Origin: Nymphaea colorata
Lineage: Eukaryota > Streptophyta > Magnoliopsida > Nymphaeales > Nymphaeaceae
DNA length: 64,000 nt
Direction: 5' to 3'
NCBI RefSeq assembly: GCF_008831285.2
Contig: NC_045140.1
Location: 17,110,370 to 17,174,369, forward strand
The translations under genes and the position numbers were made by a program. This document shows, one piece after another, positions 1-64,000 of the stretch (positions within the stretch are counted from its first letter, which is position 1; every line of letters starts with the position of its first letter). Below the pieces are notes generated by a model. It worked only from the letters and a program-made list of their open reading frames with translations. It was not told where the DNA came from and did not search any database.

Positions 1-2271
1 GTAGTGCACACAATAATTGAACAAGTTCTACACACCCGTCTAAGTCAATATTATATCTTAACTCAGGTTAAAATTAAGAACCCAGTAACGTTAATGGATG
101 AAGCAGAAGCAATGTTCTCTCTTTTACATTAGAGTGTGAATCGAGTAGAAGCAAATATTATCTCATTTACGATAAAGAGTGAGCATTCATGAAGTAGAAG
201 CAATGTTCTCCTGCGTTCATTGAAGAAGTAGGGTTCATTTAAGGCCGCAGGCAGTAACTAATGGAGCCGTCTGCTGCTCGAAGCTACAGGCCAAGGGTTG
301 GCCTCGAACTGAAAATTTCTCTCAGATACTTCAAAGCTGCTTAGAACATCAAACTGATAGATGACACAGGCTTAAAATATTAAGTATTTTTATTTTATTA
401 ATTATTTTAAAACATTTATCAATCATATTTCAAAGATAAAAATGGAAGATAACCCGATAGGGGCTGATGTTTATCAATAGAAAGACCGAATCAGTCAGCA
501 GAGGCCATAATAATAGCATCAAATTTGAGATGGGACTCCGGTACTTTCTTCTCCTTGGAATGAAAATGGTATTGGACATTTTTTTTCATCTTTAACTACT
601 CAACCATGCCATCATAGTCATAATTTAACTGCATTGCATGTAATATATATATATTACCTTGATGTCTCACTACTTTTTTAAAAAATTTTAAAGATGTTGT
701 TAATCTCTTATAAAAGTTTACATAAATAACCCTCAACTTTTAAAAAACAATCAAAATAATGTTTTAATTTCAATTTTGATCCATCTATGCCCTTCAGACG
801 CAGAAATAGGAAACTCAACTCTGTTTAAACAAACACGAATCAGTTTTGGAATCATGCATTGTGTTTCCAATTTCATCGATCGGAGACGGGTAAATTCAAG
901 GGGAGCGAACACTACCCATCTTAATCTTAAAAACAACCTTGAAAATTCTGTTCCATTTTGAGTTAATTTTATAAATAAGAGTGGAAACCTATGTTTCCGC
1001 TGCTACTATTATTATTATATGCTGTTCATGCCACTCTCACCTCGCAAAAGTTCCTGATTTTCTTTATGTATGATTGCATTGATGACGATTGAGCTATTAA
1101 AACTTACTTTTCTATCATTTCACATGGCTTTTGGTTCAAACTTCAAAAAGCGAGGTTCCCAGGAATCACATGAGATGATGGGGTGCACGTGACTTTCATG
1201 CATGTCCATAGATCTCCTGAAAACTTTTCTATTGGTTTTTACGTCACCGATTTCAAGCCACAAAACTTATCCACATATCCACAATTAGTTACTCCAAAAC
1301 GGAGACGACTGATAACAGAAACAAGATACCTCTGCTTCCTTGGAAGGGGAACCCATGGAGAAAACTTTTCTTTCGTCATCATCAAATGGGCTAAAAAGGA
1401 AGATTTTTGAGCAACACCTTTGTTTTCTAGGAAGGCAATTGGAGGGAAAGAGATTGGACAAACTTGGGTGACAATGCTCTATAACCTTTACTTGCTTAGT
1501 CATAACAGTCTTGCTACTCTAGGTCGTTGTGATCTTTTTCGTTTCTAATGTCGTTCCTCCTCATCCTCTTTCCTTCTGCCTGCCTGCAGATGCAGAAAGC
1601 CTTTGTTGCCCTCACTAGCGGTCGATAAAAGGGATTATTTGCAAGCCTACATGTTGATGCTAGTGATACACTAAGCAACCGCAAGTGCGAACGGCAAATA
1701 TGTTTTGATTCTGCCACGATTAACGTGGATGAGCAACCGCGTCCTGGGGTATCTTGTCAAAGAAACATTGAGTTGCAAATGATCAGTTAGTCAAAGTGTG
1801 GTGTAGGAATACTTTTCGCAAGTAAGTTCCCCAAGGTAATGCATGCTACTGTTGTCACAGAAGTTACTGAAGCCCCTTTTAACACTGTTTCCTGAAGACT
1901 GCATGCGCAAGAAAGCAGAAAGTAACCTCTGTGGCTACTACTTAAAAGACGCATGGTAACAGCAGAAATTACTTTTTTCTTATATAAAGTGGTTGTCTTC
2001 AATACAAGGCTGTTCCAGCATTCAGGATTGAGAGAGAAGAAGAGGCACCACTTATTACAAAGCGGTTGACATTTATTCAAAGAAGTATAGCAGTGCAAGA
2101 AACTGAAGCACCAAAAATACAAGTGACATATATTTGACAGCAGATAAAAACCACGAGATAATATACAAAATCAACCCCATAAAGAATAAGCCAAATCCAA
2201 TAAACAAGAAAAATGAATTCAGAAACACCGGATAGATGCTTCACATGGGCTGTGGTTCATCTTCATATGTA
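1..2271. other. Intergenic, no gene recognised
   Basis: AT-rich DNA with only short open frames on either strand and no recognisable domain. It lies downstream of the 3' end of the minus-strand TMEM245-like gene, so the part next to 2271 is probably its 3' untranslated region. I see no RNA gene, terminal repeats or array here. Confidence 0.5.
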
Positions 2272-5200
2272 CTACTGTTCCTTTTCCTTAGCCGCAGCCA
2301 GCACGAACTCAGTATACAAATTTTTCAAGGCTATCATAACTGTCATCAGTAGTGGGCCCATTATAGCTCCCTGCACAAAGAAAAAACAACCATCAGCAAT
2401 CACAGTTTACAGCTAAGAGCATTTTTAGCTCAAAAGCAGAAAAATAGATTCGGCAAAAAAAATATATATCACTCAACAGCTTTGAACTAACCAGGTAATC
2501 ACCAAGTATAGAAACTTGGATGACAAAAAGAAAATGGTCAAACTTAATACTACATTAATGTCACTTGCACATCCCAGCTTCCATACAAGTCAATTCATAA
2601 ACTTAGATACTGTGAACTAGAAGCTGAATAACCCAAAATCCAATGCAGTTAATACAAAGTATAGCACACTTCTCAGAATGTCAAGTGCCATAATGGCAAT
2701 CCCGCATCGAAATTAAAAGTGAATACTTCATTGGATCTAACAGGACAAATCCTGTTTTGTAATTTAGTAAGCTGCCTAGGTCATCCATTTTCGTTCTATT
2801 TACTGATTGGCTCAGTTGGAATCTTTAGTACCATGTGGGCAATGAAAATACAGGCTCCAAATGTCGCAAGACCAAGATCTGTGCAGTTTATACTTCCCCT
2901 TTATATCACAGTATATACTTCCACTGTGGTAGGGTAAATTACTCGGTGAGTTACTACAGGTTTACGTCACATGGGTACAGGTGTAATACGGGTGCAGGCG
3001 CAGTCAAATCGAGTCAAATCATTTTCAAAAACTAAGGTGCAGTGACACTTACATATAATACAGATGTAACTGTGCAAGTATGGATTTGGATGCTGGTGCA
3101 ATGAGGTGTAAAGCATTTTAAAAAAAAATGGCTGCAAGGGCATATACATATTACATATATATTCATGAATTTGGCTATCCACTGTTTTAGTGGTCCGACT
3201 TTTTGGCTTTACTCCTATGATGTTTGACAAATCTAATCACAGGATGTTTACAGACTGCAAACTATTTGTTTCAGAAACACTAAAAGTCCTACATATATAT
3301 CTGATCCTAAAAAATTGCCAAAATCAACATTTTAGGACGATGATGTCAAGATCTGACCTACACATCAAATTTCAGTGATTTATTTTCCCACAAGCATATA
3401 GATTTGGATAGTCCACCCACATCCATGTGATCAGACTCGGGAGGAGCAGCCAAACTCTGCTGCAGCTTAATGATGTGGATGGCATAATCCACTTGTTCTC
3501 AGCATTTAATATCAAAACCAAAACTGCTGACGCAAGTTTCAGTGTCTTTCCATAAAGCACAAAAAGGGAAAATAAAGAAAAACAAAAAAATTTGAAAAAA
3601 AATGTGATATTTTGAAAACATCATGTTTTCAAACAAAAATAATTTTTTAATATTAAACTTTTGAGTTTCTTTTAATATCTTCATAATGTTTCTATTATTC
3701 TTTAATTTTTTTTAATTTCTGAATTTTTTAAAAAAAAAACAGACTTCCTGATTAATACAGAACTTGAGTAATATTTGTGACAATGAGCAGAATGTAAACT
3801 GTACATATCAAAGCAAAATAATAGATTACTATGAGACTAAAGTAATGAGGCTATGAATTTATGACTCACTTAACAACCAAAACTTGAGACACAGACAAAT
3901 CTAATTTGGTTTCTATTATTCTTTAATTTTTTTTAATTTCTGAGTTTTTTAAAAAAAAAACAGACTTCCTGATTAATACAGAACTTGAGTAATATTTGTG
4001 ACAATGAGCAGAATGTAAACTGTACATATCAAAGCAAAATAATAGATTACTATGAGACTAAAGTAATGAGGCTATGAATTTATGACTCACTTAACAACCA
4101 AAACTTGAGACACAGACAAATCTAATTTGCTTATATGTAGTTTTCTGAATGTCAGTTGACAACAGAATTTGGTAAGATACAGTTGGAGCCCCCAGTGCAT
4201 GTAAGATATGGGTGCAGCAAACTCCTTGAACAGACTCTTACGTATTGTTTAAGGTGCACCTACATTGTGTGAACAGTATAAATACACCTTGTTTCTGGTG
4301 TGTGTGGTTTGTTAGAAGTTAGAACCCAAGATTAGATGCTATCTGCCATTGCCCTAGATTTAGGCTCTTTATGGCTCTCAAAACTTGTCTCTCATGCTCA
4401 GCCAACGGTCTCCAGGTTTCCAGTTACCTCATGATGGATCTAATTATAAGGTTCAATAGCCAGATTTTGTGGACTTCAACTGGGTTCAGTTCAACACATG
4501 TTGGATACTGCATAAAAATCGTGTTGATAAAATTGCACAAAAACATAGCGGCTTTACTTGACCATATGCTCGTGGCAATCATTTCAATGAGAATGGTTAT
4601 TTCTGCACCTTCCGCATATTTTCATTTACTCAACTATAGTTATCGCCTGAAGCTTGATTTGTGACACCTACTGTGGAAAATATCCACGAATGGGTCATGC
4701 ATTTACAACATATCAATTTGTAAATCAGCTTGTTTCCGGGGCATTTCAACTTACAGAATAATTTGAATTGTGTAAGACCTTAAACGAAAGACAGAGGATC
4801 AAAAGTGTGTAAATTATGAAGATAAAGATAAAGGGTGTACAAAAACAACAAAGGATTAAAAGAGTAAGTTCGATACTTTCAGGGAAGTAGGAAGCGTACC
4901 TCCAGAGCAGACGAGAACAATGCCATTCCTCCAAGTATGCTAAGTCCAGTTAGATACCCACTTTGCCCAGGAATATCTTCCTGAATCGCAGAAGCCCCAA
5001 AATCCATAAGCACTTGATGGGCAACTGATATGATGACCGCTTCGATATATCTCCCTTCCAGAACCAACTGAGCAGCTGCTGGAATTGAGGAAATCCAAGA
5101 TGGAAATATTGGCAGCAAAGGGCTAACTAATGCAATCACCGTGGACATGTACAGAAAATGTATTTGGTAAAAACGAAAGAGAAGCCATGTGAAACACCCC

Positions 5201-6846
5201 TGGAAGAATGCAACCTTTGCTGTAGCCAGAAGCACACTGCTGATAGCATGATCAAGCACTTCGGCACATTGCCTTCTTGTAGTCATTGAGACAGGAAGCA
5301 TGCCAAGAACATGATCCATTACCCCACCCGATTCTGAAGTAATCAGATAGTAAAGAAGCCAAAAGAACACGATGGAGTGCGAGATGAAGTTTAAAAAATT
5401 GGCAGCACCCGAAAATATGGAAAGAACGATCGAGACCAAGAAACTTGCACCCCCACCAAGAACAGATTTGCTACTGTCGAAAACACGCTTCATGACATCA
5501 ATTCCTTCAAGGGCAAACGCTTTCGCCTTGTCGACCAAGTCCTCTCTTGTCATTAATAATTCGTGAAGCATCTCACTCAACTGCATATATATCCCCTTCC
5601 ACTCCCGGTTCTGAGCATGAGTACTAATAATGTGAAGTTTCTCAACGTAGTGATGCTGTTGTACCGTTGGCGCACCCGAGTCCACTAGTTCAGTGTTGCT
5701 TTTGTTCATGAAATGCTTGAAACCGTCAACAAACTCTGTCAAATTATACTGTGCTGCTAACAAATCAATCTGTTCTGAGACCATTTCATAGAATTTAGAA
5801 GTATAGGTATCCATCAATTTAGGCACGTCATTCTCTTCCATCCATTGTTTGATCCCGAGTTTCTCGGCGTAGTCATTCTCCTGCATATGAACTTTCAGAG
5901 AAATTACTGCCTCTTTTCCCTCAACTGCGATCTTGTATGAGAAGAACAATCCACCAAAAAGAACACCGAAAATGAAACCCAAAATCAAGCCTAATGCAAC
6001 AATGGTTTTCAGCCTGCTCAGAATCCCAGAGGTCAGACTCCTACTAACCCTACTAAGAATCCCCTTCTTCGACAAACTCCGGCTCTTTCGAACTGAGTAT
6101 ATCGCAGAAAGTGTTGAAGTACAAGAGGACTCCGCGTTAATGATCCCAACTTTAGTTGCCAGAAACCCCAAAAATGCAAAAGCCAATACTGCGCCCACAC
6201 CAAACCATTCATACATAAACAAGAAGAAGCCGAAAGAGACTAACCACTGCACCAATTTCGAGAACCCAATTTTCCGTCTCTCCCGGCGATCCACAGCCGA
6301 TCTCCAGAGGACCATCCGGCGCCCCACAACCGCCATATCCATCATGGTCGACATGGACGCCCGAAAAATGGCAACCGGCACGGCAAGGGCGGTCTCCAAC
6401 ACACCCAGATTCAGTGGGTACGTCCAGAAATCCTCGAGAGACGACTGGATCTCTCGAAGAGGCATCGAGCAGAGCACCGCCCAGGCGATCGGGCGGAGAT
6501 ATTCTTCGAGCAGTTTGGCGATGCCGAAAAGGAGGACGATGCCAAGTACGAGGCCCGCGTGAGCCATTGCGATGTAGAGGGCCAGAGAGAGTTGGGGATT
6601 AGTGGTAAGGGCAGAAGAAGCATGTTTAGATGGGGGACATTCCGGCGGGGGAGGTTTGGCCTCCGGCGAGGTTTCGGCTTCCGCGGTCGTGCCGCCTTTA
6701 GATGTACCAGCGGCAGCGGTGGTGGGCAGACCGGGGGGCCTCCTGACCGATGCAGATCGGAACATCTCTTGCCACGGGAGGTTTTGGGGAGACGGAGAAG
6801 CCTCAGAATTAGAGTCTCTGTAAGGAACGAGATCCATGGTGGCCAT
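2272..6846 (-). CDS. TMEM245-like / AI-2E transporter family membrane protein
   Basis: Two exons: 6846-4900 and 2370-2272, joined in phase 0 through a GT donor at 4899-4898 and an AG acceptor at 2372-2371. The product is 681 residues, close to remembered plant homologues of about 650. The ATG at 6846 starts MATMDLVPYRDSNSEASP. The first 85 residues are Pro/Ser/Thr-rich and probably cytosolic. Hydrophobic membrane segments follow near residues 87-125, 150-170, 205-240 and 285-310, then a hydrophilic loop of about 150 residues, then a C-terminal cluster of membrane helices ending in MALFSSALE joined to GAIMGPLLMTVMIALKNLY. That join is typical of the family (bacterial AI-2E/PerM-like exporters, eukaryotic TMEM245). 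The substrate in plants is not established, so transport is inferred. A TATA-like ATAAAAG lies on the same strand near 6986-6992. The 2.5 kb intron contains a recent 221-bp tandem duplication. Confidence 0.88.
3688..4129. repeat. 221-bp tandem duplication in TMEM245-like intron
   Basis: Positions 3688-3908 are repeated head to tail at 3909-4129. The offset is a constant 221 with no indels, and I found one substitution (CTGAATTTT versus CTGAGTTTT). The near-identity implies a recent event or an assembly artefact. It lies wholly within the single intron and does not touch a splice site. Confidence 0.93.
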
Positions 6847-9800
6847 TGAGAAATGCCTGCACCCACCAGAGGCAGAGCCGGAGAGACCCTAATTTTTTGA
6901 AGGCCAGGGATGAGATAGAGAGAGAATTTTGAAATGTAAAAGAAGAGAAAGAGAGGGGAAGAGCCGGAGAGGGGTTTTTGGAGGGCTTTTATCCGAAGTG
7001 AGGGGGCGTGTGGTGGTTTCCCAGGCTGTTGGCGGGTGATTTTTCGGATTTTTGACCGTTGAAGTGATTAAAATACCTTAAAAATTGTATCAAAACTCCT
7101 TTGGTGATAGAACATTGTATGTGTGTTTGATTGGAAAGAAAGAACGAAAAAACCAAAATTCTATTTCTCTTAACTAACGCATGTTTGATTAAAATAAATG
7201 AGCATTTGAGGTCAAATTGCTGATAAAAAGAAAACACGAAGTGTTAAATTCAAGACTTTAATCAAATTCTATTAACTCAAGTCAATATGTTCTCCACACT
7301 TTTTCTCCATTTTATCCTAGTGGTCCGCGCAGACCTTAATTCGACTATTAAAAAGAAAAACAGGTCAAACTAAACAACACCTCAAGAGTCCTTTTCAAGA
7401 GAAATTTTTCCCTCATAAGATGAGTTGTCACTCAATTTTCACAAGAAAATGAACATCCTGCATTTAATGGGCAGGTGTGAAAAACTTTTAAGACCGTTTT
7501 TTCTTATGGAAGAAGTTCTTTCCCTCGAGAAATAATTTTTTTCCGAAGAAAAAGAAGCATGGGCAGCCTAAATTATTAGCACCAATGATGCAGAGGGGCT
7601 GCATTTGCGAGGCAATAAGAGCTTCGCCTCCCTGGCAAAGGCCAAGGGGGCAGAACTTGAAAAAGGCCTTTTGATTGAAGATGATCGAGATTTTAATAGC
7701 TAAACTGTACGTTTTCTTTCTTGGGCATCATCTTTTAAATTGCAGAACTGATACAGAAATGGGAAACGAGAAGCAAAACGTACATGATTCTCCCTACATT
7801 TTTGGAGAGCATCTCTTAAGCTAGTGTGTAACTCCCTTAACATGAAAAAAAAAACACCAGAAAAGGAAGTTCTTTCCCTCGAGAAATATTTTTTTCCGAA
7901 GAAAAGGAAGCATGGGCAGCCTAATTATTAGCACCAATGATGCAGAATGGGCTTTGGATTGAAGATTATCGAGATTTTAATAGCTGAACTGTACATTTTC
8001 TTTCTTGGGCATCATCTTTTAAATTGCAGAACTGATACGGAAAGGGGAAATGAAAAGTAAAACAGTCATGATTTTCCCTACATTTTTGGAGAGTATCTCT
8101 TAAGCTAGTGTGTAACTCTCTTCACATGAAAAAAAAAACACCAGGTGGCCTAATCGAAGTGTAAGATGGTGTTTGATAAAAAAGAACAATGCATTCTTAA
8201 AATACATATTGGAATAGCATTATGTTTTTCTGTTATACGATCGCATATGTTTGTAAATTTATCAATCATAAAGTTGGATATAATTATATCATGTTTCTTG
8301 AAACAGGGACACTGTGTTCTTAAAAATGTGCTATAAGAAAACAATGTTCTTATCAACAAATGCCATAAAAGAAAGGTAAAATGACTTCCATTGAACTATC
8401 AGGTGATCGTATAGGGCTTGTCTTGCCAAACTTGTTGCTATCAATGAAAGGCATGAATAAAATTCTTGGGTTTGGATCCCCCAAAGCGAGGCAGGAAATA
8501 AAGAGCGAACGCAGCTTTAGTTATGCCCTTTTAGAAAGAAGATTAATGGTTTTCAGTGATGCAAGGAAAGCACAGCTTGGCTTGGGGTTCAACTGTGGGT
8601 TCCAGAAGAACAGTTCAAAGATACCTGGAACACGTGATATTGGCATGCATAATCTCTTCTGACTCTAGCATTAATGGGAAAAAATAAAACATCATATTAC
8701 CTTTCTATCAGTCAGGCTTAAGGATATGATTTTGATCTCCTAAACTTGGATGAGTTTAAAAATCGCAAGAGCTTTGCAGAAATTGCAGACAAGGAAGCCG
8801 CGCAAAGTTCACTTATCAGTCAAACTAACCAGACAATTATGTGCGGATGATAAATGCTTGCACCTACTAAAGAGCTTCATGGGATATATTTTCTCTTGAC
8901 TTTTAGGTTCGTTGGTGTCCTTATCAAGTGGGCTTCTTAGCTTTTAATTGGAATTACTGTGCATATGCCTCCAAAGAAAGAGAAAAAGTAAATTTTGGAG
9001 TGGTTATGTGGATCCCCTCATTCAGATAAATAATTGGAGCAATAATGATTCACTATACTCCATGGATCAGTGAGTTCTCATTCCCAATCCGGTATCTGGT
9101 ACTCGGATGAGATCTAAAATACAAGACCCAGAAATATGCTTTCTAATTGAACTTGGATATGACAAATGGGAATCTCGGACATGAACCTGGTTTGGGCCAA
9201 GACCTGTACATCTATCTAGCTTTGTTTGAGTTCTGATCAAAACTCACTCTTTACATTTGAAGACCTGGTAGTTTTTCCCTTCTTTTATTGGATCCAGTGA
9301 TGGAACATAGAATTCGGGCTGGACCCAATTGATGTCATCCCAAACCAAATCCAATCCAGAACATGATCCATATCTGTTTTTGGATCTCATCCAGCATGGT
9401 TGCGAGTTGAATCCTGATCCATTTGCATCCGCAGAAATCACATATACACAAACTCTAAAACGAGCTATCCGTCCACTGTAGTTTGTGGAAATGATTGATC
9501 AGCTGGCCATGGGGCCAATGCCAGTAGATGTGGTCCATGTGACCAATTACTACTTTTCTTCTAATCGACCCATCTCCCTTGTATTCAATCTCAAACAATC
9601 AGATACTTCCAAATGTCATGTCTGGTTTCTGCATAATTCAGGCTTAGATTGACGATGGAAACAGGGATCCAATGCAACTATTGCCTGCAAGTTTATGATA
9701 AGAACATCAATGTTTCGAGTTGCTTGAACCAATTTCAGCCATATGGATGTGATCTACATGGTTGTTCTACTTCGGATCGAAACTCGAATTGCCGGGATCC

Positions 9801-12120
9801 AACATCTGTAAGGATTTTTTTTTTGTGTTTCAGATATCAAAGGCCAAGAAGATAAGAAACAAACACAATGAATTCATACCAAATGGACGGTGGATCTATT
9901 CCATGTGATCAGATCAACTAACTGTTTAGATCAATGGAACTCAGATGGGTATGTGATCTTTCACTTGCTAGTTGGTGCAATTTAGCACCATAAGAATCAA
10001 ACTGTTGATAATGAAACCGTCGCGGCTGATCAGACCGCCATGGTTCCTCTCGTTACACCGACAACTTTGAGCCTTCAACACTTAAAAGTTCGTCTTCCTT
10101 TTGTCTTGCAAAGCGCCAAGATATCGCTGATATTTCTGAAACTATAATGTGGCAGCATAATGGCCTCAAGAAGCAAAGTTAACTATCATTGACTTGTGGG
10201 TCAAGCCATTTATTCTTGGATAGCGACCACATGGAGAACGAGACAAAAGGCTGTGTACAATTGAAAAATAATTCTCTGGATTTTGAATTTGTGGATCCAA
10301 ACGCTTGAACTAACCATTAGAAAAATCGTATGATGAAAAGAAGACAAAAATTTGGATCGACACTTGTATGTTCCTGGATCGGGTTTGAGACATTTGATTC
10401 GAATTCAAATTGTATTTGATAGAGCATATAAGCATATTTAACGATCAACTTCATATATGAAGTGTGAATTTAAGATAATTGGGCTAAAATTGAATTCGGA
10501 ATCCAAGCCAATCGTCTCACAGAACACATTCCATTAGTAACAACATCATCATACGCAGAATATCTTAGTCAATGTTCTGATGAATTTAAATAATATTAGA
10601 TTTTCAATAGTTTTTTCTTGAGACTTTAAAGGTTTGACTATTTTAGCTATGATATTCTGTCAAAACCAAGGCGAAAAAGCGAGGACATACCAAATTTGTA
10701 AATTATATAATGACTGTAAACATAACAAGAAATTTGAAAAAAAAAAAAAAAAAAAAAAAGTAAGAGCATATTAGGTAATCCAAGCGAAAGAATTGATGTC
10801 CAGTATTATCAAACCATATCCTAGAATGTGTAATTAAGGCCTAAGCGACGCTAAACAAATTTCAATCATCGTAAAATCTAAAAACGAAGGCAACATTTCT
10901 GAAATCTGTAATAACATTAGGAAATGCTGATTGAAGTTTAACATCACTGAGTCAACAATTAATAATCATTGAAAATGGTATTGATCATACAAGATCAGTC
11001 GGTAGGTTAGTTGGAGCCCTTGCTGCTTCCTTTGCATTTCTTCATTTAATTGCAGGAATTATGCTTTCTTAATTATCTTGTTTCGTTTTTTGGTTCTAGA
11101 TTCCAACTTAGCTGAAAGAGAATCTAGATAGTATCAAAAAAAGCCTAAATGACACACTAGATTATCAGGATTCACTGCTCATAACATCAGATTATGTGCA
11201 GTCTAAGTTAATTTTCTGTGGAGATCTTCAAAGGCTAATCTAGTCCTACCTCAGGTCTACAATTAACCTGAGGTTTTAATACTGAAAACAATTTCTTTTG
11301 TTTGAAAGGCTTTTACTTAAGGGTCGTCTGCATAAGCTTAGGAAGAGGGAACGCTTGGGAAAGGAATTAATTCAATGGTTGTAAAAGCCCAAGTGTGCAT
11401 GAGCAATTTAAGCAAACAGAAAAGTAAGAGAGGAGGGCATGAAACCCAGCCCTCAATCGGCGATGCCTGCACAGAGAGAGAGAGAGAGTCGGCCATGGCC
11501 AGTGCTGCCATGGCCCCCCTGCAGCCTTCAAGCTCCGAGCATAAAGTCGGAGAAAGAGAGAGACCTCAGGGCAGCAGCCGGCTGCTGGCAAAGGTAGACC
11601 TCTGTAGCAGGAATTTTTTTCCCTTTCTCTCAGTCTCTCTCTTCAATAACAAAATCTAGACATTATACCATTGCTTAAATCCATCAGCCATTTTCTTCTT
11701 CTTTTCTTTAAGTTTTTTAAACTTTATAAAAAAAAAAAAAAAGACATGCCTGAGGCGTAGCTGCGCCTCACCCCTTAGCTTTGAGGCGTTTTCTTGTAAA
11801 AATGTCGTAAGGCGTGAATCGTATGGCTTTTACAACACTGGTCAAAACAGGCGTCCGGGGAGAGAGAGAGAGAGAGAGAGATGGAGAGACTTTCAACAGG
11901 CAAGAGCTACATCTTAAGATTCCTGTGGACAAACCAAAGAGCAGCATTTTCCTATACATGTACAACATGGAAACTCTGACATGGCTGCCTGCAGACTGAG
12001 AACAGAAAAAAAAAAAATGTACATGCCTTTACCAGTCTCCTGATACCGAACCATTGTCGGCCTGGGCTGGCTACATAGGCACTGGGACTCCTTCCTGAGA
12101 ACGACGAATGTAGATGGCGA
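6847..12120. other. Intergenic region with decayed repeats
   Basis: About 5.3 kb between the promoter side of the TMEM245-like gene and the 3' end of the armadillo gene. No coding region is convincing. A frame at 8381-8662 gives 93 residues with no recognisable motif. It holds a diverged tandem duplication (7512-8144), a poly-A tract near 10738-10759, AG microsatellites at 11473-11488 and 11860-11881, and a repeat-like GC-richer stretch near 11743-11850 ending in TTTTACAACACTGG, which resembles one end of a hAT-type element with no partner end found. Confidence 0.5.
7512..8144. repeat. Diverged tandem duplication, about 0.3 kb unit
   Basis: Copy 1 (7512-7860) and copy 2 (7866-8144) both begin GAAGTTCTTTCCCTCGAG and both end in an A-tract followed by CACCAG. 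Copy 2 lacks an internal stretch of about 70 bp present in copy 1 (roughly 7592-7662) and differs by scattered substitutions, so this event is older than the 221-bp duplication at 3688. I recognise no coding content. Confidence 0.85.
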
Positions 12121-15100
12121 TCATGAAGATGGCATCTCTGACGAGGACGATGAATCAGATGGCGTGCATGAGAAAGCCCTCTGTTCAATGCTACTCATGC
12201 TTAGCTCCATGCTCCGCTTGACCATGTCTTGCAGTAACCTCTTTGCAGTTTCTGCTGCTTTCTCTGCACCATCAACCCGGGCAGCAATGTCATACACAAT
12301 AGTCTCGATCTCAGCCGATGACAATGGCTTCGGCTCACGGGTATCCCTTAACAGTTCGAGAAGGGCTCGTGCTCGGTGTTGGGCCTTTGCTGTCCCTTGC
12401 ACTGTCAGCTGGAGGAGTCCAGGGATCGCACCTTCCTGTAGGATAAGCTCCCTATATTTCTCTCTGCAACTCTGGCACAGGGCAAGCAACGCGCCAACTG
12501 CATGCTCTGTGCTGACAAGCGATCCATCTTCAATGGTTTCCACCAATGCCAGTATCCCACCTTCTGATGATGCGATCGCAATTATTCCTTCTTCAGTATG
12601 TGACAAAGACTCCAACAGAGCAGTAGTTTTCTCTGCAAATTTGGAGTACTTCTTGCATTCCTTGAGCAAGCTGATGAGAGGGAAGACAGCCCCAGAGTCA
12701 AGAATGGGGATTTGATTCTCTGTGCACGTGGAGAGGTTGTAAAGGGCAGTGACGGCATCCACCTTGCCCTGAACAGTTCCAGAGTTGAGAATTCGGCCCA
12801 AAAGTGGAGCAGCCCCAGCAGCTGTGATAATTGGCTTATTGGCAGGAGAGGCTGAAAGTGTAAGAACTGCAGCTGTAGCCAACTCTCTCAGACCACCGTC
12901 TTCAAGTTTCAGAAGCTCAATAAGTGGGGGAACAGCTCCAGCTTTCACGATCTTGACCTTGTTCCTGAAAAGAAAAATGAGAGCAAAATAACAATCAATA
13001 AATCAAAGGATGGAAAAGAGAAATTCAATAACCATACTGTTTCTAAACGACAAGGCTTCAAAATGCCGTTCAAAAATCAATATTTACGATACTGATTTCA
13101 AAAAACTTGATGACGGAGAATCACATCAAGAATCCAAGCAACTGAACACTAAATTTAGCAAATTTCTGCACAAAATTCAGATAAGAGTGGCTCATCAAAT
13201 TTCTTTTGTAGATAGATTGATAATTTGATACAGTTGAATTAGATGAATTCTTTTTCCTCCCATGCATGGAGAGAATAAAACATTATCACTGATATTTAGC
13301 AGATGGGAGAAGAAGTATGGATAAAAAAACCTAATTCCCAAACTACTACCCCAAGCAGGAAATTAACAATATTTACACAACCATACAGATGGAAGTGGAA
13401 GTCTACAGCTGGACTTCAAAGACAAACGTGTGCAAAGGCCCTCAAATTAAAAGGACACATTCACTATCTCTTATTTTGAACGTTGCACAACTGAAAAGCA
13501 ACAAAAATGGACTGCATAATGCAGAACCAACCTCTGACATGATGTACCCATTCGTGAAACGCACACATCATAAGAACATGTAGAGGCATTAGACGAAAAA
13601 TAAAAGGATAACTGGGACCTACAGTCCAAACGCTAACTAGTGCATAGAGCACCAATATCTGCATGGAGCAAAAAGATAAATTGCATGAATACATTAAAAA
13701 TAAATAAAAAAAGGTGATCTAGATGCCCCAGCTAGGCAGTTCTAAGTGCTAGACATGCAGCTTAATCACAAGACTGTTGAAGACCAAGATAGAAGCGATT
13801 GAAGGTGACATGAAGGATCACAAGGTATCTAAGGTTGCACCAACTTAGAATAGGAACAGATAAAGAAAACCAGTAAACACAATTCTTTTACTTGGGATAA
13901 GGACTGATAAAGGGATGATGATGAACTGGGATGACTTGAATCTAACAGACTGCAAATTAAGATTTGTAAACATCTACAGCAAGGTAAAGATAAGATCAAT
14001 TTTATCCTCACATAAGCCCTACCTTCAAGGGGATAGCAAGCTCCTTCTTTCATTTCAAAAAAGTTCCTGAACCAGAATAGTTCAGCTGGTAGAGCAGAGG
14101 CCTCAAATCCTCCTGCCACTGGTTCAATTCTACTTCCCGCCTATGTTAATTTATCAAATGTTTATGATTTTTTCACTAGATAATATATAGTCAACCTCTT
14201 AGATCAAGATTTTTTACTCCTGCCAAGTTCGCTAGGGAAGCAGTGGCAAATTAATATCTTCATTTGGCTTGTTCCACAAAAGATCAGCCACGGAATGCTC
14301 AAGTTACATGCTCAAGCTCCAAATGGAGTTCATGTGAATAAAATTCCATTCGGATGGTCCCGATGCATATAGAACACTTGTATGACCATGCTGCACAAAA
14401 GTATAGGGCAGGATGATCAGATATGTCACCAATAAAATGCCCCGTTCACCTGGTATGAGTTTGGACTTTGGACTTTAGAGTTTAGACGTTCAAGTTGAAA
14501 GAAGTGAAGAGCTTTAGTTACCAGATTTTTGTTATCGTACTGTGGCAGGAACGTGGAACAAACCAATTTATCAACCCAATAATAAGATGGTAAGCTACAT
14601 CAGGATTGAGACATGACCGAGATCCTTATTATGGGCAGCACTAAGGTGCCTTAACACATGTAACAGCAGTAGCCAGTAAGAATAAATGTAAACGTCCCCC
14701 AACCACCAACCCCAACACCCCCACTCCCCCACCACCCCCCCCACCCAAAAAAAAAGGAGAGAGAGAGAACACTCCCACCAAACCCCAACACACACATGCA
14801 TGTAGTGTAAGGTTAGACCCATCATCCTGAATTTAATGACAAAAAGGAAAATATTCAATCATAGAATACAAAAAAAATAAATCACGAGTTATTTAAGCCA
14901 TATGCTAAAGGGAAAAGAAAAACCTAGAGACACAGAGAGAAACATACCTTCACAACAAGAAAAGTAAAAACAAACAAAAAAATTGTACAGAAACTCGGTC
15001 ATGACATAATCAGAATGACCTGAAAATGCTATAAACACTCGGTAGCAAGGTAAAAAGCACAAGTGGAAACAAAAGGAAATAATCAAGTCCTCAAGTGATG

Positions 15101-16733
15101 TGACACACCAAAGAACATATTCACATCATCTAACACTGACAAGTGACAACAAACAGCAATCATGTCACTAAAAAGACAAATGCATAAACATGGAAACCTC
15201 AAGGAAATCATCTAATGGAACCTGAATGAGCCAAGCATCAGCAAAATCACAATTTCACAGCAGAGATACAGTCATAAATTCACACCTCTAAGAGAAAAAG
15301 ATGACGTTATATTTTAGTCTAGTTATTGTACACTCTTCAGATGAGGAAAAGAAAACTCTCCATTATAAAGACAATGCTTTAGAAGCAGCGAAAAAGGCTT
15401 CTGGAATAATCTAGCTCAATAGTAGAATTCGAAGACATCTAAATATCAGATATAAAAACAAGAGAAGGCCAATAATGCCAACATAACGGCAAAAATACTG
15501 GAACTTCATCCAAGAGCACTTGGATGACTATTATATGCCTACCATAATTTTTTTTTTTAAAAAAAATTCGGATGATGAAAGCAGAAAAAGGAGATGATTT
15601 AAATGGATTCAGGAAAAAAGGCAAAAAGTTACATAGGAGTTCCTGCAACTGGTGCTATGGGCGACGAAAGTGTCGACCATAACGAGCAACACCAGAAGAA
15701 GTTGCAAACATACAATTCGACATGCAGCAGAGTAAAAGAACGGTGTTGTCGATGGTAAGAGTGCCGAAAAAATATCATTCTGAACACTTAAGCTTGTTAT
15801 TATCCTAATCGTAGGACAGTAGGATAAGTGAACAGGATGAAGAACGAAGCACACTTCCACCGAAGAAATGTTGAGCAATTGCAGACATTTCAAAAAAGTG
15901 ATGATAAGATGCTAATGGCTTCAGATAGGGAAGAAAACAGCGTTCCTCAATTTCCCGGAGAAAATAATTAAGGCAAACGAAATTAGGTCAACAAACGAGA
16001 GAGAACAGAGCCTTCAATCATTTCAGGCAAGCTGAAGAAAGCTACGGTTCTAACTCGCTATTATCCTGCTGATGACAAGCACAGTAACATAAAGAAGACT
16101 GGGCAGTTCCAGAAAAGATATAAGCATCCTGAACGACAGCTAACAGAAAGATAACCCGACTTCTCCTGACTACAGCCACTGCCGACGTAAACTCGAATAC
16201 ACGAATACTGGTCACTTCAAAAGTAGATATAAAAGGGCACCACCCTCAGATTCAGCAAGAGAAAAGGAGGAAGAAAGCAAGTGAGATGCAAAAATAACAA
16301 TCAAAAGGACATCTCTGCTGTTTCAACACAAAAACAAGAAAATGATGACGATGATGATGGGGGGGACGGGGGAGTCCCAATCATAGGTCTGCCCACAAAG
16401 AGAAAACCAAAAGGGGAAGGGGATGAGCCCTTACCGCTCGTTGCGAACGGCCAGATTGAGAAGGGCGAGCAACGAGGCCTCCTTGGCGTCGATCTCCGAC
16501 GAATTGAGCATGGAGATGAGCGGGGGGATGACGCCGGCGGCCGCGAAGCTAGATCTGGTTCTGACGGAGGACCTGGCAAGCTTCCGTATGTCCCTGGCCG
16601 CCTGAATCCGCTGCTCCAGCCCTCCGTTGAAGAGGTTCCGGGCGGCGTCCTGAATCAGGGCCTGCTTCTTGAGGCTCCACGATTCGGCGTCGTCCTCCTC
16701 CTCGTCCGGGCGGATAGGAAGAAGATGTCCCAT
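12121..16733 (-). CDS. Armadillo-repeat protein (U-box 4-like without U-box)
   Basis: Two exons: 16733-16435 and 12964-12121, split by a 3.47 kb intron with GT donor at 16434-16433 and AG acceptor at 12966-12965. The join rebuilds Arg in ...VRNER-NKVKIVKAG... and the product is 380 residues. I chose the ATG at 16733 (MGHLLPIRPDEEEDD). The frame extends upstream only through a low-complexity Arg/Glu/Gly stretch with no further ATG. After an acidic N-terminus come tandem armadillo repeats covering roughly residues 40-330, with hallmark phrases GVIPPLISML, GAVPPLIELL and TALYNLS, then a Ser-rich tail. No U-box is present, so ubiquitin ligase activity is not expected. The protein is probably a scaffold or binding protein, with its partner unknown. 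Plant ARM-only proteins of this type are usually 350-500 residues. Confidence 0.87.
14071..14142 (+). other. tRNA-like sequence, probably degenerate
   Basis: Within the intron of the armadillo gene, on the opposite strand. TAGTTCAGCTGGTAGAGC looks like a tRNA D-arm (stem GTTC/GAGC), and GGTTCAATTC, about 27 bases after the D-arm, looks like a T-loop. The intervening stem GAGG/CCTC has an 8-base loop containing CTCAAAT, which could present CAA. The T-stem has mismatches and the 7-base acceptor ends do not pair. It is best read as a tRNA pseudogene or a tRNA-derived fragment of organelle or SINE origin, not a working tRNA gene. Confidence 0.35.
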
Positions 16734-16845
16734 CTCTCTTCCGTCTTCCCTCGTCCCTCCCAAACCCCTTCCTTCCCTTCCCTTCTCCCTCTCACTTCTT
16801 CTATCTCTCTCTCTCGGCCTGCTCTCTCCCACGCTTCCTCCATCA

Positions 16846-16852
16846 CTTTATA
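16846..16852 (-). promoter_or_regulatory. Candidate TATA box of armadillo gene
   Basis: TATAAAG on the minus strand, about 113 bases upstream of the chosen ATG at 16733. The leader between them is GA-rich on the sense strand, common in plant 5' untranslated regions. The assignment rests on sequence and spacing only. Confidence 0.4.
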
Positions 16853-17739
16853 CGTCCCAGTGTCCCACCCTCCTTCTTGCAAGAAATTTCCCATAACACT
16901 CCCTTTTTACTCTAATTGACTCGGAAGAGCCCCTAACTCAAGGAAATCGTTAAATGCATCAGGAGAAATTAATTGTTAAGACTCCTCGTTATCTGGGAAC
17001 CTCTGCCGACAAAAAGCTTTTCGAACTATTCCCTACTTATTTTACTATTATAATATATGGGAGTAAATTTAAAGATTGTCAAAAAATAATCCATGATATT
17101 TTCAGAAACGAATATTTTTCAAGAACATTGTGAGGTTTTCGGCTTTATATAAGTTTAATGGACGCCTGGCCACAAAAATAAGAGGCTATCAGAAGCTGCT
17201 GCTTTTATATGCAAGAATTGCCAAAGATCCAAAATCTCGGCCAACATTATATCTGAATATAATTTAATTTTTCCAACCATAAAAGACGATTATAAGAGAA
17301 CTATTTGAAGCAATTTGTGAGATCAACTTTATTTATAATTTAAAATATAACTATTAACTTGTATTTCAGATTTCCAAATAAACATAATTTTGCATAAACG
17401 ATAATTTTCATATTTATTTAAGCATTATATTCTTTGAACTATATATATCCGTGCGACTATGATATTTCAGGTTAAAGAGTACTTGTCGGCAGGGCTTCGT
17501 TAGCAGAGCGTTTATAAGGTGTCAGTGCAGCCGGATTACATTCCAAATCCGGATCCGAAGAAATACGAAGATCCAAATAGCTACCAGCACCCGGAAAAAT
17601 ATCACTCCAAACACAATTTCAATTTTCATGCCAAACGTAACCCCCCTTAATACTAATGAATAGGATCAAATCGGGTGAAAAATAAATTTTCCGCCGGACC
17701 TGGTTCAGATTTTATATCCAAAATCTATCGATGCTTTTA

Positions 17740-18030
17740 GCTCACCAATATCACTCAAAACCAAGTCCATGTTTCTAAAAGCCGCAACAAGTCGAGCTAA
17801 CTCAGACCCAAGTCACTCGTGTAAGTTTGATTCGAGTTCGACTAGTTTACTCCAATGTGAGCTAAAACTCGAGTTATAAATGACTCGAGTTCGAGTTACA
17901 CAAGCTGGATTGAGTTCAATCTAGTAGAGCTTGAGGCTACCTCAAAAAGCTCGACTCGTGCTCGAGCCAATCAATATGCGATCAAGCCGAGCTAGAGCTC
18001 GGCTTGCACATTTTCCATCCCTAGGGCTCA
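17740..18030. repeat. CTCGAG/GAGTTCGAG-rich dispersed repeat, copy 1
   Basis: A stretch dense in degenerate ACTCGAGTT, GAGTTCGAG and GAGCTCG words, unlike its AT-rich surroundings. Related stretches occur at 38502-38890 and 52320-52690. It is a non-coding dispersed repeat, probably a non-autonomous DNA transposon. No clean terminal repeats are visible in this copy. Confidence 0.55.
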
Positions 18031-20039
18031 TGTTGGATAGGAACCTACCAGATATGGGTTCAACTTGTTGCAAAAGGGTGTGGGACATGGAGACCCAGAT
18101 CCAACTACAAAGAAACATGAGGTCTGCTAAAGAAACTGCTGAAAACAACCAGTTTCAATTAATACAATACCAAGCTCGATACTTTGATATGGACCCAAAT
18201 ATTAGCTCCTGGAGAAAATTGTGATGTTAATTGGACCCGGATCCAGGAAAGTCGATGTCCATATCTGAAAAGCATTCATGATGAACGCAGTTGGATCTGT
18301 TCATATTGCATTATTGTCCTTGGTGACGTAGTCTCCCACTTCAACAAAGTGTAACATTATTGAAAAAATAAATAAAAAAGCAAACAGCAAAGAGCAGCTG
18401 CCGACAAGAATGGAAGATAGTTTAGAGTTGGTGAGTCAAGAAAACGTGAAAAAGGAAAGAAACTATTCGTATATAAAAATCGTCTTGCTTTCAAAAGCGA
18501 CTGAGGGAAAAGAAAATTCACTAAATTCCAATTTTTAACGTTATAAACCATACCCATAAAAAGCTATAGTCGGAGGAATTTTCCTCCAAAGCAAAGCCAA
18601 AAAGGTAGCGTAGGAATTAAAAATATATTTGTCCAAAACGATTCTCATCCGGTAGATAAATTCGATTCGAGTAAGTTCTTTTAAATATCAATTGTTCCTT
18701 AAATTTTTATATTCCAAATATTCTTATCCAAAGCCAAAAGGCTTTTGCTAGGCGTGAGAAAAGGATAAAGAATTTGGATTTTTATCGAAAGCCTGCTACT
18801 TACATGAACTGTGAACATACATTTAGATGTGTGATCAGCTCATAAATCTTGCTAAAGAGTTGAACTCATTTATGATCAAGTTTGGACTCATTTATGATCA
18901 CCAAGTATGTACGCAATCAATGAATAGTTTCACAAGTTATTTATGAGTCCAGACGAGGCTGACTTGGTTCTTTTTGGCTCCTTTTCCATCTACAATACTA
19001 AGATTGCCAACTAGAACTAACTTTGGATCCTTATTATAACTAGCAAGTATAAATGCAAACCCAGCAAGGAGCCCACTAGTTGAGTCCAGTGCTGAATTTA
19101 GATGGCATTCTCAGTAGTGTATCTAACATGACATCCAACTGAATTTGACCCACTTTCATGAACATGACAAAAGCATCTACATGCACTTAATTTTGGTAGT
19201 CTATTAAATGAAGTTGCTGATGAATGTGGACCATGCGTGTAAGCCACCGCATGTGCGTGAGGTCCCACGTCTACCATCACTAAGATTTCATTGAGGGATG
19301 TAGTTCAGATTTCATCACAAAATTGTTCAAACTACACAGACGGTGTTCAAAGGGATGGGGAAGATTGCTGGGGAAGGGAAAGTTTACAAAATGGGGAAAG
19401 GAAAGGGGACGGCGTTCTCTTTTGTATCTACTCTGCAAATGGAATGAAATTTGGTAACTGCCATGGTCACAAGCATATGGCGTGTTGGAAACACCTATGC
19501 TCAAAGGTTAAACAGATATAAGACAAAGAACTTTAGATTTGATGTTAATGTGCAAACAAAAATGAAGTTATATGGTAGGAAAACTGAATGATATGCACCA
19601 AGCTTTATTGTTTCACATGTGATCTGGACTAAAAGTGTCAATTTCATCGTTAAGAATAGTTTTGATTGTTAATATCATCATCTGGGTAAAACTTTTTTAG
19701 ACGAAGTTGTAAATTTCTAAACTGTCAAATATTGATGTAGTGCGAGCATTTTCATTCATTACGCCCTCAATTTTCCATAGTATACATCAAAATTATGCGA
19801 TTGAGAATTTGTGCTTTATTGAAATCACTATCAAACTGCCTTAGAAGCTTTCAAGGCCGCAGAACATTTAATCATGCATTTAATGCATAACTTTATCAAA
19901 ACGTCTCAGTTTAAAAGAAACTACCACGACGAGAAATGAAACTTTGGGATTAACCAACGTACACTACACGCGGTTCACCTATGAAAAGATGGACCGCCCA
20001 ACACGGGAAGGCTTTTCCTCTTGACTTTGCAAAATCACC

Positions 20040-20109
20040 TTTGGCTCATACGAATTAGTGAAAACATCACCATCTTTGGCTCATACGAATTAGTGAAAAC
20101 ATCACCACC
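20040..20109. repeat. 35-bp tandem duplication
   Basis: Two head-to-tail copies (20040-20074 and 20075-20109) of a unit beginning TTTGGCTCATACGAATTAG. They differ only at the last base or two. Confidence 0.9.
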
Positions 20110-21063
20110 TTCGCCATCGTTGATGAGAATCACTCCTTTTACAAAATGTTAAAATATACAATATAATAAATTTATGCAAAAACTTAGACACATGTGTGGC
20201 ACAGAGAGAGAGAGAGAGAGAGCAACCAAAAGTTACCATCATAAAGCAATGTAGGTGAATTTCAAAATTCCAAGGAGAGTAACTGGACAATAACAGCATC
20301 TGAAAATCATGGAAATAAATTCATGGAATTTTCAAATTAGTGCATTAGCATTATGACCTGCGGAAAAACAACGATGTTGAATGGAAATACCTGTTGTTAT
20401 CTTCTAAATAGAGAGGTCCACAACCGGCACTCGCCAAATACAGTTCACCTCGTTAAAAAAGGGCCACTGGAGACGTCAAGGTTTCTTTAGGGAGAGAGAA
20501 AGCGAGATGGAAAGTTTGGGTAATGATAGCCCGAAAAAGTGAAAATTGTAGAACTCTTAGGAGGCTTCGGAGATAATATCAGTATTTGAGAATCTTGGAA
20601 TATGTCCATGATATTTCAAGATTAGTGCACTGGGTTTCCTGTTTATATTCAAATCAATCATTTCGAGTCCAGCACTTCAACAAACTCTCCCGAAGTTTGC
20701 ACGTTTACAAGATTGTAGATACCTCTGGTATCTGCTAAATAGTAATTTTTGACACGAATATTGCTCCAAGACATCTATAATTCTTCAGTAGCATGCCTGA
20801 TGAGAATAGCATGTTGTGGAAGACTCTACATTGCAAAAAGGATCCAACCTGTTCCCATGCCAAAACTCAATTCATCAGCTAGAAATCAATTGGAAGAACG
20901 AAGGACCTGCAAATGGCCATGAAAATTCCTTCATAAGAATGATATGACTCTTCCATGCACTCCTCAGGTCAGCAAGTAATCCACAGAGGTGGACAGAAGA
21001 CAGCTGCTGCGTTGTGACCCATAATGCCCATATGGAGAAAAAGATGACAAGCACCATAGAGCT

Positions 21064-24000
21064 CTAGTGTCTGTGAGAATGTTTTCTGCTGCTAAAATGA
21101 CTATTCCCCTTCTCTCTACTTCGTCTGTGGATAATTCTCAAAATTACAGTAATAACACCAATGGAAGCCATTGCATAGCAAGCTTGATATGGTGCCAATT
21201 GAAGAGCAGAAAAATAACAGCAGTAACCAGCAAGAAAGTAAAAAAAGCTCAACCCAACTTCTCTCCCATGCATGCCAGGTAATGGGAACAAAGGAATGTT
21301 ATGCTCTGGCTTCCAACCACAAAGACCATGGAGCATGACTCCAACTGAAAGTGCTGAATCAATGAACCATGGGAAGCTTTGGCCCATCCCAATTCTCTGA
21401 AAGACAACAGCTAACATTATTCAAGTTTACCAAAAAATAATCACCAGAAGTTACTATTTCTAGAACCAATTCATCAGCCCTACATAGCTGAGCTCCAAAA
21501 GAGAAAAAGTGAACAAAAGCATTTGAGGGTCATAAAGGGCTCAAATCATGTCGACACAATATTAAAATGGATGATGTGTTTCTGATCGACAAGAAAGCTC
21601 TTGTCGTATGCATGTGCTAACTGAAAAAGACGGTATGGCACAATGTATCATCACATAGTCTGACCCCCAAAAAAAAAAAAAAAATGCAAGGCCCATCCTT
21701 CCAAGAGAACAAACTTTGCAATGATATTCAAATGCTTGGATGACTTTTAAGTAAAAATGGGGCATCGACAAATATCAAAAGGCATCTAATGTTTATTCCA
21801 ATCCCCGTAGTCAGATCCAGTAGACTAGGATCCAGTTGCGCATTTTAGACTTATTTGATGGATATCCAGATTGATTGGCATGTATCCATGTACAATGGAG
21901 ACCAGAGTATATAGTATTATTTTCATGAGAATCCGTCCAATGTGTCAATAATTTCAGACTTTCAGTTCACTGATTTAAAAATAACCCATCCACATGAATG
22001 TGATAATAGAAAACTTAACAAATCTTAGTGGAAATACATTTGAATGATATCATAATGGACATCCATTTCAAATTCTGTCTCAAAAAATGACAACATTTTC
22101 ACAAAATATCAAGCTCATAAAGACTAAAAACATATTGAACTAGTTTATCGAATTATCATTCATGATGAATACCCCACAGACAACTGAATTCACCATGTCA
22201 TCACTCATCACATATCAAAATACCAAGGAATCAACACATACCTGAGTCCATGCAACAAGTGATGGGACAAACATAAGTGCTGCAAACAAATGCAACATAA
22301 GCAAGCCCTGTCGGTAGTGAAAAATATCCAATTGTGTATCACCATAGCTCTTTGCAGAATTTGGGCTGGTAGAATGGTTATCATCCATTGGAAGAAGCTG
22401 ATCAAATGCATTGCTAGATTTAGATCGGCTGGATATACCACTTCTGACCTTTGCATTTAGCCACTTCTCCTTCTTCTGTGCATGGCTGCGAAAGCAAGCC
22501 GCCAAAAAACTGTTACAAAAACCGTAGCCACCTCTTAGGAGAAGAAGCCACAAACGCATGACTCTGCAAATTTCATGAAATTGAAGGTCTAGTGCTTTCC
22601 TGAGGTCATCAAGTATTACAGTGTCACATTATCGTTTTAAGTCCTGAACTAGCTATGTGTTCAACTTTACATGAAAAAAAAGCTTTCTACATTCTAAGAA
22701 AGCTTTAGTGGATGTATTAGCACTGCTGCACTGATAAATGTGGCTGATATAAGTAATATGGCAGGTAACACAGCCTTTCTTCCAGTCAAAATAAATTGTT
22801 ACATTCAAAAAATAAGGCTCGAAGACCTAAAATAAAAAATTTAAACATTCCAGTTGCCAAAAATTCAACGCACCACAAGGTCGTTCAGAGGTGCTTGGCT
22901 CATAAATTTTCTTCTCATGTCAATCCCATCCAGAACTATATGGAAGACAAATTCTATAAACTGGATATATGGAGACATTTCAAGGGAAAAGGTCAAAGTG
23001 GGCTATTAAAGGAATACCTGCAGAGGGCCATATGACAATTTGAAGCATGAGAAAGAAGCAGCACAATCAGCCCAAGGGCAGGATGAACAAAGCAGACCAG
23101 TGGAACTGTAACCAGTGCTACAACAGCAGTTGGGTTTCTTTGTATCATGCAAACCACCTATTGAAAAGTTAGAAATAAGAGAAAGACGGGTCACATATAC
23201 CATAACCAGCAAAGTTACCTTCCTGAAAACTGCACAAGTAAATGTAATTGCAGATGGATGCCCAGGAATTATCTGCTTTAGTGAATATGGAACCAGTGGC
23301 ATAGACTTACTTTTAACTAGTATAGTGTAAAAGCAGATTTTCCCATTAGAGAATAGCATTTTTTTGTAAAAGACTATTGAAGTCTTATCTGTAACTATTA
23401 CAACTTTAAATCAAATTGAAGCGTTTGGCAACACTACTTTCAACACAGATACTATAACAAACCATTTTTATCCCTTCAGATCTACAGAAATTTTTTATAA
23501 AGGAGTGAGTATTATCTTTTTAACAAAACTGCAAAGACAGCTAAATGTATTTCAAGACAATTGAGTGTCAAACAATTTACAGAAAACATAGAAGACATGG
23601 CCATCAACTTACATGCACATGTTCATTTGTGTGCTCAAACACTCATGGTCCATGTCATTTTAGTGGATGTGATGAAAGTAGATACCAGTGTATATCAAAC
23701 AGAGAGTTACTCCCTGATGAGTAATGATCTAGGCAAGATTAACAATTAATAAGTGTTCTAAGATAACTCATAGCTGATGAAAATCCTAATAGCCATGCCA
23801 ATGAAGGACTTTCACCTTAATTGAAGAAATGAAGGAAAATAATTTGGTGAATTTGAGTCGAAGGATGAAGCTAGCATTTCTTTCCCATGACTGCCACCTA
23901 CAAATACGACAAAGCATAAGATCATGCCACCCCACAACAGCAATTTACAAAAATTTCAGGAATTTTAAGAACATGCCACCACAAACACAGATATAAGCTC

Positions 24001-27000
24001 AACATCGAGCAAATATTATAGCAGACCCAGAGGCAATAAACAATCAGCAAGTTACCCACCGTTGACAAATAAAAACATGTGTGACAGCAGCAGCATAAAA
24101 GATTAATTTGGACACCAATACTAAAATGATAATTGTCCCGTTTGCAAGGAGGTAGCAAACTACAGAAACAATAACAAAGTTGGCAAATGGAGGAGACATC
24201 TGAGATGAAATGGCTGAAAGCAATCCAAACACCAATATTGGTACAAGAGCCAAGACAGTGAACATCTTTGGCATTCTCATATTGTATTCAATAGCTGAGA
24301 GTAGTGACGGCAATGGAAGATCAAGTTCCCAAGCACGTGCTTGTTGCATCATGGCAAAAAACAAAACAACTGTGCAGAAACCGAACACCTGCAGAATAAC
24401 ACAATCTAAGGTTAGAAATCCAAGAGTCAGCATCTGTATCAATTATTGTGCAATTGGTGATTACAATGAGGAGTCAGACCTGGGAACCATGCTGAAGTAA
24501 GAATCTACTCGCAGAGACTGTGGGAGATACAGAAGCACTGATTTTATAAGAACAATGTGGATCTACCTGCACATATCATGTACATTTAGTATAAGAACCA
24601 TACAAAGAAAAGAAAACATCAAACAGGGAAGTAAAGAAATCAATATCACTAGAAGATGAAGACAATACCATCAGCAAGATAGTGGTCTTATCAGATCCTG
24701 CATCTGATCCCCACATTGCAGGTGATGAATCTACCATAACAGTGTCAAGATACAAGTTTGGAATAATATGCAAACCAGATGTGGAGTCCCAAGCAAGTGC
24801 TACCGGTGGAAAGCAACGCAGTTTGCAGAGGCCTGAAATAAAGATCAAAGCTCTTGGTAAACAACTCATATCATCAGTAACATAAGCATGGTCAACTGTT
24901 CAATAATATTAAAGTTCTAAAGAGATATGCTTAAGGAATAAAATACAGACACTAATGCTACAAGCCAAAGTTGAGAAACCTCAACATATCAAGGACCAGC
25001 CTCCATGAAAGCATCCAAATTGCTATCAATTAACAGCATTAAATATCTGCAGCATTTTCACTGAATTTAGAAGATGACTCCAAGCTACCTGTGTGGCTAA
25101 TTTAGACCAGATCAGCCACAGGACATAGAAAATGACTCAAATATAATTCAATGCCTTCTGTAATAACAACAGCTTTTTTCAGCCACATGCAAGTAAACTC
25201 AGGATGTGTGACTATAGCATTGCATTCAAACAACAGACAAACACAAAGCCACCTTTTCAACACTAGTAACAAAGTCCCCAAGGTATTTAACAGAAAAAAG
25301 CTCCCCACTTATATAAGTCAAAAAGTTCCACAACTCTAGTTTCAACTCGACGACTCACATACTCGCCTGCTGTAAAGTTGTAAAAATGGAGAATCAAGTG
25401 ATTTGCACTGCAAAGTATGAAAAGTAGCAGTTATGAATTATGATATCAAACATCTCTCTAAAGTTCTTTCCTTACATACTGAAGCAGTGGGATAAGGCCA
25501 CAACATAACGGGAAGAAACAAAACAGCAACACAGCAACCTTTAATTTGGTAATAATATCCAGTTCTGAGCATGCCAAAAAATGTACGTCACTCACCACTG
25601 TGTTCAGCATCTCCAGCCTGCTCAATTGGAAGCCCAGAATCCTTTATTCCACAACCTGTTGTCTTCACTGACAAAGTAACAGGCAGAAGGCCAATACTGA
25701 TTGAGAATGACAAGTTCAATATAAGGGGATGATTCTCTGCCAGCAAGATCTCCTGCATGAGACAAATTGATGATAGTCCAAGATCAGAACAATTTTCTAT
25801 AATAAAAAGAGAAAATAATGAGACAACCAATATACAGGCTGAGAAAATGAAACAAGGAAGCATATCAAGCTATCTGAAACACCAACCTCTGGAATATAGG
25901 GAGAAAGAATAAGAGAGCTTGGAGAGAAAATTTTCTCTCCTTCTTTTGGACTGAAGAACTGCCCAACTGCCATGGAAGCTGCAGGAGGAGGCCTGCCTGA
26001 TATAGTCTGACATGAAACCATCACAAAAAATCACAAATCTATCATCATACATGAACAATCAAATCCAAGCTAGAAAGCACACATATGTTAAAATGGAGAC
26101 TATCTCACAACACACTGATACTAATGAAAATCTAAGGAATGGAATATAAAGCACCAAAACTATGTGAATTGAAAAGTCCACAACCTAGTTATGGTAAAGC
26201 TGAATCAAATGGCCTTACAAAGGGGTGGCCACCATTGCCACAAAACAAATATCGTTTTTGGGTATAAAATAGCAAGTTTTTTTCTTGGGTATAACACCAC
26301 AAAGTTGTTTTTCTAGGGAAAATCTCCACAAGTTTTAAAGAAGCTAAAAAATTAAAAATAAAATCTGAAAATAAAAATCTGGCAATTAAAGAATGTAAAA
26401 AACGTGAAATAAACACAAAAAAACGAAAAAATGAAAAGAAAACGTGAAAAATGTAAAAAAAAAAACACAAACGAAAGGGACTTTTTTTTTTAATGTGAAT
26501 AAAACGTGTTTTTTTTCTTTTTTGATATTCTTTAAAAAAAACGTGTTTCTCGGGAAAATCTCAGCGAGGTTTTTCTCATGTATTTTTTGGAAAATTGTTC
26601 TTCTTGGTTAAGTCTCGAGAAAAACTCAACAGATTTAAAAAATTAAAAATAATAAAAAACACAAAAAAATCTTTAAAATTTTAAAAAAAGTATTAAAATC
26701 TCAGGAAAAATTGTGAGATTTTCATTTTAGGCAAGATTTTCAAAATCTCACAATTTTTTCCCCATTTTTTTGTTTTTTGATTATCTCGTAAATATCAAAT
26801 AATTTTTTAAAATATCGCAATATCTGTGACACTGGATCATACCTTCCATATCCACATCCACACCCATGTGTCCTAGAATACACCTCGTATTGTACCGCAA
26901 TATAAGATAGGGCAATGTATCACAGCAACCTCTCAGACCAAGCATGTGTGACAACCAAACCATTTTATTTACTTCAATGTATTCATCCAGCTAAATGACA

Positions 27001-30000
27001 AGGCAAAAGAAAAGTGATTACACACAAAAGAAAGAGATTGCACAGCTCAATAAGGCACATCTACGTCACTGCACCTCTAGGCCAAACTGTATGGTGGAGG
27101 GGAAAAAAATGGCCCCTACCTTATCACAGATGACGTCAGTAAGAACTACTGTAGTTCCCTCCCAGTTGGCCTTTTGTATAAGTTACACACATTACTTAAA
27201 CCCCTAGTTTCAGGGATGTACTTTGTTGGGTTACAATACTTGCAACATTGCAATATCAGATAATTTTCTATGTTCTAGCAACTTGCAGAGAAAAGCAGCA
27301 TTGAGAGTCTCAAATGGAGAATAAGAAACAATCCACTGACCAACTTTACATTACTCAAAAGAAGCAGCCTCAATATGGCATCAGACAACAAAACTTGCCA
27401 AATATCAAGGGCACAAATAAACTTTTGGTTGAGAAAAGGGAGAGAAAATAAAACAAAAAGAAAAACACAATACAATATCCAGAAGAAGCATCATGTAGCA
27501 ATACAGCAGATGATGACAAAAGCAGTGGCCAGAAGTGCCTCGTTAGCATCAGCTTATTAGTTTGATTAGGTCAAAATTCTGCAAATATTTAAAGGGAATT
27601 CCTAGATATATATCAGATAGGACTGGGACACCTTTGGATGCATGAGTCGATGGAAATTTTGGCAAAGGCATAAGTGCTCATGAGAAAATCATTGAAACAT
27701 GCACACACACATGCAGGTGCAGATACATGCCACATGTCTAGCCATATCCATGTGACACATCTCCAGCACCATCCTGAATTGAGTGCTTCCACATAATCCA
27801 TACGAAGATTATTGTTGCATTGAACACCTTCAAGATATTGACCACACGAAATAATGATGGTAACAACAAATAACCACATAATAGGAAAATTTGTGTACTC
27901 CAAAACCAAAAATCACCATTATATGGAGCAAGAAAATAAAACTCAAAATATTAAAACTATAAAGGTAGAAAGATGTAGCACCGGACGAGGAGCAACTGAA
28001 ATTGTGATGAACCGGAAACCATCCAAATCTTCTCGGCCTAATTGCAGGACAGCTGATGGAGGAGCTTGCTCTGTTTGACTTCCAGGCTCAATCTAGGGAA
28101 AAAAGGGGGAAAAAAAAGCACAGCTCAGAATAACAACACCAGAAAAATAACACATAACCAGGGTTCTTATCCAAACTCTTAGTGGCATTGGCATTCAGCT
28201 ACTATGCTCCCAGATGATGATGACAATAATGACAAATATTTCACAAATTATTCATCCATCAAAAAGGCGATCGTCACTCCGATAAAACTGCTCTTTATCT
28301 ATTAGACAGCTAGAAGAATTGTCTGGAAAAGAATATCTACATCGCATATTGAAATGATAACAAAAATGTTGTAGACATGGAAAATCATTAGAGCCACATG
28401 TAATACCTGCCTTGGTGCAGGTCCAGCTGGAATGTGAACCATTTTTGATGTCACCTCAACAATCCTTTTGCCTGAAGAGATATTTCCATGTAAATAATCT
28501 CTGCTTTTTGCAGGCCAAAGATGAATTCTAACCCCAGAGCATGGAGCAAGATTTGTGACAAATACAAAATGATCTTTGCCGTTTGAAGCCTGGAGAAATG
28601 GAGGAAAAAGGAGCTGAAGTTTCTGACCATTGGGAAAATTCATGAACCACTGAGCTGGAAATTTCTACATTATCATACTATTAAACACCATAAGGCAGTA
28701 TAGAACAATGACTATTAAAAACATGCATAAAAAAGCTGAATTTTCAAAGAAAAACAAATAGCAAGAAAAACTTTATTTAAGCGAACTCACCAATTCCTTG
28801 ATGTCAAGCCACCTTCTTCTACCATCCATGGCCAAGACAGTAACAGTTGGTGACTGGATATATAGATCTCTCTCAAGGCTATCAGCTGCCCAATTAACAG
28901 ACTCGGGGCAAGAAGAGTACATCTGGCCACCAGCTGATGAACATAAATGCAGAAAATGAACAGAACAATAAAAAAAGGCAAAGCAAAATATAAGAGGAGC
29001 AAGTGCAGATCAAATTTACCATGTTAACGAAGCAACTGGAAGACCACAAGGCACAAGTTTTTCAGTTTATCCTATTGGTAATTTGTCAATGTTCAGATTT
29101 GCAAGGATCTAAGTGACCATAAAGCAAGTTAAAAGTCCTAGTAAGAAGCAAACTGAATGCAATATTTTTAACTTTTCCTTTGCTTGAATATTTTTTTCCA
29201 ATTGAAATTTGAGAACGTACTAGCTTGAACATAAAAATATATTAGTAACAAGATTCAAAATACATAACTACAAATTTCTGATATATCCCACTGGCAATTT
29301 CTTCACGTTCAGGCTCGCAAGGATGTAAGTGGTAACCAATATTATTAAACTCTACTCTAAGATTAAGAAGCAAATTGAACTCAAATGTTTTTTTTCTGCC
29401 TCAATAGTTTTTTCCGTTGAAGTTTTAAGACTGGCTATATTCAATTCCAAATATATGTCTGACAAGGTCCAATACATGTGTGAAGGTGTGTTCGATTGCC
29501 ATATAAGAAATTTCTGTCCACAACATCAAATAATAGAAGAACGATAAATACCAACAAGGATTTTGTCAGTTTGAACATTAGCCTTATCAGTACGCGAAGG
29601 GGCTGGTATCTGCTTCACCCAGTTAAAGCTTTGAGGTATTCCACTTTGAAGCATTCTGGTGAACACAGCAAGCCTTTTGCGAGCATTCACAAATGGTTGA
29701 CCAGTTTCAGAATCAACAATACTCAGAAGTGCATGTGACACCTGTAATTTTCAGAAGCATTTTAGTATGTTTCAATCAAAGAATTTTAGATCACAAATGT
29801 TATGGTAAGAAGAATTTTGAGCAGCTGATACCTGTACTACAAGTTGATTACACCATAAAATGGATTGGTGTTCCATTGATAGCCATACATTCTTCATGCC
29901 CGTGGTGCCAATCATAAAGCCATTACTTGCTGGTACTATACCATCTAAAGATGCCAATTTTGAGCGGACCTGGAAAATAAAATGCTTCCAAAACTAGGTC

Positions 30001-33000
30001 ATGTAGCTGATGCAAGGGGGATCATTGGCTAGATTATGAAGCTGCCATCCCTTTAAACCAAGGCAAGCGCATGGGGCACTATGCGGTGGTAGTCTAATAG
30101 AATCATGATCCTACAGTATTGATATTCCAGGAGTTTAAAGGTGAAAATTCAACAGCACAGGCCCTGTCCTTTTCCTCCCTAAAAAGTAAGAACATGACAG
30201 TTGACAAGTTCTCATCCCGACGCTAAATTTGAGGTATGGTTGCAAATATCATTCTTGGGTTTTTAACTTTTTATCGACAAGGTTCTTCTTAGGTAATATG
30301 CAGAAAGTTTGTTTCCTCAGAAAATCTTAAAAATTCAAAAGTTGAAAAAATATATTTTAAAAATTATGAAATTATAAGTTTTCTACAAATTTTCCAACAA
30401 AAACATTGATAAAAATTCAAACTAAAATGACAAAAAAAGTTTTAGAATATGTCAAAACCATCAAAAAATTTTCCAAAAATATAAGAGTATTATTTTCAGT
30501 CATTCACGTTGAAGATATTTTCAAAATATCGCAATAAATTAATTTTTCATTTAATATTTTGGAAATATTATTGTAGTATTTTGGCAATTCTGCTAATATT
30601 TGTGACAATGGTTTGAGAGATAACTCTGTATTTCCAGAAAAACTGAGGACAAGTTCGCAGAAAAGCTTTGTCAGCTCTCATTAACACAACCAATTCCATC
30701 AACTTTGTGCCACAAACCATTAGCAAGTATTTTTTTTTTTTATTATTATTTTGTTATTGTTTTCATTGTTCTTGTAGTATGTAGTGCACTAGTACTAGTA
30801 TTTGTTGAATAGACCATACCTGGTAATCACGAATGCCACCAAAAATGGATATGACAATAACATTTGAAAGCACTGGATCAGAAACCCAATGACCTGAAGG
30901 TGCCCTTTGAACCTCATAGCCTTTTCTCCAATCACTATTTACTTGTGAAAAGAATCGTCCTAATGATGGTTGCAGGGCCAGTGGTGGAGACCTGCAGTAG
31001 TGTTGCATGTTCCCATTAGTAGAATGGAGAGGGGGAGCATATAGCATCTTGGGAAGCAACCACAGATATGAGAATTAAGGATGTCACGTACTGATGTGGA
31101 CTAGAAAGAGTAAGAATAGTTTCCACAGCTGATTTTCTTAAATGAGGATGGACAATAGCAGCTCTAGCAACAAATCCACCCATTGAATGCCCAACTAAAA
31201 TGACACTTCTAGGCAACCTTCCAGCAGTTTCACCAGTGTCTTTCAACCGAGCATTTTGAGACTCCACATAGTGATCCAAAATCTGTCATCATATCAAGGA
31301 TAATTCTTAACATTACTTGTTGCACACAAAGTTGAAAACCACTTTGCTGGTGTTCATGAATATGAAGAAAAACAAGCCAAATGCAAACCATTACAAGAAC
31401 TTAGCTTCTTATACTCCTTTAATGTTTTTAAGAAAATAACAGGTCTAGGTATGAACGTGCTTTTTCTGGCACAAATCAAGACAAGGTACACTAACACATA
31501 GATACTTTCTCACCTCAGAATGGCAAAGCTCAAGGAATATGTCTCACATTCTTATTCAGATACCAGATGCCATTTAGATACAAGTTAGCATGAGAAGGCT
31601 GCATACCAGTGAATAGCAATTCTCGAACATCAAAGTGCAAACTCATAAAGAGGACAGAAAACAGAAGATTTTAATATCCACCACAAAAAACAAAAGTAAC
31701 TGCTAAAGAATGTTATACATAATGGCTTCGACAAAACATAAATAGGAACATAAAGAAAATAAGGCCATGTTGACTTCAAATAAGGCCATGTTGTCTTCAA
31801 ATAAGACCATGTTGACTTCCAAAAGAAACAGGATTAAGTAAAAAACAGAAGCCATGCTTGTTGTGTACAAGTACTTAGCCGATTATCGAGAACTAATAGA
31901 AAGGTGTAAAGCTGGAATATAACAAAACAATTTTTCTCAAGATGCAAATCCACAAGACTTTACCAGTATACTTTTTCCCATGAAAGGTGGAGGATGATGC
32001 AACTTTATGCAGATAACAGATAATCTAAGTCACATGGGTACAGATACGGTTTGGGTACAGAGATATGTATGTGAACATAGGCAAAATAACACAAAAAAAT
32101 CAAAATAAAAGCAACATTTAAATAAACAAGTGATATAAAATTATAAATAAAAACTGTACATGTTTATGAATAATAAATCTAAAAACATGATGAAACCAAG
32201 TTGGAAACAATTAAATCAAGTAAAAATTTTGCAATTTCGATCAGCTACAAATATCATTGTCAGATTTTATCGGCAAGGTTTTTATCGGGTATTTTTCGGC
32301 AAAGTTGTTTTTCTCAAGAAAGTTTCAAAGTTTTTTTTTTTAAATAAAACATCAAAATGTTAGGTAAAAATATAAGAAATGAAAAACTAATAAGTATTGT
32401 ATTGCATTAGGAGGTCAACTTAAATACTTAAAACAAATGGAAATAAAACAATGAAGCAAAAGTAGAAACAAAAATAAAAGTGAAAAAACCACGTTAAAAT
32501 CAAGATAAATAGATTTTTAATGATTTTTTCAAAATACTGCAATATCTTCCCTTTTTTTGTTTTCTTCATTGTTTTTGTTAATATCACGATATTTGTGGCT
32601 ATGCTAAAAAGAACTCGTGTGTACAAGTACCCACTTTAGGTACAGGCAATGTTGTAGGCATTGTAGGTATTGTACGATACAGGGCTGTATGTACCGTTGC
32701 TTTTTAAATTTACGATATGACACACCACTTGTAGTGTATCGCAAACAGGTAGTGTATCGTATGTGTATCGCATGTATCGTGTGATACACAACCTATATCG
32801 TACGATATAGTGCGATACACCCCACATCGCACAATACATGTCTATTTTGAAAAATGTGGCGTTAAACCCATCCTTTTTCAAACTAATTTTTAAAACTTGC
32901 CTCCCTCTTCATTTCTGAACATATCTAATGGTTGAAGGAGGGGGAGATTAGGGCAATTTTCAGGAATAATCAGTTTCACCATGAAATTGTCGTTTTGAAG

Positions 33001-35496
33001 GCAGATTTATGCATGGATGATTGATTCTTGCTTAGATAAAGAGGGTTTACATCTTCTACGAAAAATGAAAATGAGAATGATATGACAAAGATTATGAATG
33101 AAGTTGTTTTCATTTGTTATTTGCATTGACATTGAACAATTTTGTCTTGTGATGTGATGTATAGTATATGTAAAACTTGGTTTTTGATGTGTTATGGATC
33201 TTATGACTTACTTATGAGTTATTTTGTAGATCTTATAAATTATGTTTCCTCATGTCTTAGATCATGTTGTGTTATTACGTGATATTATGACCCCTTATTA
33301 ATGTTTGTGAAGTAACTTCATACCCTATAATAAGCCTGCCATTATGCATAACATGTTTTTTCATTAAAATAACATATTTTTTATTTTTATTGATTTATCC
33401 GATTTTTCTCTATTTTTTCTAGTTTTTTTTTAATTAAAAAAATAAATTTACGATATGCATACAATACTTTACGATACAACGTATCTATTGGCGAGACCGA
33501 TACGGCTTACGATACGTTTTTTACAACATTGGTACAGGTACGTGGACTTTACTAAAGTACTCATGTGACTAAGCAGATAATGCCTTGACGACATGTCTAA
33601 ATTTAGTAGGCAAGCCTATGCATGGGACAAGAAAAAATGTTGTCAATAAGATATCTAACAATGTTAGTGGTGTCAAACTGTCAATGACTTTCAAAAATGG
33701 CATATTGACAATAATCACAAGTGTATGCATTGCATCAGGAGTAAAAGCAATGCCATACTCAATTATACAACTAATTTAAATATTATACATAAGGAACCTT
33801 CCTATTTTTGCCGAAGTGCACATACCCTGTGAATAGCATAAACAACATACTCTGTGTGCTCTTCAAGTATCCGTCCATCCATTGCAGAGTGTTCTCCTTC
33901 AAGATCAACAGCAAACCAGTCAAGCATGTGTGAGTATTGATTAGGTGGTGTAAAAGTGGTATCTTCATCCCCTCCTCCAACATCAGGTGTAAAAAGAGCT
34001 TCTTGATAAAAGGTAGCCTCGAGGGGACCTCCCTGATAGGCCCTATCAGATTCTGCTGCCATAGATCGCACCTATGCAAATGAAATGACCAAAAAAATAA
34101 TGACGAAGAAATAATAGAAATTGCATTCAGAAGTGAACCAAAATGTTGTGCTAATTGACTAAAAAATCAAGGAACTGGTCCTTTGTATCCTTTTGGACTT
34201 TTGCTTGTTCAGTCCTCCACAATATTGAATTATGGGGTATTCAGGGTTTAAATTGAGATTTCTCCAGCATATACAGTAAAAGTTATATTGTTTCACACAC
34301 ATAATAAACGCTATTATATGAATAATATAGCATTGCTTCAGGCAAAAGATGCGAATGCATGTACTTACACTTCAAACACAGTGCACATATGACATAACCC
34401 AAACAGTAAGGACACACCACCTCTAAATTCGATCAGCAATGCAGCCAGGTATGGTTAAGTGGGAGCCTGGCAAACCAGTTTATGGCAGCGTTATGTGACA
34501 ACTTCTAGAGTGCACATATAGCATAGATCACCATATATGGTCACATGCAGACAAGATTACATCTGCATACAATCATTCTCATTGTCATCAAACCTTAGCC
34601 CATCAATATACGATAAGCTCCAAAAAAGTTGTAGCCCATCGGACCCATCCATTTATCATAATATGTGTCAGCCTTTGATCGGCTGAAAACCCAGCATAAA
34701 TTCAGTCCATCATAAGAATTAAATTTTATTTTACAGATTCTTACATTCCCATTCTATAAACCATAAAAATCCTTGGCCCTGTGGATTATCTCCTCTCCTA
34801 GTATAATAAGCAAAGTGCTGATAGGGCTTTTTGCATCTTGACAAAATCAACTCCATGAGTGTTGCTAAATTTAAAAGGTGACCTATGCATCGTTACATTA
34901 ATTTAATAGATTGTGTTAGTCAAACACTTTTAAAAGCCATATATTTCTAAGTACAAAAGCTTCACAATGGTATCCTTCCAAATCAAGCTTATGGTAATAA
35001 AATTTTTAAATATAATGGCAACAACATCTCAGTGGCAGGGCTAATTAAAATGGTGTCCGTACAATATTACAAACAGTCACCCATTCTTGCGAACATAAGC
35101 TAAGACACCTTAAAAAGTAAATGAACTAGTCAAACCCGTAATATAAATCAAAATAACAACAAAAACAACTGAAACAAACAAAAAGGATAAATTAAATAGA
35201 CATGCCTGTTTGTAGCTTCCACCATTGCCTGGAATGAAGAGCACAGGAACACCACTGAGCTTCATGAGATGCTCGTTGAAGTCAATCTTTTTCCAACCTT
35301 CATGATATAGGAACAGCCCGTATTTATTGGATGACACGTTTGCAGGCGTTCTGACAGGGATGTACGTTGGGTACATGTACGTCATGACACAACCATTTGG
35401 AACAGGTCTTAACAACCCATACAAGGCAGCAAGAAGGGAGAAAATGGTAACAAGGGCCAGCACTGCCAACTTGCATTTTCCTTTCAGACCCAGCAT
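21064..35496 (-). CDS. PGAP1: PGAP1-like GPI inositol-deacylase
   Basis: ER membrane lipase that removes the inositol acyl chain from GPI-anchored proteins before export. Sixteen exons keep one frame (1,063 residues; remembered Arabidopsis homologue about 1,120): 35496-35206, 34071-33826, 31282-31092, 30991-30820, 29969-29832, 29741-29552, 28933-28791, 28649-28407, 28092-27982, 26006-25887, 25752-25596, 24832-24669, 24388-24060, 23137-23018, 22485-22242, 21396-21064. An N-terminal membrane anchor precedes NGCVMTYMYPTYIPV. The nucleophile motif VGHSMGG places Ser at about residue 212, after the family phrase IPGNGGSYKQVRS. The C-terminal third has several membrane helices and a His/Arg/Ser-rich tail. 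The first ATG in frame is at 35496; the open frame continues upstream only from a TTG. Intron 1 begins GC (CAG|GCATGT), all others GT. A 5' UTR intron is likely (donor 36288; acceptor near 35740 or near 35560). Confidence 0.93.
26231..26836. mobile_element. AT-rich MITE-like element a (PGAP1 intron 9)
   Basis: Begins ACCATTGCCAC...AAATATCG and ends ATATCTGTGACACTGG, which are imperfect inverted repeats. The interior is very AT-rich with repeated phrases such as TTTTCTAGGGAAAATCT and TTTCTCGGGAAAATCT. It shares ends and internal words with elements at 30236 and 32243. No coding capacity and no certain target duplication. Confidence 0.45.
30236..30612. mobile_element. AT-rich MITE-like element b (PGAP1 intron 4)
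   Basis: Starts ATGGTTGCAAATATCA and ends ATATTTGTGACAATGGT, imperfect inverted repeats of one another. The interior is AT-rich and contains the phrase TTTTTATCGACAAGGTTCTT, also seen in element c. It is non-coding and resembles a miniature inverted-repeat element. Confidence 0.5.
31761..31823. repeat. Three-copy 21-bp tandem repeat
   Basis: Three head-to-tail copies of AAGGCCATGTTGACTTCAAAT with one or two changes each, at 31761, 31782 and 31803, in PGAP1 intron 2. Confidence 0.88.
32243..32600. mobile_element. AT-rich MITE-like element c
   Basis: Begins AGCTACAAATATCATTG and ends CGATATTTGTGGCT, an inverted pair. It contains ATCGGCAAGGTTTTTATCGG and a TTTTTCTCAAGAAAG phrase shared with elements a and b. 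It may be part of the outer element instead of a separate insertion. Confidence 0.42.
32647..33531. mobile_element. hAT-like non-autonomous element, 885 bp
   Basis: Ends are CAATGTTGTA (32647) and TACAACATTG (33531), a perfect 10-bp terminal inverted repeat. GTACAGG stands directly outside each end (32640-32646 and 33532-33538), a 7-bp and possibly 8-bp target duplication, as expected for the hAT superfamily. The outer parts are rich in GTATCGTAC/CGATAC words near both ends. No transposase is encoded, so it would have been moved in trans. Confidence 0.7.
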
Positions 35497-37943
35497 CGTG
35501 AAACCAATCTTCAGTCTCAAGCAAAAACCATTTAGGATTTACTTAACCATAATATTTCCATTCTGTTGAAGAAATCCGATTAACTTAAATTTGCAATCCA
35601 AAATGCTTAAATAGAAAGGACGGGGCCATCAGCCGATCGGTTCAAATCAGAAAGTGCAGAAAATGCCCTACTAGCACCAACACCCAGAGCATCTTCAGGC
35701 AAATGCGAAACCCATATCACAAATATCTTCTTAGCGTCCCTGCACAGCAAGAATAAATCACTTATTTCCCACATCCTCGATCAAGGCAAACAGCTATTAT
35801 TTAAATCAATAGATGACAAACGCATAGTTTTCACGTAGATCTAATTGCACAAGAGTAACAAATCTTCACATTATGTCAATTCCAAAGAAGCGGTTAGCTG
35901 CCTACAAAGGCCTCAGAGGTACACTAACTTCGTCCATTCAATAAAGGAAGAAGTAAAATCCAATGCCGGTCCCCAAAATACAACTGCAACAGTAATCTGA
36001 ACAGGAGAAACTCGCGAGAACGATCTTCAGATTTCTCATTCGAAGCCTAATGTGCACAACAGCGAATCAGAACAAGCACACATAAATCTCATTCAATCTC
36101 AAACTTGTTATCCAAAAAAACAATCACCAAGGAAACACCAGTTCCGCAAGAGAAATGCCAAAAGAAGCGGGAAAACCACGAAAGCAAGACCAAAGTCATA
36201 CAGACACGATCCCTTCTTGCAAATTTTCAAACCAACCGAAAGAAAAATCCACAAACAACAACGAGGAAAAGCCCTAGACCAACCTTACCGCGTCAACGAA
36301 ACCAAACGAGACCCGATCCCGCCAAATCCGAGACAGAGAAGCCCGCAAAGTACTTGTATTTCTCGACTCGATCCAGTTCCCTCCGCACGAAATTCCCGTC
36401 TCCAAACCAGATCCAAGAACTTTCGAAAACGATCGCAGAGCAAGATCGACGGGAACGGCACAGAGTGTGGATGAGTTCAAATAAGACCAGAGGCGAACAA
36501 TGGAACAAGACAGATTGCGAAACAGAGCATTTTCCCTCTTTTTCTTACTTCCTTTTTTTTTTGCCCACATCGCACGGCTCGTGATTACGGGATTAACCGG
36601 CTGTAGCCGGTTACAGCATGGCTGAAAACGGATCTGAAATATTCGGACGGCCTATCAGGATCCAACCATTACATGGGGTTCAAGTCCATGGGGTATGATT
36701 TATGAAATCGGATTCCATTTGGAATTGGCAGACTAGGTCTGAACCAATCAGTTGATTTGGATATGTTTGAAAACGAAATCAAGTTGCCAAAGAAATACAT
36801 TCAAAAATCATGTAATTGGATTCGAAATTAGCACACATATCTTAAATTTAGACCCAACTCTACTTAATTTATGGATTCAAATCTGATATCTGACTACATT
36901 GCTTTAGAAAAGTCAGATTTGGGGGAAAAAAAACTTACCATCCAATCAAGAAGTTCGATCGGATACATATGTATTTAAATAAATATATGATCGGATTTGA
37001 ATTTGAAGTTGTAATTAGTTTTAAATAAGTATCTTATATCCAATATCCAAACGACTGTGATTTAGATTCGGTAGTGTATTTAAAAGCAGGATTCTGATCA
37101 ATTGTTAATTTAAAGTTGAATTTAGACCAGATTTGGATTTCAAATTAAAATTTTGGATCTAAATATGGTATAAGACTCGCATTTGAATCCCAATATGTAA
37201 GTGCACATCAAATAAACCAGGTATTGTAAAAGGAACATCCAATTCGAATTTTATTCGGCTATTTGAAGTTCACGTGGACGCATTTATTGGATGAATAGCA
37301 GCATTTTCAGGTGGACATTCATATACATAGTTTTATGTGAATTTGCCATAAAGATTTGAGTATATTTATGAAACAATGTATTTTAGTGTTTTCCACTGGA
37401 AGTGAGGATGACATCGAAATCATATGCGGCGTTTTTTAATAATATGCATTTGACATTTTGAATTGCCTATGCTCATTTATTGCACATTCTATTCTCAACT
37501 CGTCACAATCTTCACCGCTGTAAATTGTTCCCGCTCGGTGTGAATGTTGTACTCATTTTTGTTAAAATTAGTTTCATTGTAGCCGACTCCATCGTTTCAT
37601 CACAATCGAACTCTCTCTGTTGGTGAATGGGAACTTTCATTGTAGTGTTGCTTTAGATAGACGAGCACGCTGCAACAATTATGACTTTCAACAAAAGTGC
37701 AACTCTGTGTCATCCGCTTCATGAATGACAATCAATTCTAACTTTTTTGCTGTATTCAACACCAACTTAAAGGAGTTCCTGATAGCTTCTGAGGTGCGCG
37801 AAGGACCTAAGGGGCATTCATTCAAAAAAATTGTAAACCAGACTTTCTTTTCGGCATATATCAAACTTTCTTCGTTTCTCTCTGCTGGTACACGCTTGAG
37901 AGAGAGCAGAGAAAAGCTTGTGCATGCGGTTGAAAGGAACAAG
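35497..37943. other. PGAP1-like 5' leader and intergenic region
   Basis: 35497 to about 36500 is probably the PGAP1-like leader with a 5' UTR intron (donor GCG|GTAAGG at 36288). If the acceptor at 35740 is used, several upstream ATGs precede the start codon; a later acceptor near 35560 would remove most of them. From 36640 to 37940 the sequence is AT-rich with degenerate TTGGATTTGAATCC-like words and no gene. The ABCG26-type gene ends at 37944. Confidence 0.5.
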
Positions 37944-39019
37944 TCAAACAGGGGACACGGAGATCCTTTTGAGGAGGCAAGCATAAGCACACAACCTGTA
38001 AGCAATGGCCATGGAGAGCAGGACCCAGACCTCCTTGTTGTCACCGTTGAGGTTGATGGTGTCAAAGGAAGGTGAGCTCTGCAGGCGCTTGCACCCACCT
38101 GCACTGCCGCACTCATACAACAGGTCCCCAGAGTACTGAACCTTCAGCAGAAGCCTAAACCCATAGTGCATGAACGAGATGTACTTCAACCACTGCATGA
38201 ACTTTGGTATATGCTGCAAAGCGATCAATTAGAAACATTAAGAATAATATCTCTACCTGCATATATGCCCACCTGACCACATATAGGTCAAGTAAATATG
38301 GCCTCAGATATCAACTTTTTGTCTAAAACTAGTAGGGTGTGACAGTAAGAAACTGGATTTGTAAAAGACTTACTGTTAAAATGACATTTTCAAAAGGGCA
38401 TGAATAACCTCTCTGTCCTCAGAAGGACACCTTAAACACATTTAAAAAAATATATCATCCAAACATAACCATAATTTTGGTATTAGAGACCATTATATGT
38501 AGGAATGTACAACAAGCAAGTTAAGCATACTTTCGACTTGAGTTACATATATATTGGCTCAAGCTTTATGAAGCGAGCTCAAGCTCACTCTCAATAAACC
38601 GCGTCCGAGCTCTAGCTCCACTCGTTTAAGCACATGTCACTTCATTCATATATTTTTTAAAATGAAAACAAAAACCACAAAAGAATGTTAAAATTCATAA
38701 AAAAAAATACTGACATGCCCCTAAAGATTAATAAACATGGAAGACACAAGCTGAAACAAGTTTAAATGAGTTGAGCTCCAGTAACTAGAACTCAATTCAT
38801 TTATAAATCGAGTTTTTAACTAGAGCTCGAGTCAAACTTATATGGGTGAGTTTGAGTCAAGCTCGAGTTGGCTTGACTAGTTGTACATCCTTAATTATGG
38901 AGAGATTCTTTATATTTTTTCATAAGGAATCTACTTTTGATTTTGATATTGACAATTCTATGACACATTAATTCATTTCCAATTTAAATACGTGTTCATA
39001 TATATATATATATATATAT

Positions 39020-39053
<34 letters not shown>

Positions 39054-39756
39054 GAAAAACCTGAACATAGTATCCTCCAGTAAGGAGGAATAACATGAGG
39101 ACTAGGGAAGCGATGACACCAGCTCTTTTTATGCTCAAAACTGCAGCTCCAAAAAGCTCCCCTGCTCCCTACAAGATGGTCATGAAGCATTTTCACCACA
39201 GCTACTATATATAGGCGAAATGGAGGCACTGGATACCTGGCTAGTGATGACAATCAACAGCATTGTAAGCAAGGTGAAGAAGAAGCATGGCACTGTCTTT
39301 CGAAGCCCAACCATGAAGTATATAATGGCCATAAAGATGGTTGGGTAGAGTATGTGTATAACCATGTCGCATAAGGTGCTGCATATGTAGTACACGCTCA
39401 GCCTGTACATATCTGCTTTCCTTTCCCTCACAAGGTATTCCTTCTCAAAAGGAAATACGTATACTGCTCCAAATAGGGATGAAGATGTCCAAAATATACA
39501 GATATAGAAGAGTAGTCCTACCTGTAATAAGTAGTTTGGGCGAATTGCAAGTCAATAGATGGGCATTTAACTTTTTAGAGAAATCATCAAAGAATCGCTT
39601 ACTGACAGAAAACATTAAATTTTAATATATAACAACTAAAAGGCCATAGAATTATCTCGTTAATTTTTAAAAGTTGAGCTATGATTTGTTATTTTCCCAA
39701 ATATTAAGCGTCTTTGTTAATTTTTTTCTCAAATTTATGGCTAGTGTTTTGGTTTG

Positions 39757-39789
<33 letters not shown>

Positions 39790-42272
39790 ACTGGATAGGA
39801 TTATATTATGGATTACGGTCTACTTTCAAACTTCATTGCAATAAAATGATACATGAAATGAACTCGAAAACCATCAGCTGAGCCAGCGACCGTATAGTTG
39901 CATAGATTAATTAGATGCAATGATTTTTTTATAGCATATTGTCAATTTGTTACACATATCGGCTGCATCAACGAGGACGTATGAGTCTAATTTTTCATTT
40001 TTACATTTAAAAAATAAAAAATGAATTTGATAATGAAATTAAAAAGAAAAGAAATATAAAAAATTCTTGTAATCTGCTTTGGTTCTCCCCATATTAAAAA
40101 TTAAATAAAACCATCTTAGACAATAAAAAAAGATGAAATAGAGATCAAGATTCGTATAATCCTATTTCATACTAATGAGGGTCCCATATCATATCATAAA
40201 AGCCAATTCAACCCAATGAAGCAAGCTAGAACCTAACTCTGGCAGCATCGAACTAACAACTTTTTTGCTCTTGGAAAATCCGTTCTTTTTGTGATTGCAA
40301 TCAACAGTTGCAGAAAGCTGAAGAAGATGAAAACCAATGGTTCCCCAAATGCATGTTCCTGCTTGGGGAGTCCCAATTTCTTTGATATCAAGCATATACA
40401 GTACCTGGTCTCTAAGTTGGGCCTCAGTCCCAGCCTCCGATTTCCACCAAAGAAGACCCAACAAGATCGCAACTCCAATAGCTTGAACAAGCCTAAGCAA
40501 GTCAAAATAGTCCATGCACCTCTCCCTGTATGTTCTCTTTGAGAGCACCATGAACTGCTCCCACCAATACGTTGTCCATTCCTTCTTCACTTGAACAGCC
40601 ATTTGAAGTTGTTTGGGAGCTGTACTGCATCTATGGTTTGCCTCCTTTTCCTTTGGTTCTAGCTCATTCTTGTACTTTCTCTGCAAGTACTGAAAGCAAA
40701 TTGCAAGCAATAGTCACACCAAAGCTTGATGATATAGTGAATATAATCCATGCTTCTTTAGGAACTTGGTCACGTTAATCCCATTTAGACAGCTTTCTGG
40801 AAGTTTATAAATTTTCATTTTAATAAATATCATATCATTTAACATGAAAAACAGAGAGTTTTTCTTTTTCCTGCAAATAGAACTGGAGAAAAAATATACA
40901 TCTATTACCTTAACCACAGTAGTTTGAGACTCTTGGGAGGACTGAGAACCAATCAGCTCCTGTGGGATCCCAATATCATTGACACAGCCAGTTGCCAAAT
41001 CAAGCATGAAATCTGCGGGGTTCATGGCGATTTGAGGTGTGAAACCAATGGACAAGAAGTAGTTCATAGCATCTGCAGCTACCCCGTAATAGACAGGACA
41101 TCCTTCTGATATGAGCAACAGCTTGTCAAACATGTGGAAAACGCGGCTAGAAGGCTGATGGATGGTTATGATGATGGTCCTCCCACCCTGCAGGATGGAA
41201 ACAAGGAATGCATTTAGAAGCAAAATGGTGATGAGAACAGAGCATTTTACCAGTGTTTCATATGACATACACAAATATACATCCATACATACATACGTTG
41301 TGCATGTTCATGTGTGAACGTGCATGCATGCATGTGTTGCAACCCTAATGAGTTCCAAAACTTTAACCGATGCTTCCAAGTTCCAACTTTATGTTCATAA
41401 TACATGAGATCAGAGATGTAGGGATAGTGTGTCTCTGGAAATACAAAGTTGGTGGTAATAATCTCAAAGCTCCTTTCATAATCAATTAAAATGATCTTCC
41501 TTTCCAACAACTGTGGAACTATATGCAGCTACTAAACTTGGAACCAGAATGAACCTGACTTGGGACAATTTTTATCATGAAGACCTTCAGGAGGATTAGA
41601 AGGCAAAACCTTTGCAATGCCCTGCAGAACTTGAAGGAGCTTATTTGCAGAGGTGGAGTCCAATCCTGAGGTTGGTTCATCAAGTAACAAGAGTGATGGA
41701 TCAACAAGAATTTCATAGCCAATGCTTGTCCTTTTCCTTTCGCCACCAGATATCCCTTTCACAAAAGCGCCACCAATTCTTGTATGCCGACACCTGCACC
41801 AATTAAATGATTAAAAATTTCGCTGTTCTTTCCCATGGAAGTCATAATTGGAAGCACAGTTACATGACAAAGACAAGTTTGCAAGACCATAGTTGGGAGT
41901 GGTCTTTTATGGCCTTGTTCTGGACTCCTAGATGATCCCTACTTTTACGGAAGCTAATTGGATCAGGAGCCAAGGCCTAAACAACTTTGCAGTGTGACTG
42001 CTGCCCAAGTAATATAATGAGTTACATGTGGGATGGCTTCTAGATGAAGTTTTTGGTCAAAGCAATCTGTTGCTGCACCTTTCAAGTCCCAGTTCCCTCA
42101 GTATGAATTCTGCTCTTTTAAGCTTTTGTTGGCGACTCATGCTGCTGGGTAGCCTCAGAAATGCTGCAAAAACTAGCGTTTCTTCTACTGTTAACTGTGG
42201 AAACAGCACATCTTCTTGTGTCACAAATCCAACCCTGTGAATAGATGTTTCCAAAATTAACACATAAGTAAA

Positions 42273-42319
<47 letters not shown>

Positions 42320-42947
42320 AGTACCTCCTTTTTAGGGCAGTGCTATATGGAACATCATTGTAAGTGACTTTCCCTCTTATATTTCCATGCAGACGCCCAC
42401 CAATTATCTTTAGAAGGGTTGTTTTTCCACTTCCTGACGGACCCATCAATGCAAGAATTTCACCTGGTGATATGCTGCCTGTGATCCCCTTTAGTATCTG
42501 CTTGTCCCTGTTCTGTCTGGTTGAGACCACACCGCTAGCTGAGCTTGTAGATGCATTAGAGTTGCACTCTACGCTGAACTCAACATCTTCAAACTACAAA
42601 AATCGAGGAAGATGAATATATAACTCTACTGAAAAGCCAGAAAGTTTGATGCTCCAAGCCTAAGAAAAACAGCTATCACGGGAGAAGGAGACTCGTAACA
42701 TTATAACCTTAAGAAACAGGGAGAGCAAGAAATCCTATAATTTTACCTTGAGAAATATCGGGAGAGGACCAGCATCAGGCGTACAGTGGCTGGAGCTCTC
42801 TGTTTTAGCTTCCGAGCTTGAGTTCTGCAGATGACATGCTTGAGGGATGAGCTCAAAATTATGACCAAAACCAGTGCTTCCTGCAATCTGCATTGTTCCC
42901 ATAGTGGGCATTTCAATTATGCAAGTTTCCTCGGTTCCAATTTCCAT
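37944..42947 (-). CDS. ABCG26: ABCG26-type half-size ABC transporter
   Basis: Nine exons in frame: 42947-42747, 42593-42325, 42234-42079, 41793-41610, 41187-40909, 40689-40405, 39521-39237, 39168-39061, 38213-37944. The 678-residue product compares with about 685 for Arabidopsis ABCG26, and the N-terminus (MEIG...PLPIFLKFEDVEF) and tail resemble it as I remember it. The order is nucleotide-binding domain then membrane domain, as in the WBC/ABCG subfamily: Walker A GPSGSGKT at about 118-125, signature ISGGE at 223-227, Walker B LLLLDEP at about 243-249, H-loop IHQPSSR near 279. The membrane half includes [17 protein letters not shown] and the [20 protein letters not shown] region. ABCG26 works in the tapetum plasma membrane, exporting polyketide or lipid precursors of sporopollenin for the pollen wall. 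All key ATPase residues are present, so it should be functional. Expression in anthers is inferred from orthology. Confidence 0.92.
38502..38890. mobile_element. CTCGAG-rich element, copy 2 (ABCG26 intron 8)
   Basis: Starts GGAATGTACAACAAGCAAG and ends CTTGACTAGTTGTACATCC, imperfect terminal inverted repeats of about 18 bp. The interior is full of GAGCTCAAGCTC and CTCGAGTCAAAC words, like the repeats at 17740 and 52320. It is non-coding and probably a non-autonomous DNA transposon. I could not define a target duplication. Confidence 0.6.
38998..39050. repeat. (TA)n(GA)n microsatellite in ABCG26 intron 8
   Basis: TA repeats from 38998 to 39019, then GA repeats to 39050, ending ten bases from the exon 8 splice donor at 39060. 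On the sense strand the CT run lies just inside the intron. Confidence 0.92.
39757..39789. repeat. (TA)n(TG)n microsatellite in ABCG26 intron 6
   Basis: TA repeats followed directly by TG repeats, within the intron between exons 6 and 7. Confidence 0.9.
42273..42319. repeat. (AG)n microsatellite in ABCG26 intron 2
   Basis: Interrupted AG repeat ending five bases from the exon 2 splice donor (42324-42323). On the sense strand the intron starts GTACTT and then runs into CT repeats. Confidence 0.92.
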
Positions 42948-44086
42948 GATTGACACAGAATATGGCAAGTATTCATCAGTCCCTCCTCCGTAAAACCATT
43001 AACAGTATAAGAAGGACGAAGCAACCAAAACCGAAGCAAGAACACACCAAGAAATGCGAAGTGAAGCTTCTGTTTGGTGCGTCACAAGCTTTCTGCTTTC
43101 TATAATTAATTCTTGCCTGCAGTGGTAGGTGGATTTGTTCATTGTTTCTAGATGAACTCTTGTGAACTAAGTGAACAATATCATTTTTTTTTCATTTGAG
43201 GTAATATAACTTGTAGGTTAATTATCTTATGGGAAGCAACCATGTAAGAGTGACCCAGTTGCCTCAGAGAAAATGAAGAACCTGGAACATTGTTTCAAAC
43301 AACACAAGCCTGTTATAAATACATCAGGACCAATAAAGTGCACAAATAATTTTGCTTTTAGCAAAATCCCATACGATTTATCCCTTTGTCTCATGAAAAA
43401 GGAAAAACAACTTCAACTTATTCTTCGTCCAATTCACTTTATAGTCTGTCTTTTTATGACGTTACTGGAATAGATGTACTAAATCGTTTCTCCTCGATCA
43501 TATAAAAAATTTGAAAATTCTGCAGGCTCACATCGCAAATAAGTTGCCACCGTCGCCATGGTTGCGGACGATAGAGGTTTTGATCAACCAAGCAAAGCGG
43601 TATAAGCATGTGCGTGAGTGATCTTTCCAAATGGAGGCTTGCAATTGCATCTGGCGGTCGTTGAAACACTATAATTCCGAATTATACCAGACTTTATTGC
43701 TAAATCGCTGATGCGGATTCATGCTACAGAAGTTGCTTAATTTCTCCCTCGTTCTCTCATCCGTGGGCCGTTTTCAATGCTATCGTGAGTGTATAATTTC
43801 CTTTTGTTGGTGAAGGTAACAAGAATTTGACGAATCTAAAGCTAGCCAGTTCGAATTATTAGACCGTTTTGGAGGACCTCGAATTAATAAAGATCTAAAG
43901 ACATTGTTTTATAAAACCGGTTTACCCGCAAAATCCGACCTGCGCCATTCCACAGAAATTCCCAACACTGGGCAAAATTATGACATTTTTGTTGCTTCTG
44001 GCTATTTTACATGATTTTCCTTCTGCTGCAGATGCTGCCAACCACTACAGGATTTTCTTATTAGCAGGTGACTAGAGGAACCTAGA
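42948..44086. other. Intergenic between divergent ABCG26 and PPR genes
   Basis: About 1.1 kb separating the start codons of two divergently transcribed genes, so it should hold both promoters. I see no coding region, RNA gene or strong TATA box that I would assign. Confidence 0.5.
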
Positions 44087-45988
44087 ATGGCTCTGCCTCT
44101 GGCCACTCTCCAACTCCCCCCACCCGCAAAACTTCATGAAAATCATCCGTCCCATCAATTGCCACCAAGTTTGGTCTCCGTCACAGGCTCCCTCCCTCTC
44201 CAGAACTTCACCACACCGTTCCAACTCAAGCAGCTCCATGCCCAAATTGTGAAACAGAACGTCGACCCTTCCATTCTTTCGTTCTCTAAAGTTGCCCAAG
44301 TCTGCGGTTTGTCTCCGGACTTTGGCTACGGACGCCAGCTTCTACAGTTCTCGGACAGATTGGAGATAGTTATATGGAACTCCTGGATCAGGAAGCTCGC
44401 CGAGAGCGACTCACCGGCAGATGCGATCATTTTGTTTCGCAAATTGCGGTACGCCGATGTGCCTCCCGACACCCTCACTTGTTCGTTCGTGCTCAAGGCG
44501 TGTTCTCGTGTTCCGTCACTTGAAGACGGTATGATGGTCCATTCCTTGGCGGCGAAACAAGGGTGGGTCGCGGATGTGTTTTTGCAGAACACCATCATTC
44601 ATATGTATGCTTCTTGTGGTAGTCTAAGTTCTGCGTACCAATTGTTTGCTAAAACGTCCAAGAGAGATGTCGTGACTTGGAATATCATGATAACCCAATT
44701 TGCTAAACAGGGACAAGTTGATATTGCAAGAAAACTGTTTGATGAAATGCCAGAAAGAAGCACCAGGTCGTGGACGTCAATGATTACGGGTTATGTGCAG
44801 TGTGGGAGGCCCAATGAGGCGATCAGTGTCTTTCGGAGCATGGAAGAGGCAAATGTGAAACCGAATGAAGTTACTGTTGTTAGCGTTCTTGCAGCTTGTG
44901 CTGACGTTGGTGCGCTTGATCTTGGCCAGCGGATTCACGCCTATGCAAAGGAAAATCATTTTCGTCACAATGTTCGCGTCTGCAACACATTGATAGACAT
45001 GTACACAAAATGCGGGTGCATTGAAGAAGCAAGAATGGTTTTTGACGAAATTCCTGAAAGAACAGTTGTATCATGGTCTGCCATGATAATGGGACATGCC
45101 ATTCATGGTCAGAGTGAGGAAGCTCTTTCTCTCTTCTCTAAGATGCAAAAACGAGGAATTGATCCAAATGCTGTCACCTTTATTGGCCTATTACACGCTT
45201 GTAGCCATATGGGTATGGTTGCTGAGGGTTGCCGGTTTTTCAACAGCATGGTTAATGACTACCGCATAGTCCCTCAGATTGAGCATTATGGGTGTATGGT
45301 TGATCTTCTAAGCCGAGCAGGACTTCTGAAAGAAGCTTATGAGTTCATCAAGAACATGCCAATAGAACCAAGTGGTGCTGTGTGGGGAGCTCTCTTGGGT
45401 GGTTGTAGAGTTCACAAGAGTGTTGAGTTGGGAGAGGAAGTGATCAAGCACCTACTTGAGATAGAACCTCACAATGATGGATACTATGTCGTACTCTCAA
45501 ACATCTATGCTGAGGCAGGTAGATGGGGTGATGTAGCGAAGGTGAGAAGATTGATGAAAGATCGTGGCATTAAGAAAACACCAGGGTGTAGCTTTATCAC
45601 CATAGATGGAGTGACTCACGAGTTCGTTGCAGGTGATGGCTCACATCCTCATGCAAAAGAGGTGCAAGAAAAATGGCATGAACTTGCAGAACAATTGAAG
45701 TTGATGGGCTATGTTCCTGAAACCTCTGCGGTATTGCTAGACATAGCTGAGGAAGAGAAAGAACATGCTCTGTATCGCCACAGTGAGAAACTAGCAGTGG
45801 TCTTTGGACTCATGAAAACCTCGCCTGGAACACCTATCAGGATCATGAAGAACCTAAGGGTCTGTGCTGATTGCCATCTTGCGCTAAAACTGATCTCCAA
45901 GTTTTCTAATCGTGAGATCATTGTGCGTGATAGGAGTCGCTTCCATCGTTTTGTAGACGGCTCTTGTTCTTGCAAGGACTACTGGTGA
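44087..45988 (+). CDS. PLS-class DYW pentatricopeptide repeat protein
   Basis: Intronless, 633 residues, ATG at 44087 and stop TGA at 45986-45988. PPR proteins of this class bind organelle transcripts through tandem 35-residue repeats, and the DYW domain deaminates C to U. Repeats run from roughly residue 85 to 465 (for example VVTWNIMITQFAKQG and RSWTSMITGYVQCG), followed by E and E+ segments and a complete DYW domain. The deaminase motif HSE is at 565-567, the zinc-binding CADC at 593-596, and the protein ends in DYW at 631-633. The N-terminus is hydroxylated and weakly basic, which fits an organelle transit peptide, but mitochondrion versus plastid cannot be decided. The 3' end converges on OPT copy A with only 282 bases between stops. 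A damaged copy of its 3' part is at 63464-64000. The target site is unknown. Confidence 0.93.
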   Translation: MALPLATLQLPPPAKLHENHPSHQLPPSLVSVTGSLPLQNFTTPFQLKQLHAQIVKQNVDPSILSFSKVAQVCGLSPDFGYGRQLLQFSDRLEIVIWNSWIRKLAESDSPADAIILFRKLRYADVPPDTLTCSFVLKACSRVPSLEDGMMVHSLAAKQGWVADVFLQNTIIHMYASCGSLSSAYQLFAKTSKRDVVTWNIMITQFAKQGQVDIARKLFDEMPERSTRSWTSMITGYVQCGRPNEAISVFRSMEEANVKPNEVTVVSVLAACADVGALDLGQRIHAYAKENHFRHNVRVCNTLIDMYTKCGCIEEARMVFDEIPERTVVSWSAMIMGHAIHGQSEEALSLFSKMQKRGIDPNAVTFIGLLHACSHMGMVAEGCRFFNSMVNDYRIVPQIEHYGCMVDLLSRAGLLKEAYEFIKNMPIEPSGAVWGALLGGCRVHKSVELGEEVIKHLLEIEPHNDGYYVVLSNIYAEAGRWGDVAKVRRLMKDRGIKKTPGCSFITIDGVTHEFVAGDGSHPHAKEVQEKWHELAEQLKLMGYVPETSAVLLDIAEEEKEHALYRHSEKLAVVFGLMKTSPGTPIRIMKNLRVCADCHLALKLISKFSNREIIVRDRSRFHRFVDGSCSCKDYW

Positions 45989-46270
45989 CATCACTGATGT
46001 TTTTCGCTTCATAGGAGTCAATAACTCAAGAAAGCTGTTATTCAAACATAACAGTTTGTGAACGTGCTTGATTTATTCTTAACTAATCAAATATAAACAA
46101 TTAAGCAGTTTGTATGAAGGAAACAGCCACAATAATGAATCTGTCTATATTTTGCAGACATCACCAAGAATCATCCTTCATACACATGACTAACCATCGT
46201 AGAATAAGCAAACTCCTATACTAAAGGCCATAAGCAAATGAAACTACTTTATAGGACCAATAAACTGAGC

Positions 46271-47013
46271 TCAGAAGACAGGACACCCTTTCGTCACCAT
46301 TCCAGGTTCTGTGGGGCAACGTGCTAGAGCGCAGTGGTCGTCCAGCTCTGTACCCCACCACTGTATTCCAAAGATGGATCTATACTGCAGCGCAAAGTAG
46401 GTGAGAACGGCGGAGAAGGCAACACCTGCGTCGAGCCCGGCGGACAGAACATAATTGTGCCGTGCCCACCACTGCTTGTACTTTCTATACACCACGAAGT
46501 TAAATGCTATACCAACTGCTCCCCAGGCCAGGTAGTTGACTGCTCTCGCCGGTGGCATCATCCCAGTTGCACCAATCAAGATGGGCATGTTGATGAGGCT
46601 GATCCACTTTGCCTTTGGAAACAGGCGTGAGCACACCCAGACAGGGACAGGTGCGAGTAGACCCACTAGGAACCACCAGTTCTGCCCGGCATAGACTCCC
46701 AGCCTGCCAAACATGCGAAGTGGGCCGACCACACCCCAGATGATAGAGGCATTGTAGAACACATCGTCGCCCGGGCAAGTCCATGGGCTGGAAGGGTCGA
46801 GGAGTGCTGTGTTGCAGATGTTGGGAACTGTTGTGAGCAGCCACCATGCCGTGCCAAAGTAGACGGATGATGAAACCAGTGTGCCAACAAGCTGTGCAAT
46901 AAGATAAAGGCAAATAGTTTTACTTTTAATTTACGAAATCAAGCACACACATGCACGAACACATGGAAGGATCCAGCGAAGCTACTGTAGTTGTACCAAC
47001 AAGTTGACCACAC

Positions 47014-47053
<40 letters not shown>

Positions 47054-50000
47054 AACAACGAACATAGATCTTGGAGGGATCTTCATGTAGTGGCCAAGCT
47101 TGAAATCTGAGAGGAACATGAGGGCCTGGGACATGCTGATGTAGCCATAGGTTTTGAAGGCCACATTTGCAAGAGGCCTGCCTGGGTACAAGTAACCAAT
47201 TATCAGCTCTGTGATCACGTTCAACCCAGGTTGCTGCACAAGCAATGCAAGCTTCGTATCAGTGAAATGGAACAAGAAAGAAAAATACGAAGTAATCGAT
47301 AAATAAATTCCGCATAAATGGGTCGGAATATGTAAAAGAAATTACTGGTCCGAAGTGAGGTAACATCCAACCCAATGCCTAAGAATAAGGTTTCTTAACA
47401 GTGTATTTTTGAGCTCACCTGATTAGTGGTAGCTTGGATGATGCCAATAGGGAGGGTGAAGAAGAAGGCAATGACACAAGCAAGAAGGATGCCCCACCAC
47501 GGCAGCTGAAGCTCGCCCCCGAACCCCAAGCAAGCAAGGAAGGCAAGGCCAACCACGCAAATCAGGATGATGCTGAACCACCATTCGGGCACCGCCACAT
47601 AGTTCTTCTTCATCAGCCTAGTGTGGACGTCACCAACATGATCACTGAATGCCTGTTTGGTTTGCCGGTAGATCGATCTGCACACAGTAATGGAAGAACC
47701 ATGCTCAGGTTTGGTTCAGATATCTGACCAAATTCAAATCTGATTAATCAAAATCTGGTCTCCATTCAAACTCCACCCACACATGCACACGCAGAAGCAA
47801 ATTGCAAAGTGATGGTTCAGTACATAAGACTTACTTTCCATGGAAGAGAGCAACATGGGAGATGGTAGCCGCAAGAGTGGCGAAGCTGATGCCGTAAGTG
47901 AAGGCGAAGAAGATGCTCAGATGGATCTGGCTATAGCCGCTATAGCCGACGGGGTCGAATTCAAACGTCTTCTGATTAAGTATCCGGGAGATGTTATAGG
48001 GCTTGCCCCACTGATCGAAGACGTGGGAGGAGAAGATGGGGAAGCGCTTGGCATTGTAAGAGTTGGTCCAGTAGGTGATGGGGAGCATGACATAGACCAC
48101 CAAGAAGAAACCTGCCATTACATTGAGGACGGCGAAGCCGGGAGTGGCGAGAGGGCTGCCCAGAAACCCGGCAACCGTCGACCAGTCGAGGGCGATGGAG
48201 CCGACGCCGAGGCCGGAGAGGCCGGAACCGATCTGCTGGGCGGTGACGGAGTCCTTCCAGATCCAGCACACAAAGGAGAGGGCGGTGATTGAAGGGAACA
48301 GATAGTTGGGGACGATGTAGTAGCAGTAGCTGGCGACAAACACCATGAGGAAGAACTGCAGCCTCGTGGTGCCACGCTTTCGCCGCACCTCCTTCTCATG
48401 CAACGCTCTGTTACATGAAACAAGCGACTGGTAAGCATTCTTAAGAGTTGAAGAGCCGAAAATTAAAACGGAATGCCTTATATAGATGGCACCACTGTGA
48501 ACTTCAAGCAAGAACCAAAGACATTGTTCATATAAGCACAAATACAAGTACAAATATACGTAAAATATATAGATATGGAGAGAAGGTGAAAGAGAATATG
48601 AGTGGCAGTCTCAGTCTGACCTGAACAGAGAGACCTGGACGAGGTTGGCAGGCCACCACATGTAAGGGGAGTCCACGAGATACTTCCGGAACAAACCCGC
48701 CCATCCATATCCCATCATCTACAGCCGTCCGCCAAAATAGACAACATCAAGTATTATTATTTTAGAGAGAGATCAGTGAGGGTCCGGAGAATAGCTGAAT
48801 GAAGACTCAATTTTCAAAACCATGCAGGTTGCATTAATGATGAGTTTAAATTCAACATCGCTGTAAGGGAGGAAAAGTAATGAAAGCTTCCTGCTTTGCT
48901 CCGCCTCTTCCATTACGTCGCTCGTCATCTTCTTCTTCTCCTTTTTTTACTTTCCCATGCATCGAGCAAGAGAGATTTTCCAAACTCTACTAGGAAAGCG
49001 TTTCATATATTTTCTCGACGGAGGCCGGGAAAAGCGCAAGTGGGATAAGAAAAATCTTCTTGGTTGACTTGGAATTCGGCAACAAATTGGTCGATTTTTC
49101 TGTAATTTAGTTTATTAGAAGCGTGGTGTGGTGTGTGTCCAAATTTGAATGCTTACAAATTTCTATGAACTATTACACCAACTGATTGTTTGAAAAAACA
49201 AATATATTATGCGGCCATATTGAGCTACCGTCGGTCTTTTTATTGCTTATTGACTTGGAACTCGGCAACAAATTGGTTCATTTTTTTTGTAATTTAGTTT
49301 ATCAGGGTTGTGTGCAAATTTGAATTCTTATGAGCTTCAAGACTTGGGGGGACTCAATGTTTCTATGAACTAGCATACCAACCGATTTATGATAAAACAA
49401 ATATAATGTTAGAAGCCATATCAAGCTACCATGGCCATCTAAGCCAAAAAAAAAAAAAAAAAAAACTTGAAAACCGATGTTTAGTAGCATGAGCCGGAAT
49501 GCAGGGACACTAATGCATAAATAAGCAATTTGTATGGTTCTGTGTGGGCAATTGCCCACACTTCTACGACACTGCCAGGTTTCAATATGTATGGAAGCTA
49601 CCATTTGTATGTCATTCAAATCCGTTTGCAAAAGAACAGTGAAAGCGGAAGACACCTGCGTTGTCTGTGACAGCAAGAATGCAGCCATGGGGTGGAGCTG
49701 CCTGTGGTAGAAGGCCTTAACTATGGTGATGATGTTCACAGCATACACAGAGTTGGAGCCAGAGTTTGCAAAAATCGTGATCAGCACATGTTCCTTGATA
49801 TTGAAGGGCCCCGGATTCAGCGAAAACTCCCACTCGGTTCCCGGAATTCGGACCACCTTGGCCGGAAGTGTGGCAGCCATGAGCTTCCCCAGGGGCAGCG
49901 CAATGATCTGGGCGGAGATGGAGGACACGCTTAGTTGGTTCTGCCTGTAGCCGAAGAACTGGTTCAAGAAGGCCAGCAGGGCGCATGAGAACAGGCCCAG

Positions 50001-51597
50001 AGTCCATGTCCGGAACGTGAGGACTGGCAGAGTCGGATCATCGGTAGCCGGCACCGTCAGCCGGACTTGCTCAATCGGCGAATTTTCCAATTCATCTGCA
50101 TAAATGTAGCAATAGTGTCGCAATCAAACAAGATTTTCATTGACTGGCGAAGATTTGTTGTGGACACAAAGCCCAATAATACTCAGAACATTCGCCAGAT
50201 CAGGCGCCCAAAACTCGGATCAAACTTTGGTGGATCTAAAATCTTGATTTTTAGTTGTGGATAAGATTGGTTATATCTAGTAACTCAGTTTTATGATCTT
50301 CAATATCCAATACCAAATGACACCAGAGATGAGAGATTCGACTCATAAAAATCCAAAAAGATGGAAACAGAGAGGAATGATTCAACAGCAATTTGAAATA
50401 GATATAGATCCAAAAGGAGCCATACCGGAGAAGTGGGCGACTCCGAACAATAACTCAGACTTCTGAACAAAACCATCAATCCAGAGAGGTATTAAAAATC
50501 ATTCGAACAAGAAGATGGTTGGCAGGAGAGACACAGTACTCAAATCTCAACAGGGTTTCGATTGATCACAACAATCTTCCTTGATGCCATGCCAAATTTA
50601 ATAATTCCTCATCTCCAAGAAACAATACGAAAGGAAAAGGATCACTTCTCAAAGATCATTCATGATGTCAATATGAGTAATCCCCGTAGCAATTTTAAGA
50701 AATCTGTGCCTGTTTCCTTGATTAGGAGCGAGAGGTTGGGAATCAAATTTTTTGTCTTCTTTCAATAATAAAATATTCATTTGCACAAGGGTAGGAAGTT
50801 GCTTTTTATGGTAGAAAAGATGGCAACTGGAGATCAGAGAGACTTCAAAGTAGCAAACTCACCAACCATAATATATCATCTTTTTCTTTTTCTTTCTTTT
50901 CCCATGTTATCACAGGAGGAGAATTCTATGAACACATGCGCATCTCTCTCTCCCGTATACCATAAGCAAGCCACCGCAAAAATGAAAAAGGAAAATTGTG
51001 GCACTATTTTCAAATGCCAAGATGATCCAAGCAGCAAAGCCAAAAGAATGTCATAAAAAAACACATAATATCTGAGAGGAGACAAAGCGAGCATGAATCT
51101 CCAGCAACTCAATTGCTCACGGGCAACTCCAAAGCACGTAAATCGAGAGGGAAATCAGGAGTTTTGGTATCTGCAATGGCGTCTGCGCTTCATGACAGGG
51201 CCTACACCCTGCGAAACAACTGATCATGGCCTTTTCTGGTTGGAGAAGCATTGGAAGGCATTGTTGGTGAGCATGACGAAGTTGGTTTGAAAGAAATTGA
51301 ACAACTGAACGGGACATGCACATCGGCTTTCGGTGACTTACGACACTTTCCGGGCGAAAAAGATGAAGCGATGGAAGAAATCGAACGGGGGAAAAGAGCT
51401 CACGTGAATCAAAATTTTTCTTCAAGACTACCCCGCAAACATCGACAAGGGAAAAATGGCAGAGAAGGAAGATTAGAACAAAGGGAAAAGGAAGAAGAAA
51501 AAAACAGAAACCGACCTATCTCCTCCGCTTGCTTAAGATTCTCGGGTAGGCGATCGCCATTCTTGTATGAAGAGTCTGCAACGCCGGAGTCACTCAT
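46271..51597 (-). CDS. Oligopeptide transporter (OPT family), copy A
   Basis: Seven exons: 51597-51516, 50095-49656, 48718-48621, 48407-47835, 47677-47419, 47233-47051, 46891-46271, all with GT-AG borders, giving 751 residues. The start is the ATG at 51597 ([16 protein letters not shown]); no upstream ATG lies in frame. OPT proteins are proton-coupled plasma-membrane importers of small peptides or metal chelates. Both OPT signatures are intact: NPG at residues 121-123 within [12 protein letters not shown], and KIPPR at 535-539. The long multi-span membrane domain ends in the family tail [15 protein letters not shown]. The leader [21 protein letters not shown] suggests the Arabidopsis OPT1/OPT5 side of the family more than the iron-related OPT3, but the substrate is not predictable from this. 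Near-identical copy B lies inverted at 57857-63182; I counted about 14 residue differences. Confidence 0.93.
47019..47049. repeat. (AG)n microsatellite at OPT-A intron 6 donor
   Basis: On the sense strand the intron begins directly GTCTCTCTCTC, so the CT run starts at the splice donor itself. In copy B the matching run is short and interrupted (62392-62418). Confidence 0.9.
49064..49440. repeat. Direct repeat of about 186 bp in OPT-A intron 2
   Basis: Two imperfect head-to-tail copies starting TTGACTTGGAATTCGGCAAC (49064) and TTGACTTGGAACTCGGCAAC (49250), each including TGTAATTTAGTTTAT and CTATGAACTA words. The same pair is present in arm 2, so the repeat predates the inverted duplication. 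Confidence 0.8.
50564..50806. repeat. OPT intron-1 segment, in-place copy of arm 1
   Basis: About 243 bp of OPT-A intron 1 beginning GATCACAACAATCTTCCTTG. It has a second copy at 51661-51908 in the same orientation and the expected inverted partner at 58641-58895. This copy lacks about a dozen bases (near TATTAAATATCTTG) present in the other two. Confidence 0.88.
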
Positions 51598-51660
51598 CTC
51601 ATCAGATTCAAGGTCCCCCGGCAAACTGCTGTGCGCGCTCTCTATCTGTCTCTCTATCAA

Positions 51661-51908
51661 GATCACAATAATCTTCCTTGATGCCAATCCAAATTTAATA
51701 ATTTCTCATCTCCAAGAAACAATACGAAAGGAAAATGATCACTTCTCAAAGATCATTCATGGTGTCAATATGAGTAATCCCCGTAGCAATTTTAAGAAAT
51801 CTGTGCCTGTTTCCTTGATTAGGAGCGAGAGGTTGGTGATCAAATTTTTTGTCTGATTTCAAATATTCATTTGCACAACGGCAAGATATTTAATAGGAAG
51901 TCGCTTTC
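51661..51908. repeat. Extra copy of OPT intron-1 segment at arm-1 edge
   Basis: Lies upstream of OPT-A exon 1, where arm 2 has unrelated sequence. It starts GATCACAATAATCTTCCTTG and ends near AGGAAGTCGC. It shares the TATTAAATATCTTGC stretch with the arm-2 intron copy and not with the arm-1 intron copy. It replaces the DNA immediately upstream of the OPT-A leader and so could affect that copy's promoter. Confidence 0.88.
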
Positions 51909-52319
51909 TATATTTTGACCGTCTCTAAAATATTGCGTTTTGAATCTCTCAAGATTCTCTAGGCTGGATAAGATTCAGGCAGCAAATTTTCCATTCTCAA
52001 AAAAAGCAAGGCCGTTTTTCCGTATGATTCCAGAGTTGAGAGGATTGGAGGATCATTTCTGAGGTTGATAGTCTTTCTTTATAGACTTTGTCATTATTTG
52101 AGTATGTATAGACTTTGTCTTTATTTGAGTATGTACGTCATTTGGTCAGACTATGATCCTAAGACAAACTTTTTTACTCTAACAGGGCCTGAAATAAACA
52201 AATTTTTTTATATTTATTAAACTAATTTTTTTTAAGATTTACACATCAATTTTTAAAGTTTTTAAAATTTGAGAGGGGTGGGGGGAATGGCCCTACCGGC
52301 CCACCCTTCCCTCCGCCCC

Positions 52320-52690
52320 TCACAACAAGTGAAGCAAGCTCGAACTCGCTCGTTTAAACTCGACTTATTTATAAATGAGTCAAACTCGAGTTCAAGATTA
52401 TGTTCAAAATGTTAGACGAGTCGATTTTGTGCTGTAAGAACTCGACTCAACTCGACTACATAATAAATGTTGAATTATATTGACAAAATAGTTAAACGAG
52501 TTAACAAGTACAGACATGCTTAACATAAATGAGTTAAATGAGTTGAGTTCGAGTTCGACTTTGAATTGTAGAGTCGATTTCGAGCTTGTTTTTTTGAGTG
52601 CAACTCGAGATCAAGTTGAGTTCGAGCTCAAATTTTCTGAGTCGAGCTGGGTCCAACTCGAACTCCTACTTGTCCCATGTGCAGCCCTAT
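52320..52690. repeat. CTCGAG-rich dispersed repeat, copy 3
   Basis: Dense in AAACTCGAGTT, GAGTTCGAGTTCG and AACTCGAACTC words, as at 17740 and 38502. It ends near CCCATGTGCAGCCC. Non-coding. Confidence 0.58.
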
Positions 52691-53146
52691 TGAAGACCAG
52701 AGACAAGGAAGGTCTGATCTTAATTACTGTATGTAAATAGAACATCAGCAAATATGGCATGACTAACATGGTACAGCTAACTTTAACCTTTATTTTTAAG
52801 ATAAAATCCTTTCTTTTTCTTGCCTGTTGTCCGAAACTTTCTTAAACAAATCACCTTTCTCAATCTTCTCGATAGGGGTTGTGACCTTCATTAAAGACTG
52901 GCAAGTGAGTGAAGGACTCAACCTTTTTATTAACCGATAAATATAAAATGTCAGTTGCAAATTTTTATCGCCGTATTATCCTCCACGATTTACTGCTGCC
53001 CTCAGGTCTTATGTGCAAGGTCTTTCAAGTAAGCAATGAGCAGTGAATGCTTTTTATAAGAACAAAAATAGAACATCAGCAAAAATGGTGATGGTGTCAA
53101 TATCACCACCTGTATAAATATCTGTCAGTCATAATCATAGATGGGA

Positions 53147-53255
<109 letters not shown>

Positions 53256-53696
53256 CAAGTATGATCATATGATGGAAGTCGTAGTGGTTCTTGATGTATA
53301 AATGAAGCTTTTATCTGACAGGTGCTTGATCATGCGTATGCTGCCATGAATTTAAAGAGATTATGATGTGATCATGTTCAGGTTGAAGATGATGCCAACA
53401 TATGAAGCCAGTACTAATGTAGCTGTAATTGAAGATCATGGATGACCCGCATATATCAAGACGTAAAGAAAAGGAATGGTAGCCAATGACAGTTTCCAAG
53501 TTTTTTGGAAGCTTCCTTAGAAACAGTTGTGTTGTCTGTTTCCCTACAAAAATGAAAGAACTTGAAATGTGGAATCTAAGGCCCATCGTGGCCTTACTAC
53601 ACGTTAATTTCTTTATTCTCTTCTCTTTCATTTATTTCTTAATGTTTTGTGGTACACCATATGTAGATCATATTATCAATATGCATAACAAGTAAT

Positions 53697-53985
53697 TACG
53701 AGATAGTGTATATGAGATAACAAAAGATGTATGAGCCAATAAGATGACATATGAACGTATGAGATAACGTTAAACATGAGTATGAGATAACATTGAGGTA
53801 ATTTATGAGACAACAAATGTATGAGATAACACTAAACATAAGTATGAATAATGTTTATGAATTAATAAAATATTTGTGAGATAATAATATAACATATAAA
53901 TATATGAGATAACTTTAACAATAAGTATTAGATCATGTTTATGAGATAATAAAATATTTATAAAATAATGAGATAATACTATGAG
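53697..53985. repeat. Degenerate TATGAGATAAC minisatellite
   Basis: The word ATGAGATAA or a close variant (GTGAGATAA, ATGAGACAA) recurs around ten times at irregular 15-40 base spacing, often preceded by A/T-rich linkers with AACA or TTTAACA. It is non-coding and looks like an old expanded minisatellite. Confidence 0.6.
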
Positions 53986-54097
53986 ACAGACACAAAAAGA
54001 AAGTGTTCTTTCTACTGCTTAGAGTGGTATATTAAAGAGTTATATTTTAGCTCTTATTAAAAATATTGAAATTATAGTTTCACCTAGAATTAAAAAT

Positions 54098-54163
54098 TTC
54101 TGGCTCTGTCCCTACTCATACTCAAAGGACTTCTGGCTCTGTCCCTACGCATACTCAAAGGAC
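54098..54163. repeat. 33-bp tandem duplication
   Basis: Two copies (54098-54130 and 54131-54163) of a unit starting TTCTGGCTCTGTCCCTAC, differing by one base. Confidence 0.92.
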
Positions 54164-54483
54164 TTACTTAGAATTTTCGAACATGGTGGCCTTGATTACT
54201 GATAGTTGGCCTTGATGCACTGATGGTTGATTCCCAACCGGTTCTTCCTGTTGAAGATGGTGACATTCACATCACAATTGGTTGTCAATTGGTTTTCACA
54301 GGTTTTGAAAATGGAGAGAGTGGAGCCTGTGAAAGAGAAACAGTGGGGCTTGGGCAAAGGAAAGTCTGAGCTTCTCGTGCCATTGGAATTGTAGATAACC
54401 AAATTGAACATTCAGATTAATTTATTTAGGTTGCAAATTTGTTTAAACATCCAGCTTTCACATTATGGGATAGAGCGGGCCGC

Positions 54484-54486
<3 letters not shown>

Positions 54487-54537
<51 letters not shown>
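54487..54537. repeat. (AT)n microsatellite
   Basis: AT repeat with one interruption (ATGTAT). A second run lies at 54814-54851. Both sit close to the axis of the inverted duplication. Confidence 0.93.
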
Positions 54538-54810
54538 GACACTTAGGTTTGGCATAAAAACCAACACCGTTATTTTTTTTGCTAAAAAAATATTTTAAAT
54601 ATATTTATAAAAATTATTTTCATATAAAATATGCTTTGATTCAAGTTGTTTTCATGAAAAATGTAGATTTTTTAATTATTAAAATGTTGATGTTATGAAG
54701 GCCATTTAATTTTTTTTATTATAAAAAGCCTATTAAAATCTAACAAATGACCAACTTAATATATATTTTCATCAACATATTCTTAAGATCATATCAATAA
54801 AGTAAGCTTC

Positions 54811-54813
<3 letters not shown>

Positions 54814-54851
<38 letters not shown>
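54814..54851. repeat. (AT)n microsatellite
   Basis: Uninterrupted AT repeat about 90 bp from the axis of symmetry of the inverted duplication. Confidence 0.93.
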
Positions 54852-54854
<3 letters not shown>

Positions 54855-57800
54855 CACAATTACAAGGACTGGTTTTATCCTAACCTAAGCATGAATTTGA
54901 CCAGATTATATAAACAAATCGAGATGTCCATTAAAAAAATGAGTGAATGGCAGGATTGTGTGAAATGTCTAAGTTTAAGTGTTCTAACCTTCTCAAGTCA
55001 ACCTCCGTTTCATGCAGATTCACGCCCATATTATTAATCAAAAAGTGCTCCACTAGAAAAATCTGTCCTCTGGATTCCAAAAAGGAGAAGAAAGGGTGTG
55101 GCCAACTTCTTTACACCGCTCCCTGTTAAAAAATGGGTATGAATGTTTTTCCCAGTGGGATTTGTATTCTGAGTTTCGAATTCAGATTGCTCGCAACTTC
55201 GGAGTTTCGACTGTTGAATTCACATCATGTGGCTTTCATTCCGGGGGGTGCAAGGATACACTGTTGAAATTTCTAAAGGAAAGATACTACAAGTTGGGGC
55301 AGATATTTAATAAGGGAGTAGTGTGTACAGGTTGAAGGTTTTCCTCTCTAGTCCCACTGGCGCCAAACAGTTGACTGGAAGCCTTGAGAAAACGACGCCC
55401 ACTTGGCCCGGATGGGCCTCTAGGTGTCAGGCTTGAAGACGATTGATGCGCTCGTCTGTCTTTCTCTCCATCTCTCCAGCGTAGAATGAGTAGCAACCTG
55501 ATAAGCCTTACTAGAATTGTAGTTAATCTAAGTGTGAAACACTAGTTCACCATCACTATCATTGTTATCAAGCCTTACTCTCATTCCATTTATGTGGTTG
55601 TTCATATCTAAAATTAAAACAGTTAAACTGAAGGTGCCCAATAAATGATTAAAATGGCAAGAAACATAGCCCATTCCAGTTACCACTTCCTTGGGGAGGA
55701 TTCCTTCGATATTCAACTTTTGGTCAATGCATTTGTCAAAAATTATGCCATATACATATTAGAGTTCTTTCTTTTTTCAATTATAAATTCACATGCATCA
55801 AGAGGACAGACAAGTTTAATTTTTTTCAGGGGCAAGTCAAACGGTCCAACAAATTTATTCAGATAGAGCCAAACTAAACCACAATCTAAAAAATATATTA
55901 TGCAATTAAAAAATTTTAATTTTGTTAATGTAATTTTTTTTTTTTTACTTAGCTAAGGTAGGGCCATGGCCTAGGCGGCCCCCTCCCACTGCCCCTGAGT
56001 CCAGGAATGAGCTACATAGCAAACTCGGGGTTCTGCTGCCGTGCAAGTAACAAAGTCTATCTGCTTAGAGTGCAATTTCTTTTGATTGCCTACATCATCT
56101 TAGAAATCAAGACTCAAGAGCGAGAATATTCATGGAGAGGATCCTTGCCACGATCACCAGGATCCTTATCAAAGGTAGACTGCACTGCGTTGAGACATCA
56201 AAGGTCAAGCCCGAGCCCACCACAGCCGTTCAATGGGTCACTTCAGTTTTGGTTACAACTGGTCAGTCTCATGCAGCAGGCAAAGTCTGACCACGCTTCA
56301 GAGTTCAGACCCAAAAGGATGAGTAAGAATGGACGGCTGCAAGAGTCAAACGCAAACAACGGCGAAAAAAAATTATGAAAACGGCAGTACATGACGATCA
56401 GATGTTCATACATGAGTCTTTTAACTTGCTTTGACTTGATCGCTGTTCTTGTAAATTATCTTGTTCGAAAACCTCTGGAGCGAACGAAGCAACACTTGCG
56501 TTCCTCGTCGAGGATTTGAAGCCCTCTTGTGCTTCCCGCGTTCGATCTACGTTCCAAAACCAGCAGCGAAAAAGTAGACTGATTATAAGAGAATTCTAAT
56601 AAAACAACAATGAATTTGTAGCTATCCTCCGATTGAACTTACAAGAGAATACATCATGTTTTACTTGCATATCCAGATTTAGAATATGGAAAAATAACCT
56701 TTTTTATTGGAAAGATTTTAAAGAAGTTAGGTAACTCTAAAGTATAATAACATACAAATAAATATATATCTAACTTTAAACAATTGTCAACAATAAAAAT
56801 TCCAGAATCATAATTTCTGCTCAAAATAGAATGGAATCAAATTTCCAGGTTGTTTCCCTTGCCTAAACTTCCAAGGCTTCAAATCGGGAAGCTTTTGTTT
56901 CACCCTTTATCATCTATGAGATTCGCGTTTGGTTATTGCACCATTCGAGCTGTCCCCGAGTATCAGATATATGCATCCAGTTCAAATTCGAATCTATTAT
57001 CCCATAAATAATGGAGTATGAATCCTTTATGCAGCAGCTTCAACATCAATATTTGAATTCGAATCCGATATCAAACAGAAAACTGATCCTTTCGATTACA
57101 TATAAAATCAGATCTTATCCCAGTAGAAATCTGGATCCAATTGCAGGAATCTGATTAAGAGAGACCAGAGAAATGGCTCAGCTGTGAGTTTACTGGTACA
57201 GCTAATACATTTATGTAAACATAGACTTGTAACTATTATCCAGCTCGCCTAATTAAATCATTTTGAAAAATGACCTTGTTTTGTTCAGGAATGAAAAGTT
57301 TGCAGCATGAATCTTGAGATTCAAAGCGCAATATTTTGGAGACGGTGAGTCAAAACATCGAGGAGGAAGTCCGGCGAGGAGAACCCGGTGAGTTTCAAAT
57401 GACAAGAATACCCTCCCCAGATTCCGTTCCAGAGCCCATGTTTTCAGCCGAGGTGGAGACATTAAAAGGTAATTTTACGACTAGGTGAGGAGGCACTTTA
57501 TTAGAAAAAGAAGCCTTCTTGTGAGTACCAGGCTGGAATCCGGAGGGCGCCGGAAGGTAGCAGAAAGGACGGTGGGAAAAGGAAAAAAAAATCACAATCA
57601 CAGTCGCATTCTTGGAGAGTCAATGGTGGGACCCACGGACGTCAATCCGCCGGAGCGTGTAGGAGTGGAAGAAACATAAAGAGAGGGAGGGAGGCTTGAG
57701 AGAGAAGAGCTCGAAGGCAAGACGCACAGAGTCGATGTGTAAGAAGCGAGAAGCCATGGCTTTTCTCTTGTGATCTTAGCATTTTCCCTGTCTTTTAGAA

Positions 57801-57856
57801 AGACAGAGAGAGAGAGCGCGCACAGCAGTTTGCTGGGGGATCTTGAATCTGATGAG

Positions 57857-60800
57857 ATGAGTGACTCAGGCGTTACAGACTCTTCATACAAGAATGGCGA
57901 ACGCCTCCCCGAGAATTTTAAGCAAGCGGAGGAGATAGGTCGGTTTCTGTTTTTTCTTCTTACTTTTCCCCTTGTTCTTTCTCTGCCATTTTTCCTTTCT
58001 CCATGTTTGCGGGATAGTCTTTAAGAAAAATTTTGATTCACGTGAGCTCTTTTCCCCTGTTCGATTTCTTCCATCGCTTCATCTTTTTTCGCCCGGAAAG
58101 TGTCACAAGTCACCGAAAGCCGATGTGCATGTCCCGTTCAGTTGTTCAATTTCTTTCAAACCCACTTCGTCATGCTCACCAACAAAGCCTTCCAATGCTT
58201 CTCCAACCAGAAAAGGCCATGATCAGTTGTTTCGCAGGGTGTAGTCCCTGTCATGGAGCGCAGACACCATTGCAGATACCAAAACTCCTAATTTCTTTCT
58301 CGGTTTATGAGCTTTGAAGTTGCCCGTGAGCAATTGAGTTGCTGGAGATTCATGCCCGCTTTGTCTCCTGTTAGATATTATGTGTTTTTTATAATATTCT
58401 TTTGGCTTTGCTGCTTGGATTATCTTGGCATTTGAAAATAGTGCCATGATTTTCCTCTTTTATTTTTGCGGTGGCTTGCTTATGGCATACGGGAAAGAGA
58501 GATGCGCATGTGTTCATTGAATTCCCCTCCTGTGAGAACATGGGAAAAGAAACAAAAAGAAAAAGATGATATATTTTGGTTGATGAGTGATGGCTACTTT
58601 GAAGTCACTCTGATCTCCAGTCGCCATCTTTTCTACCATACAAAGCAACTTCCTATTAAATATCTTGCCCTTGTGCAAATGAATATTTTATTATTGAAAG
58701 AAGACAAAAAATTTGATTCCCAACCACTCGCTCCTAATCAAGGAAACAGGCACAGATTTCTTAAAAATGCTACGGGGATTACTCATATTGACATCATGAA
58801 TGATCTTTGGGAAGTGATCCTTTTCCTTTCGTATTGTTTCTTGGAGATGAGGAATTTTTAAATTTGGCATGGCATCAAGGAAGATTGTTGTGATCAATCG
58901 AAACCCTGTTGAGATTGAGTACTGTGTCTCTCCTGCCCACCAGCCTCTTGTTCGAATGATTTTTAATACCTCTCTGGATTGATGGTTTTGTTCAGACGTC
59001 TGAGTTATTGTTCGGAGTCGGCCACTTCTCCGGTATGGCTCCTTTTGGATCTCTATCTGTTTCAAATTGCTGTTGAATCATTCCCCTCCGTTTTCATCTT
59101 TTTGGATTTTTATGAGTCGATCTAGTCTCTTTATCTCTCATGTCATTTGGTATTGGATATTGTAGATCATAAAACTGAGTGAGTAGATATAACCTATCTT
59201 ATCCACAACTAAAAATCAAGATTTTAGATCCAGCAAAGCTTGATCCGAGTTTTGGGCGCCTGATCTGGCGAATGTTCCGAGTATTATTTGGCTTTGTGTC
59301 CACAACAAATCTTCGCCAGTCAATGAAAATCTTGTTTGATTGCGACACTATTGCTACATTTATGCAGATGAATTGGAAAATTCGCCGATTGAGCAAGTCC
59401 GGCTGACGGTGCCGGCTACCGATGATCCGACGCTGCCAGTCCTCACGTTCCGGACATGGACCCTGGGCCTGTTCTCATGCGCCCTGCTGGCCTTCTTGAA
59501 CCAGTTCTTCGGCTACAGGCAGAACCAACTAAGCGTGTCCTCCATCTCCGCCCAGATCATTGCGCTGCCCCTGGGGAAGCTCATGGCGGCTACACTTCCG
59601 GTCAAGGTGGTCCGAATTCCGGGAACCAAGTGGGAGTTTTCATTGAATCCGGGGCCCTTCAATATCAAGGAACATGTACTGATCACGATTTTTGCAAACT
59701 CTGGCTCCAACTCCGTGTATGCTGTCAACATCATCACCATAGTTAAGGCCTTCTACCATAGGCAGCTCCACCCCATGGCTGCATTCTTGCTGTCACAGAC
59801 AACCCAGGTGAGTCTTCAGCTTTCCCTGTACTTTTGCAAACGGATTTGAATGACATACAAATGATAGCTTCCATATAGAAACCTGGCAGTGGCAGAGAAG
59901 TGTGGGCAATTGCCCACACAGAACCATACAAATTGCTTATTTATACAATAATTTCCCTGCATTCTGGCTCCTGCTGGTATGGCTTCTAATATTATATTTG
60001 TTTTATCATACAATCAGTTGGTATAGAAACATCAAGTCCCCCAAGCCTCAAACCTAATAAGAATTCAAATTTGTACACAATTCTAATAAACTAAATAACA
60101 AAAATATGGACCAATCTGTTGCCGCTCGAAGTCAACAAGCAACGAAACGGCCGACGGTAGCTCAATATGGCCGCATAATATGATATTTGTTTTTTAAAAC
60201 AATCAGTTGGTGTGATAGTTCATAGAAATTTGTAAGCATTCAAATTTACACACACCAGACCACACTTCCAATAAACTAAATTACAAAAAATGGACCAATT
60301 TGTTGCCGAATTCTAAGTCAACCACGAAGATTTTTCTTACCCCACTTGCGCTTTCTTGGCATCCATCGAGAAAATATATGAAAGGCAAGAAACGCTTTCT
60401 TAGTGGAGTTTGGAAAATCTTTCTCTTGCTCCATGCATGGGAAAGAAAAAAAGGAGAAGAAGACGACTAGATGAGCGACGTAATGGGAAAAAGGCAGACG
60501 CACATGACAAGCGGCGGTGGCCCGCAATTAATGGAAGACGCAGAGCAAAGCAGGAAGCTTTCATTACTTTTCCTCCCTTCGACAGCGATGTTGAATTTAA
60601 CTCATCATTAATGCAACATGCGTGGTTTTGAAAATTGAGTCTTCATGCTGCTATTCTCCGGACCCTTACTGATCTCTCTCTAAAATAATAATACTTGATG
60701 TTGTCTATTTTGGCGGACGGCTGTAGATGATGGGATATGGATGGGCGGGTCTGTTCCGGAAGTATCTCGTGGACTCCCCCTACATGTGGTGGCCTTCCAA

Positions 60801-63182
60801 CCTCGTCCAGGTCTCTCTGTTCAGGTCAGACTGAGACTGCCACTCATATTCTCTCTCTCTCCTTCTCTCTATATCGATATATTTTATGTATATTTGTATT
60901 TGTATTTTTCGGCTCTTCAACTCTTAAGAATGCTTACCAGTCGCTTGTTTCATGTAACAGAGCGTTGCATGAGAAGGAGGTGCGGCGAAAGCGTGGCACC
61001 ACGAGGCTGCAGTTCTTCCTCATGGTGTTTGTCGCCAGCTACTGCTACTACATCGTCCCCAACTATCTGTTCCCTTCAATCACCGCCCTCTCCTTTGTGT
61101 GCTGGATCTGGAAGGATTCCGTCACCGCCCAGCAGATCGGTTCCGGCCTCTCCGGCCTCGGCCTCGGCTCCATCGGCCTCGACTGGTCGACGGTTGCCGG
61201 GTTTCTGGGCAGCCCGCTCGCCACTCCCGGCTTCGCCGTCCTCAATGTAATGGCCGGTTTCTTCTTGGTGGTCTATGTCATGCTCCCCATCACCTACTGG
61301 ACCAACTCTTATAATGCCAAGCGCTTCCCCATCTTCTCCTCCCACGTCTTCGATCAGTGGGGCAAGCCCTACAACATCTCCCGGATACTTAATCAAAAGA
61401 CGTTTGAATTCGACCCCGTCGGCTATAGTGGCTATAGTCAGGTCCATCTGAGCATCTTCTTCGCCTTCACTTACGGCATCAGCTTCGCCACTCTTGCGGC
61501 TACCATCTCCCATGTTGCTCTCTTCCATGGAAAGTAAGTCTGATGTACTGAACCATCACTATGCAATTTGCTTCTGCGCGCGCATGTGTGGATGGAGTTT
61601 GATTGGAAACCACATTTTGGTTAATCAGATTTGAATTTGGTCAGATATCTGAACCAAATCTGAGCATGGTTCTACCATTACTGTGTGCAGATCGATCTAC
61701 CGGCAAACCAAACAGGCATTCAGTGATCGTGTTGGCGACGTCCACACCAGGCTGATGAAGAAGAACTATGTGGCGGTGCCCGAATGGTGGTTCAGCATCA
61801 TCCTGATTTTCGTGGTTGGCCTTGCCTTCCTTGCTTGCTTGGGGTTCGGGGGCCAGCTTCAGCTGCCGTGGTGGGGCATCCTTCTTGCTTGTGCCATTGC
61901 CTTCTTCTTCACGCTCCCTATTGGCATCATCCAAGCTACCACTAATCAGGTGAGCTCAAAAATACACTGTTAAGAAACCTTAGGCATTGGGTTCGATGTT
62001 ACCTCACCTTTGACCAGACTAGAACTACAGTTGATCAATTGGACTAACTGGTCAGTTCTCACTTTAAAATCCATGCTCGATCAACCAATCGGACCAGTAA
62101 TTTCTTTTACATATTCCGACCCATTTGTGCGGAATTTATTTATCGATTACTTGGTATTTTTCTTTCTTGTTCCATTTCACTTATACGAAGCTTGCATTGC
62201 TTGTGCAGCAACCTGGGTTGAACGTGATCACAGAGCTGATCATTGGTTACTTGTACCCAGGCAGGCCTCTTGCAAATGTGGCCTTCAAAACCTATGGCTA
62301 CATCAGCATGTCCCAGGCCCTCATGTTCCTCTCAGATTTCAAGCTTGGCCACTACATGAAGATCCCTCCAAGATCTATGTTCGTTGTTCAGGTCGCTCTC
62401 TCTGTCTCTCTCTCTATTTGAATGTGTTTGTCTGTGTGTGTGTGGTCAACTTGTTGATACAACTACAGTAACTCCGCTGGATCCTTCCATGTGTTCGTGC
62501 ATGTGTGTGCTTGATTTCGTGAATTAGAACTAAAACTATTGGCCTTTATCTTATTGCACAGCTTGTTGGCACACTGGTTTCATCGTCCGTCTACTTTGGC
62601 ACGGCATGGTGGCTGCTCACAACAGTTCCCAACATCTGCAACACAGCACTCCTCGACCCCTCCAGCCCATGGACTTGCCCGGGCGACGATGTGTTCTACA
62701 ATGCCTCTATCATCTGGGGTGTGGTCGGCCCACTTCGCATGTTTGGCAGGCTGGGAGTCTATGCCGGGCAGAACTGGTGGTTCCTAGTGGGTCTACTCGC
62801 ACCTGTCCCTGTCTGGGTGTGCTCACGCCTGTTTCCAAAGGCAAAGTGGATCAGCCTCATCAACATGCCCATCTTGATTGGTGCAACTGGGATGATGCCA
62901 CCGGCGAGAGCAGTCAACTACCTGGCCTGGGGAGCAGTTGGTATAGCATTTAACTTCGTGGTGTATAGGAAGTACAAGCAGTGGTGGGCACGGCACAATT
63001 ATGTTCTGTCCGCCGGGCTCGACGCAGGTGTTGCCTTCTCCGCCGTTCTCACCTACTTTGCGCTGCAGTATAGATCCATCTTTGGGATACAGTGGTGGGG
63101 TACAGAGTTGGATGACCACTGCGCTCTAGCACGTTGCCCCACTGAGCCTGGAATAGTGACAAAAGGGTGTCCTGTCTTCTGA
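57857..63182 (+). CDS. Oligopeptide transporter (OPT family), copy B
   Basis: Seven exons: 57857-57938, 59368-59807, 60727-60824, 60961-61533, 61691-61949, 62209-62391, 62562-63182. Exon lengths equal those of copy A and the product is again 751 residues. The ATG at 57857 ([16 protein letters not shown]) is the first in frame; upstream the frame opens only from a GTG. NPG at 121-123 and KIPPR at 535-539 are intact, so this should be a working proton-coupled peptide or metal-chelate importer like copy A. Differences include Glu to Lys in the PGTKWEF stretch, Glu to Gln in [10 protein letters not shown], His to Arg in SDRVGD and Ala to Ser in MWWPSNL. Transcription runs away from copy A, so the two start codons face each other across 6.3 kb. 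The 5' flank differs from copy A beyond about 90 bases upstream of the ATG, so the two may differ in expression. Confidence 0.93.
59945..60321. repeat. Direct repeat in OPT-B intron 2
   Basis: Arm-2 counterpart of the repeat at 49064-49440. The AAGTCAA ends are at 60129 and 60315, 186 bases apart, the same spacing as in arm 1. Confidence 0.78.
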
Positions 63183-63463
63183 GCTTACGTTATTGGTCCT
63201 ATAAAGTAGTTTGATTTGCTTACGGCCTTTAGTATAGGAGTTTGCTGATTCTACAACGGTTAGTCATGTGTATGAAGGATGATTCTTGGTGATGTCTGCA
63301 AAATATAGAAAGATTCGTTATTGTGGCTGTTTCCTTCATACAAACTGCTCAATTGTTCATATTTGATTAGTTAAGAATAAATCAAGCACGTTCACAAACT
63401 GTTATGCATGAATAACAGCTTTCTTGAGTCATGACTCCTGTGAAGCGAAAAGCATCAGTGATG

Positions 63464-64000
63464 TCACCAGTAGTCCTTGCAAGAACAAGATCCATCGACA
63501 AAACGATGGAAGCGGCTCCTACCACGCACAATGATCTTGCGATTAGAAAACTTGGAGATCAGTTTTAGCGCAAGATGGCAATCAGCACAGACTCTTTGGT
63601 TCTTCATGATCCTGACAGGTGTTCCAGGCGAGGTTCCATGAGTCCAAAGACCACTGCTAGTTTCTGATTGTGGCGATACAGAGCATGTTCTTTATCTTCC
63701 TCAGCTATGTCTAGCAATACCGTAGAGGTTTCAGGAACATAGCCCATGAACTTCAATTGTTCTGCAAGTTCATGCCATTTCTCTTGCACCTCTTTTGCAC
63801 GAGGATGTGAGCCATCACCTGCAACGAACTCATGAGTCACTCCATCTATGGTGATGAAGATACACCCTGGTGTTTTCTTAATGCCACGATCTTTCACCAA
63901 TCTTCTCACCTTCGCTAGGTCATCCCATCTACCTGCCTCAGCATAGATGTTTGAGAGCACGACATAGTATCCATCATTGTGAGGTTCTATCTCAAGTAGG
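63464..64000 (-). pseudogene. Frameshifted 3' end of DYW-PPR gene, second copy (partial)
   Basis: Minus-strand copy of the last 538 bases of the PPR gene at 44087-45988, cut by the window end. Two lesions are visible. The deaminase motif HSE of the intact gene reads HNQ here (AGTGAG changed to AATCAG), which removes the catalytic glutamate. About 30 bases later, near 63639, ATGAAAACC of the intact copy reads ATGGAACC, a one-base loss. The frame then ends at a stop near 63604 and lacks the CADC zinc site and the terminal DYW. The lost C-terminus is still recognisable in the next frame down to the old stop at 63464. Upstream of the shift the E/E+ region is open. The 5' part lies outside the window, so the PPR array cannot be judged. 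A sequencing error could mimic the deletion but not the HNQ change. Confidence 0.85.

Follow-up and report, generated by a model that had tools for sequence, protein, structure and literature searches.

The 64,000-nucleotide stretch of DNA analysed here (the window, C3:17110370-17174369) carries two nearly identical OPT genes, OPT-A and OPT-B, which stand head to head on the two arms of a large inverted repeat. We consider it very probable (roughly 0.85) that the locus arose by a local inverted segmental duplication, after which both OPT copies were retained, the copy of a neighbouring PPR gene decayed and the promoters diverged. The structural event itself is an ordinary inverted segmental duplication, of a known kind. 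What is new lies in the details, namely the replacement of the OPT-A promoter, a broken third copy of the gene (D) and a 395-bp block shared with the upstream region of a distant paralogue, OPT-C; of these, the replaced promoter and the block, which has the look of a conversion tract, merit a second look.

In a self-BLAST of the window, the inverted repeat appears as five main pieces, collinear and 85-96% identical (E 0 or <1e-140), which span 45451-51656 on the left and 57796-64000 on the right; four of the five are 93-96% identical and the fifth, an intron, is 85% identical. BLAST of the window together with 53 kb of flank places the outer arm end at 44268, paired with 65383, which is about 1.2 kb outside the start given by an earlier note on this DNA and 1.4 kb past the window edge. 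Inward, a weaker homology pairs 51918-52029 with 57346-57256 (112 columns, 67% identity, 21 gaps, E 8e-11), for which a reversed-B control gave a best match of only E 0.08. The innermost paired ends are 52029 and 57256, with a replaced stretch breaking the inner homology, and an additional pairing links 51661-51911 with 58895-58638. The left arm accordingly runs from 44268 to 52029 (minus strand), strong in its outer part and weak at 51918-52029, and the right arm from 57256 to 64000 and on to 65383 (plus strand), 1383 bases past the window, with a loop of about 5.2 kb between them. The two arms are collinear reverse complements with neutral-like divergence and separate flanks. The inverted duplication claimed by the earlier note is thus real and larger than it had stated, the proposed self-comparison of window plus flanks having confirmed it and placed both outer ends, and the gene models together with self-BLAST bear out the collinear arms and the divergent, near-identical OPT pair. 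The nearly constant coordinate sum of 109451-109454, also claimed for the paired features, holds at the gene ends (109454 for exon 1 and 109453 for exon 7) and fails at the exons between (109463, 109445, 109368, 109368 and 109442 for exons 2-6); since the exon sums vary, the introns differ between the arms by indels that reach about 80 bp.

The G+C content of the window is 39.4%, which fits the 38.59% that the available part of PMC9601493 gives for Nymphaea colorata. Other repeats occur in the vicinity. Short direct duplications are found at 3688-4129 and 7512-8144 of the window (221 bp with 99.5% identity, in adjacent copies, and two further pairs, about 90 and about 200 bp long, at 94% and 91.5%), and a tandem array of more than 20 kb (C3:17181.7-17205.2 kb, window-equivalent 71.3-94.8 kb) starts about 5-6 kb past the right arm. 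The array has repeat shifts near 0.6, 1.55 and 1.8 kb, and its copies are about 75-98% alike among the matches listed; its part at 71.3-89.7 kb has 33% G+C, and in a stretch inside it all stop-to-stop frames fall short of 150 aa.

Both OPT genes are intact, and each is composed of seven exons with GT-AG introns, encoding 751 codons plus a stop, with no internal stop in either frame. In the splice model, OPT-A (46271-51597, minus strand) has its exons at 51597-51516, 50095-49656, 48718-48621, 48407-47835, 47677-47419, 47233-47051 and 46891-46271, and OPT-B (57857-63182, plus strand) at 57857-57938, 59368-59807, 60727-60824, 60961-61533, 61691-61949, 62209-62391 and 62562-63182. The OPT domain (PF03169) scored above cut-off in all nine exon frames tested, which were exons 2, 4, 5, 6 and 7 of OPT-A and exons 2, 4, 6 and 7 of OPT-B (E 2.5e-16 to 8.1e-42); exons 1 and 3 of both genes and exon 5 of OPT-B lay outside this test. 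Both translations contain what we take to be the NPG motif (FSLNPGPFN) and the KIPPR motif, presumably marking them as members of the PT (peptide transporter) clade of the OPT family. The predicted product of both genes is a proton-coupled transporter of peptides or metal chelates, almost the same in the two; a phmmer search for solved relatives of OPT-A gave no PDB chain at E 0.001.

Across the genome searched (407,766,735 bases in 783 contigs), a Pfam search gave 70 OPT matches, and visual grouping puts these at about 15 loci. One distant paralogue is OPT-C (window-equivalent 103682-107137; dS 1.20 from OPT-A), and another is E, on C8 (dS 1.36 from OPT-A; 0.93 between C and E). The third copy, D, lies about 160 kb from OPT-A (C3:16993183-16996032) and is a broken fragment that reaches from within exon 2 to within exon 7 and has an internal deletion. 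A second OPT cluster was seen on C9, where two neighbouring loci (C9:21745975-21751494 and C9:21754182-21757231) are both on the minus strand.

The direction of copying is suggested by the PPR gene, which was carried along with OPT. PPR-A (44087-45988, plus strand) is an intact single-exon PLS-DYW PPR gene of 633 codons plus a stop, whose open frame was checked and whose Pfam matches are PPR_2, E_motif and DYW_deaminase. The PPR repeats, E motif and DYW deaminase domain that define the PLS-DYW class are present in this left-arm gene only, the right-arm copy being broken. PPR-B (minus strand; 63464-64000 in the window and 63464-65383 as a whole), delimited by tblastn of PPR-A and self-match rows, has its 5' end cut off, shows three frame changes among the tblastn pieces and has in-frame stops within a stretch that holds an internal tandem duplication (self-match rows 64805-65049). 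The two PPR 3' ends reported earlier are both there, but an intact gene stands behind the left one only, the right one belonging to a frameshifted pseudogene. Because PPR-B is truncated and frameshifted, the left arm is likely the source and the right arm the derived copy. PPR-A is convergent with OPT-A, and 282 bp separate their stop codons (45988-46271), so that their 3' UTRs may overlap.

That the promoters of the two OPT copies can differ, as the earlier note had proposed, is borne out: immediately upstream, OPT-A has a sequence other than that of OPT-B. In the alignment, a proximal upstream region of 450 bp at OPT-B (57346-57796, plus strand) is missing from OPT-A, and its place is taken by about 250 bp (51661-51911, minus strand) that resemble intron 1 of OPT-A (50564-50791), to which they are homologous, and intron 1 of OPT-B (58638-58895). 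In a padded alignment, this upstream piece differs from the two introns by 10.6% and 13.0%, whereas the introns differ from each other by 2.0%; over the best 202 ungapped bases, its identity to the OPT-A intron is 95.1%. As the piece is further from the introns than these are from each other, the promoter change may be older than the inverted duplication. TATTAAA occurs 298 and 103 bases upstream of the OPT-A start codon, both times inside the intron-like piece, and a search for TATA-like strings in the 402 bases upstream of OPT-B found none; this difference between the two upstream regions is suggestive only.

In the proposed course of events, the copied segment would have comprised OPT-A, the sequence proximally upstream of it and the greater part of the convergent PPR gene, and the copy would have come to lie in reverse a few kb upstream of OPT-A. 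The copying would have cut the PPR copy at its 5' end, and this copy would then have decayed, while OPT-A and OPT-B may both have been kept for dosage or for partly different expression, a suggestion that draws on their constraint and on the promoter difference. At the promoter of the original copy, rewiring would have taken two steps, a small tandem duplication that covered exon 1 with part of intron 1 and then a deletion, which we infer to be the simplest route to the change at OPT-A. Such a deletion would have taken away the old promoter and first exon copy of OPT-A, and the derived copy, OPT-B, would have kept the older promoter.

The loop bears on a further exchange, this time with OPT-C. 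Its part at 53328-56252 is homologous, in four pieces with insertions between them, to sequence upstream of OPT-C (window-equivalent 102957-100999). Outside the 395-bp block, these pieces have a JC divergence of 0.125-0.21, which is far below the A-C coding dS of 1.2 and above the A-B value. This suggests that the surroundings of A and C exchanged upstream sequence at a time well after the two genes had separated but ahead of the A/B duplication. The block itself (55251-55645) is nearly identical to its OPT-C counterpart: 5 of its 395 sites differ (98.7% identity), against 47 of 255 just outside (82% identity in the flanks). Fisher's test of this difference gives p 1.6e-15 for a block that was chosen by scanning, and when the scan itself is allowed for by permutation, p is 0.0005, the minimum possible with 2000 shuffles. 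In the loop piece at 53328-53648, the low-divergence run is not significant (43 difference events in 321 columns, p 0.41 and 0.16).

A reading in which the duplication shared with the OPT-C upstream region belongs to the A/B event was rejected: the pooled JC value for 55011-55645 of 0.069 splits into 0.013 inside the block and 0.21 outside it, which makes the upstream duplication seem older than A/B, and the block more recent. A coding origin of the block was likewise rejected, a 92-codon frame at 55057-55335 having no Pfam match at E 1 and being split over frames in the C copy; among the three loop frames tested in Pfam, one other than this had a single match, below cut-off (E 0.15). A special RNA fold was also rejected (55270-55650, z 0.12; 54 of 100 shuffles at least as stable). 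Elsewhere in the loop there is a dispersed repeat of about 180 bp (55818-56008, plus strand), SINE-like in size only, for which at least 39 other places in the genome were found at 77-84% (40 of 992 candidates scored). The loop also contains an AT-rich stretch of 1362 bp (53649-55010; 72% A+T, with (AT)n runs), parts of which match many places in the genome; the corresponding stretch upstream of OPT-C is only about 0.12 kb long.

The block is probably a recent gene-conversion tract, as judged from the pattern of differences along the alignment. That it is instead a constrained regulatory element shared by the OPT cluster is possible, if on the unlikely side. The sharp step in differences at the block edges, with its permutation p, would fit constraint as well, and the block is placed upstream of all three genes alike, 3.7-4.0 kb from OPT-A, 2.2-2.6 kb from OPT-B and about 1.4-1.8 kb from OPT-C. 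When 55005-56300 was searched against the genome, the block part matched only two places, its own and one near OPT-C (40 of 992 candidates scored). However, it would be unusual for almost 400 non-coding bases to be so strongly constrained, and conversion requires no function; moreover, the block lacks a conserved reading frame and an unusual RNA fold, and no counterpart was found in 9-kb regions around D and E. We regard as distinctly improbable the more specific proposal that the block is a constrained distal element of the three OPT genes, serving the divergent A and B together and, in its second copy, C; if true, the inverted duplication would have given rise to a bidirectional gene pair centred on an enhancer, in which the core promoters came to differ and one was rebuilt from intron sequence. 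The shared upstream block could allow gene conversion to be told from regulatory constraint by one sister-species comparison.

There are 50 differences between OPT-A and OPT-B in 2256 coding bases and 14 in 751 residues. Their synonymous divergence, a check proposed in the earlier note, comes to a dS of 0.071, with a dN of 0.0082 and a dN/dS of 0.12, and their aligned introns show 178 differences in 2888 sites (JC 0.064, or 6.4%). The neutral expectation for one copy since the duplication is about 61 replacements on that copy alone (1720 N sites x 0.0354), and the relative-rate test is even, with 12 A-derived versus 16 B-derived changes when OPT-C is the outgroup and 14 versus 14 with E. As the change is mostly silent and dN/dS is 0.12, both copies were kept under selection: both are constrained (purifying selection) since the duplication. 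For Nymphaea colorata, the available part of PMC7015852 reports a KS peak of paralogues close to 0.9, which the dS of 0.93 between C and E fits, and dates a peak to 107 Ma; if that species is the source, a dS of 0.071 would correspond to roughly 8 million years.

This age would be too low if recent gene conversion between the whole arms kept A and B alike and the duplication were much older than dS suggests, which we consider unlikely. The longest identical stretch between the arms (308 bp, 46792-46485) is significant in a permutation test over 44650-51656 (p 0.0005), but it sits in exon 7, which is constrained; in the introns alone, the longest identical run has p 0.29 and the best low-divergence segment p 0.023, and the evidence for conversion between the arms is weak. 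The distances among A, B and D also fit a simple order: over 2826 sites aligned in all three they are 0.040 for A-B, 0.065 for A-D and 0.061 for B-D, and of the sites polarised by C, 15 group A with B, 7 A with D and 7 B with D. D therefore probably branched off first and lies outside A and B; being a pseudogene, it may evolve faster, which would inflate its distance.

Inverted-repeat gene loci that silence in trans are known from chalcone synthase, PAI and Lgc1, and a long inverted duplication of a plant gene is what the present locus shares with them. In contrast to those loci, the genes here are arranged head to head around a long loop, both are intact and under selection, and their orientation gives no reason to expect a through-transcript. 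A role of the inverted repeat as a natural hairpin or antisense silencer of the OPT genes, like the chalcone-synthase or PAI repeats, would have in its favour the two long arms in inverted orientation and the convergent PPR-A, from which read-through antisense across the short gap between the stop codons is conceivable. It is nevertheless very unlikely because both OPT genes point outward from the loop, so that no transcript made from either gene is expected to run through both arms; the purifying selection on both copies also stands against it, as does an Rfam scan of 44000-64000, which gave no match at gathering thresholds. The hairpin-capable structure that had been raised earlier is therefore not upheld as a functional hairpin. 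It is extremely improbable that the repeat is an assembly artefact in which two haplotypes or contigs were joined head to head: arms that are 85-96% alike by piece are conceivable between haplotypes of a very heterozygous plant, but the 117,401-base region assembled from adjacent stretches contains no N, the loop and outer flanks are mutually unlike, divergence is 6.4% in introns and 7.1% at silent sites, lesions occur in PPR-B only and the third, broken copy lies about 160 kb away.

Local inverted segmental duplication with retention of both OPT genes, the reading we prefer, makes the locus a natural test, and one that can be dated, of how duplicates are retained: almost the same protein is encoded twice in one neighbourhood, with different proximal upstream sequence and a decayed PPR passenger. 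In the partly available literature on inverted or tandem duplication of OPT genes, on OPT in water lily and on inverted duplicates and promoter divergence, we recognised no description of this locus; the available part of a study of water lily under salt stress mentions oligopeptide transporters twice (PMC10058412). According to the available text of PMC3188535, the OPT families of poplar, grape, Arabidopsis and rice expand by tandem duplication, the cluster VvOPT1-VvOPT2-VvOPT8 being named, and similar expression is shared by none of the duplicated poplar and grape pairs. Family growth by local duplication is common to those clusters and to the present locus, whereas here the copy is inverted, dS is 0.071 and the sequence itself reveals a promoter difference; the available text of that paper does not use the word 'orientation'. 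For the rice ZIFL transporters, local tracts of high similarity between paralogues, promoters included, are explained by gene conversion in the available part of PMC3041735. The likeness to our locus lies in such local tracts of high similarity between paralogues; what sets our case apart from rice is that the paralogues A and C split very long ago (dS 1.2) and are inverted relative to each other, and that the nearly identical sequence is a block upstream of the genes.
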